From contig NC_089979.1 of assembly GCF_036417845.1 (NCBI RefSeq), positions 30,004,958 through 30,068,957 on the forward strand: a stretch of DNA of 64,000 nt. The letters are read 5' to 3'. Positions 1-64,000 of this stretch are shown here, in pieces (position 1 is the first letter of the stretch; every line of letters starts with the position of its first letter). Below the pieces are notes generated by a model that saw only the letters and a program-made list of their open reading frames with translations, did no database searches and was not told the DNA's origin. A program made the translations under genes and the position numbers. The stretch comes from Apteryx mantelli (Eukaryota; Chordata; Aves; Apterygiformes; Apterygidae).

Positions 1-1031
1 CTCTATTAATTTTTAGGGCAGAGCCCCATCTTCCTTTAGTTACTGTTCTTTACAGTGGCAAAGACAGAGTGGAGGAAAAAGCTGAAGAATCAGTCTCTCC
101 TCTTAGGAGCTTTCAAAGCTTGTAAAGCTGCTTTTGTTTCAAATTAAAAATGAAAAGTTTGAAACACCAGCTACCACAAATAAGAAAAAAAAAAAAAAGG
201 ACACAAGTAGTTCAGGAAAATTGCGTCTGAAAACATCACATGGTTCCCATAACAGGACAGCAATCCGATGAGGGACTCCAAATGAGTAGAGAGTCAAGCA
301 CTTGAATATCATCATGTGCTCTTACAAAAAACTTCACCTTGTGATGAAGCATGAACATATTTCAAATCTTGTTTCAGGTGACATAGTCCCAAGAAGGCTT
401 TTAAACATTATTCCAGCTTTCCAAATATGCAAATTTTAGAGTCATTAAAATTAAAATTTTCTTGCAAAAACAAATTTTCCAGTTCCATAGAAAATTTCCA
501 ACCAGTTCTATTTTTAGAAGTCCTTATTTATTGTGAGAGGAAATAAAGAACTGTAGACTGAAGTGTCTAAAACACAAAGTTACAATCACAGGGAGCTGAA
601 CCTATAGAAACATCTCAGATCCACTACTAAGAACACAGACATATATTTGTACTCAAAGGTGAAAATACACAAATAGTTCATATAAAATTAAATACCTCTC
701 TAATCTCTACCACTCTGAACACCACTGATACACAGATCCACCAACCAATGAGTTAACTCCTGACTCATTAATAGGAAAAACATTGAAACCTACCTCTACT
801 TTTTCTCAGGTGGTAGGCAGGCAGTGAGCCTCAATAACAAAACACAATCCCCTTCTGCTCCTCCAAAGGACAAAATTCACTGTTTTTTCCCCCACAGTTG
901 GGGACTGCATACCTATCAGTTAGGTGTCCAGCTTTGATTATATTGCAGAATGCTTGCCTCATTTTGAACCACAATGTTTTTCTTTATTGATCCACCAATG
1001 CTTTCAATATACACAGACGTATATATCCAGA

Positions 1032-1055
1032 CATGTATGTATATATACATACATG
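1032..1055. repeat. Perfect 24-bp palindrome of TATG/CATA repeats
   Basis: The sequence is its own reverse complement over 24 bases, with CATGTATGT on one side and ACATACATG on the other of an ATATAT centre. It sits in a short purine/pyrimidine alternating tract (roughly 1019-1060). It is best read as a microsatellite-derived palindrome; no function is implied. Confidence 0.8.
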
Positions 1056-4000
1056 GATATTCAAATTCTTATTCCAGAACTAATGAATACTGATATAATT
1101 ATACAGCAGGCATTAGACTACCTGAGCTCTGTTAATGTGCATGAGTCAAAACAACATATTTAAACTATCGGGTGCTTGTACATACTCTATCTTCAATTTG
1201 CTTGTGAATTAAAAAAATGAAGTAGCTTAGGTCTTAAAAGTAGATTGCTCAATGAATAGAAGTTATTACATTAGTAATTCTAAAATGGAAATGCTTCATT
1301 ATGAATCTTTGCAATAAATAAAATTAGGCACAAGGTTTCAACCAACCTGGAAGGAAAGGTGAACATAATCACCAAAGAAAGTAGCCTTCTGTCTTTTCAG
1401 GTACATGGGTCACCCAGGAGTCCAAAGTTGAAAGCCCACCAGGACACAATATTAAAAAATTAAAAAGGAAAGTCAGTTGATTTAGAGGTTGGTATCAATT
1501 TCAAAACACTAAGAAATGAAGATACCTTGAACAAGGGAGTGGTACTTCACAAAAGATAATATATGCCACCACCACAGCTTCATGTGAATTGGGGGGGAAA
1601 AAATGTTTATTTCACTTATTGCTTAAATTAAATGGACATATTCTTCTTTCTGCCCATTAAAGACACACTTGATTTGCTCTCAGCAAGGAAGCCAGGAATT
1701 TCATCATCAGCAAGATAGTGTTAGCTGCTACTGAATATATTGATCCTTTCAATGAAAAATGAACCTCAGAACCTAAACAGATTTACAGTTCTGGCAAGGG
1801 AATGTTTTGCAGGAATTTGCTGCCAGAACAGACACTGCCATCAACTAAAAGATACAAGGCCAGATTTTAGAATAGAAAATATTGCCTCCCTCAGTTTGTA
1901 AGTGCTAACACACTTAGGGCTGTCAGACCTAAATTGTTGTTCCTCTCTTGAAAGAGACTCTGAAAACAGTACTTTGTGGGCCCACACTCAGTGTTCAGGA
2001 CACTTTATGCATACCGACACTGCTGATGGACACAATAAAGTATTATTTATATCACTATAAACCCAAAGAAAATTGAAGGTAAAAATACAACTATGTCATC
2101 ATACTATAATTTTCTATCTACTTTAAACAAAGATTGAAAGTTTCACAAGATGTACAGAACCAAGTTTAAAACTGGCAGTTTCAGACACGTTACAAGAAAG
2201 GTGACAAGCTCACTCTCATAGCAAATAGTGACAGGAAACAAGAGGCAAAAGATGCTGTTGGAGAGGAACTCAGGTACCTTAAGAACACCTCACCACAGCT
2301 CTGTCAGTAATCTCTAACATCCCCTGAAAAAGTCATTCTTCACTTTTATTTCCCCTGCCTTGTTTTGTCTATTAACATTATATAACATTGCAGTATGATG
2401 TACAAAATGTAATAGAATGAGGTCCAGTGCCGAAGAATTTACAGTAGCTCATAGAAGGGAACCAAGAGATCACTTAAAGCATAGATTAAGAAAGCAAAAA
2501 TAACATTATTACAAGTTTATTACAGTCTCTAAAATAAGACTTCAGAATACTTGAAAAAGGATTTCACATATGTGACAAAATAATAAAGAAAGCAAATACA
2601 CTTTTAAGGAAGTTCTATAATCATTTTGCATAGCTAGAACACAACAAAATATTTGTGTTTGGGAAATAAATCCATTGCTGATCTTGAAAAGCCTTAGAAA
2701 GAATGAACTTAACCTTATGCAGAGCACAGACTGTGTATGGTTCACTTCAGACACATTAAAACATGTTACAGTCTGAAAGGCATAGCTACTGGGAGCAGTG
2801 TTACTTGCTAATAATAATTGTGCTTGGAACCAGGAAGATGTTACAAAATGATCACATAATTTACCATTATTTTTCCTTGCTAAGATAAACTAGCAAAAAA
2901 TTTTGACTTATGGATTCAGATAGTCTAGTTGTACTATGAACAAACAGATTACTATGTTGTTGAATGAAAGGAGTAAATAACCAGATGTGATTGTCTGGAA
3001 CATTAACATTTGCAAGAAAACAGCAAAAAAAAGAACTGAATGTGCAAAAACTCTGAATAATATAAGAACACAAAATACTGTGAATTGCTGCAGCAATTTT
3101 ATTCTGCAAGCACTATTCCTTGAGTAACTCATATAAATCAAAATGAACTAAGGGGAAAGACAGTAGCTACATGTTTAGAGCTCAGAGAATACCCCAAGAG
3201 GATTAAGGCTTTGATAAAGAATACTGACAATGATGCCCTCTACAGAGACAGAAGAAATATCATTAGATCATAATGTCACAGAATCTATTAACAGGTTAAG
3301 GAGGAAAGCATTCTCTGGGGATCCTCTACTGACCTATAAATTTGTAACAGCATCAGATCCATACTATCTCACTGCCTACTAAAAACTCCAATACCAGAGT
3401 GGAAGTACATCTTTAGAAGAACACATTAAATACCAAAAATTAAACTTAAATGTTTGTTAAGATTGCAAAGTCAAGCACTCCAAAGCTATCCTTCGAAAAA
3501 ATCTCATACAAGCTTCCTTTTCCATTAGTCTTAGGACGCAGCCCGTCATTACCAGGTCCCACACTATTTTTCCCCCAAGATTCCTGAATCATTTAACAGC
3601 ATTAAGGAGTTTCTCAAAGACACACTTAGAAATATTTAACCTGACAAAATAGTACATTTTTTTTCAATCTTATTCTCATGGATCGGCTAAAAATTATTAG
3701 TTGTAATCTCCCTCCAGCACTTAGCATGGTAAATTTTTGTCTACATGACAACAAATGGGGACAGTTGAACAGAAAAATCATACAATGGAAACATCAAGGA
3801 ACTCCACAAGTATGTTCATGATATGAGCATGGAGATACCCTACCCAATAAGCCATGGTCCATGGACGAACAATGTCAGACAGCACACGAACCAAAACTGA
3901 CCTCTTATCTAGCTGACCGTAGTATCCACACAGGCAGAAAGAACAAGGATAAGTTACTCAACCATCAGATTTTTATTATGGCAGAATCCCAAAATCCAGA

Positions 4001-5281
4001 AAAGCTGGTTGAGGGGGTACACTCTCTCTCCTACTGCTACTGAAGTTGAGCTCCGTGCAGCCAGGAATGCAAAACACAAAGGACTAAGAAAAGAGAAATG
4101 AAGAGGGCCATGACTCTTGAAAACAGGGAGCAGGGCTGGCAAAGAGGAGATGACCTGATTCCTGAACTAGTTCTTCCTCAAACCTACATTACCCTTGCAT
4201 CCAATGGCAATCCTCTCAGTAGCTTTAAAAACTAAAGCAAAACGCAAAAACAGTGACCAATTTGGGCCCAACAGTACAGAGCAGAGAATGCCAGGTCAGC
4301 GTCATAGATGGCTCTCAGAACAGCTGAAGTTCCCCTCTTTTGGCTGTTTTTAACTGCTGGTCTTATTCACTGGCTTCCTACTGCACTTTAGCACAAAAGG
4401 AAAAGGGGAAGGAAGCATTCACCAAATGAGAAAGTATCTTCTTTGCACAGTTCTGGTTTCATTAATTAATTGATTATTCTTACCATCACTTTCAGTTCAT
4501 CCAGTGTAAGTGCTAGAGAGTTTGTATTTTTGCGCTACTCATTTGAATAACTGAAACAGTGAAAAGGTTCCTGCCCATTCTATATAAAATCTCCAAATGC
4601 TCTTATGTACTCTATTTCCCATCTCATTTGTGAGGAGGAAAAAGACAGTCAGGCTTTCTGTTTTTGATTTACTTATTTGTTACAGTGCCTTTGGGAAAAA
4701 GCTGTTTTCCTTATTTTGGTCTAGATAAGAGCGATATTTAAGAGCCCTAACTTGGTTTTGAGAATCCTGGCCAGAACAAAACCCAATAATGACTGATTTG
4801 AAGATACAATTTACTTCCACAACGTAAATTCAGTGGATTCCAAAATCAATATAAGAAGAGGGTTTATGGCCTGTAGAAAAAGCTGAGAGAAGGCAGTCTT
4901 CCCCTTTGACAGGAATTCAATAATAAAGTCTGGTTTCAAGCACTGATACTGCATGCAACAGGAACCTCTGTGAGGCCATGAAGTTCCCTGAGAGGATTTT
5001 AGTTCTGGAAAAAAGACTAAATGCCACAGGTGACAATAACAAACAGGTAGAAATAAGGTGCCTTCTTTCTTTTGCGAAAACTTACTGCTTCAATTTCCTT
5101 CCTTGTTGTAAGACAAATTTTTTGTTACAAATTAACCTGTAAAAAAAAGCAAAAAAAAAAAAAGAGTGAAGAATGCAGTCAACCAAATTACTACACTATG
5201 AAGACAATGTGAATCACTCACAGGGCAGTATTTCTACTCCAGGCCAAGAGGAGATAATCCACTATGCAACAGCACTGCTGA

Positions 5282-5303
5282 TTTTTTTTTTTTTTTTTTT
5301 TTT
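5282..5303. repeat. Poly(T) run of 22
   Basis: An uninterrupted run of 22 T. Read on the minus strand it would be a poly(A) tail, but I could not recognise a retroposon body next to it, so I call it a simple homopolymer. Confidence 0.8.
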
Positions 5304-8300
5304 AATATAATAGGAGTCAAGGTGAGAAGTATATGTAAGCCTCTTTCTCAAAACATTAGGAGAGAACGTATTTGTCTGAGATGCCACTGATTTAAAAGAA
5401 AAGGGCACGCTAAAAAAGGGCGCACTAAAAGTGTTGCGGGGGCAGGGAGATTATTTGCATCAGTAAAGTCTCTTTCATCAATAGACAGACTGTAGTCTGG
5501 TACCAGAATACCTAAATTCTTTAGGGGCACAAGAGCCCTTCTTTATCTGATCATTCTTTAATGCAACTAGGGGGGAAAAAAACACACACAAGAAAAAAGG
5601 AAGAAAAGCAATGTGCAAAGATAGTGGGAGATCCAAAGATGCTATTTAAGTGCCTCCAGTGTAAACATTGCAGCTGCTGCCATATTGCCTTTTTCAGAAC
5701 AGTGTTTTAAAAGTCCATAGTTAGGAACCTGGAGAGCAATCCCCAATACCAAGAGCCTGAGCAGGCTGAGAGGCCAGTGAACATAGACCTGGACGTGAAT
5801 TTTACCTTCTCTCCGGACTTCAGTGCTTGTCTCAAGGCTGCATTTCACCCGTGCAGAGTTCAGAGCCCAGAAGCCTCTTCTGGGTAGGCACCACAGCTGA
5901 ACGGGACTGTGCACTTCAAGGGAAAAAGGGTGGTGGTACTGAAAAGCCTGACTTCTACACTACTGCCCAACACTACAGTGTAATGGTCACACCTGCAGTG
6001 CACTGCTTATGATCTAGGGCCTTCTCATCTTAGGAGGATTCAAACCTATGTCTCCCATTTCTGAAGGGAGGGTGGAAGAAGGGATACTCTGCTGAAGTAG
6101 AGCCACATGCAAGGAAGGAGAATCTAAGACCCACGGAGCCATAAGGAACTTGGCTCTTTAACTTAGTGGTCTCAGTTTGTCTGAGAGAGGAGATGTGGAT
6201 GCAAGTTCAGCCCTTTTCCCACCTACTTCTTCAGCCCCCTGCCCTGATATTCATGCTGTACTCCTTATCTTTTCCTTCCATTTAGTTTTTATCTTTCAAA
6301 TTAAATCCAACACCACTCCAGTGTCTACGTAGTTAAGATACAGTGTATTAGATGGCCCTGGCCCAAAGAACGAACTAAATAAACACGACAAGCTGAACGG
6401 ATACAGCAAACACCACATGGGTTCCATATACAGAAAGGTAGCTCTTAGGTATCAGTACAAACCCAGTATTGTTTTTGTCAATAATGGTAACAGGAAGAAA
6501 TATCCTTGCTTTTAAAAATCCATCTCTCCTCCACTTACTGAGACAGAGTTGTAAAGTGGCATCAGATACCTCAGAAGAAGAAAACAGAGAAAGGGTTTAT
6601 GGCAGACAGGTGCTTGTCTCCTTAGAAACTCTGCTCTTGTGAAAAAGGGCCAGCAGGCAAATTCTCCATTACCGAGTCTGCCAGCCCAAGCACACCAGAG
6701 CAGGCAGTCTTGCCAGCGCATCCAAACCATTAGCTCAGACTTCACAGGCTCTGTTAGGCCTTTTGCGAGAACAAACCTTCCTCTCCCTTGTGGTACAATA
6801 CTAGCTCCACTACAAGAAATTAATGGCAAAGTTTCTGGTCTTGATCCAAAGCCTGACTGACATCTGGAGTAAACACCATGGTAATTCAAGATGCAAAGTC
6901 TGAGTGGTGTGGGAAAAGATTGGAGTCCAGTGCACACAGGCCAGAACATATGTTAAACCACACAACTTTCACGGCCAGCATTCTCCCGTGACAAATAGCT
7001 GTATAACTGCCTGTAGAGGACAAATATTTTGAATGAGAAACCACAATCCAGGCATTTCAGGGCGAGTGTGAAGGACTGATCCAATTCATTTTCTTTGACA
7101 GATCCCAGAACTATCAAATTAACAGATACGGATCACCAAATTTCTATAGAAACAAAGAACTTTGAATTGGTCTTGTTCCTACTTCAACACATCCACTTGC
7201 CCTGAAAGGCCTTCAAGACATTCCCCTTTACACTCTCCAGCTTACTTCAAGCAGATGAACCTTCTGCAGACCTATAAAAATATTTTAGACCTTTAAAATT
7301 AGAATTAGCTGAGAATGGATCCAAAGCATTTCTTCAGAAGTGTTGTTTATCTCAAGTGATCCCAGTTGCCAGCAATAAACTGAGAATGGAGAATGAACGG
7401 GAAATATCTCCGTGCTATCATTTCAATCTCTCTTGCCTGGGAAATGCAAAAGGAATGGGGCAGCCTTGTAGCTACTGTTTTTCTGAGTTGGCAGGGGTAA
7501 GATTTAAATATCCACATTGTAATTGTGGAAATGTTATAAATTTTTCCAGCAGCTAGGAAAAGCTGTATATTTCTCAGACTAGGACCCTGAGTTTGAGTCA
7601 AAGGAAGAACTCAAAGACATTATTTACATAAAACCTTTAGGAAGCATTATTGTCCCCAACTAATCCACTGGTCAAACATGAAGGAAAAGAGGGAACTTTC
7701 CTAGGAATGAATCAGCAAAAATATTTTTGGAAGAATTATTACTTCAGTGCACAAAGAAAAAGTAGATAGAAATTGAGGCTTGTGGAGATACATACTGAGA
7801 CTAGACATGAGTTTGTGACTCCTGCCAAAGAGATTTTAATATTGTTTTAATACCACAGTTCTGTTCCAAAAGTTTACGAGGTTGTCATTTTTTGCCAATG
7901 TATTATACAACATCAAAGGACAGAAGCTAAAATATTTTCTAGGGTTTTTATGGCTCCAGATTCTTGTTAGTGTTTGGAATGACACCTTGGAGCAAAAGAA
8001 ACCAAACAGAAATGAGGAGGAAACAATGATTTACCAAAAAAGAGAATACCTAGCAACATGCAGAAGGTGTCCCTCAAGTGAAACACTCCTCATTCCTGAA
8101 GGAATTGGTACCATATCTCAATACTCCCAAATCATTCTTGTCCAAAAACAAACAAACTAAAAACTGCCGCCTTCTCAGGGACCAAGCATGATCTTCCAGC
8201 TTGGCTGTAATGCCAGCTAAGCAGCTTTGTCACTTCTGCTAAGAAAACAACACAAAACAAATTGTAACTTAGCATCGCCTCTTCCATGGTTTCCCCTAGC

Positions 8301-9371
8301 CTCAACAGGTGATATTAAGCAAATTTCTCCAACCCTGAGCAGTTCAAATGGATGGTAAAAAAAATTGTCTCCCAGTATTAGCGAAGCTAATAATGCCAAG
8401 TTCCCAAAATTTTGCTTTTGGTATTTATATAGTCAGACAAAAATACTTAATGCAAATCTTATGCAACAAATACTGTTTCTATTTTTGTCTGTCTTTACAG
8501 ATGTATCTTAAAACAGTGCATTTCTTCTATCTACCTATGTGAATGCAAGCACTAGGTTCTATAGCATTATCTTTCAGTAAGCATAGTCCTTTGTAATTGC
8601 AACAACCCAAGGCCACTACATAGGCAAATCTTACATAATCATCAGGAAAAAGAACAGGAAAAAATTTTAGACCTTTCAACAAGTTTTGTAAATTTTTTTT
8701 GTACAAATTAAGAAAATTTCAAATATTTAGCAAGCTCTGACCAGGCTTGATTAACAAACTTAGCAATAGTTAGAGATGGTTGGACATTTCTGACTAGAAA
8801 AGAACCATCATTAATCAAAATGGAGATCTGCAAAAAATATGGACTTGTTTTCAACTGTTTTTTACTTTCATTTCCCTTTCCAAAAGTATTTAAATGGTAC
8901 ACTTTGAAAGACTTTGTGGAAAAAATCCTGTTCTTAACAGGGTCATATTTAGTACAGGTATGAGAAAATTGCTTATTTCCCAAAAATGTCTTTGAAGAAA
9001 AGACATAATTTGAAACTTCAAAAAAGAGAGGAAGAGAGGAAAGCAGTTGTTTTGTACTTCCAATTTTAGTAAGAATCTTTTCGCAGCTGGAGCATAGGGA
9101 AAGGTAAGGTAGAGCACATACACCCTTAAGAAAATTACTGCTGCTTCACATCACTTATTTTGTGCTGTGACACACTGTCACTACAAAAAGGGAATAAGAA
9201 CACCTCTTCAGCTCATCTGAAGCTTACCTGCTGTTGCATATGTTTCACTCCCTGATACAAGAAACTGTATCCACCAGAGTGCCCAAATGGAATAGTCAGA
9301 TATTCACATGCTCTAAGTATCTACCAGCAGGGCTGTCTGGGAAAGCCTTGGGTTCAGGGGCAACACATGGT

Positions 9372-9389
9372 GGGGGGGGGGGGGGGGGG
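9372..9389. repeat. Poly(G) run of 18
   Basis: Eighteen consecutive G, followed by TT and four more G. Such runs are prone to length error in sequencing and assembly, so the exact length is unreliable. Confidence 0.8.
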
Positions 9390-11216
9390 TTGGGGTCATT
9401 TTCCTGTCAGAAAGTGAAGGTTTGAATAAAGTGAAACACAGGAAGACAGTAGCAGCTTCAGTAGGAAAAGTAGCTCTGGTTCAGAAGACAAATTTTGGTC
9501 GGAATGAAGGAAGGACTTGCTCGTCTTAGACAAGCCAAGCAGCAGACTACAGTGCAATTTTGCCAATGACTGGGAAGACTCATTAAGGATTTCTGAAGGG
9601 CTTCAAAATCTTTCCCGACTATGGCTATCCCTTCTAGGGCCTGCTGCTTTTCAGTTCAGTCTTTTCTTCTGATTTAATGTTTCCAAGCACTGACTGCAAG
9701 CAGTCTAAGCCATTTTATTTTTAATGTTCATTATCTCTGCTTCATCAGGTATCTCCCCACAAGCCATGATATCTGTTGTCTAACACTTTCAAACAGAGCA
9801 AAGGGAGACTGCACTGCGCTCCAGTGCAACACAGGTAGGCTGAAAATAAACTTTTGTTACTTTTACTACTACCTTAGTGAGTCAAAACTCACATACAGGT
9901 GAAGTGTTACTTACTTATTTTAAGGCATATTCAGTTTTCATAACTAAAATAATGTTTCACACAATATGAGCAGCTTCATCATATCATCTGTAAAGAAAAG
10001 AATATAATAGGAAGAGATGAGAGAACAGTATAATTGATTCAATTTCTACCACTGATTTGAGTTTTTGGAATTGTACTTCTTGATGTCCTTAAAACAAAGA
10101 TTGTGCTGTCCCCTATTTGGTTTCATCCTATTTCTCACATATAACTAGGAAAGATGATGATAAAACTAACAGCAAAAAGTATTCTTAACAAAATATGACT
10201 TTGCTGTGAAGTTCTTGCCATTAACAGTAACTATTCTCCAAGAGCAGAACCAGGAAATCTAGGTTGTTTTTCCACTACTTTTCCTCATTTGCTTTTAAAG
10301 TGACCTAAGAAATCAAAAATAAATGTATTATTTCATAAAACAGACCACAGTTTTCTCTTGTTTTCCAAAAAATACATCTACCAACTTTTACTCCTCTCTT
10401 GAGCTACTCTGACCAAGTCAGTGTATTTATATATCAGGAGATTGCTATCTGCCAGGATATATCCCCCAACCAGGATATAGCCACCTTAAAGACTTGTATA
10501 AACACCCATTCTGCTCATCTTTAACTTCTGTTGGGGAAAGTCTTGAAAGACTCTGCCAGAATGTAGCCAGACTGAGTTCCTGAGAGATGTTTTTGTAGCC
10601 CAAATCTTGAAAAGTTTAGTAAGAGATGCCACTGGCTCCCATAGCAATATTGGTGTTCTACCATCCTCAAGTATGTTCATTATTAGAAAGTTTTTTTCCT
10701 AGTGTCTAACCTGAATCTTCCCTGCACTGAAATGTCTTCCTGGCCTGTCCAGGATGGCTATCCAAAACAAATTATCTCCTTCCTCTTTGCAACTGCCTTG
10801 AAATAACATATAGAAGGCTGTTGTGCCCCCCTCACACTTCCTCCTTTGGGCAAAACTCCTTTTTTTTGCTCTTCTTTCAGTCTTTCCTTTTAGGTCATAT
10901 TTTCTCTAGGTCTCCAGTCTTTCACTTTGCCCTACCATGGACTCTCTCCTTTATTCAGTCTTCTCAAAGTCGCAACAACGAGCCATGCCCAATTCCACGG
11001 ACTGGGGGCACAGATACACGATTTCTTCCTCTCTGCTCTTGCAGCTGGATCCTCAAGCAGCCAGGGCAACATATGGGTTTCTAAGCTCAACAAGGGGCTG
11101 CCTGGGGCACAAACACACAAATCTCTGATATCAGGCACCTATGGATTCACCACAAGATACAGAATATCATTTCTATATTTTATTTTTTCCTCAAATCCAA
11201 ATATAATTTCACTGCC

Positions 11217-11367
11217 CAGCAGCAACAGCAGCAACAGCAGCAACAGCAGCAACAGCAGCAACAGCAGCAACAGCAGCAACAGCAGCAACAGCAGCAACAG
11301 CAGCAACAGCAGCAACAGCAGCAACAGCAGCAACAGCAGCAACAGCAGCAACAGCAGCAACAGCAAC
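11217..11367. repeat. Near-perfect 9-bp minisatellite (CAGCAGCAA)n, about 17 units
   Basis: The 9-base unit CAGCAGCAA repeats without visible mismatch for about 151 bases; only the last unit is clipped. All three plus-strand frames stay open: one reads Gln only, one Ser-Ser-Asn, one Ala-Ala-Thr. The minus strand reads mostly Leu. This creates spurious long reading frames on both strands. The flanks show no codon structure, splice pattern or homology, so I treat the tract as non-coding. The period is a compound of CAG and CAA triplets, as in glutamine-coding repeats, but no host gene is visible. Confidence 0.9.
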
Positions 11368-13629
11368 TTTTCAGGTAAAGTCAGTCTATGGTCAGCATAA
11401 AAATAGTGATATTTATGTGAATTGTGCCATGAATTCCCTCCTTCTCCTTCATTTGACAAAAAGTTGGAACAATTTTCCTTCGCAAGTTTAAACGTTAGAG
11501 GTACAGACAGAAGAAAGTATAGACATCACTAAAAATTCATCTCTGAAGTTTCCATCAGGTAAAGCAGCAAAGTGAAGAACATGGAAACAGTGGAAATGTA
11601 ATAAAATTAAACAACAATGTAATAAAATTAAAACAGCAGTCATGAAAATAGAGAACTTTCACAATCAACACTAGTTGACAGCCTGTATGTTGCTGATGTC
11701 TCAACAGGTCCTTAATTTTGAAAGGGGATATGTAGAGTTCCATGGGACACGTAATAGCACCTGGATATGTACTGCTCCCTCCTCAGGTTTCCTCTGAAGC
11801 TCCCCAAAGCTTTTGCTTTAAAAAAAAAAAAAAAAGTGGTGTTTGTAATGGAACTGGGCTCTGAGAGTTCACCATATACAACCTAAGAAGAAAAGTTCTT
11901 TCCCACATACTCACCTGAGATGTGGCAGCTTGGAAAGACTCACATTTATTGCAAAATTTATTGCTAAATTTATTGCACCTCTATTACCCACCAGAATGAT
12001 TTGGGAAGCTTTACAGGAGGAGATGTGCACAAACTGCCCTGCAAGTTATAGAGTATAATTCACCTTTGAGCCATGATGATATTGCATGAAGCAGTAGTGC
12101 TAGACTTCAGATAATTCTTTCTGCACCACTCCAAGTGTGATCTTCAGGAGAATTTCACATTGTACTTAACAGTGGTGCCTACAAATATAGTTGCATGGGT
12201 TTATTCCCAAGAAGTGAGTCCCCATCTTGTATCCATGCACTGCCATGATCAGGCTGCTACCAATACCTGATGACTTTTTTTTTTTCCTCCCCCCCTGTAC
12301 AGTCCTCTATATTAAACTGCAGGCTGTTTTTGGAAAGTAAAAATTTGCTAAGGTCACTGTCCATAGTGGCATGTCTCTCTAAATCAACCCTGAAAACTTT
12401 AGTAAACACTCAACAGTTCAATTCCAGCAGAACCTTTTTTAAAAAACATCCTTTCCTCTCCCCTAAGTAATTTTGCTCCAGAGAATGTCATTCTATTTCT
12501 TTGGAGTTTATAGCTGTCCTAAAAGAGAATTTCTTCACACATACCACTTTTACATCTGTCTTTGCTGATCAGAAAATATCCTTCACTATCTGTAGCTGAG
12601 TCACAACCGCCCTCATACCATATTCTCCATCAGCCCTTTAAAAGAGAGTTTATTTTACACCAAAATTTTCTTCCTCAAGCTCTTTACTTTAATAACCAAG
12701 GATTTCAGTTGTCTGTCATTTACCTTGTCCAGCTTCTTAGCAGGACAGGTACAATCCGTTTTGCTAACTGCGTCACTTCTCTGTCTATTGTCATCACTGT
12801 TTCTCTTAGCTGTCATTGCACTATTTCTGTAATTCTTGCTCTGCTGACATGATCTTGGGTTTTGTTTTGTTTTGTTTTTCCAGTTGGCCAGGTATAAAGA
12901 TTGCATATATATCAAGCCTTTGCCTCATATTCCTTTGTTAAAACTTTTTATTGGCTGTAGTTTCTTGATACCATAGGACTGGCACATCAAGTCTGAAGAA
13001 AAGTATAAAAGCATTCTCCTTCCATGAGCTTTTTCAAGGGCAGCTCTAAGAAAGTCCCCAAATCATCTTCATGGCATCAGGCTCAGAGGCATTTGCTGCT
13101 CTAAAGAAATATATGGAGTAAGGATTCTAATTCTACATGACTAAGGGAAGAGTTCTTATGTCTCATGCGATATTTTTGTTAGTCCTAAGGTCTTGTAGGA
13201 TGCTTGTAAAGCTCCTTCAAGGTGATAAGTGGCAGTTCTCTAAGCTCTAAGGGGCTCTTGAAGCTTCAGTGACTCCAGGCACAGTGCCATAGCAAAACAT
13301 CACAGACTGTTTAAGGGAACCTGCTGCAGACCAATACCAAACCACATAATACAAATATATTTCCAGCAGAATTAAGTCCCTTCTGAATTTTAATTCCTCC
13401 CTGGTATATCCATATCTATTCTCTGAGGAAATACTTCCTCAGTTTTGGGGGAAGATGAGGATGGTGAGGGAAAGGGGGAGATAGCTTTACATATTGAATT
13501 TTGTCTCCTTAACAGAGATCTTCAGCTACCTCTGATAATTTTCCTTTACAGAATGGTTTCCTTCCATACTTTCTTGCAAGCTGGTTTCTCTCCCAGAGTG
13601 AATCGTTTGCAATTCTGCAACCCAAAGGG

Positions 13630-13651
13630 AAAAAAAAAAAAAAAAAAAAAA
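13630..13651. repeat. Poly(A) run of 22
   Basis: Twenty-two consecutive A followed by a short CACAC tract. The preceding 150 bases do not resemble a tRNA, 7SL RNA or known processed gene, so its origin is unassigned. Confidence 0.75.
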
Positions 13652-14423
13652 CACACTCTCGCAAGCATCTTCATTATATCCTGAACCTGAATGAGGCCAT
13701 ACTCATCCTGCACGTGGCAGACAAAGGCTTTGCATCCCACTGCCTGCTAATTCCACACTTTGAACTGACTCCCTTTCCAGGAAACCTTTTGGAGCTCTGA
13801 GAACAGTCTGCCCAAATGTACAGCAAGTGCAGAACTGCCCTATTCCTTGCTATCACCCAGCAGATAGAGATCTTACTTCTCTGTGTAGAAAAAGGTTAGC
13901 AGATATTGCTGGAAAAAGTTACATTATCCCTTTACCGCATGACAAGTTGAAGCAAAATCCAAGTGAGACACAATTGCTAGCATTCACACTTTGCTGGTCT
14001 TTGTCTTTATCAGATGGTCTAGAAGAATGTATATTACCTTCCCTCCCAATCCTGCTTTGTTCCAAGGATACACACACTTTGATGACACCAACCTTACTAC
14101 AACTAAAAAACAGTTTGGATTTGCCATATTCTCTCAGTGTCCCATAACTTCTGGAATATATGGGAATCAAACTAGTTCAAAGTTATTTAGTAATAACACC
14201 ATTAAACAGTCTCGGTGTACAGTGCATGTCCAACACCTTCTGGCTGCATATAGGGCAGCAACCACTTGTTTCAATGCAAAAATAACAGGGATATCTTTAT
14301 AAGCCACAAAGGGATATCTCACAGTATATGAAGTGCTACACTGTGCCCCAACTTAAAAATTTTGTGTTTTCTGACTGCAAAGGAAAAACCTCAAGCTGGA
14401 CTGCAGACAGATACCAACACCAG

Positions 14424-14454
14424 TTATCATATCAGATATATTCTGATATGATAA
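14424..14454. repeat. Perfect inverted repeat, 13-bp arms, 5-nt loop
   Basis: The arm TTATCATATCAGA at 14,424-14,436 is exactly complementary to TCTGATATGATAA at 14,442-14,454, separated by TATAT. Transcripts from either strand could fold into a perfect 13-bp stem. It is too short for a typical microRNA precursor, and no larger stem is evident around it. Confidence 0.85.
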
Positions 14455-14864
14455 TATCAAACAAACCTACTTTTCCTGGTATTTAACTTTCTTTTCATCA
14501 GAAGTCCTCTGAACTGAATTATAGACCATGAGATTTTATGAGAGTAAATTCTGGATTTTTATTCTTTGATTAACATTTAGATACAGTATGAAATCACATT
14601 TTCAAGCTTTTGACATTATGATAGTAGCTGACTTAAATTCAAACCAAGATTTTGCCATAATTCCCCAAGTCCTAGAACTGACATTCCAAACATGACAATG
14701 TGGCAACAAGGAACAAAACAATTCACAAACAGAAAAGATACATAACAGAAAATCTTTCTAACAGCTAGTGATTTTTTTTCCCATCTAGCCTCCATATCTG
14801 TATCATAGAAATAAGAAGTCTCAGCACTGATGTGGTGATGAAAGCCACCTGACACCTTCACAAC

Positions 14865-15560
14865 AGGAGTATCCGCGGAGCTGCCACCAGCCAACCAAGC
14901 ACAGAGGGACAGTCAGTGCGGCGAATAAGCCACTTGCAGGCGAGTGACAGCCGCGCAGCTCAGGGCTGCCGTCTTGCAGCCCGTTATGCGTGTACACTTG
15001 GCAAATACTCTGACAAGCAGATCCCTGTCCTGCAGCGCTCATCATCCAAGCAGTCCACCCCTCCAAAAAGCCAACAATAAGATGCTTAAGTTGAATAAGT
15101 GACATTCGCGAGTGTTCACAGAAGAGGGCGAGGAGCAGACACAAGTTTCCGACGGCACCCCGGGGCGGAGGGCCCCTCACAAGCCGGGGTGTGAGGCAGG
15201 CGAGCCCTGCTCCCGGGTCCCCGCTCCCCGGCGGTACAGCCGCCCGGCGGGGTGGCCACACTGTGCCGCGGCCAAGCGCTGCCCCCCAGTCTCCCTCTCC
15301 TCCTCCTCCCACCGCTTGCAAGGGGCCACAGGACTCGCCGTTAGCAGGCAGCAGCGGGGCTCCAGCGGCGCTCCTCCGGACCGCCCCCTCAGACCAGCCT
15401 CAGCCCCCCAGGAGCCCCGTGCTCCCAGGCCGCTTCTGACAGCACCCCCCTCTCCTCCGCTTTCTCTTCTCCCCCCACACATCTTCTGAGCTCAGAAAGG
15501 TAGCGTACGGCTGCATTGCTCCCGCCAAGCAAAGCTGCACGCAGAGTCCTCTGAACTGCT
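14865..15560. promoter_or_regulatory. Orphan CpG island, candidate promoter
   Basis: This 0.7-kb block is far richer in G+C and in CpG than the AT-rich DNA around it; CpG is dense from about 15,100 to 15,440. Such islands in vertebrates usually mark promoters and first exons. Long open frames on both strands here (for example minus 14,821-15,321 and plus 15,112-15,489) are what high-GC DNA gives by chance, and their translations resemble nothing I know. A natural candidate would be the 5' end of B4GALT6, which lies downstream of TRAPPC8 in human, but its conserved N-terminus is not visible here. The island may carry a non-coding first exon or serve an unannotated transcript. Transcription direction cannot be told from sequence. 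Confidence 0.55.
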
Positions 15561-15687
15561 TTAGGAGAGAGAAAAAAATAGCATGCAGCAATAGCCTAAG
15601 CAAGAGCTGACCAGTTAAAGTAGTTTCAGGTCCTAGCTTATCCCAAGCTGCGGGGATGTTTTGCTCCCAGTCCACGTGGCATGGCTT

Positions 15688-15719
15688 AGATAGGACAGAC
15701 CTGCAGATCTGTCCTATCT
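15688..15719. repeat. Perfect inverted repeat, 12-bp arms, 8-nt loop, beside the CpG island
   Basis: The arm AGATAGGACAGA at 15,688-15,699 is exactly complementary to TCTGTCCTATCT at 15,708-15,719, with an 8-base loop. It lies about 130 bases from the edge of the CpG island. A dimeric factor site or a small RNA stem are both conceivable; chance is also possible. Confidence 0.85.
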
Positions 15720-18449
15720 CACTGTAAAAATCTCAACCCTGGACTCCGCAGCACTGCAGTAAAACCAACCAACTAACTGATCTGCACCACAACAAGTACT
15801 GAGAACATATCAGTTTTTAAAAGCCCATCCCCCAAAATCTTCTGCAAACAGAGAGGGGAAGAGGCAGCCTATCCAAATACAAAAAACAGGTCAGATTTAG
15901 ACTGCCCGTGATTCAGCCTTTGACTCTTCCAGTTACCACGCAGGGGTCTGGGGATCCCTACACCCCAAACCCAAATACCCCGTGCTTGGCTGCAGCAGAA
16001 CCGGAACTGCCCCACAGGGACCAGGCTCTCCACAAGCACCCGAGCAGAAGTACACAGGGCTTGCTAGTGCCAACCACTTCCAGCCTCCCCGGGCTGCAGG
16101 GGGTGGCACCAGGTCAAGTAGCATCTGTGGCTGCTGCCTTTGTTCAAGAGCGCATCACGTCCTCCTATAGAAGTCACTCTCACACAAACATACACATCTA
16201 GCACCCAAACCTGGCTGAGTTTGCCATGTTTTCAGCACAAGCTGACCCCAACACATATCTGTAAGCAGACAGTACCCCCCCACACGGCACCACACGAGCA
16301 CTGAAGCGGAGGGGGCAGTATGTCAGCAGGGCCTTCACCCCCACAGCACCATTTCTGTGTCTCCTATAAACAGCAATTCACAGACATAGAACTGAAATAC
16401 TTATTCCTAATTAGCCATAGTGTTCCAAGAAATCTAGTTAATTCCTATTGAAAAACACACATACAGCTGTTAGGCTAATCGTAAACTATTTACTTTTCCA
16501 CATTTTCTGATACTCGTTTCAAATGGGAAAAAAGTTTAAGACAATCATTTTGAGAATCCTGGAGACTCCTTGTGAAAAGGATATGTATTAGATGCAACTA
16601 TTTTGCTTTATAGTCATGTTTGCTCCCACCAAAATCCAACAGTGAAAGAGAGGGATGCAAACCATAAGCCTTATCACCTTTGCTTTTTCCCCCTTCAGAT
16701 ATCCATAGGCAAAGAACTAATTTATTCTGGTTTCTACAAATCAGGAAGTCATGTATACTGTATGGGTAACAAACTTAATTATGGAATGAATGGGTCTCAA
16801 GCACATCTCCCAGAAAACTTAAAACTTTTTTTCAAAGCTAAATACACACCTGGAAGCTACTCCGATTTCACCAGCTCCATCAATTGACCCATCATTGCCC
16901 CTTTCACATGCAGAAGCAGAGGGAGAGCAGAATCACAGCAGCCTTGCCTTGACTCTGCTGGAACCGCTGTGCAACCACATCCTTTCTAGTGAAACTGGTT
17001 CCCAGCTCACTGCACATCAAAAGAAGGCAGAGAATGTACCATACCCATTTAAGAAAGATCTAATCATTGGCTTCATTAAATGCAGAATTAGGGGGTTACT
17101 GCACTCTGATTTGTATCGGGAGTAATTTAATTGAAGTCAATGGTGTTTCAAGTGAATAAAACAGATGTAAGATTTGATTGAAGCACATAGTATTCAACCA
17201 CTGTTCGCCATTTCTCCATCAGCTTTGCAGTTTTACCCCTCAAAATGTAATTGGGAGGGCCATATAAGTAATCTGAACAGGTTCCTGATCATTTCCTTGA
17301 AAGTAAAATACTAAAATCAACTTCTGTGAGAGCAAGTCTTTTTACTGTAATGTTGCTACAGCCAACACCCTGAGCTTCTGGGATAGGAATCTAGAGAAAA
17401 ATAAGTTAGATACTGTATTTTAAAGCCCTTTGGAAGAAGGGAACCAGTTAACAAATCATTGCTAGGGAAACATAAAACAATGTATGATCCAGTGCACTGC
17501 TTTGAGAAACATAACATATATACTACTTAGAGATTTTATAATTATCACTGTGCTTCTACTTTGCAGACCATGAATTTATCACAGACCTAGCATTAACTGC
17601 CCAGGAACTGTATGACTGGTAGTTTTATTAAATTGAGTGAAACTTTGGCCTCATACTTATCAGTCCAGGCACATTTATCAATTTGTCTTTCCCCTTTTTA
17701 ATTAAGATTTGTTAGCTTTCTCTGTGGGAGGATATCCACACAGAAAGCCATTACTTATCTCTTAGGGAACTTCACTTTTGGCTTTTAAAATCCATGAGAG
17801 TGAAGATCTTTTTATTTATTGGTGTTGTAGACATCATTCTTGGTCAAATTAGGGCTGGCACAAGCCATTTAAGATATTTTACAGGCAAATCAGATTTTTT
17901 TCTTTTTTATTTATTTATGCTCATGAAATGCCATTTTATAAATATGGGAAGACAAGGATGTCCTAAAGCCTCAAGATGTCTAAATCATTAACTCCAAGGT
18001 GGTTATGTATTTAAAAATCTTAGAAGATTTGGGACAGCATCTGCCCAAAGGAAGCCTCTGGTAAAGTGGAAATTAAATTCAGAACCCATCCCAGCATCTT
18101 ATCCATGCACTCACCATCTCCATTTTCTCCAAGGCTGCTGTCTTCACCAGCTCTAGCTCCTCTTCTAACCAACCAGAAGCAAATAATCTCTAAGCTGTAG
18201 CTCTGTAACTGTGGCCTACATACAACTAGTGGCATGCAGGCCCTCCAACTTAGCAACATGTATGCTGTCTGAACTGCCAAGAGTGCCCTCCTGCACACAA
18301 ATGCCATGAGGTGCAGAGCCAGGAGTTACTGCTGCTGCCACTGATGGTGCTGGATGAGTAAACTGGAGTTTAGGGATTTCTGCTCTGTACTGGACAAGTA
18401 CTGACACAACGGCAGAAGATACTGCGAGCTTCAGTCAACTGAGAACAGA

Positions 18450-18585
18450 GTTTTCTGTACTCCAGCTCTGGCTTTAAGACCAGTTCCTTCTATGGTTATA
18501 ATCAAGTTACTTAGTCTCCTGCCTTCTTTCCTCCATCTGTAACATAGGGGTACTATTACTCAGAGTGTTAAAAATTTCAATAGGA
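18450..18585 (+). mobile_element. Fossil MIR-like (CORE-SINE) fragment
   Basis: On the plus strand the block reads like the 3' half of a MIR element. It has CTCTGGCTTTAAGACCAG, then a diverged version of the CAAGTCACTTAACCTC motif near 18,500-18,520, then CCTCCATCTGTAACATAGG near 18,531-18,550 and a TACTATTACTC tail. The order of the motifs and their spacing fit MIR. Divergence is high, as expected for an element shared by all amniotes. The match is from memory and the boundaries are approximate. Confidence 0.5.
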
Positions 18586-20899
18586 CACACATCATAACTC
18601 TTATCCCCAGCTGGTGTGCCAGTGGCCTGCAAGTCCTCAAAGTAATCAGGCAGTGTGTTTTTCTTAAAATTTCTATTTGGGGTAGGTATCTGTAGTGCCT
18701 GGAACAAATTGTCTAGAGTCTTCATGGGATCTGCCACGTCCATCTAATCTTCATCAGTGACCAGTACTAGGTGGTGTTGGCTGTTGTGGGACATTCAGAT
18801 CCTCACACTGAATCTCTCCTTGATCTTAAATAATTATGGAAATAATTAGCTAGGAGTTCCACATTCATATTCCAGGAAAATGTGCTGGAAAGTTATTTTC
18901 TGCATAAGAGAAAACAGATGAAATTGGGGGTGTTCCAAAGAGCAAGGCCAGAAACCCACACCAGAATCCTGAAAGCATTCTGTGTCGCAGGATGACTACA
19001 TCATATCCTGATGGGCAGGAGCTGGGTAAGTTCAATGGATGGTACAACAAGATTATATTCGTTGCTAGTCCTTATGTAATGTGGGGCCAAAAATGCCACG
19101 GGCAGATCTGGTGGCAGCTGAAGCATAGGACTAACCAGGTTTTCCTGTTAGCCACAGTTGACCTTAGTTTCTTGTAAAATAAATGTGGGTTTTTTTCCTA
19201 TATTTGTAGACATTTACTTATGTAACTGACTGTCCCATTGGCATAACTTGAGGTTCCATTTTCTTACAGACTTCCACTTCACTCATGCAGTGCTAATAGG
19301 ATCAAAGTCTCCTATCCATACATTTTGCAGTATTCAAGAATAAGATGGCATATGTCATGGAAGATTTTGTGGTTTAGAGTCTTCTGTGATACCTCTTTCA
19401 TTTGGTATTTTACACTGTTTCAAATGCTAAAAAGAGCTTTTAAATGGAAACCAAAAGAGTGGGATCTATCTACATTGCTTCTACTGTTAAAATGTATTGA
19501 TGAAATTGTTATTTTATTCTTATCATCCTTTTCTGTTGCATGCCCTGATGTTCCATGAGAACATTACTGGGACAATCTTTCATGTACTTGAATGATTCTA
19601 CCATAGTTTCACCAGCTGAGGATCTATCTCTGCCAAGTGCAGCAAATGATGAGACATCTGATGATTTTCAGATATGGCTAAGTAGACTGTAATAAATGAC
19701 AGCCCATTACTCAAGATAAAGAAGTGATAATGTATACCCAGCCCATTGAAGGACCATCATGATCTTAAAGTTAGGGGGCTGAATTACCACATCTTGCCTT
19801 TCCTTCTCTGCCCCAGCCACACATATAGCATAAAAGATATCAATGATGTCAGACAAGGACTGGCAGATGTCCCTGGGGTAAATATTTTAGTGACTGCTCA
19901 GGTAAATAGTTTGAATTATTTAGGTGGTCACAGGTAGGTGGCATGCGAGTAAACAAAAGCCCACTTTATCATAGAGAAATAGACATTCTTCATGCAGAAT
20001 AAGTATAATAAACACACTTTTCCAGATTAAATGCCAATAAGAATTCTGGAGTAAAAACAACAAGTTACAGGATTATTTTGCTAATATAAACATAAACAAT
20101 TTTTTTTGTTTTGTTTTATTGTATGGATAAAACTTCCTCTTGATACTTAAGATTAGGTTTCACAGCTTTCTAATTCTTTCTTTAGCAAACTCAAATGATT
20201 GAAATAGCCTGAATATACATATTTACCAGTCCATAGTTCTCTCTTATACCCTTATTGGTCTTAAAAGCTCTACGCCATCAAATTTAGGCTATCACCTCCT
20301 CTCAGGAGAAACTTCTGGGACTACAGAAATAATTACAATTATACAGTGCTACTAGCCAGAGCATAGATTGATTATTTAAGTAGCCAATGCTCTTTAAGTT
20401 CTCAGACTCCTAATTTCATTCTTCAGCTACAAATTTTATGAGACTTGCACCTATGAAGGTAGGGTGAAGTGAGACTTACTGGTTCCTTGGACATCAGGGA
20501 TTGCATACACCCACATTCTCTGCAAGTACACAGAAAGAAGACTGGTATCACTGTCATGGGCAGTCATTTAAAATGTGTTAATACTATGTTCAATATTTGT
20601 TTGTATATAGAGATATTATTGTTTAAAGGACACAATGTAATGCTGTTCTAAGTGGAATGAAAGGACCTACAGCTACTTACTCATCCACTCTGAGTACGAA
20701 ATATCTTTCCCAGTGGAACAAAATACCCTTCTTATCACAGAATAGGTTTGTCTATTTACAACAAATTGTGCACTGAGTCATTTGACATGGATCACTCGGT
20801 GCTCATTTTTTCCTTGATTGGAATAATAATGGGAAAAGCTGCTAAAACATGCAGTTGTGAAACTTCAGATTTTCAGGTACTCCAAAATAAAGTTAGAAA

Positions 20900-20962
20900 G
20901 CTAGATTTTCAAAGTACTATTTAGGCATCTAAAGATGAAGAGAAGTGCCTAGTAGGATTTTT
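20900..20962. repeat. Probable ancient sauropsid dispersed repeat fragment
   Basis: The stretch with TAGATTTTCAAAGTACTATT, then TTAGGCATCTAAAGATG, then GTGCCTAGTAGGATTTT resembles a diverged repeat that I recall as common in turtle, crocodile and bird genomes (AGATTTTCAAAGG...TTAGGCACCTAAAGATG...CCTAGTGGGATTTTC). I cannot name the family with certainty. Confidence 0.35.
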
Positions 20963-21390
20963 TTTTTTTTTAATTCTTAAGAATGTAAATTACTCCATAT
21001 CAGCAAATACCAATATATTTTTGGAAATATGACCATATTCAGCAATAACATTTAAATAGCATAATCTAGAAGTGCATATGTGAGAAAATGACCTCAAAAG
21101 CATTTTCTGCAGTGGCTCATAAGGCCAAACATTTTCTCTATCTAAAATATTGCAAAAAAATTCATTGGGCACTTTGTCAAAAAGTTGCCCTGTTTTGTTG
21201 CTAAAGACATGCCTAAAAATCTACCAAAGTGTAATATTTGCTCAGTATATCATTAGCACCACTAGAGATATCTGCATTGTTATAATAATGTTACATAAAA
21301 GATAAGAAATATGAGAAATGAACCAATAACAGATTTTTGGGGGAAAAGATGCTAGGTAAGACGACTCATAAAACAAAACTTTTCCTTTTC

Positions 21391-21417
21391 GGGGGGGGGA
21401 GGGGGGGGAGGGAAGGG
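21391..21417 (+). repeat. G-rich tract with potential to form a G-quadruplex
   Basis: Runs of 9, 8, 3 and 3 G are separated by single A or AA, which satisfies the usual four-tract rule for a G-quadruplex. It lies in otherwise AT-rich DNA with no neighbouring gene. Confidence 0.7.
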
Positions 21418-24400
21418 AATGAAAATCATTTACTATAAGGCTACAGCTAAATCTAATGCTGCATACACAGAAAAGTGTAAACACTTCTCTCAGTTTTCAT
21501 GAAGACTCCAACATCTTTTAACAATTTGAATGTTCTAATTGTGTGCATTCTTATCTGAAATCAGATCTTAATCTAAACAGAACTTGGCACAGATCAAATC
21601 TGGCACTGATTTAGTAAAACAAGATTCATCATGCACCATTTTGAACATTAAAATGTAAACTTAAGCATCCAAATAACTATAAATATTCAAGAATAAATAA
21701 ATGAACACTATAGGCCTGAAGGCATTTATTAATCTAGGCCTACCAGTCCCATTGAATTCAGCTGTGGACAACCAGACTAAATAGAGTTTATCTTCCTGGC
21801 TAGCAAAAGATTTATCAGCTTTAATGTAAATACTATCCTAGTCAGATTGGTTTAATAATTACCAGCTACCAAGAATGAGCCTTCCTGTAAAAGAAGAGTA
21901 AAAGTTTAAATTCAAAACAAAATTGAAGTTGCTCATTGAAATAGAGATCAAAATCACAGTCCTCCATAATCAGGGGATTTCTGCTCCACTGTTGCTTGTG
22001 CTACTGAATTTGAGATTTTCTGGTGTGACTACTGACAGTTAGATGTGCTCACACCAGGCTAGTGGCCTCTGATGCAAGGGTCTTTCCTTGCAATACAATT
22101 GTCCTTTTAGAATGGTGTTCTTTCAACAGGTCTTGCACTGTCTTGTCATTAGGCTGGGATGGGGGGCTACCTAATAGAAAGCAGAGCTTTAGATACAGCT
22201 GTTCCTATTCTGGGCCTTGGATGGTTTTAAAGAAATGTTATTATATTATTGCCGAGGCAAACTGAGTCTGTTTTGCCTTTAGCATCAGTCTTCTGGCTGC
22301 CTTTATTGCTGACTATCTTCCCATTACTTTTTCAGATCCCAGGAGGAGATATGACTGCCCAACTTCCTATTTGGTGCTGAACAACACGATATGATGTAGT
22401 GCAGCTCATTGCTGTTGTTTGAATCAGGGCTTACCACTCTGCAAATGCATTTTCCATTTCCTGACCACACTTCTCATTAAGAGTGCTAAGTTTACCATAT
22501 ATATCCCATAATTCTATTTTTCTTCCTTTCTCAAAAATTTTCTCATGTTACCCTGTGATTACTTTCGTCCAGCCTCACTGCCCACCAGGCAGGTGATACT
22601 ACTTTCTTCCCCACTCCTAACAGCAGGTCTTGTTTCTTAAGATGCATATTTTGTCAATAGCCTGTGTTTGCTCCTAGCTTCAGAAATTTCTCAGTGTACA
22701 TAGCCAGCATTCCCAGTCAAATATTGCTGTTTATCATGACTGTGGGGATTACCCTGCAAATGGCTCCATACTCCAGGTGGAATTGAATTGGTCACTCTAA
22801 TAGCATTAACTGCAAAAATACCAGCTGAATGGCTGACAGCTGCCACCTGCAACACATCTCTTGAGAGACTCCAGCCAGGCTAAACACATCATTCATCCTC
22901 CCTGCAATTCCTAACATCCCCAGTCAACACAGGCAGCATTTTCTTCCTCTTGAGGTAGCTGTAGCAGAGACACAAATTGGTTGCTTCACATATTGTTTGT
23001 ATTGTTGCTTGTAGTCTGGACATTTTTCCTTTTATCTTTCATATCATTTCCAAGTGTATATATACACCATGCCATGACAACCTCTTGCTTACACTGTCTC
23101 TGCTCTGCCTTTTGAGTTTCTTCAGCTTGAACCCACATATCTGTCCTGCATTAGTGAATGCTATTACTTTGATCCAGTACCTGAACATCAGCGGCCCTCG
23201 ATTTGGAAGGACTTCTCCAGTGTCAGATCCGTTTCTCTCAATGAGTTCTGTTAGCTAGAATCACAGCCAAGTGACCTTATCTTTAACAGGGAAAGTCATG
23301 CCCTTATTTGCACATGGGTATCTGATCTCAGCTCAACCATATATTTCTTATTTTGTTGTTGTTGTAAACAATACATTAGAGTCTCATTCTGCAGCCATAG
23401 TACAAATCAAGCCTAGCATTTGGTATTCACATTAGCATTAGGCTGCTTTTCTCTCTCTAGTTTTAATGCAGCCACACCAACTCTACAGTGGCTCAGAGTT
23501 CTGGCCTACCCTTCCCTTTTAACACAGTGCCTTCATTAATCTCATTGTTTTGGGGTGCATCAGATCCTTGCTATGTTTTTATGTTGTTCATTTAAGGTGG
23601 TGAGCTTTTTATTTAACCCCGATTGGCCTGTAGTAGGTCTCTACTTTAACATTAACTACTACCAAAAAATTACGTAGAACACATTTCAGTATTTCAGCAT
23701 TTAGGCTTTTCATGTTTATTAAACTCCATCTAGCTATTCACATTCTGCAAAGTTATGTCACTACTGCTTTTAAAGAATATCACTTGGTTATTTCCTTCAG
23801 TAAGTAAAAACCTGCAGTTATAGTATTTTTTTGAGCAGAACTTTCTCATTGTCTTGGAGGAAGTTGGGTAAGGTACTATGCCATAGCTATCAGGAAAAGA
23901 ATATCATCTACTCTAACTTGAAAAGAGGAAAACCCAAAGGACCAGCAATCACAAGCATCAGTTGAATTGATTTATACACTACTATAGTTCATAAGCAACA
24001 TTTTTAACACATTAATTTTTCACTTTTTCAGCTATGACTAAAGCAATTAGCAAAGCTCATTAGCCACATGACATTTTACAAATTAATGGTTTACTCCCAT
24101 AAACTGATAGAAATGCATAGTAAATAAATCTTGATTTAAATGGGATCAGGAAATCGTTCAGTCCAGGAATATGTCTAATCAACATTCATGGTTTTAAAAA
24201 CAGAAAAGTTGACAAAATGTGATTACCCTCTCTTCTAGTCTAATTTTTACTTTATACAAATAACTTTGTCCATGAAATTATTCAAGGCTAAGTTTGGAAA
24301 GACAGTAAACATTAAGACTTCAAGTGGCTGAAATAATGGCAATGTGCATATGAGGAAAGGCTGAAATTCCCTCAGTGGATTTCCATTACTGGAAACATCT

Positions 24401-26165
24401 GTTTAAAAAAAAAACCTCATAAATAATCCTGTATCTCATTGGAGAATGGTAGAATCAGGCAAAAATATCAAGGAGTCACTGTCTATAATTCAGAGGCATT
24501 GGTTTTCATACCTGAGCTAGATGACACTCTGGTGTAGTCAGGTCTATATCACAGTAAACACTGAATTAGAAGAAAAGCTTTCAAATTCAGTTTTTTGATT
24601 ATGTTGGAAGCATGGTTCTGTATTTCATAACTATATTTGGAAACAAATTTCAGGAGAAATTCTGTCCCCCCATCTCCAGCTGATTCCATTCTTCTTCAAC
24701 TAGTCTTACTGACAGAATGACTGCTTTTAGTATTGCAGTCACACTTGAATTTTCCCCACAAAAATTTTAGAAATAATCATTTCATACTTTAGTCAGAGTG
24801 AAAATTTACTTTAGAGCAGTAAGAACGTTTTTGCGTATTACAGAGCTTCTTCAGATTGTGTATTTATTGCAACTCCAAATTTAATTAAGGAAAAGGAAAA
24901 AATATTTTTTTCATTTTCATCATACTATTTGTACAGAATCCTCTCCCCCAAGCATATGTATTTTCTACTCACTCTAGCACTTTGACAGTGTTTTCCACAA
25001 CCTAGAAAAAAGAGTCATTTTGATTTTACTTTCTGTCTTAATAAAAGTGTTATACAAATGGTTCAATGTTATACATGGAAAGAGTAGCTTCCCCAAAACA
25101 GCTCAAAACACAAACTGTGCTGTGGGACACAGACTGCAGGTATTAAACATGGTTTTTAATGAAAGAAACACTCAACAAGCCCAAACACAAAATGTGAAAA
25201 TTCTTCCATTTTTATAATCATACCTTGCACTTTCTTCTGAAACAACATACAGTATAACTAACTGCCAAAGAACAGTAGAAAACAATATTTTCTCCCACTT
25301 GGAACATCGTATTCTATTGCTGAACTTCACAAAAACCTATTTCAAAAGTGAAGTCAAAGCTTACTTTGATTTATGCTTCAAGAAGTGGTATCACTTCCTG
25401 AAACTAAGAACTTTTCCCTTTTCCAAGCATCAAGAAATTGCATTCATAGACATACTTTGGGGACATGCCTATTTTGTCCTAAGGAAAGTCATAGAGCTCT
25501 AAGAGGACTCCCAAGTTGCTTTGTAAACAAAGCTATAATGAAACTTTTAAAAAACATATGAACTGAGGAACATAATCCTCAGCATGGAAAAGAGAATGTT
25601 TGAAGGCCAAGCCTGCTAGAGAATTTGTATCTGAGCAAATCCTAGTTACAGTCAAAACTAAAGGCAAATCAGTGCTCATTTTCTTTGTTAGCTTTAAGTG
25701 TTGATTCCCGAGAGTCAATAGTAATTTATTGGTAATCTAGGAGATGAAGAAGAAAGAAAGAATATTATTTGGATTTCTACATAAAGGCTCAGAGGAAGAG
25801 AATTAGATCTTGAGCACATCTTTCCTGATAAATTTCTCATTATAGAACTGTTGAGGTCCTCTTAATTCTTTCACCTCTCTTATCTCAAGCTTGGGAATGA
25901 TACTGGAATGATGTTAGGACTTGCCTAATGCAGTAGTCTGATAGAGGCAGGGCTGCCATAGCTCCATGTTCCCAGGGCCAGCCAGCAGTGAGGCTGAGCA
26001 AGTATTCCAATAGACACACATGCAGACCCATGCCTACAACACATATGTACCCATGGCTGTCCATACAGATTAACACAGAAAACAAAGCAGTCATGAGAAC
26101 ACAGGCTGCACTAATGGCATCATCCTGTTCTCTTATCCGACTGAGCAGGATAAAGGTCTGTTAGT

Positions 26166-26311
26166 GGGAAATATATACGTACATACATAATAATAATTAT
26201 ACATAATAATAGGGATTGTATTATTTTAATTATATAATTATAATAATATAATGCTATAATATAATTATACCATAATTAATTATTATATTAATTATATATA
26301 ATAATAGGGAT
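26166..26311. repeat. AT-rich tract with flanking 14-bp direct repeats
   Basis: About 140 bases of nearly pure A and T in AATT/ATAAT combinations. The string ATAATAATAGGGAT occurs exactly at 26,203-26,216 and again at 26,298-26,311, framing the most AT-rich core. It abuts the degenerate array to its right. Confidence 0.75.
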
Positions 26312-26850
26312 CGCTCCAGCAGCTGGCCTTACATACCTGATAGACACAGAGTCTATCCATTAGCTGGTCCCTGGATCACAGGTCCTTCCAGTTGCCAGCA
26401 CCTGGGCAATACAAGGCTCCAAAACTTGCAGCCCCTCTCCAGCTGCTGGTAGGCAGACCTGCTTGCACTCACCAACACATGCACAGACATACACACTATG
26501 GATCTTTCCAGTAACTGGCATTAGATACTCAGTCTTCCCAGCAGCTGGCCCTTGGGTCTTCCCACCTCCAGTTGCCTTGCACACAGACACATACATGTAC
26601 ATGGGCCTTTCCGACAGTCCCAGACTTTACTGCCTCTTTAGTAGTTGGCCTGAACCTCCAGATCCCTCCGGTAGCCAGCTCCTCCAGTTCTTACACTCAG
26701 GGACGCACACAGCTCTCAATCGACCTGCAGACCCTGCAGTCTCTCCAGTAGCTGGCTTGGACCTCTCGGTGCCTCCAGTAGCCAAAACGGGCTCTCCAGT
26801 CTCTCCAGTATATGGCCCAGGCTTACCATTGCTTCAGTACCCGGCCCTCT
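26312..26850. repeat. Degenerate ~31-bp tandem array around a CTCCAGTAGCTGGCC core
   Basis: Variants of the core TCTCCAGTAGCTGGCC recur about fourteen times across 540 bases, for example near 26,314, 26,353, 26,435, 26,505, 26,535, 26,666, 26,740, 26,772, 26,801 and 26,833. Neighbouring cores are commonly 28-35 bases apart, and short CACACA/ACATAC stretches are interspersed. The pattern explains the 135-codon plus-strand open frame over 26,463-26,870, which is rich in Pro, Ser and Val; I do not regard that as a gene. I do not recognise a named satellite family. Confidence 0.7.
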
Positions 26851-26870
26851 CGCTTCTTACCTATTCCTAG

Positions 26871-28760
26871 AAAGCACTAGATGGCAGCAGTGCGTAACTA
26901 TTTTAATGCTGGTAAGCAGAAGAGCAGTCATCCGTATTCAATAATACAGCACAGTTTTTGAAACTCTATATTGTTTCCATGTATGTGATAGGAGACATGG
27001 ACAGGAGACAGGAATTCAGTATTAAAGGCAGCACAGATAAATCTGACAGAGCTGTTGATAAAATGCTCAATTAATACAGTAGGCAATAGCAGAATTAAGC
27101 AATGGTCCAACCTCCTACTGCCATAAGAGGAGGCAGGAAGAGTAAGTAATACGACAGAACTGCTAGATGTATTTCTCACTGTCAGAGAAATACTGCAGAG
27201 CTGGAGAGGTATACAACACTCCCAAATTCAACCTCATACACACACAGGAGGGAAAAAAAAAATACAGACTGCCTGGATTGCTCCTCTAAAAGGATGCCAC
27301 TCAATACTTGTCCTGTGGCTCCTATTCTCCAAGAGCATATTCCTCCAGATCACCCACCTCTAGTCTTTTTCTCTTTAGGCAAATATCCACTGCCATTCTC
27401 TCTTCATGCCTATTCTCATATTCATCACACTCTAGTCTTTTCTACCTTTTGCTTCATCACATTTTCCTGCAACCACTTTCAGGGCCCTCTTGCTCTTCAT
27501 TGCTTTGTCCTTATCTCTTCCTAATTCTTTACATCTCTCTGTACTTCAAGTCTGTCTTCTGCTCCCAGCGTTCCCTGACCCATCACTACTGTCTTGTTTC
27601 CAAATCACCTCCGCTTCTCACAAGACACCTCTTTATTGCCTTCACCTTGCTTACCTTAATAAGGTAGCTACTTTATTCCAAAACAGTTGGCCTAGTTTCA
27701 ACCTTAGAAACAAGGTGGTACTGCCAGCCACAAAAGTTTAAAGCTCCTGAGTCTAATTTCTTATCTCCTCTTCCTTCCTGAAATATTTTTAAGATTTTTA
27801 TAACACATTATTTGACCTGCCTTTTAAAATCTTCTGTTTTCCACCTATCACTCCTTTGCCTTGAGTGCATGGCTGGCAGTCAGTGTCACTAACCCTGCAG
27901 TAAGGAAATGTTGTGCTTCACCTGTTAGACCTCTCTCTAAAATCCACAAGCATGAGGAGACAGATCTCTGAAATGCTCTGAGGGATGGAGCCTCTACCCA
28001 AGTCAGAGTTCATCAAAACTGGGCACCCCTACACATCAATTATGACACTTTCAGCTTCTGTATGATTGTCTCATCCTATGCCTCCCACTCCCATTTGGGT
28101 TTTGCAACACTGTTGTAGCAGACCCCTGCAACACCACCCTGACTGATTGCTGCTGAAGGAAGGGAGCAAGAAGCACAAGAAACAGCCCACGTGGTCTGAC
28201 GCCACGCTGCCAAGGACAGCTACAGCCTTCTGTGCAACTGCTGGCAATAGCTAGTGGTCGTTTTGGATAAGGCTTAAACTTGATGATTGAATGATTAATG
28301 ATTGAAGCAGAGCCTACAGCATCATAAGACCTAGTGAGAGAGTGTGGCTGTGGGGCTTCCCCCCCCCCCCCAAAAAAAATATTAAGATAAAATTACTAGA
28401 TATGCAGGTCTCTGAACTGCATATCTTCCCTTCTACTACAAAACCCCACAACGGTATTAGAAAGACACGGTCTGGTGACACACCATGCTGGTACCCACTG
28501 AAGGACAGTAAAGAAGGAATATGCCCGTGGTCATCTCATAAGATCCAAGACTTGGACAAGTAGGACAGTCACGAACCATAGGCTCCGCAGGATGACAGTG
28601 AAGGCTGAGCACTAACTTAAACTTGAACCATGCCTCTGATTATGCTGACTTAATTTCCCATTAAAAGTTTGACCTCCACCCCAAAACTAAATTACATGGC
28701 GCAGTTGCTTTGTAAACAGTCCTTCCCTGTTGTTGGGCAGGGACACGCAGGAGCCACAAA
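26871..28760. other. Spacer upstream of the CATSPERD frame
   Basis: No gene is recognised. Pyrimidine-rich sequence near 27,300-27,660 gives overlapping Ser/Leu/His-rich open frames that look like chance. A run of 13 C followed by 8 A lies at 28,359-28,379. The proximal promoter of CATSPERD, if it lies here, shows no clear TATA box. Confidence 0.45.
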
Positions 28761-28844
28761 GAAACCTTGCAGCTAAGGAAAGCCTGGCTGAAAGGAGGCT
28801 CCTTCTTGTTTAAAAGCATCCTTTCCTCAGCATTTCCCCACCTC

Positions 28845-29600
28845 AGGCTAGCAAGGCGCCGTGGCCAGCGGCACTGGCTTCCCAGGCCTGGCCAGTGCCG
28901 CAGTGCCTGCAGGAGGCCGCGGTGCTCACAGGAGGCTGCACCCCACCGCCAACTGCCAACTGCCGCCACCAGCCCGCACCACCTCTCACAGGACATGGCG
29001 CTGCCCTGGCTGGCCGCGCCCTGGCTGTGGCTCTGCTGGCTGGGCAGCGGTGGCTGCTTGCGCTGCGGCGACGAGCGGCTGGTGTATTCAATCACGTTCG
29101 CCAAGGACGCGAAGGCGGCGAGATGCACCCAGGTGAGCTACAACCGCACCAAGCCCATCCTCCTGCAGCACCCCTGTAGCCAGTACCACTTCTGGGGCAA
29201 ACAAAAGATATCTGTGTACCTGGGGAAGGACGTTTTCATCAGCATGACTACTTTCGAGTCCAGCCTCTCCCCGCTCTCCATCCCAGAAGAACTTGAGGCC
29301 AAAGAAGCGGTCGTCAGCGCCATTGCCTTCGTGCACACGGACAGAGTTTCGATGGTGATTAACGGCCGGGTCTACCTGTACTTCAAGAGCCCTGACAGAT
29401 GGGTCCCGTCAGCGGGAGTCAGCTCATCTGTGTCCGAACTCTCAAACGTCCACTGCTGCTATACAGGAGAGGACTCCCAGTGCAAGATGGTCAGCTGGAC
29501 CCTTTTTGCCTACGACACGGGGCACTCGGTCTCTGACAGCCACATCTTCCTTTCGAAGGACGGGGGTTACACGTTCACACGTGTTCAGATCAGTACAGGA
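28845..29600 (+). promoter_or_regulatory. CpG-rich 5' end of the CATSPERD copy
   Basis: G+C and CpG content rise sharply from about 28,845, peak across the start codon and first exonic kilobase, then fall toward the AT-rich second half of the gene. This is the pattern of a CpG-island promoter overlapping the 5' end of a gene. Two plus-strand splice-acceptor-like motifs lie upstream of the start: a pyrimidine tract ending CCTCAG near 28,845 and CTCTCACAG ending at 28,991. Together they leave room for an unseen 5' UTR exon. Confidence 0.5.
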
Positions 29601-31340
29601 GAGCAAGGCGTGCTGCTTGGTGTCTACAATTTCATCTCTTTTGGCCTAACTGGCCTGCTTATCAACAGAACCGAAGAGGATGAGACAGGGAAGGCAGCAG
29701 GGGCTTATTTCAGATACTTCGGTACTGAAAACAACCACATGTCCAGCTATAGCTCTGCAATCTTCCACCTGCTGTCCAAAGGCCCTGCTAAACTTTGGAG
29801 TATCCATAGTCTTGGCTTGAGGGGTTTCATCATTCTCTGGACAACAGACATTTTGCTTATATCCTCCAACAATGGCTTGATTATGGATGAAGTGACTGTC
29901 ATGCCCACAAAGAAGTTTCAAAACACTACCTTCCCTGACAGCGGTTTCTCCCTTGTGACTGTTAGCAGGTCTGAGATTGCAGTCTTGACCCAGGACAGGC
30001 AAATCTTCTATGGCAGCCTTAGCCTGGTCACTACTGTGGTGTATATTGCCACAGACAAGAGCATAGACTTGAACACCACAGTGATGTTGTTTGAAGAAAG
30101 AGGGTGGCTGACCTTACTCAGCCCTGTGATTAGCAATTTTTCTCAATTGTATGATTTCAAGAAATGCAAATTCAACTTGCAGTTAGCAATCTGGAGATCT
30201 CAGCAGTCCTGCGATGTGGAGATCCTTGAAGGAGATTTCCAGAACAAGATCTATTACATTGACATGCATGAGAACCTGACTTTGAATGCCACGTTTGTGC
30301 CCAAGCCAGGCAAAAGGTCCATTCCCCTGGTGACGGTGAGCAACCCCCATGTGCTGGCTTTCAGTGCAAAGATATTAGAGATAGGCTTTACATATGATGG
30401 AAACACCAAATATCTTTTGCACATCGATCTGCAGCAGCAGTATTTCTCCGGCTTTGCCGAGCGTGATTTCTGTGATGGCTTACTTGATGGGGAGATATCT
30501 ACTGTCACTGTGGACATCCCTGACAAAGGCATTGGCTGTGTTGATGTGGCTCCTTTGACTGCACTTGTTGCAGTGTCCTGTCCACCTACAAAGCATATTA
30601 GAATTTTTAAAAATATAACAGCATGTGACAAAGGCCTCATTCAGGAAGCAGTACTGAAGAATAATTTCAGTTACACAATTAGCTATGAAATATATGACCC
30701 ACAGTTTCTTGCCAGGCCGAATATACAGCAAGACAACCTACAGATCAAATATGATTTTAAGAATCTGGGATGTCCTCTTCTGGTATATTACAAAAACCCT
30801 TGGGTGCCAATTCTTGAGTTATGGGAAAATGGTGCATTTCAGAAGCACGTCTCTGCTGAATTTGTTATGTTTGAAATAAATGGAATGCATAACTATGATT
30901 ATCTTTTGACTGCTAGTGATGTTAATTGTTTCTCTCAACCTCAAAATTGGACTGCTTTGCTAAAAGAGCAGGAGTCTCCAGACCCGCATACTGCATGGAC
31001 CAGAAGAAACTATATGAGCTGTAAGAACAGGAATGGACCTGAATTAAAGTGGCCCTCAGTCAAGTATCAAGTTCTTGGTGGAGGCAAAAACAAGATCATT
31101 TTCCCTCCATATAATGGTCTGTATGTTTTCAAAGCCATTATAGTGGATACATTTTACAGTTACTGTGACTTATCCATAACCTTCTCAATTTATGTCTACG
31201 GTGCCTTTCCCAGGAGCTACCTAAATTTTCAGGCCACACTGATAAGCCTTCTGATTTTAATTTTACTTTTGATTTTGACAGGCTACTTCCTACCTCATTT
31301 ATCACTCAAAAAAATTCACCCAAAAGTTAAAGTATTTTGA
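28995..31340 (+). CDS. CATSPERD: CatSper channel accessory subunit delta, intronless copy
   Basis: Encodes a 781-residue single-pass membrane protein close in length to human CATSPERD (TMEM146, 798 residues). In mammals the delta subunit sits in the CatSper calcium channel of the sperm flagellum, and its large ectodomain (beta-propeller, Ig-like and stem regions) caps the pore. Visible features: a hydrophobic signal peptide at residues 1-20, about ten N-glycosylation sequons (for example N50, N224, N427, N540, N651), many ectodomain cysteines and one membrane helix at about 747-768. Conserved delta-subunit motifs include YIDMH at 421-425, VSNPH at 448-452, DGNTKY at 468-473, GCPLLVYY at 592-599 and FSIYVYGAFP at 730-739. 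I chose the ATG at 28,995 because it has a strong Kozak context and starts a signal peptide; the frame stays open upstream to 28,767 but that stretch is Arg-rich. The mammalian gene is split into many exons; this one has no intron, stop or frameshift, which implies retroposition. The cytosolic tail is only about 12 residues. Confidence 0.9.
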   Translation: MALPWLAAPWLWLCWLGSGGCLRCGDERLVYSITFAKDAKAARCTQVSYNRTKPILLQHPCSQYHFWGKQKISVYLGKDVFISMTTFESSLSPLSIPEELEAKEAVVSAIAFVHTDRVSMVINGRVYLYFKSPDRWVPSAGVSSSVSELSNVHCCYTGEDSQCKMVSWTLFAYDTGHSVSDSHIFLSKDGGYTFTRVQISTGEQGVLLGVYNFISFGLTGLLINRTEEDETGKAAGAYFRYFGTENNHMSSYSSAIFHLLSKGPAKLWSIHSLGLRGFIILWTTDILLISSNNGLIMDEVTVMPTKKFQNTTFPDSGFSLVTVSRSEIAVLTQDRQIFYGSLSLVTTVVYIATDKSIDLNTTVMLFEERGWLTLLSPVISNFSQLYDFKKCKFNLQLAIWRSQQSCDVEILEGDFQNKIYYIDMHENLTLNATFVPKPGKRSIPLVTVSNPHVLAFSAKILEIGFTYDGNTKYLLHIDLQQQYFSGFAERDFCDGLLDGEISTVTVDIPDKGIGCVDVAPLTALVAVSCPPTKHIRIFKNITACDKGLIQEAVLKNNFSYTISYEIYDPQFLARPNIQQDNLQIKYDFKNLGCPLLVYYKNPWVPILELWENGAFQKHVSAEFVMFEINGMHNYDYLLTASDVNCFSQPQNWTALLKEQESPDPHTAWTRRNYMSCKNRNGPELKWPSVKYQVLGGGKNKIIFPPYNGLYVFKAIIVDTFYSYCDLSITFSIYVYGAFPRSYLNFQATLISLLILILLLILTGYFLPHLSLKKIHPKVKVF

Positions 31341-32231
31341 GTACACTTTTTGAAAGACTATGGGAAATCTAACCAGAGAATTTCCTTTTTAGTTGAAGAA
31401 GTTCTGTTGTTTTTGTTATAAAGATGTGACAAGAGAAATTAGAGAACTAGCTCAATGTCCATTTTCTAGTTAGAGAGTTCCAATTTCAAAATTAATAGAA
31501 CTTTAAGAGGAAGCTGCATTACAATAGCTTTAACATGCTAATCAGATTTTTTTTTCCTCCCCATTTTTTCATTCTAAGTTTTTCACTGACCTTTTGTGGC
31601 TAGTCCTACTTACTGCTGCACCGTATAGTTTTTTGGGTTTGGGTTTTTTTTTGTTTTTTTTAAGAAAACTATTTTCCAGTACAAATGCATTATTTCACAA
31701 ATATGACAGCTTTTAATTTTGGAAACAGCTTTTAAGTTTAATATAACTGAGTTTCATAGGATTTCTTACTAATCTGTATCCATGAAGGTTTTGTGACAAA
31801 CACCAATAATCTCCAGATTTAAAAACTTGAGCTTGTAATAAGCAAGTCTTTGGACAGATAACATAGCTTTTCACTCATGCTGAGTATCAGAAGAATATTA
31901 CCTGCCTAATAGTTATATACATATAGTACTGTGAAAGAGCCAGCATTCTGAAAAATTTCTAAATCCATTTTATGGATGGATGATTTTTTTTTAAGTGGTT
32001 TGGTAGACATTTTCCTAATAAGACAGCAATATTCAATCAAAACTAAGCCTACCACACAGTAAGACAGCCATTTTGTCTATAATTAGACAGCAGTTAATAC
32101 TTTTGCTATAAACCATTTCACACAACTCAGTATTTGAGAATTCTGTAAATTTCAAATATACAATTTAATTTTTGGTATGTAGTACTAGTTAAGGCCTTAT
32201 TCTATTATGTAGAATGTTCAAATGAGATTTA

Positions 32232-32237
32232 AATAAA
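32232..32237 (+). terminator. Candidate polyadenylation signal of CATSPERD
   Basis: This is the first AATAAA on the plus strand after the stop codon, about 890 bases downstream. It would give a 3' UTR of about 0.9 kb. No transcript evidence is available here. Confidence 0.4.
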
Positions 32238-32385
32238 GCAATTTAGGATAAAGATGAGTTTCCATCATACATAATTTAGATTCCAAGTTAAAGTTATTTT
32301 TTTCCTGTTTTGAGTCATAAGATAGTTTAGTTAAAATGAGGAAACAAGTTCCAAACACACCATAGCTATATCAGAGTAACCAATC

Positions 32386-32387
<2 letters not shown>

Positions 32388-32419
<32 letters not shown>
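32388..32419 (+). repeat. Poly(A) run of 32 followed by a CA-rich microsatellite
   Basis: Thirty-two consecutive A, then a C/A-rich tract to about 32,441. It lies about 1.05 kb after the CATSPERD stop and about 150 bases after the AATAAA at 32,232. It could be a remnant of the tail left by retroposition, but the distance from the signal is longer than the usual 10-30 bases and I see no clear target-site duplication. A simple microsatellite is equally possible. Confidence 0.7.
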
Positions 32420-32421
<2 letters not shown>

Positions 32422-34626
32422 CACACACACCACCACCACACTATAGCTAGTGGGATTTCTACCATTTTTGAGAAGGAAGTGCAGGAAGTACAGAAAAGGC
32501 ACAAGACCTTGCTATAATGTCATGGTCATCTTCTATAACAGTAAAAGAAATCAAATCTCTGTGCAGGTAAATGGGATAACTGAAGTACAGAATAGAGCCT
32601 CTTTAAGAGGCTTGCTCAGGAGATTTAGGACATTCTTTGAACTATAGTAGCAACCAACCTAACTGTATATGAATCAAATGCAGTCTTTGCATGCTCACAA
32701 AAACAGTTAAAGATTTCATCTTTTCTAGTGACTAGCAGCTATAGCTAGTCCGGAATTTGTGACTTGGCAGTCTCAACAACAAATTAAATAGCTCTTCAAT
32801 GTGCCAGCAGACTCCTGCATAATTGTTGAGCACAGGTATTCCACGTTGCCTCCCTCAGCTCACACCTGTATCGCTGTGGTCAGTTTCTTCCCTCCTCTCT
32901 TTTTTCAGGCTGCTAGAGTCCAGCCCTCTTGGGACAGTTTCTCTAGACCTGTCCCTTGCCATTTCAACCCTTCTGCCAGGCTTATTCACGTGCTTTCACA
33001 AGTTTAACCGAAGTGAAACGCTCTTAACTCATCACAACATTCAGCTTACCTGCTTTCTCAGTATCCCATAAGTGTAGTACAGAGCTTTGAAAGCAACTTT
33101 AAGGTGAATTCTTATACCATTCAGCCACAAATGCTCTTCTACCATCTCCAGGCAGCATTCTTCTCCAATGTCCTTAAACAGCTTTGATTGTAAGCACTTC
33201 AGTGGTAAGTCCACAGGACAGATACTGACAGCTCATATAAGCTGAAAGACACTGTCTATTGCTTCAAGTATACATTTATTAGTATGTGTGACAAGTCCCA
33301 TAAGCAACTACATAGAGATGGAATATCTGTCATCCTAATTCAATTTGCATATAAAAAACTAAGCAAGGAAGATTTTATTTTTGCTGCTTTATAGGAGACA
33401 GTTAAAAAACATGCAGCAAGCAGGCTGAACTACTAGGGAAAGCATAAGAATAGCATATAAATGAAATCAACAATTTAGCTGCCATACTATAAATGCCTTT
33501 TATTCACATCCACTCAAATATTAAAACACTCTCTCAAACTTCAGGAAGTGATGTAAAACAAAAGGTATCAGCCGCATGGATTGATATTCTCTCCATTCTT
33601 GAGCTATGCTTTCATAAACATTACATACTAAGTCATACTCATGGCTTATTAAGGATGCTATATAACCTTATGATTCCAGATTTTCATTGCACAAAACAAT
33701 AATCCACCAATACAGAATTTCACTCCCCCCCCACGAGACGACTAAAACTACCCGAATTCCCATAGCACATGTTTCTTTAGAACTGAAGAGGATGTAGTAG
33801 AGCATGCTCTAAGTATGAAACTGATGGCAGAATTCACACCATTTCAGGACCAAATTACAGGTTAGTGAAACAGCTCATTGAAAATTTTAATACATTTAAG
33901 AAGTTAAGCTTTATTTTTAAAGATATGGAATTATTGCCATGTTTTATTTAGTAAAAGTCTAAATTATGCCCAAATTCTCTACCATGCCCAAAGTAAAACT
34001 GAATGTTGCCAAAAAAATGGCTTAAGTTTTATGGTTTTATAGCAGAAAATTCACTAGATATCTGAAACCAAAAAAATTCCCCTGGATCATGTCATTTTTG
34101 AGGACTTCTTTCCAACTGCATGCAAAACAATATAATATGCTAATTTACTCTAAACTGTATGGCAGGCTCAAGGATTCTGAATGAATACTGTTATTCAGCA
34201 AGTAGCAATTTCAGCCTTTACAGAGATGCTTGTTTGCTAAATAGCATGACTAGGTAAGTTTTATTTAAATACAACTGTTTTTAGTTATCTCTATGGGTGC
34301 AAACATGCACATAGTTTTCCATCTGAGAATTCCTTAAGGAGCCAGGTTTAACTATTTCTGCTTGCCAGCTCTTCTAAACAATTGCACAGTAAACTTCTGT
34401 TCTGCCCCAGAAATTACTACATTCTGAACAGTTTACTTTGTCAAACTAGTAATGCACCATGAAAGAACTGGTGCCCATTTGTAAATAAAGCATTTAATTT
34501 TAATGGTTACAATAGAGAGTCATTCCCTGGACACAGCATGGCAGCGGTCTTTTCTAACAGTGTACTCTGCTTTAAAAGTTAGGATCACAACTTCTGCTTT
34601 TTCAGGAAGTTGTCTTAGAATGTGAC

Positions 34627-34660
34627 AAAAAAAAAAAAAACACACACACAACACACACAA
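34627..34660. repeat. A14 followed by (CA)n microsatellite
   Basis: Fourteen A followed by about ten CA/AC dinucleotides with one interruption. A simple sequence repeat in the convergent spacer. Confidence 0.85.
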
Positions 34661-34975
34661 CTTCAGTACTTTCTTAATCACCATGTCAGGAAGTAGAATA
34701 AGCAGGAGATTTCACAGAAACATGCCAGGAATCACTTAAGGGTAGTCCTCCAATCTGCCCAACAGCAGAAAAGGAACAACTCAAGCCCAGAAGCAACATA
34801 TTGCTAGATAAGTATCCAGTTCATAGATCAACATGATCTGCAGTCATATTAAATATACAGCTACGAAAGATCATGGGCTATAAAGGGATTCCAACACTGA
34901 GGAAGTGTTAAGTCCTAGAGGTAGTCATATAGTAGCTCTGGATAAAAAGAAATCAAAAATCTTTTCCAAAAAAAA

Positions 34976-35023
34976 TGTGTGTATATATATGTGTGTGTAT
35001 ACATATATATACACACACACACA
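34976..35023. repeat. Self-complementary TG/TA/CA microsatellite hairpin
   Basis: The 16-base arm at 34,976-34,991 (TG and TA dinucleotides) is exactly complementary to 35,002-35,017, with a 10-base loop. Compound TG/TA/CA dinucleotide repeats often form such cruciform-prone palindromes. Confidence 0.85.
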
Positions 35024-35555
35024 TCTGGAGGCAGATGTACCATTTCATTAAAAAAAAGTAGAAATTGTCCTATTAGGGAAACTTTCTTCAACTACAAGAT
35101 ACAGCAGACTTCCAGAAGTCTTTGGTTTGCTTAGGTGCTTCAGATTTCCCCTGTACCCAGTTAACCCATCATAAGCCATAATTCCCTAATTCTAGCTGGT
35201 TTCACTGCACTTGACTGCTTCACACTGCCTTCTCCATGTTCAGCAGATGTTATTCAAAATAAAAATCCCCCAGCACATAGTAATTGAAATTTCCCAGGTA
35301 GCTGTACTCTGAGGATTGTACCAGGGAGCACTGTATAAGAAGGCAAAAGGCAAGTACAGCAAGCACTACAACTTTCATCTTATATCAACATTACACATGA
35401 CAACAGGCCAGAACCTCACCTGAACTAAAAGGACCAGTATGAACACAGTACACAAATGAATTTCTATATATAATCTGCACCTGTAGATTCTGCTACAGCC
35501 ATATAAAGGAGGCAAAAAACCAGCTACAAGTCTATACAGTGAATATGGTGTATGT

Positions 35556-35561
35556 TTTATT
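35556..35561 (-). terminator. Candidate distal polyadenylation signal of TRAPPC8
   Basis: AATAAA on the minus strand, about 780 bases beyond the TRAPPC8 stop. It is an alternative to the close signal at 36,300-36,305 and would give a more typical 3' UTR length. Confidence 0.35.
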
Positions 35562-36299
35562 CTATTTACAGTACATTTGTTATAAATATAATACATTTCT
35601 TGAAAATCTTGGGTAGATTTTTTTTTAAAACAGATCAATTGTTATAGTTACATAATAAAGCAAGTGACAATTTAAATGACAATCTCATGGTTGTGAAATA
35701 GTGCATTCTGTGCTGAGATGAATGAGAAAATACTCAAACTGGTTGAAAAATTATTTCTGAAACATTTTAGGTGGACTTGTGTGTAAACCTTGACAGGTCA
35801 CCAGCTTTCATAAACATGAAAGCTCAAAATAATCTTAAACTAATTTAAAAAAAACACTGAGAATCAGATTTGAGACACCCTATTGAACTTCACAGTAAGG
35901 CTGGAATTTATCATGACTAATGGCTTAAGCCAGGAAAAAGCCAGTGAGGGTTTCTTCCTGAACCATATCCTAATACAGTCACAAATATTAAACACACCAT
36001 GCTGGAAGTTAAACAGCAGTCAAACTTGCATCTTTGACAGGGCATAGGACAGAAATATGTCCAGATTTGGAGTTAGAGTATTTTGTGTTATGAATATCTT
36101 AGTTACCAGAGAAATGCATTATAAAAGGATAAATGTATTTTCAGTCCAACGTGCGTTGCATTGAGAAATAAACTGACAAGTAGTCTGAATATTTTGCTAG
36201 TTTCTTTCCTACACAATCTTTAGTAACCAGTTAGATGTTGAGGTGCAATTTCCAAAAACTGCAGCAAACATCAGTCAGCAATATAAGAAAAGAATCCCA

Positions 36300-36305
36300 T
36301 TTATT
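36300..36305 (-). terminator. Candidate proximal polyadenylation signal of TRAPPC8
   Basis: AATAAA on the minus strand only about 32 bases after the TRAPPC8 stop codon. Use of this site would leave a very short 3' UTR, so it may be a chance match. Confidence 0.3.
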
Positions 36306-36336
36306 TTGTCTTTTAATATGATCTTTCAAGAAGTGG

Positions 36337-36571
36337 TCAGATATTATTGATAATGATCAGCGCAGGCATGGAGTTCTGCTGGCTTGTTTCAAACAAAGTT
36401 ACTTGGTCTGCTAGCTTGGCAAATACCCGGGGAGTTCCAAGATTATAAACGCCCGTATGAACAAAGCAAGCTTTCAGCTGCAAGCTGTAGACCTCCTGGC
36501 TTTTAAGTTGAAGCTTGTACTGCGTTTGCCCAAGCCACGTAAAAGATCCATGTATTTCTAGTGCTTCTGGG
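36337..36571 (-). CDS. TRAPPC8: TRAPPC8 last exon (17 of 17 in window) with stop
   Basis: Acceptor TTTCTCTTTCAG. The exon reads PEALEIHGSFTWLGQTQYKL through GVYNLGTPRVFAKL to NSMPALIIINNI and a TGA at 36,337-36,339. It completes a split serine codon (AG|C). Very close to the human C-terminus. Confidence 0.97.
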
Positions 36572-39500
36572 CTGAAAGAGAAAGTAGAGTTTATTTCTCT
36601 TCTTTTTGAAGCATATATTACTATTTTACATAAATCCCTCAACTTTACAGGCCTCCTAGGATTTCAGGGTGCACTCTGTATCTGTGTTCTCTCCCTTACA
36701 AAGGAGGTGCTCATCTATGCTTGTTGCAAATCCTTTGTCAAAAGTCAGGAATTGGAAATGCAAGTTACTATTTTGGCAGTCTTCAAATGTGAAAGTTCTC
36801 ACTGTCAATTTTCTTTGCACGTCTTGGAAGCTGCAAGTTCTTTTGACTGCCTGCCTATACTAACTTACCCAAGTGCACCATGCTTTGTTTTTTTTTCCCC
36901 CCACACCTTATCTTTAAAAGGCCAAGGTTTTTGCAGCAAGGGAAAGTGAGACTTTCAAGATTAACAATTGCAAGCACAGGTACACACAGAACTGCACTTA
37001 ATACTCACCATGATGCTAAATGTAGCTCCAAAAAAGTCTGTATGTCCTTCATATTCTAGAAACACAGACACAGACACAGCCAGACTTCCTAGTCACCCTT
37101 GGGTATCTTGATGGATTTCCACTTGTACTTATCAGTCCCATTTAACTCCAGATCCTTACTTCTTCCCCAAATACTTCCTACCTTCTTACTTCTATAACTC
37201 GTATGTGACATACTGCTTTACAGCTGCTCCCCCCTGGGCTCAGGTGGATCAATACAAATCTTTAAAACATTTCTTTGGTTCCTAATATACATACATACAC
37301 ACTAAGAAATTATAAATTCCAGTGTATTCCCACCTTTTTATAGAACTGGCACAAATACTAATGGAGCTAGTCACAAGATCCAAATTGTCACAGTCCCAGA
37401 AATTCCTAGATGAGGCATCCTAAGGTCTGCCCTATGAGCTAGAGTTAAATCAAAGCATGTATCATACAGAAATAGTCAACATGGATATACACTGCTTTAG
37501 AGACCTCACATCAATGTTTCTTAGAATTCAAGGCACATGGCTGCCCTATCCTGACAGAGCTTTGCCTTATAACACTGCTGCAGAGTAACCACCTTGCATA
37601 AACACACCAGATTAGTGCATAGCTTCCTCCTTTTAACTTATAAATAAAATAGACTTCCATTTTCTCCATTTCTGAACCCGTGTATTACACTCCGAGCTTT
37701 CAATTTCTATTTGTCTGGACAGACCGCTGGCAAGGAGCAAGTGTTCCCTGTGACTACAGCTATCTCAATGTCTTTCATAACCTGCTTTTTCCCCCACCCC
37801 ACCCCAGGACTATACAGTCAGGGTTGCCACCAAGTCTATTATGTGGTACCAGTGCAACTAGCATTATATCTGACAATAGACTTCCCCCTCCCCCCACCCT
37901 CATCAGAATTATACATGAGTCAAATTCCCTTGTTTTAACAGAAGTGGAAGAATTATGTGGTAATGCTATCTTTCCCACAGAAAGCCTTAGCAAAACTTTT
38001 AGAAACAATTCACAAAACATTTCTGCATTGCTGGTATTTTCTCAAGTAATACTACAGTTCCAAACAAAAATCCACAGTCATAAGAATCAGCTGATAAACC
38101 TAGGGGAAATTTTAAAAATATTTAAGGTTCTGTGACATTATGTGACATACCAAACTACACTTCAGGAAACAGTACTTAAGTTTAAACTTGAAAAGCTCAT
38201 TTCTACAAATTCTTTGATATTTTAAAATGAAAAAACACATGTTTAAAAATGTAGGTTTGCTGAAGCTAGTACTTTGCAGGTCTTTTTCTGGAAAAATATG
38301 GAAGTATTTTTAACTGGCAAAGTTAAACTGAACTCTTCAGAAGTTACAATTCAAGGTTCTTTCTTAACAGTAGTCAGAAAGACAGCAAAAACTGAACAGT
38401 GACTGAAGACTCCCATACGAAGCTTTTATCACCTTGTGTTCTTCTATAGAAACCACTTTGGGGGGGGGGGGGGGGGGAACGACACTTATTCTAGATATTT
38501 AGCACATTTAAAACATTTTAAGACTTCCTAAAATCCAGAAGCATTCTCAGAAAGTATTAACTAACGTGCACACATTACCTTGTTGTTTTATGCCGCAAAT
38601 CAATCATCACATCTACAACAGCTTGGGAACAATTGGAAAGTAGGAGAGTGACAGGTACTAGACAGAGGCTGCAAAGAGAAATAGTTTAGTAGCTAAGGAG
38701 AAAAAAAAGCTTTACTCTGAATAGTCTCAACTACAGTCTTAAATAGATTTTTAAAAATTCAACTCATGCAAAATTAACATGTAGTTGTCTATTATACAAC
38801 AGTCTGAGACAGCGTACATTGCAATATAGCCACTTAAATTCACTAATTATTTATATCAAAGCTATAAATTGAGGCAAACACTAAGCCACAGCTGAGTTAC
38901 CACCTTCCTTTGTCCAACTGAGAGAGATCAGCACGAGTGTAAATACAGGAAAGCTACTGATGTATAACAAGAGAAGTTTCACAATGAGATAGCCTGGTCC
39001 AACATGCAGTTCTTTAAATTTGTTTAGAACATTTTCTTCAAAACATTTTCCCCAGACACTTCTCTTCTGCACTGCCTTCCATAGAGTAATTGCTTGCAAC
39101 TGATGCCGTAAAGTTTTAGCCAGAAAAATGCCCAACAGAAGCCAAGACAGTACATATGCATTTGCTGTAAATTTAAGCCACCACTCTGAATACAGCTAGT
39201 GCAGTCCATTGTGTTGCATACACAGAATTAGTATGACTGTTTTTATAAATAAGATGGCAGCCAGAAGAACCTGAGACTTCTACAGACAGATGTATAAACT
39301 ACTGCAGCCAAAACAGCTCTCTATGTATGAAGTGGTTTGCACCACTGGAATTCCTTGCCTTTGCTTAACAGTTCAGATATCCTAAGCCTGACTTACAAAA
39401 AAAATTTTTTTTTTTTTTTTTTTACACTGGAATTTATAATGAATAAAATATAAAAACTTGGTATGGAAATAATAATGCTTTATAACAAAAATAAGCCACC

Positions 39501-42500
39501 TCATAAAGAAAACCCTCTGTTTTGGCAACTTAATTACATTAACTGAAATTAAAGTAAATGTGAGTGGAACATGATAGAGTTCTCAGACTAAACACCACAA
39601 ACCTAAATGGGTATCTTCTTGCTTAGAGTACAGTTCACTTCCTATCTGGAAGTGAATCAGCACGCTTTGTTCAGTTCATTTGAGTTGTGAAAGAGTCAAG
39701 ATTTTACAGGTTCCAATTAATTCACTCTAGCAGTCTGCTTTCTGACAGGGGTTATTTCTGAGATTCTTCTGGGAGACAAGCTCCAGTGATCTAAACTGTT
39801 ACCACCTTTCCTTACAACACAGATCAGAATCACTCACAGCTAATCTTGATAAGCCAGATACTGTAGATATTATAACAGTTCTTTTAAAACTACCAGGTTA
39901 CTTCCTGTCTAGCTCCTCAGAGTAGTTACACTATTTCCTCCTTTGCCTTCCCCCCCCAAAATAAGTGGAAAGGCAGCAAAATATTTATTTTGCTTTCAGC
40001 AAGTTCAATAACCTTACTAGTTAATATTAAAACTGAACTGCAGTATGACAGCCCGTTTCTTTAAGAGAAACTTTTGTTTCACATATACAACTCAAGCAGT
40101 GAGAGTTTCAAAATTCAGCAACATTTCATCTTTGTCCACCATACAGTTTTATCATCTTCTGCATCATAATTCACATAGCATCTCTCAACAGGATTTATAT
40201 CAAATTAACACTATTTCAATGGTTTCTACAGGAAACATTACACTAACCTTTTTTGATGAAATGAATGACTAAAAGACTCTGGATAATGAAGCCTGGTCTT
40301 GATAAGATTGGAGAGCTGCTCTGGTGTTGGTCTTGCAGGTACTGGGGTGTTTTCTGGTCGAAAAAACCTTAAAAGGGCCGTTTCTGGTAATTCCTAAAAC
40401 AAATTCAGAATGAAGTTTAAAACATTGATATGAGGGTACTGTGCAACACAACACAAGAAATTCAGTCAAAATTAAAATTTTCAATTACTAACTGTAACTC
40501 CAGGACACAAATCTATACCATTATGAAGCTTACAGTTTTTCTCCATGTATTTTGTATTTAAGCGTCCTAGATAAGGAAGTGATATGACTCATCTGTTAGC
40601 TTCTTTTGAGACAAGAGATTTTACAGTCACTTGTGAAACACTATCTGTGCACGTTTCACAAAAGCATGTTCATGTGTGGGGGCTTATTTTTATTTTGATT
40701 AAGAAAAAAAGGGACAGCATTTGAACAGTTCCTAATTCAACAGCTATATCTAAAGAACCGAAGCGCCAACTCTGTAAAGTTCACAATAGGAAAGCCAATA
40801 GCAAGGTTCCCCAAAATGGATCCAACATAAAACAAACAACACACGGAAGTTTATGGGAACATGCTAACAATGACTGAAGAACACGCTAAGGCAGAATAAG
40901 ATCTGTATAGCAAGCTCTCACAGATGTGAAAGTTATCTTCCCTTGTCCCCAGCTGAAAGCCCAAATCAAGCACTGACACTACTTGGTGGGGTATCCCAGC
41001 CCTGTGGGCAGACTCAATCTCTGAAGCAGAAGAAATCAGATGATGCAGAAAGATGCAGTGCCAGTAAGGCAAGTCGGGCTGCATTTGGTCCAGCACCAGA
41101 GTACTACTGTAACTGTCTAACATCATCTAATCTGTTTTGCAAGCAGGATTTACTGAGGAAGTGGCTACCTTTCATCATTTCCTTAGAAATCTATTCTGCA
41201 AAAAGTCCACATTTAGAAGACGAAAAGAAAAAAGAAGAATTTGCAGCAATAAATATAGCAATATCTACTAAGAGGGAGGATTTAGAAACACTAGTATGCC
41301 ATCAGTACAGTGTGACAATGTCTTCTTTTTGTCTAAGGGTGATGAGTTGTGCCTTATAAATTGAAAAGGAACACTATAGGCAGTAAAACCCCACTGAATA
41401 ACAGGCAGCGAGACATGGGCCACAGTGAAGTCAGCAACCATTGTGCAAGCTATGATCACAGTCAATGTTTGCCTGTGCTTGGTATAACAGGAAAACATCA
41501 GAATTTTTATCAAGCTTGCAATCCTTTCCTTTAAAAGGAATGGGAACTCTCTTAAAATGTAATTTGAGGCACAAGAAAGATATTTCACAATAACAGTGAA
41601 ATACATCCAGTAAGTGCTTGAATGAATTTGGTTTCTTCCCTATTCTATGGGCATCTAACCTGATGGAAGTTGACAGCATGAAAAACACTGGTCAGAGATT
41701 AGATATTACCTAATTAACAAACTTAAGTTATAATTTTTCATTTAAATTGATCTGTCCCCTGAAGGTATAATACAACTGATTATTCAATGCCCTTTTTAAC
41801 AACATATCAATATCCTACATGCTGTAGTTTTCCCTAGAGTGAATTACCTGTTCCAAGTCCTCCCAATCAGAATTCCCGAGTATTTTTTTTAAACCCTACA
41901 AAAGACAGATACGAAGGTTTATCTCTACAAATAGACAATAGCATCATGAACACCAGCAGCAACATTTATTGATGAAAAGGCAGAATGTCTTTAATGTTTC
42001 AAACCTTTACTTCTAATATTACATTTCCACTGAAGGACTGGAAAGCAGTAAGATTAACAATTTAACATCACAGAGACACAGACATCTTTATCCGAATCAG
42101 ACTCCTAGAGACTGACCTGAGTTAAGATTTAACTCTAAATTAGGTTGCTCAAAGTCTAGCTATTTGTAACTTTGTATCTGGAACACAGGCTAAAAAAATA
42201 ATAATAAAGTAACATTTAGCACACAATTCTCTTAGGCAATGCTTCAGGAAAAAGTTAAGCATCTCCAAATGATAACCAAAAGATCTGCATATAAATCAGG
42301 GAGCTGCTTAGAGACAGCTAATAAGTAATGCTAAGTTTAAGGATACATTAGACTCCTTCCCTATGCTACAACTTGGGAAATTGAACCAAAGCTACAAAAA
42401 AGACACCCATACTCATTTGGGCACCTGTACCCTCCCCTCAAGAATATACACCAAGCAGGTAACAGCCTCAACTTCTAAGACTTTCACAGTCACTTACAAT

Positions 42501-45500
42501 AGAAACAAAGTAAAACAAAAACAAGAATCAAACAGGTAGGATTTTGTTGCTGAAGGCACTCCTAGAATACCAGTCCAAATAGCGTATTGCCTTTAAGGCA
42601 AAACCAAAGTTCTGACATCTAAGGTCAGCCTGTTGACCTTTACAAAGCCTCCAGAAGTGCTGTGGGCTCCAGCACACAACAAGCACCATATATTCCAGAC
42701 AAGAAGGACAAAACAATGGTTAAGACACCTTAACAGTTTTTTTTTTAAAGGGAATATATTTGAAGGTCTCCATCCATCCACACTGGTAGTGATACAGATG
42801 GACTTGGTTGGAAAGAACCATAAGAGGAGTTAGGAAGAACTGTAGGGGTTTTTGTTTTTTTTCCTACAGCTGTTTAATTTGTACATTTCCATTATTTAAA
42901 AAAAAAAAATAGAGTCAGTAGTGAAAGATGTGGCTCTGTTGCAATTACCTTCCAACAGCTGCAAGGCTGTACAATTAACGTTAGGAAAGTTGTTTCTGCT
43001 TTCAAGAAAGATTTTTGCTGCATGAGTGATTCACATCTACAAACGCCAGTTTCAGATATATACACCTAAAACTAGACATATGCTTACTGCTCCAAGTAAA
43101 ATAATCTTCACAACACCACTTTTTGATTAGTTGCAAAAAAACCCACAATCTTTAGAGTCTGATTTTTGCTACCTTGCTTCAAAGTCATGTATTACCCTTA
43201 CATCGAATTGTTAGAATCACGTTAATTATTCACAACTGTTTTAGATTTCTTATGCAACTGAACTACTGTGCTAATTAAAGTCGAAAAAGTCAAAATTTAT
43301 ACCCAATTCAAAGCATCTCTGCATTATACCATAGATATAATAGATAGGTCTCCCCATAACATATAGATGGAGTTCAAAGAGCAAGTTCTTCCCTTCTATC
43401 AGGTGGATGTAAGTGATATCTTCACATTCAGATATTTTAAAGGATTTTAAGTTGTGGTGGAATATTAGACAACTCTAAGTTTTTCATTTCAGAAACAATC
43501 TGCCCAATAACGTCAATGTCTCTTAGACACATCAGCAAAAATAAACATAGCAATTCAAGTTCAAAGCTGTGTGGAAATTCAGCAGTATTTTCCCCATTAA
43601 TCAACAATTTCAGATAGTCAAAAGATTAGTAACACGGTCAATTAAGTGTGAAGGACCAATATGCATAGCATGGAGAAGAACCAAACAGGAAGCTCCAGAA
43701 CAATCCTAAGGGTACAGAAAGGAAGACAGAGCACTTGAAAGCAACAAAATAAAAACAAGACAAAGATCTGAAGTTTTTCCTTCCTCCCTTTCCCGTTTTA
43801 GAATAGGGAATTTCCGTTTTTTAAAGCCTGGCTTTAAGATGGTTTTCTTGACCATATGACTTGCATATATTCACTCTAGCTCCTAACCCATTGAAACAGC
43901 TGCTCCAGAACAATATTCTACTAAGATAGCAATTAACATTTAAGCATGCATTTTAAGACACAGAAATATTATAGCCCTAGAGTCCAACACTTGATAAAGA
44001 AGTAGGTGCCAGTTTGTCAGCTATTCGAAATATTTTATTCATATGACAATAAGGAAAGCCAATCCTCTAGCTGGTACGGTAATGGGTACATTAATTCATA
44101 CAACAGAGTGAAAACATATACTTCAGCTCTTACGTTCCCCTTAAGAATCTTGCTTTCCTTTCAGTAAGTTGGTTTAAAGAATGCCTTAAATCCATTCCAA
44201 CAATCTATGTTGAATTCAAGTATTTCCCCTCAAACTCCAGACAAAACACTGAACTAGCACAAGATGTCACTTCTAATAACTCATTGTTAGAAAAAATTAC
44301 CTGAACCTTACACCTCTCATGCCGTTCAAGAATTCCTACTTCCAACCAAACTGTTGTAGCCTCACTAAGCTACAACTATACTATATTAAGAAGCAGTGTA
44401 ACCCAAAATGATTAGATTTGTGAAGTTAAACAGCTGGTACCAAGCCACCAGCATCCACACTACGTTTCATGGATTTTACTTTGGACTAGCACTAGTCTGA
44501 TCCACAGGACTGAATCAGCAGCCCAGAGCATATGAGATGCAGTTCTGGAGCACATCTGGATTAACTCTGTCTGGAAGGAATCCAGCTCGTGCATTCCAAG
44601 GCCACTTCACAATGAAAATAAAGGGCTGCACATGGGGACAGTATCTTCAAGAACGTATGCCTAAACTAAAAAAAAAACACTCATAGACACTTGTATCTCA
44701 TTCTAGACTTAAATCAATGCTAACTTTAAACTCACATGCATGAAACAAGTTTCAGATATAAAGACACACTACTCAAAAGCGCTGACATTCAGGAATGACA
44801 GCTCTAATAGACAGCTTTTCATCTTCAACCACAGCACTAAGTGTTTGACAACCAAAGGTATGGCAGATGCACCAACTGCACACTATTTCAGTCCCATCAT
44901 ATTAGAATTTGCTTTTTCTTTGGAAACTTTTCGCTTGAAATCACCAAAATACACAAAATGGGAGACAAAGCTGTAAGAAATTATATGGAAGATGGGCCCA
45001 GACTAGGAATGGAGGTTTAAAGTACTTCAACTTTCTTCTGTCTTTTTCCTAAGTTAAGGCAAAGAGGTCAAAAACTCAAGAGACAGAAGAGTTGTATTTT
45101 GGATGCAGTCACATTCTGACCTTCAGTTAATACAACCCAATTCCTAAGAAGAAACAAGCTTCAAAAGAAGCAAAACAGACCCCTAACAGTGTCACTGTCA
45201 AAGAGAACAGCCCTTAGTTACAAATAATCCAGCTAGCTTTTATTACTCTGAGACAGACTGCTATAGCTAGAACATCTGTTCAGACCTATTCAGTTTACTA
45301 ACTTCTTACATCACCTATTTGTTATATCCTTGCTAGAGACTATAATTTATCACTTTGAAATCTTTCTATTTCTGGTTCAAAGAAAGCTATATTTAGCTTT
45401 GTTGCCCTACTTGTACCAAAGAGCAAATTTTTTTTTTTTACATGTAGAAGTGAGGGAAGAGATAGGAGAATAAATACTTTCCTGACTGTTCAGAGAGCTT

Positions 45501-48500
45501 TACATATTTGAACAAACGTTTTAACTGTGCCAACATTCTTTAAATGTTGCTTGAACTTAAGTTCAAACTCCTAAAAGAAAGGGATGCAAGTACTTCATCA
45601 AATCACCTGAAAAAAGAAAAGCCTACTCTGCCCAGTAATCTATGCTCAAAAAAAGCCTTGGTTAGAATTAAGAGTTCATAATTCTATACTGAACACATGG
45701 TAAAAAAGTAAATGAAGCACATGCATTTAAAGTTCCATATAAAATTTATATAGTTTTTTTGTTGTCATTTTCTTGACAACCAGTGCTTTTGTTATTTCAA
45801 TTTTTATCAAATGCTCTTGCAAGTTATGCTGCTGTGGTGCAGGAGTAATCACATGCTGCTGTCTACTCCACATCCCTGCTGCATCCATTACATCTTCCAC
45901 AATGAGGTGAGCAGAAGAAAGTACCTGTCCTTGCCTTGCAGTTAGTGCAGTCTTAGCTTGGAAACCTTAAGAGGACTTAAGCTGTATTAGCATACCAGCT
46001 TAACACTGCAGAATTACAAAGCTCACTTCTTCAAGCTCTCTTAAGACTACACTTATTGATAGTTCTGGCTTTGAGACTTAAGAAGCTATCACTTGCACTC
46101 TGTCCTATCTTTAGGTTGCATCCGAAATGAGTGAGCACTATGAATGATAATCTACAAGCAGCTGCCGAAATAATGTGAAAAACATGACAGTGTCAAAGAA
46201 GAGCAGTAGAACTGTATTCAACAGGACTGCTTTACTGCAGCTTTATTTCTCTGAGGGGTTCTAGAAGTTTGGATAAATCCAGACTAAATCCTTGAGGGTA
46301 GGCAAAGAAGTAATCTCAGAGATATACAATAATTGGCAAAAGCAACAGAGATCAACCAGTACACAGTTTTTAATCAAAAACTGAACTATCTAAATTTGCT
46401 CAAGGCAGCTATTTGAAGAATTTAGCTAAGATTTTCGTAATTTTTCAGAAGGCGGGGGGGGGGAATCTGTCTTATTCATGTTTTCTCCATGTCTATTCTA
46501 AGACTGTTCTTCTTGGTTGGGGATTACTGTATTGCCAGCCAGAAATACAAAGACGTCTTCACCGGTGACTACAGCATAGAGAAAGTGGAAGCAATTCAAT
46601 TCAAGAGGAAAGAAGTTACTGAAAACAATAAGAGGAGCAAACAGAAGATTAATTATTAAAAAAAAAAAAAAAAGGAGGTAGTGAACCAGACTCTTGCATC
46701 CTAGGTGACACCTTGTTCAGAATCCACACATAGATCCATTTTTCAGGTCTAAGCAGCCCTGCATCACTTAAGAACTCTATAAAGTGTTAGTAAAAAGCAT
46801 GCATCTCCATCTCCCTCTACTGTCTAGTTCACAGAAGACAGCCCAAAACACTATACTATCAGCCCAAAACATTCAGAAACTGTCTAGAGTTTCCAACCCA
46901 GCTGATGACATATAGAGAATAAATAAAGATTTACAAGACAAACTATTTGACTATTCCCTTACAAGTCTGTATCTGGAAGCTAATACTGAAAATGTTAAGT
47001 TAGAAGTATGATTTTTTTTTTCCTGTTTCACTGCTTGTGTGACCTTAATGAAAGGGCAAGATAATTCAACAATAGTAGACAAACCTTAATAGTTGAACTA
47101 CATTTATTTTTTCTACATAGCCTCATTTAATCCCATTTCTGAGGATTCTTTTAATTCTTCACTTCATTTACTCCATATATTTAACTGATGCAAAGTCTCA
47201 GATCACTTAATTTGTTACACCTCACTACCATCTCAAAAGAGTTTGTCTCCTCATGGTATAGAATTCCCATAAAAAAAGCAGTATGTAATGTTTAAAAATA
47301 TATATATTATATATTTATAATATATAATGTAAATAACAAATTATATATATAAAATATATAATAAATTTAAAAATAATAAAAGCATATTATATTTCTCAGT
47401 CTTCAGCAGTCCTGAGATTACAGGCTCTTAAAGTCTAAGCCAAACTTGAGTTTTGGCTACTTTGAGGACATAGGACTTTAGCATTTATTAAAACAACTAG
47501 TACTACTTTTAAAATATCATATTTCTATAGTTTATTCAAAAGATGCAGTTTTGTTTCCAACTAAGGTGCTTCACAACATTCTGGAAATTCATTAGCTACA
47601 CTGAGGAAAGTGAATATGATATACGTTGCATCAACTGTATTAATGTGAAATTGAGATTATAGAGGGTGAATGCTAAAGTGGTAATAAACATTTCTCAAAA
47701 CAATTTGAAGGTACATCTTGGCACTGGTGGCAGGATTAATTTCATTTAGTTTTAGACAACTAAATCAAATGCAGACATCTAGAATTCCAATACAGTCAAC
47801 AAGAAGCACAAATCCCTAGCATGTCTGAAGTTCAGTGATATGTTCACTTTAGGATGCAGGTGTGATTCCTCCAACTCTCCTCTCACTTCCCATGTGCTAG
47901 AACAAGGCCTTGATAAAATCAGGAACAGAAATCCACAACATTTTCTCTCCTCACTTTAGATGTCCACAATATGGACTACTGTTCTGTATACATCTTAAGA
48001 CAAGAAAGAAAATACTGGAGTGGGTAGTTATTAGGGTAATACAGTATAGTATTGGCCACCATAGTTTGAGCCCACATATGTACAGAGCAAGTTTGTGTGC
48101 TTAAGAAAAGTGAAAAAAAGACTCTTCAGAGACAAGAGCTTAGATTTTCTTATTTTTCACTGCCAGTGAACAGCAGCCAGTTTACCTCAAACAATATACC
48201 CCTTTTAGTCTAAGGCCTTTCATAGGACAAACTAAACAGAAAGACTTCTTAATGAAGTGAAATATTTAAAGGCTTATGAAGCAAAGCGAAGTGTACAAAT
48301 TCAGTTCAAAGAAATCCACTCATGTTAAGCATAAAACAGTATTTTACAGCCAATAGTCACATTTGTTTTTATATCGTGTGCTTGCCAAAGTAAGTGTTTA
48401 AGTAATACTTATCGCAAACTTGTATGAGAGCTCATCAAAAGCTATATGAGGTTTGCAATATTGGCAAAACACAAATAAGAGGCTGGCACTGAAGCAAGAG

Positions 48501-51500
48501 GGAACAGGATTGCACTGTTCAGCAAAAGACTGAACAGATGCAAGATTTGGGTTTTATTTTGCCTGTTAGTCTTCTTCACATAAACTGCATCCAGCACACA
48601 TGGTTTTTATACAAACTTTCGTAACAACTATGAAAACTGTACATGTACCAGGAGTCCAGTTTGTTACAGATGCTATTTTCTTTGTGTAATTGAACAAGCT
48701 GTAAAATTTAGAAATGAAGCAGCATGTTATTAGTTGATCTCTTCCAACAGAAGCTTTCAGCATCTTTACTGCTCCAGCAATTCTGCTTTTCTGGTTTTAA
48801 CTTCTTACGAGAAAAGCACTTACTTATAAATTGTACATAATAGTAAAATTTATATTATTCTGATTTTGTAACACTTCAAAGAAAAACCAAAATACCACTA
48901 TTTTACTATTACCAATAACCAATGCTAACTTTGGCTTAATACCATTAATGAGCTTTTCTTCATCTGGTTCTAATCTGAAATACTAGAGAACAGTTTATTC
49001 CAACAGCTGTGTAGTTATACATTACCTGTATATTGCCTTTCTCCTCTTTAGTCCAAGTCTAGCTATTTCCGTACAGATGACTAATCAAATACCACAAGAG
49101 TGCAAAGTAGACAAATTGCATTGTTTAAAAATAACTCAAATCTTATGTTAGATTCTACAAAAGCACCAGAGTTTTTCCACTTATTTATATTTACAAGAAA
49201 GAACAAGTCAAGTCCATTTTGGGAAAAAGGCAATTATAAAGAAAGATTTTGTAATAAATTACCTGCTTCTGAGGAAAGGAAAAAGCCTCCTTCCCAACAG
49301 TGTTAAGAGCAACATGATGCTGGCCCTCCAAAATAAGCTGCTTATTGTCTTCCACAACATATGCCTACAGAATATAACAAGCAAAAATATTAGCAGACCA
49401 AAAACTATCACAAACTTCATAATACAGAATTACCAATTTCCCACTAACTTAAGTGGAAGAGTTTGTACTGTTCAAAACCTAAATGCTGCATGACCTGCAT
49501 ATTTTATGCATATGATTTTAGCTTTGCAAGACAACTTCTGAAGTTGAGACTGCTCACTTCTACTATTTAATATTTTTATCCTGGTAAATGGAACCATACT
49601 CTTCAAAGCACACTGAGTCACTCTTACAATTCTATGATAAAAGCAAGCATTAATGAACTTCACATTCTAAGAGTTCAGAAGAGCTCAAAAAGAACTCATT
49701 TGTAGGAATGCATACATCTAGAATAATGTAATGTCATTTAAGCATACTTATTACAGTAACAGCTATGAAGACCGTCTTGGCTTTTTGATAGCAAATTTAG
49801 TTTGCATGATTTCAGACAAAATTATATCTGCTTAAGTTCTGCATGAGTAAGCTTGAAAGTTCATGATGCCATGTCACATCATGATTTCTACTATTCATAT
49901 TTCATAACCAAGTTACTACAAAGAGTGCAAAAAGGCCACTACCATACATACCTTCCACAATACAACAATGTTCAAATCCACTTCACTACACCTTTGTATT
50001 AGTCTGACTGCCTCATCAAATGATTGTTTCACAGCCCTTTGAGATGTGTGAGTATGAGATTGCACATGCATTCTTTTTAATTCAGAGGATAAGCTTTGGA
50101 AAAAAAAGTCTGCACAAGGACTGGCTGAACTTATTATCTGCAAGAGAAAAAGTGCTTTCAGAACAGGATGCAAATTGATACAAGCTACTCTTTAACAGGA
50201 GAGCTCATTACTGTAGTATTTCAGTTCCATTCTCAAGCAATCCTTTACAGACCTACAAGATGCGGCAAGCTTTAGCTTTTACACTTTTGTTACATAGGTT
50301 AGCTCTATATATAATGAGTCCTGAAAGATAATGTAGGAGAACAGAATCATAAAATACTGGCCTTAAATTATGACTAACAACCTTTCATTAAGGGCTATGA
50401 CTGTTACCAGAGAGCCTGCCCTGATATACCAAGTATAGCTTGGAGGATAGACTCCAGCTCTCTCTAATAACTCACATGCAAATCATTATTACATTTTTAC
50501 TTTATTAGGATTTTACTTACTAATAATCCCCTCAGGTTAGTTAACTAGGAGTATTTAACAAAGTTTGGAATGTACATTTTGCTACCTACTAACAGGAGAG
50601 ATCAGAGTATAGCATATTCCACATAAGCGGCACAACCAGAAACGCTGTGCTGTTTGTCAAGCTTTCATCACTTGTGCTTACATTTTCCAACACCAAATAC
50701 TTGCTGAGAGAAGTGTTTCCTAATGCCTCCCTTTGGAAAACAGTAAGTATAACAGCTCTGCAACAGCATATTCTGGGAATTGTTCTACCAGGAGAACCCT
50801 CCCATCAGGTGAAAGAGCCTGCCTTTGGAGTAACTGTCTAGAAGGGAATTTTCTCTTCCCTCCATTGGAGGGTATTTTCCTAAAAAGAAAGCTGAAGTCC
50901 CTGCAGCTCATCCAAATTTAAAATGCACAGATATCTGCCTCAGATTTTTAGTTCTAAACTCAATTTATATACCTATAAAGTAGAATGGCAGTGGCTTTTA
51001 AAAGCCAGCTACATGGATGGTAAATGTACACTTAGCATAAAACAATTAAGTACTGACACCTAGCTACACCTAAAGACACTACACTAGTGTAGATCTCTGT
51101 CCTGATTTGAATGGCCTTTTTTCCTCAAGTTTTGGAGAAACATTCTCTGTACCAAGATCACTTGCTAAAAGGATTCTTCTTCAGACAATACTTGTGGGCT
51201 TAAATAGATTAAAAGGGCATGGTTCTCTGGAATCTCAACCATTTAAGAAGTTACAGAAGTGGACTTCCTGAAACAATTGCAACCTAAATTAGTGGCTTTC
51301 AAATTCTGATAGCTATATTCATTGGAGGTTTACAGATTATTTTTAGAATGTGTCAGTAAGAAATAATTAAGAAAAGCAGTTGACGAAGAATCTGACCTCC
51401 TCAGATCTCTATTAGGAAACTAGGGGACTGGGAAATACTGAGAACTGCTCTGAAGATTCTGAAAGGAAGGAAAAAAACTAATATCTCAATACACTCCCAT

Positions 51501-54500
51501 GAAAATAGTTCAGCAGTAGAGGCAACTGAAGCTTCCAGATTATCCACTAGACTGTGCTAGCTTGTACTGTATTTATATAAAAAGAGCTGATTTCAAAGAG
51601 AGTTAAAGTGAAAAATCCAACTTCCCCAACCATTAAAGCATTGTTTTAGTCTTTAAATTATAATAAGGCTTTCGCTGGGACACTTGCACATGACAGGTAT
51701 TGATAACAAGATAAAATATGCGGTTGCACCAGTTCACTTACCTGTTCGTTTCCAAAGACAATGTCTGCAAACGTGTAATTTTCTAAGGGATAAAAAGAAA
51801 AAGCTTCTTTTCAGCATCATTGAAAAGTCACAACTTCAGCATGCAGTATCTAAATCTTATTTTCTTCAAAAGTTACCACATTCAGAACCTACCTTCTGAG
51901 TTTTTGCATCTTACTGCTTTAAAGCATAACTTTGCTCTCTCTCTGCTAGCGAGTTTAGCATCTGAAAGAAAAAGGTTGCAGACTTTTTTCTTCAACACAT
52001 CAGCCAAATCAGTATCCAAGTCAGCCTTTGCACTTTGCAAGTCAAACACACTCATGAAACTTAAGCATATATAACTAAGCAGAGCAACTGCAAGAGTAAA
52101 GATGATATTTCTGCTGATCCCATTCATCTAGTTCTAGAACAGTGAGCTGTAATACATAAAGAAGGTAAGAAGAAGGAATGAAGGAACAGAAGACAGAAAA
52201 TTCAGCCTTCAATATTAATGCAAGAGGAAGTCAGTATATTTAGGCTCACGTCACTGACCTTTTACTTACTTGAACATATGGATAACATTGTTTTAGTCCA
52301 TTTGTTAAATACCTTAACAGCACTTCTTCTTCTCCTAAATTTATCTGAGCAAATTAGCCTTTTTGAAAATTAGCAGGTTGTATTAGTTAAAGCAGGACAC
52401 AGCATTTATCAGATATTCTGCTGGATTAGTTAAATTAACATTGATATAAATAACTGAAGGTAAAGGAATGCTGCCACATTTTTCTTGTGAAGCAAATTAT
52501 CTGCCAACTCCGACATGGATTTCTCTACATCAACTAAATAATTTACACATAGATCAGTACCACTATTAAAACTAACGAACTCTGAAAACATTTTTCAATA
52601 TACTTTTCTCCTGAAACAGTAACAAAAGAACTATAGTATGTTTGAAAGGGACAAAATTTTTGCAATTGAATCATTCTTAAAGACAAACTTAGCTCCTCAT
52701 AAGATTCTTTTAAGTATTCTGTCAGGCAGAAGCTGGATTCCCTATACCTTTGATGATTTAAAAGAAAAAAAACCCCACAAACCTTTGTCTTCAGAGATGT
52801 TAACAGATTTTTGAAGCTTCCAGTGCTTGCTGTTACTTGAAACTTGTACTATATGAAATTCTTTAACACCAGTCTCACTCTAAGGAAGAAACAAAGATGA
52901 TGTCAAACAAGATGAATCACAATTGTAATGTTCTGCATTGCTTAGTAAATGGTTATTGCAAGGTGGCAGTGTTGGAAACTAAGTCTTCTTTCACAATATC
53001 TATATCTGTAATATAGTATTTAAGGAGAGACAAGAGATTAAAAACCCATTGTAAAAACAAACAATCCCAGCCCCCAGCAACTTTCAGTTACAGTAAAGGA
53101 GGATACAATGAGAAGAGGAAACAAAAATCCCAGGGAAAGAAAAATCAGCAAGCTTTTTTTTTTTTTTTTTTTTAAATTAAAGACTCCCATAATCAAACCT
53201 AGGCTTTTGACTCCAGTGCAGAACACTGTCCACAAGGCCACTTAGTCCTCCAAGATGACTTCAGCAACCTTGCTAGATCATTCAGTAGCTGGTTTTCATT
53301 TTTTTATTTTTTCAAAAAGCAATTACATACATACATGATGAAAAGCAGCTTTTGGGTTGCTTTTATTTTTTGCAAACAGTGAAGCAGTAGCGAAGATTTA
53401 ATTTCACAGAATGTTATCAGTTAACTTGATAAGGACTTTATAATACAATCCTCCCTCCTCAAAGGATGCTTGGGCAATATTTGCTTTAACAGCTGAAAAA
53501 CATCAGGATTTACATACCTTTAACACAAAATGACAAATCAGTTCAACGATTCACCTAGTAGGTTAAATGCTTAGGAATTCTATTAAGTAGAGGATTAAAC
53601 TACTTTGCTTTGTGGTTTAAAAAAACTGCAGCAGCTTTACCAAAAGAACAGTCAATTTAAAAAAACTGCAGCAGCTTTACCAAAAGAACAGTCAATTTAA
53701 AATAGTGTGGCGTGAAAAACAAATATTTTCATCTGCTGTGCTAAGCCAACATACCACAACAAACATATCTGTATTTTGATTATACATGCAGGAACCTGTT
53801 CAAGAGTTTGGCTAGTAAATTTACACAAGGATGCTTCCTTCAAGTTTGAGTAAAAATTTTGACTTCAAGGTCATCATTAATTCTACCATACTAGTGTTTT
53901 GACTGAAAGAGACGGGGGGGGAAGGCGTTCAGAACCATCACAAAAGTTGTTAGCATCAAGAATGCATATGAATTTGGAATAAGTCATCCTACAGGAGGCG
54001 AGGGAAAAGAGACTCAGAGTCACAGTACTGCAATATGTGGAGAGAGTGTTACAGCAAGTTTCTGCAGTGAATTTTGACCAATAACTTACTGCTGGAAAGA
54101 AAGCATTAACATTAACTGGAATGATTAAATATGCGAGGTTTACTTAATGTTTCCAGTCAAAGTGGTTTTAAGAAAGCTTTTACTTCAATATTGGCTCTAC
54201 TGATGACATTTATATGTCTGCTGAACTTAAGAACAATATAGTTATTTTTAATATGAACTTACAGTATTGATATTTTCTACATCCACAAACACCAACATAT
54301 TATCCCCTTTGCCGCCTTCATCTTCAAGTGCGTTACTTCTGCAGATAGTAGCTCGAATATGCAGAGACCGGCTAGTACAAATAACTGCAGTGTGCCTTAA
54401 TACTCTATGACTAAGGAGGAGGAGAAGGGGCGGAGGGGGGCAGGGGAGAAAGAAGGAAGAAAAAAAAAAAGATATTCTTCAGAACCAGGACTGCCATCTG

Positions 54501-57500
54501 GAACCTCTCATCAAGAAGTTTAACTTTTACATTGTCACTGGTATTAAGGACATTAGGCAGCTTATTCCTTTCCACCACCAAAAAGATACTTTTCTTTTTA
54601 GCTTCCTACCAAAAAGACAGTATGTTAACAACCATGCTGCATGAGTAGGTATTTGAAAACACATGCTGCTCAAACATGCAGTGTCTGAGGCAGTTCAAAA
54701 TACTGAGAGAAAGTTCAGATGTTACCATGAAGAAAAATGCATCATCAATATTTCAGATATATGACTGCTGGCCTAGTGAAAGCAAACAGGCATTTATTGG
54801 CATAGGAACATAATTAAGTATTTGATGCCAGCACGTATTATGGGAAATACAGCTTTTAAGCAAATAAACTCTAAAAGGCCCACTAGTCATATCTGCTGCA
54901 TAAATACTTATTAGAAAAGCATCAAGACAGAATACTGTTGCATTGAAAGAATTCCCCTAAACTGAGGATCTTCAAAGTTGGCTTTTAGAACCATCATCAT
55001 TCTGTCCTTTTCCTATTGGCATCTAGACCAGCTCAACCTTCAGGCCAGCAAGCCTTTTGCAAAAGTCTCTGGAGGAGACATTAGTGGTACCCACTCTACA
55101 GATTCACTCCTACTCTGCACTACTTGTTAATGCAGATATCACCAAAGTGTTCTCCAGATGAATGATTCTAGCACATACACCTCCATGATAAAATGGAGTG
55201 CGACTTCCCTCTGCCAAAGTTACATAATTATGGGCAAATATGCAAGACTTCTGAGCTTTATTAGCCTGGGACATGGGAGGGACTTGAGAATAAGTAGCAT
55301 AACAAAAGTCATCTCACTCCCTTCGAAGTAAAGTTCACGAAAAACACTACTTGATAGCTTGTGGAGTCAAACTCAACTGTCCGTCTCAAGAATGGTCCAA
55401 AAAGGAGTTATAGAAAAAAGAGCAAGCAGAGAAAGCTTTCCTTCAGCTAGTTAACCAAACTAATGCCTTGAGTTTTAACAAGGCCTTCTAGGGTTTTTTG
55501 GTTGTCCTTCCACGCCCCAATAGCATGCAAGTGACAAACGTGGTATTTAACCCTTCCAAAAAGAATAATTTTCATAATATAATCACTAGCCACATTTTAA
55601 CTAAGGACAGAAATCTTAAGTTGTAGTAGGTAAGTAGGTAAGATTTTGTTTTATAATATATAGAAGCAACAAATTAAGTCGTGATTTTTTCCCCTATTGC
55701 TCAAAGAGATGTGCTTCCAGAGAAACTCTGACTAGGAACGCAGGCTGTATTAACAAGATTCCATCAACTTCTGAGTTACCAAAAAAAGTGATTTGGTACT
55801 CTGATGGAAGCAATATAGGCTATATAATTTCATATAGAAGGTAGATCATATAGTAGAAAACAGATTACTGCTTTTAGACTGCACAAGCTTAGAATAACAG
55901 ATAACAGGCCACTGTTTGCCATTACCACAGCAATTCAGAGAAATTCAGTAATACTTATGTTTGTGTTTACAGTGCATGTAATTATATTTAACAGCTCATT
56001 AAGTATGACAAAAAATAGCTTAAAAAAAACTTACCACATTTTTGAGTGTTTTTTAATACTTTCATAGTAAAACAAAAAGTTAATTTCATGGACACCTTCT
56101 TCATCTGGTCCTCGTAACCACATTGGCAGCTGCACTGAAGCCCCAGGAAGAAGAATAGAGTCGGGAAGTGGGACATGTATTACCTCTGGTTGACCTCCTG
56201 TGCCAACCCCAAAGTCTACAGAAGAAGCTGAAGATAACAGTGCTGTACGCACAGAGGTAGGATCTGTCACAACAGTCTTGTAAGCACTACAGTTTTCAGA
56301 AGTTGAAGGACTTAGTGGCGTTAGAACAGCAGTATTTCCCCCAAAAGTAAAAAATTCTGGATGCTTGGAAACAACCTTCAGGGCAGTAAGAGGACACTTG
56401 CTTACATTCACAAATTCTACATATGCTTTTCTGATTTCTCCACAGAGAAGCCCTGTAGGAAAATTTATAAAGAACACCTGTATTGGAGAGAAGGGGAAGG
56501 AGAGGAGAAAAAACCTGAACATTGACAAGTTATGAGTGAGCATGAAAACAACAAAAACAACCAACTTTAGAGTGTTATCATTAACCAGATTTAAACAATC
56601 CGTCCATTATGATAATCCTAGTGAGAAAACCAGTGTTTTAACTAAAAAAAACTAAGGACTGTGCTCAAGATGAAGAATGGCAAGCAAATAAAAGGAAAAA
56701 AAAAATGATTTGCCCATTCTGCTCCCCCCTTGTAATCTGGTTACAAAAGCTATTGCTAACTGAAATTTTAAAGGGAATAAAACAATTACAGCAGGATATT
56801 CGTTTGGAGGCTTCAAGTTTCACTTGAAGAAAATACAAGTCTGGCACTGACAGGTCAGAAATTAACTTAAGATTTAGACATTAACAAAGGTTAGGCTTTT
56901 TGGTTAGAACTACATTTATATCTCTAGATTCAAACATTTGCTCAAAATTACCAGTAGAAAATAGCTATGTACCTCCAACAAAGGCATTTCTTCTGTAATA
57001 ATAGGATCTAAACGTCGATCAGGTCCATATTTAATAGATGTTTTTTCCTCTTTTGTGTTATTAAGTCGAGGCCCTTGGATTTCTAAATCTTGTCGTCCTC
57101 GTACAGACAATCCATTGGAGACAAACTTCCCTGAAACACGTTTTAGAAAGTATTCTTTAATAACTTCTAAGTTTTGCTGAGTATTAATCTCAACTCCCCT
57201 CCCCGACTGTAAAAATCATTTTGAATTTTCTGTTATTGGGGATACACAATGTTCACTGATTAAGCATAGTCACAGACAACGAACTATTCAGTTCACTGTC
57301 ATGCAAAGTGTTTTGCTATTGCAAGTTCAGACAGTCAGATGTCTGTTTTGGACTTGCTTTGCCCTTTAATAGTGGGACTACAACTGCGCAGAGTCCTGGC
57401 AGTAAAGAGAACAGGGATGCCAAATTTGGGGTGGCAGGGGGCTGCTGAGAGTCAAGATGATCCTGTTCTATTTTTTGATTTAAGGGCCAAGGACAGGGAA

Positions 57501-60500
57501 GGACAACACTTTCTCCTTCAAAACATGCCACCACTGCTCAAACTGAAAGTTTATACTATGGATAAGTCTTTAGAATAAAAAGCATCTGTATATAGCTAAC
57601 CAAGCTTCATTATTTCTTTTAAACACTTTCAAATATCTGTTTTAATTCCATTTCCTCCAACAACTAAGTTTTCCCTATAAGAGACAGTTTCAAGTGAACA
57701 ACTCAACAAAAGAAAGTGACATGCACGTAATAAGCCATTTATATTTTAATATAAAGGAAAGACAGCCAAAATAAAGTGAAGATGCTTAAAAATAAAAGTC
57801 CCATCAGCCAAATTTAAATTTAGGAACCTATACCAAAGAACTTCAGAGCAATTCTAGGAGAAAGGTTGGGGACAGGGCAAGCAAAAAGTTGAACTAAGTC
57901 AGAAGAAGAAATGGCAAAGGAGTCAGAAGGTGTTACAGGTGCAACATGGCATAGATGGAATACTTAACTTGATTTTTAAAGGTTTCACAACTTCTAAATT
58001 TAAAAGGAACTAAGTTCCAAAGTTAACTAGCTACTTCCCCTTCCACTCTAGCTTCCCCTTCTCATGGGATTTCTATAGATGCCAATTCTTTCACAGACTT
58101 CCTTTGTTTCCATCTCCTCAACCTGAAGGAAACCCTCACATCACAATCATCAGAAATTAAACAGAACTTAGTTCTAACCCTGCAGAATCACTGTCTCCTC
58201 CTTCCATAGGCACACAATTTGAGGAAATAATACACTCACCTGTCTGTAACCCAATAGAAGGATCTATTCCATCTAATGTCACAGCACCTTGAATAGTGCC
58301 AAGATTATAAACGACTCCCAGAATATGTAGCTCCCCTGTTTGATGGGGAAAGAGCTTTAGTCTTGCCTGTGGAGATATGTTAAATTTTTGTTGTTGCTGC
58401 TACTAAAGAAAAAGTATTATTACATTTAAATGTCCAATTATTAAAGACACCCACAGCTGTATTTATTTTATAGTCACATTTGATACAACTGCATACAGTA
58501 ACTACAAGTCACTGGGTTTGAAATTTTTATATACACAGAATTTACTAGACCAGTCCAGCTGAAAAGTATTCATTACATTATGAAAGAAGTCCTAAATTGT
58601 AACAAAGTTGAACTTTAACAGAGGCAGAACGTATTACTGATGCATGAAGCACTGGAAGTTTAACTTTTGTCAAGTCTGAAATAAGATTGAAGCCCCAAAG
58701 GTTAACACTGAAAAAATATACTACTTACCACTTTTGTCTCCTCACTATTAATTAAAAATTCTGCTATTGCTTCAGTCCCTATCATATCATCATCACATGT
58801 TCCCTGAAGAGAAAAAAAGAAAAAACACACAGCTTTTCAGATATTTTTAGAAACAAAAACAGCTATAAATATTAGTTCTTGCAGCTTTGGTAAAATGTTT
58901 AAGGAAAAATCATATGAATTCCAAACTGCAGACAGTTAGGACCAGAAGTTGTATGTCCATACTCTCAGGCTTTCTGAATTAGAGAAGCAGTTAGAGAGCT
59001 CAGTCAACACCTACTTCAGAGAGAAGTTTAAGATGCATCATTATTGATTGGGAATGACTCCAATTTATTTCACTAATACTCACAGAAATATTCATCATAT
59101 CATTAAGGTAGCATTTTGGGCTGAACAGAAGGGAATATGTATGGCAGCCCCGACATTTATATGAAACGTTATAACTCTGGCAAGTATTTAAAGCATCTTT
59201 AGAAATCAAGATGTTCCCCCCCAAAAAAAAAGAATCTTTGACTGGGAAACCAAGTTAAAGGAATTTACTGTAATATTCAGAATTAGAATATATTAAAACT
59301 TAAAAAAAAAAAAAAGAAAGTGAGAACAGTCACTAAGAGGGAAGCATTGGCCCTACCAGCTGAAGTAACAAACATAATAATTAGGTCATCTAAGGTATTA
59401 AAACATTAATTTTTAATAAAATACATTTTCATTTTTCTCCTAATCAAGATACCAAGATGTTCCCACAGCACACCAGTACTCTTGTTTTTCAGAGCACACA
59501 CTTCATAAAGTACAATGTAGCTAGGGTAAAAAAATAGGTATATGATAAAACAGTATAAGTCATTTCAGTCAGTCTAGGCTAACGTGATGCAAAATGGCAT
59601 GTATTATACATACAATAAAATGTATAAATATATACATAAAAAATGCATTAAAAAAGCATTTGGCTTAGCCTCAAGCATCTTTACATTACTTATTACAGTA
59701 AATTTCTTAACAGATATTTTGTGCCCTATGGATCTAGGAAAGTTTAAATGATTCATGAAGATATTCAGTAGGTTTTTTTTCCTTTCTTTCAATTTACACT
59801 TAAACCAGCAATTTTCTTGCTCTAATATTTTGAGATGTTGAGATATACTCCACAACTGTAGCCGTCTGATTTAGGCTGTAAAAGGTGAAGCTTTCCTCAC
59901 CAGCTCTTTTGTTTCTCCATCATGCTTTGCACTGAAGTCTTTAGGTTGAAACTTCCACAGCAATGAAAGGTCAGTCAAAAGAAGTGGAACTTTCAGAGGG
60001 TTTCGGAAGGATACTTCTACAGTTACTGGTTCTATTAAAAAAGTGCAAAAAAAAAAGTCACAACCGGCTACCTCCACCAAAATCTGAAGCTTCACTTTTA
60101 GCTCAAGAAGCCAATTGCACGAAGTGCAAGTTTAATTCTACAATAGTGCAGGAAATACTGTACAAATTGATTTAACCCACTTTATTTCTGAAATAGGCAA
60201 GTCTTAACTTTACCTTCTATTACAGCAAGTGGAAATCTGGAGTTATCTGAATAGCTATTTAAACAGAACTGTGTTGGTTGAAAGTTTGAAGGCATTATTC
60301 CTTTGTTAATCACAGAGACAACCTGCTCCTCCAGTTCCTTCCACTGTTGGGAGGATTCCGAGTCATATTCCTGATCCAGGCTTACGTGCGTAGCTGCCTG
60401 CTTTTCACCTAGTACAAGTTTAAGGCAATGTTATAAGGTAAACAGCAGTGACATGCAACAGTTACAACAAAAAGAGTGCTTAAGTATTCTTGAAACATGG

Positions 60501-63395
60501 CAGGTGCTCAGTCACTGCCTTTAACATTAAAATGTCTGGCAGTCCTCTGACTATTAAATTAATTGTGAAACAGACACATGGAAGAAAATCCTGAAGATGA
60601 TTTGAATATACTGTTTGCAGACTGTGGAATTCCATGATTTTAGCATGCAATGTGCTATACTCAGATTACAGTTTATTTTTAGTTTATGACAGAGTACAAC
60701 CCCACAGTTTGTATATGAATTTCTACTCAGCATACTCTACATTCAGGAATCTAAGTTTCAAACATGTCAACCAAGAGGAAGTTAGATGTAAAGCTAATTT
60801 CTATCACTAGTGCTTGTGTCAAGACCTTAACACATTAATAAGCCATTTCATGAAGTTTATTATGGACTTGCATTGAAATTCTCAAGTTATGAGGGGGGGG
60901 GGAAAAATGAAGTCAGCGCATCTGCTTATTCAAACTTCATGAAGTGCGAAGACAGCTAACAAGAAGATACTAAGCGTAAATCAGATTTCAAAAGAAAAGA
61001 TTAAGAAGCTATCTTGTCACATTATTTTTACATAAACTTTGAAAAGAGACTAAATCTTGCATGTGTTTTGGTTACACAAATAATGGATTTAAATCTGTTT
61101 ACACAAAGTTCTCTAACCTTCTGCTGGTCTTCGATCATGCCCAAAGAAAATTCGGGTTGCTGCACTGTTAATATATGGTAAAGGAAGTTGCGGTAATGGA
61201 CCATCAGGTGTTAGTTGGGTAACATTCTGGAGTGAAGGAGAAAAACAAAAATGTTATGACATTATGCTGTATATCACCAGTTTTCAGATCATAAGGAACA
61301 ACTTATATAGCCCTCAATATTTGAAAGGGCAGCGTTTCTAAGATGGCAGGAATCATTTCAGTTAACTGCTCAAGATCTGAGAGCTGAGAGTTTAAAGTTC
61401 AAGAAATCTTTATGAAAAAAGGGCAAGGAAGACTTTAATCCACCACTCTTGCATGGTTGTCGTGAGCTTTATTATGACACAAAGCTTGTCTTTAAGTTCA
61501 GGATTTGATAAACTACCTTCACTACACCACTACTATTATACAGACTCTCACCACAGCTGACCTGTAAACCAGTTCCAAGTAAGTTCTACCATAACTTAGC
61601 AATTTCTGCAGAACTTCTGTTCATAAATTTAAGTCATTAACTAACTGCAAGGCTGCAAGTTGTGGGGAGATATCTGTACTGTGTATGATATACTACAATT
61701 CAAAATCAAGAATGAACTTGCATATCAGCTGAATGCTATGCTTATCTATAAAAAAAAATGAATAAAAAAAATCCCTGCAACATGGATGTGGAGTAATTTT
61801 TAATACCAGAAAATGCTAGCTGGATTCAACTTGATTTTCTGCAGCTATATTCACGTGAGCTTCTTGCCACTGAATTAGAAAAAGGCTATCACAAAGCCTA
61901 TGTGGAGACGAGTAACTATACCTACAATAAAGCTCCACCTTAGAGTGGCGTTTGTCATTACCTGTAGTTACAACAATTGTATAGCCTGCTGCTTCTGACA
62001 CAGCTGTTAAGAGGAAAACAGCTGAACCTAACTATTACAAAATACTTCAAGGTATCAAAAACACCCCAACTTATACCAATGTACCAAAAAAAAAGCAGAA
62101 TCACAGAACGGTTGAGGTTGGAAGGGACCTTTAAAGATCATCTGTTCCAACCCCCCTGCTCAAGCAGGGTCACCTAGAGCACGTTGCCCAGGATTGTGTC
62201 CAGATGGCTTTTGAATATCTCCAAGGAAGGAGACTCCACAACCTCTCTGGGCAGCCTGCTCCAGTGCTCAGTCACCCTCACAGGAAAGAAGTTTTTCATT
62301 ATGTTCAGACAGAAAGCAGTTTCATTCTAAGAGCATCTATTTTTTCTGACAGACAAAAAGCAGCAAGAAGTTACTGCATGTAAGCTTGTTAGGTTAAAAA
62401 TAAGTCTAGGTTTAATACCTACACAGCAGATAATTCTGAGAATTAAATTTATTCTGAAAGCATACTAACTTAGGCAACTGAACAACACTTATCAGTTTTA
62501 AGAGTGCTCCTTTCCCCAAATTCTTGGTACCAACCTTAATCAAGCTAAGTGATTTTTAATTGAAACCTAGTTTATCGTTTAGGGAAGTCTGCTGCTGCCG
62601 CTGCTAGCAAGTTTAATATTAAATGTGAGAGGTATAAGTAAACGTAGACACTGAAAGATCTAGCAGGAAGCAAGATCAAGAATTTTGTCAGTGGCACATG
62701 AAAGTAATGCATACATCTAGAGTTTATTAAACATCTATTACCAAAAACCTCAAAGATCATTATAAAAGGAGGAGAACAAAGTAGATTCTTTTACTCCAGA
62801 AGAGCCAGATCTATCGCAGGCTGCAATTCAGCCACTGACCTCAAAATTAAGAGTTCATTTTACTGCAATAAAAGCACATTCAAAAAGTAACACTAGTGCC
62901 CTACATGCTAGATTGTATCAGACTGGCCATCAGTGGAACTTAATTAGTCCTAATACACACAGAAACAGCAAATTTATTTTTGAAACCTAAGTTTAAAAAC
63001 AAATAGGTCAACTAGATAAATAAACTGACTCTGGAACAAAGCAGATATGACTGAAATACATTTAATGACTTAACATAAAAATTACTGGCAATAGAATCAC
63101 AGACTACTCAAGGAATAAAAAAAAAAAAGGAGGGGGAGGGAAGAAGAAGAGAAAAAGAAAACACATTTACCTTATAAACATAAAGATATTCTCTTAAAAA
63201 AGCTCCTTGCTGAGCTGGAGGTTGTTTACTGTCATTGATCAAAATATGCCTGAAGGCTGACACAGCATTGTCAAGCTGACGAAGTGTAAAGGACTGACGA
63301 CCAATAGTGAAGTTAATATGATCTTCTGCAAGAGACCAACCTTTCCCTTTGTAAACCTGCATGGCTTGACAGTAGCAACGTAAGGCATGTTTTTT
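36337..63395 (-). CDS. TRAPPC8: Trafficking protein particle complex subunit 8, C-terminal 858 residues in 17 exons (5' part outside window)
   Basis: TRAPPC8 (the Trs85 homologue) is the defining subunit of TRAPPIII, a cytosolic complex that activates Rab1 and acts in ER-to-Golgi transport and autophagosome formation. Seventeen minus-strand exons were delimited from GT donors and AG acceptors. Their coding lengths sum to 2,577 bases (858 codons plus stop), and every junction phase agrees. Translations follow human TRAPPC8 closely from KKHALRCYCQAMQVYKGKGW to the end, NSMPALIIINNI, which differs from human by about one residue. Human TRAPPC8 is about 1,435 residues, so the N-terminal ~40% and the promoter lie to the right of the window. 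The included part covers the end of the helical-repeat region and the beta-sandwich-rich C-terminal half. No broken exon was seen. An optional 48-nt exon is described separately. Confidence 0.97.
38460..38477. repeat. Poly(G) run of 18 in TRAPPC8 intron
   Basis: Eighteen consecutive G about 100 bases from the donor side of exon 16, inside the last intron. On the TRAPPC8 sense strand this is a C run. The length may be unreliable in assembly. Confidence 0.8.
38579..38668 (-). CDS. TRAPPC8: TRAPPC8 exon 16 in window
   Basis: Acceptor TTTCTCTTTGCAG, donor GTAATG. Reads LCLVPVTLLLSNCSQ, then VVDVMIDLRHKTT, matching the human segment with a few conservative changes. Both ends split serine codons. 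Confidence 0.95.
40248..40393 (-). CDS. TRAPPC8: TRAPPC8 exon 15 in window
   Basis: Acceptor TTTGTTTTAG, donor GTTAGT. Reads ELPETALLRFFRPENTPVPA, then RPTPEQLSNLIKT and LHYPESFSHSFHQK. This is the most diverged exon in the window relative to human, in a linker-like Pro-rich stretch. Confidence 0.93.
41848..41895 (-). CDS. TRAPPC8: Candidate 48-nt in-frame cassette exon of TRAPPC8
   Basis: Between exons 14 and 15 (both with phase-0 junctions) lies an exact 48-base open segment bounded by CTTTTGTAG and GTAATTC. It would insert GLKKILGNSDWEDLEQ without changing frame. The canonical human protein as I recall it joins the neighbouring exons directly, so this would be an alternative or lineage-specific exon. 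It could also be a chance arrangement of splice-like sites. Confidence 0.5.
41896..49262 (-). other. Large TRAPPC8 intron, no other exon seen
   Basis: About 7.4 kb of intron between exon 14 and the candidate cassette exon. It holds A/T homopolymers, an AT microsatellite at 47,291-47,382 and a G10 run at 46,454-46,463. I see no nested gene. Confidence 0.6.
47291..47382. repeat. AT-rich microsatellite (TA/TTAA) in TRAPPC8 intron
   Basis: About 90 bases almost entirely of A and T, dominated by TATATA and ATATAAT runs that are partly self-complementary. Confidence 0.8.
49263..49364 (-). CDS. TRAPPC8: TRAPPC8 exon 14 in window
   Basis: Acceptor ATTCTGTAG, donor GTAATT. Reads AYVVEDNKQLILEGQHHVAL then GKEAFSFPQKQ. 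Both junctions are phase 0. Confidence 0.95.
49952..50137 (-). CDS. TRAPPC8: TRAPPC8 exon 13 in window
   Basis: Acceptor TTTTCTCTTGCAG, donor GTATGT. Reads IISSASPCADFFFQSLSSEL, a variable His/Thr-containing linker, then DEAVRLIQRCSEVDLNIVVL and WK. Phase 0 at both ends. Confidence 0.96.
51742..51782 (-). CDS. TRAPPC8: TRAPPC8 exon 12 in window (41 nt)
   Basis: A short exon reading NYTFADIVFGNEQ after a split glutamate codon. Acceptor TTATCCCTTAG, donor GTAAGT. It is separated from exon 11 by an intron of only 110 bases. Confidence 0.93.
51893..51961 (-). CDS. TRAPPC8: TRAPPC8 exon 11 in window (69 nt)
   Basis: Reads AKLASRERAKLCFKAVRCKN then SE. Acceptor TTTCTTTCAG, donor GTAGGT. The first base completes a split aspartate codon from exon 10. 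Confidence 0.94.
52783..52879 (-). CDS. TRAPPC8: TRAPPC8 exon 10 in window
   Basis: Reads SETGVKEFHIVQVSSNSKHW then KLQKSVNISEDK. Acceptor TTTCTTCCTTAG. The donor is GTTTGT, the weakest in the gene, lacking A at +3. Confidence 0.94.
53154..53252 (-). mobile_element. tRNA-derived SINE-like or tRNA retropseudogene fragment with poly(A) tail
   Basis: On the minus strand a box-A-like TGGCCTTGTGG (plus 53,230-53,240) is followed about 30 bases later by a box-B-like GGTTTGATTAT (plus 53,189-53,199), the spacing of an internal RNA polymerase III promoter in a tRNA. The text between them, CTGCACTGGAGTCAAAAGCC, resembles the anticodon region of tRNA-derived SINEs. After the box B comes a short unique stretch and a run of 20 A (plus 53,154-53,173). 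It lies in an intron of TRAPPC8, in the same orientation. It could also be a diverged MIR head with a coincidental T run. Confidence 0.5.
53616..53700. repeat. Exact 40-bp tandem duplication in TRAPPC8 intron
   Basis: A 40-base unit starting TTTAAAAAAACTGCAGCAGC occurs at 53,616-53,655 and again, identically, at 53,656-53,695, followed by the first bases of a third copy. Perfect identity suggests a recent slippage event, polymorphism or an assembly artefact. It is far from any splice site. Confidence 0.95.
54263..54410 (-). CDS. TRAPPC8: TRAPPC8 exon 9 in window
   Basis: Acceptor CCTCCTCCTTAG, donor GTAAGT. Reads HRVLRHTAVICTSRSLHIRA, TICRSNALEDEGGKGDN, then MLVFVDVENINT. It opens by completing a cysteine codon where human has arginine. 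Confidence 0.96.
56035..56477 (-). CDS. TRAPPC8: TRAPPC8 exon 8 in window (443 nt, longest)
   Basis: Acceptor CTCTCCAATACAG, donor GTAAGT. Reads VFFINFPTGLLCGEIRKAYV through KVVSKHPEFFTFGGNTAVL and SASSVDFGVGTGGQPEVIHV to GVHEINFLFYYESIKKHSKM. Very close to human; this exon alone identifies the gene. Confidence 0.98.
56973..57130 (-). CDS. TRAPPC8: TRAPPC8 exon 7 in window
   Basis: Reads GLSVRGRQDLEIQGPRLNNT, KEEKTSIKYGPDRRLDPI and ITEEMPLLE. Acceptor GTGTTTCAG, donor GTACAT. Confidence 0.97.
58240..58366 (-). CDS. TRAPPC8: TRAPPC8 exon 6 in window
   Basis: Reads ARLKLFPHQTGELHILGVVY then NLGTIQGAVTLDGIDPSIGL. Acceptor ATATCTCCACAG, donor GTGAGT. The end differs from human in a loop-like stretch. 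Confidence 0.96.
58729..58803 (-). CDS. TRAPPC8: TRAPPC8 exon 5 in window (75 nt)
   Basis: Reads GTCDDDMIGTEAIAEFLINS then EETKV. Acceptor TTTTCTCTTCAG, donor GTAAGT, phase 0 at both ends. Its first five residues are diverged from human. Confidence 0.93.
59901..60031 (-). CDS. TRAPPC8: TRAPPC8 exon 4 in window
   Basis: Reads PVTVEVSFRNPLKVPLLLTD, LSLLWKFQPKDFSAKHDGE and TKEL. Acceptor CACTTTTTTAATAG, donor GTGAGG. It opens by completing a split glutamate codon. Confidence 0.96.
60214..60408 (-). CDS. TRAPPC8: TRAPPC8 exon 3 in window
   Basis: Reads EKQAATHVSLDQEYDSESSQ, then QWKELEEQVVSVINKGIMPS and FCLNSYSDNSRFPLAVIE. The acceptor ends GTACTAG, with an unusually short pyrimidine tract; the donor is GTAAAG. 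Confidence 0.95.
61118..61226 (-). CDS. TRAPPC8: TRAPPC8 exon 2 in window
   Basis: Reads NVTQLTPDGPLPQLPLPYIN then SAATRIFFGHDRRPAE. Acceptor TCCTTCACTCCAG, donor GTTAGA. It ends with the first base of a glycine codon. Confidence 0.95.
62097..62310 (-). mobile_element. CR1 LINE, 5'-truncated fragment
   Basis: The plus strand reads the reverse complement of the avian CR1 3' region: ACAGAACGGTTGAGGTTGGA, AGGGACCTTTAAAGATCATC, CCAACCCCCCTGCTCAAGCA, then CTCCACAACCTCTCTGGGCA and CCTCACAGGAAAGAAG. The element's own sense strand is therefore minus, the same as TRAPPC8, in whose intron it lies. It covers only about 210 bases of the 3' end, typical of CR1 truncation. It is the clearest sign that the window is from a bird. 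Confidence 0.92.
63171..63395 (-). CDS. TRAPPC8: TRAPPC8 exon 1 in window (internal exon of the gene)
   Basis: Acceptor TTGTTGTTCTTGCAG, donor GTAAAT. Reads KKHALRCYCQAMQVYKGKGW, SLAEDHINFTIGRQSFTLRQ, LDNAVSAFRHILINDSKQPP and LREYLYVYK. Phase 0 at both ends. Upstream exons are not in the window. Confidence 0.97.
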
Positions 63396-64000
63396 CTGCA
63401 AGAACAACAAGATTAGTTCTCAAATAGTCTCATTAACCACTCAATGCAGTTTTAGTACTAGGAAGACTAAACAGTAAGTCAGAAAAGTTACTGTACTTAA
63501 AAAAAAAAAAAAAAACACAAGACAAACTTTCCCCTCTCCCACACCAAGTGTAATATTTGCAGAATTGTACCTCGTAATATCTGGTCCACATTAATCTAAG
63601 GGCAGAAGAACTGTTTGCTCCTGTAGTACAGTGTCTAGTGTTCTGATTAAGTTCATGTTTTCAAAGACTAGTGTAGCAGGCAGTATGTTAACCAAAGAAA
63701 AGGATGAGAAGCCGCTTGTTAAAGTGTTCTGCGTTGCTTTAGAACTGAGAGCTAGAGCCCGCAGAACTCCGCTGCCAAGCCAGGACACACATGTCACCTC
63801 ACTTCAGTAACAGAGCTTTCACTGTGACAACTCCATTCAAGTGTTCTTCAGTAAGAAACATTTAGTACAAGATCCATGCCAAGCAAACCCCAACGCTCAT
63901 GGCTCTATAGTACATGAAACAAAATTACCAGTCACATCAGCCATTGGGAGATAGATGCTCTGCTCCCAATCAGCTCCTCAGTTTCCTTTCCTGTACATAC
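63396..64000 (-). other. TRAPPC8 intron running off the window
   Basis: No further exon was recognised up to the right edge. The preceding coding sequence (the segment before the KKHALRC exon in human) must lie beyond 64,000. Confidence 0.7.

What the first reader, a model, noticed from the sequence alone, without database searches (positions are those of the whole stretch)
28995..31340. Intact, intronless CATSPERD gene in what appears to be a bird genome
The frame encodes a full-length 781-residue CatSper delta subunit with signal peptide, glycosylation sites, cysteines and membrane helix, and no stop or frameshift. The mammalian gene has many exons, so an unbroken CDS points to an mRNA-derived copy. 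Comparative surveys have reported that birds lack CatSper channel genes. CR1, the main bird retroposon, does not readily copy polyadenylated mRNAs. A preserved delta subunit without introns therefore suggests an old retrogene kept by selection, perhaps after loss of the parent. It may serve a residual CatSper complex or a new function.
Basis: partly seen in the sequence, partly recalled or inferred. Interest (0 to 1): 0.88.

Follow-up and report, generated by a model that had tools for sequence, protein, structure and literature searches.

The report
Intronless kiwi CatSper delta gene
A kiwi carries an intact gene, its coding region in one unbroken piece, for a part of the sperm calcium channel CatSper; it is the bird version of the ordinary reptile gene, sits at a different chromosome site from that of the mammals compared, and is damaged in most of the neognath birds examined.

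Summary
Window 28995-31340 (+) is an unbroken 781-codon CATSPERD frame with all three CATSPERD domains. The organism is a kiwi: the predicted Apteryx mantelli protein differs at 2 of 781 residues. 'Birds lack CatSper' is out of date: papers report CatSper in Apteryx and Tinamus and loss in neognaths. The gene is not a bird oddity. It is the orthologue of the crocodile, turtle and squamate gene and lies beside TRAPPC8; the two genes share a contig in 11 of 11 sauropsid species with data for both, against 0 of 3 mammals. I read it as an old retrogene that moved there before the crown sauropsid split, whose parent is no longer found. It probably still works as a CatSper subunit in palaeognaths and is decaying in most neognath models (the condor Gymnogyps is nearly intact). 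Constraint is supported only indirectly. Single-exon structure outside kiwi is inferred from annotation labels, with one snake and one turtle model against it; I had no other sauropsid DNA, and the own-genome search did not complete. Interest moderate.

The parts
28995..31340 (+). CATSPERD coding sequence, 781 codons, no intron
29130..30167 (+). beta-propeller domain (residues 46-391)
   Evidence: PF15020
30216..30575 (+). Ig-like domain (residues 408-527)
   Evidence: PF23747
30663..31304 (+). CATSPERD/E C-terminal domain (residues 557-770)
   Evidence: PF22850
31227..31307 (+). predicted membrane helix (residues 745-771)
   Evidence: hydropathy, model
28801..29600 (+). CpG-rich 5' end (CpG-island windows of 300 bases start at 28801-29301), possible promoter
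   Evidence: promoter role inferred
18992..19025 (+). counterpart of the start of the ostrich CATSPERD gene model, followed by a GTAAGT splice-donor-like site; about 10 kb upstream of the ORF
   Evidence: 9 of 9 residues, E=0.002; use in kiwi not shown
32232..32237 (+). first AATAAA downstream of the stop codon, candidate polyadenylation signal
   Evidence: role inferred
36340..63398 (-). neighbour gene TRAPPC8: 17 tblastn pieces (C-terminal part of the protein), convergent with CATSPERD, its end 5 kb away
   Evidence: tblastn with P0059; PF24544

Best explanation
This is the kiwi CATSPERD gene, orthologue of the sauropsid CATSPERD. SHOWN: the intact one-piece CDS in kiwi and its position tail to tail with TRAPPC8; shared contigs with TRAPPC8 in 11 sauropsid species; one gene lineage in birds, crocodile and turtles. 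SUPPORTED INDIRECTLY: constraint in palaeognaths, damage in most neognath models. INFERRED: the gene arose by reverse transcription of a spliced CATSPERD mRNA that inserted beside TRAPPC8 before the crown sauropsid split; it took over from the multi-exon parent, which is no longer found; it acquired a CpG-rich promoter and, in ostrich, perhaps an upstream 5' exon. The protein works as in mammals: a single-pass, glycosylated delta subunit whose extracellular beta-propeller and Ig domains are part of the CatSper Ca2+ channel of the sperm tail. It went down with the rest of the complex in neognaths.
For: Domains and PDB match, model. Tree of 42 rows: birds+crocodile+turtles 99*, squamates 100*, squamate duplicates inside squamates. 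No second archelosaur gene in two protein searches (the two Chelonoidis rows are one gene). Ostrich model start maps 10 kb upstream of the kiwi ORF, so probably the same locus. Mammal and frog isoforms lack pieces matching kiwi residues 165-202, 294-323 and about 303-323, where the kiwi ORF runs through. 'Isoform' in the name: 1 of 36 named sauropsid rows against 5 of 7 mammal and frog rows (counted by hand; Fisher p=1.3e-4), while TRAPPC8 in the same 11 species is so labelled in 11 of 11. 13 cysteines kept in 5 of 5 palaeognath, 22 of 22 reptile and 4 of 4 mammal rows used; each of 7 neognath models has at least one replaced. Neutral simulation: reaching about 80% identity brings about 6.5 stops and no stop-free run in 300.
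Against: No DNA of another sauropsid was available, so single-exon structure outside kiwi rests on labels. A Crotalus row is labelled 'isoform X1', and one of two Chelonoidis models of the same gene omits 27 internal residues and has other ends, either a spurious intron call or real splicing. No target-site duplication (longest flanking repeat 11 nt, reached by 46 of 100 shuffles) and no credible old poly-A tail. Which location, mammalian or sauropsid, is ancestral was not tested. Shared contigs show linkage, not adjacency. The condor Gymnogyps model is in frame over kiwi residues 47-771 with 12 of 13 cysteines, so loss in neognaths is not uniform. The selection test is a simulation on models already chosen for being open. 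Expression untested.
Confidence: 0.6

Rival explanations
1. The TRAPPC8-side locus is an ordinary multi-exon sauropsid (perhaps ancestral amniote) gene; the bird lineage lost all introns in place, by recombination with a reverse-transcribed copy. The mammalian location is then the moved one.
For: Shared linkage in all 11 sauropsids tested fits a gene that never moved in sauropsids; the Crotalus 'isoform X1' label and the Chelonoidis model lacking 27 internal residues hint at splicing; no retroposition scars.
Against: Only 1 of 26 named non-avian sauropsid rows carries an isoform label (counted; test), although TRAPPC8 does in 11 of 11 of the tested species. Loss of every intron in place is rarer than retroposition (recalled).
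Confidence: 0.24
2. A bird-specific retrogene whose multi-exon parent still exists or was lost within birds.
For: Intronless CDS in a bird.
Against: Linkage with TRAPPC8 also in crocodile, turtles and squamates; no second archelosaur copy in the protein searches; one gene lineage in the tree. The own-genome search that could show a parent did not complete.
Confidence: 0.08
3. The ORF is kept for a function other than CatSper.
For: CatSper is reduced in other birds; Struthio, whose CATSPERD model is 89% identical to kiwi, is reported to keep only three intact alpha subunits (PMC6660944, passage).
Against: All domains and 13 cysteines kept; CatSper is reported conserved in Apteryx and Tinamus; most neognath models, from a group reported to have lost the complex, are damaged.
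Confidence: 0.06

Closest known systems
CATSPERD (TMEM146), delta subunit of the CatSper channel, PDB 7EEB chain G and 9UBW chain G
   Same: Length, three extracellular domains, C-terminal membrane helix, 13 cysteines
   Different: CDS in one piece; mammal and frog isoforms indicate spliced genes; on the TRAPPC8 contig in 11 of 11 sauropsids but not in 3 of 3 mammals
Group I testicular ADAM genes of amniotes (PMC4550289; abstract read)
   Same: Intronless testis genes put down to retroposition, followed by tandem duplication
   Different: There ADAM9 itself survives in amniotes; here no parent is found and the copy is the only CATSPERD seen in archelosaurs
STK33 in birds (PMC4509753; abstract read)
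   Same: Gene with a possible role in spermatogenesis, intact in palaeognaths and a pseudogene in neognaths
   Different: STK33 has many exons; CATSPERD damage was seen here only in 7 neognath protein models, one of them nearly intact

Membership tests
CATSPERD | Beta-propeller, Ig-like and CATSPERD/E C-terminal domains in order | tested here: met
CATSPERD | Closer to delta than to epsilon | tested here: met
   1e-141 over residues 69-765 against 1e-26, C-terminal domain only
CATSPERD | Single C-terminal membrane helix | tested here: met
CATSPERD | Expressed in testis, part of the CatSper complex | not testable with these tools
   no expression or biochemical data
Retrogene | CDS without introns where relatives have them | tested here: met
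   kiwi CDS; mammal and frog isoform differences
Retrogene | Different location from the parent | tested here: inconclusive
   not on the TRAPPC8 contig in 3 of 3 mammals, but the ancestral location is unknown
Retrogene | Target-site duplication and poly-A tail | tested here: not met
   at this age they would be erased, so weak evidence either way
Retrogene | A multi-exon parent, in the same genome or in close relatives | tested here: inconclusive
   none in protein searches (one search scored only the 8000 best candidates); own-genome search did not complete
Functional gene under selection | dN/dS well below 1 | not testable with these tools
   no orthologous DNA; indirect simulation only

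The most novel reading that the evidence does not exclude
Living sauropsids that keep CatSper run it on a retrogene: before the crown sauropsid split a processed CATSPERD copy landed beside TRAPPC8, replaced and outlived the parental gene of an obligatory sperm-channel subunit, was later tandemly duplicated in squamates and dismantled in most neognath birds.
Probability: 0.5. Interest if true: 0.6.

Novelty: new variant of a known kind. Interest (0 to 1): 0.45.

Why it matters
The delta subunit is indispensable for CatSper and male fertility in mice (PMC6660944, passage). Replacement of such a gene by its own processed copy in a whole amniote lineage would be a rare, old orphan retrogene. It would also explain why earlier work marks the zebra finch CATSPERD location as 'synteny traced through phylogenetic relationships' (PMC6679542, passage). 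Palaeognath birds, and perhaps condors, become a natural test of what CatSper does in avian sperm and why most neognaths lost it.

Tried and rejected
Contamination: rejected, since avian-like TRAPPC8 exons flank it and the protein groups with palaeognaths. Position inside a TRAPPC8 intron: rejected, the gene lies about 5 kb beyond the last TRAPPC8 exon. The 32-base A tract at 32388-32419 as the retrocopy tail: not believed, because it is perfectly uniform and no flanking repeat exceeds chance. Logan contig P0026 (783 aa, 4.1 kb) as proof of a single-exon lizard gene: rejected, because TRAPPC8, spread over at least 27 kb here, also appears nearly full-length in 5.5-kb Logan contigs, so such contigs can be mRNA. 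P0036 (504 aa, 11.9-kb contig) is more likely genomic but not proven. Two turtle copies in Chelonoidis: rejected, the two rows are models of one gene. Rfam gave nothing at gathering scores. N-terminal extensions of the crocodile and Pelodiscus models have no significant counterpart in the window. Fold comparison with the PDB was not run. After rechecking I lowered the best explanation from 0.62 to 0.60 and the novel case from 0.55 to 0.50, because of the Chelonoidis model.

Full report
What is there. Window 28995-31340 on the + strand is an ATG-to-stop frame of 781 codons with a single stop at its end; the longest stop-free run in 30 shuffles of the window was 188 codons. All three CATSPERD Pfam domains are present in order and far above cut-off. 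By sequence the best solved structures are chains named CatSper subunit delta (7eeb_G, 9ubw_G, E about 1e-141); epsilon is matched only in the C-terminal domain. The AlphaFold model has mean pLDDT 81.8, mostly strands followed by one helix at 745-771. A comparison of this model with the PDB could not be run.

Which organism. The nearest database protein is the predicted Apteryx mantelli CATSPERD; the window protein differs from it at 2 of 781 residues, positions 80 and 490. Rhea is 90%, ostrich 89%, the two tinamous 80% identical. The neighbour gene, TRAPPC8, has birds as its two best matches at 96 and 95% over a stitched query. The window is from a kiwi, and contamination is not a reasonable explanation.

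Neighbourhood. Seventeen TRAPPC8 pieces lie on the - strand from 63398 down to 36340 (tblastn with P0059). CATSPERD therefore lies about 5 kb beyond the end of the TRAPPC8 coding region, tail to tail, not in an intron. No other gene was recognised by eye in the six-frame ORF list from 1 to 28 kb. The 5' end of the CDS is CpG-rich and GC3 falls from 0.88 to 0.38 along the gene.

Is it known that birds have CatSper? Cai and Clapham 2008 (PMC2572835; passages) reported loss in birds, from chicken and zebra finch. Romero and Nishigaki 2019 (PMC6660944; passages) report that Apteryx australis and Tinamus guttatus keep CatSper, and that the ostrich keeps three alpha subunits intact. PMC6679542 (passages) reports only fragments of CATSPER3, B, D and E in zebra finch, the same plus CATSPER2 fragments in chicken, and CATSPER1, 4 and G in ratites; it marks CATSPERD as 'synteny traced through phylogenetic relationships'. 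PMC11289002 says birds lack only CATSPER1 (passages), which conflicts with the ratite report. So an intact delta subunit in kiwi is not a surprise. I found nothing in print on its intronless form or history in searches (listings, and passages or abstracts of the papers named here; the library holds open-licence papers only).

Where the gene sits in other species. The protein database gives the length of the contig carrying a protein. I compared CATSPERD rows with TRAPPC8 rows (the best 120 of 729 listed). In Emydura the shared contig is only 14.3 Mb. No bird had a length for both genes in the listed rows. For birds the same-locus evidence is the window itself and ostrich: residues 2-10 of the ostrich model match 9 of 9 at 18998-19024 of the kiwi window, directly before a GTAAGT splice-donor-like site and about 10 kb upstream of the ORF (E=0.002; sequence). 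Shared contigs show linkage, not adjacency, and the lineages are not independent.

Gene tree. A quick maximum-likelihood tree of 41 of the 57 fetched CATSPERD rows plus the window protein (16 rows left out: near-duplicates, short isoforms or poor models) puts birds, crocodile and turtles together (SH-aLRT 99*), squamates together (100*), and all squamate duplicates inside squamates. There is no bootstrap; the program warns of long branches for Ascaphus and Crocodylus, and the crocodile's place within archelosaurs is unsupported (8). No second, older copy appears in an archelosaur in two searches (one search scored only the 8000 candidates sharing most words). Two Chelonoidis rows, which could look like two genes, are models of one gene. 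The bird gene is therefore best read as the orthologue of the reptile gene.

Intron evidence. In kiwi the absence of introns is direct. Elsewhere it is indirect. Set against models of related species, the Bison isoform lacks a piece matching kiwi residues 165-202 and the Tamandua isoform one matching 294-323; the frog Ascaphus isoform, set against a turtle, lacks about 303-323 and carries a 24-residue extra piece. This indicates spliced genes in mammals and frog. Of 57 CATSPERD rows, 43 have a descriptive name; I dropped 14 (6 UniRef-only, 6 'hypothetical', 2 Logan). 'Isoform' appears in 1 of 36 sauropsid rows (Crotalus) and in 5 of 7 mammal and frog rows (counted by hand; Fisher p=1.3e-4; without birds 1 of 26, p=5e-4). 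A test used preliminary numbers (1 of 25). The rows are cluster representatives and not independent. TRAPPC8 in the same 11 sauropsid species carries isoform labels in 11 of 11. This fits a single-exon CDS in most sauropsids but does not prove it. Two results speak against it: the Crotalus label, and an Ensembl-type Chelonoidis model (P0020) that is otherwise identical to P0013 over most of its length but omits 27 internal residues and has other ends, which may be a spurious intron call or real splicing.

Selection and decay. Thirteen cysteines are invariant in 5 of 5 palaeognath, 22 of 22 reptile and 4 of 4 mammal rows used. Each of 7 neognath models has at least one of them replaced; they keep between 5 and 12 of 13, gaps counted as lost. 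The condor Gymnogyps is the least damaged: in frame over kiwi residues 47-771, 12 of 13 cysteines, altered ends only, so it may still be a gene. Its relative Sarcoramphus and the stork Ciconia are labelled low quality. In shorebirds a stretch is read in another frame: Calidris P0015 residues 135-196 and P0036 residues 64-116 match the kiwi DNA in frame +2 (E 1e-15 and 5e-14), a sign of paired frameshifts. Simulated neutral substitution of the kiwi CDS reaches about 90% identity at 0.045 changes per site with 3.3 stops on average (3.7% of runs stop-free), and about 80% at 0.10 with 6.5 stops and no stop-free run in 300. The palaeognath models, at 80-90% identity, are open frames. They were chosen by annotators for being open, so this is supportive, not decisive.

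Explanation. The simplest account that fits location, orthology and intron absence is retroposition of a spliced CATSPERD mRNA beside TRAPPC8 before the crown sauropsid split, followed by loss of the parent. A precedent is the intronless group I testicular ADAM genes of amniotes, put down to retroposition and later tandem duplication (PMC4550289, abstract). The palaeognath-neognath pattern resembles that of STK33 (PMC4509753, abstract). The main rival is loss of all introns in place, in birds only.

Function. The protein most likely works as the delta subunit of a real CatSper channel in kiwi sperm: domains, cysteines, glycosylation sites and membrane helix fit and CatSper is reported conserved in Apteryx. 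Expression and complex formation are not shown.

Noticed in passing
P0057: The tailed frog Ascaphus truei has a near full-length CATSPERD (770 aa, 41% to the turtle protein), although papers report CatSper loss in amphibians.
   Followed up: partly
Several squamates carry two CATSPERD copies, on contigs of the same length in Heteronotia, Eublepharis, Elgaria and Phrynocephalus (the two Lerista copies are on different contigs); the duplications fall inside squamates.
   Followed up: partly
P0006: The California condor CATSPERD model is in frame almost throughout and keeps 12 of 13 conserved cysteines, unlike the other neognath models: possibly a surviving neognath copy.
   Followed up: partly
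P0015 residues 135-196, P0036 residues 64-116: Two shorebird-type CATSPERD models share a stretch of about 50-60 residues read in another frame of the ancestral DNA.
   Followed up: yes
window 18992-19025: Short exon-like stretch with a splice-donor-like site, matching the start of the ostrich gene model; possible alternative 5' exon.
   Followed up: partly
window 11217-11365: Perfect (CAGCAGCAA)n tandem array of 16.6 copies.
   Followed up: no
window 53616-53702: Perfect 40-base tandem duplication between two TRAPPC8 exons.
   Followed up: no
window 14901-15500: CpG-island-like stretch without a recognised gene; possibly the promoter of the next gene.
   Followed up: no
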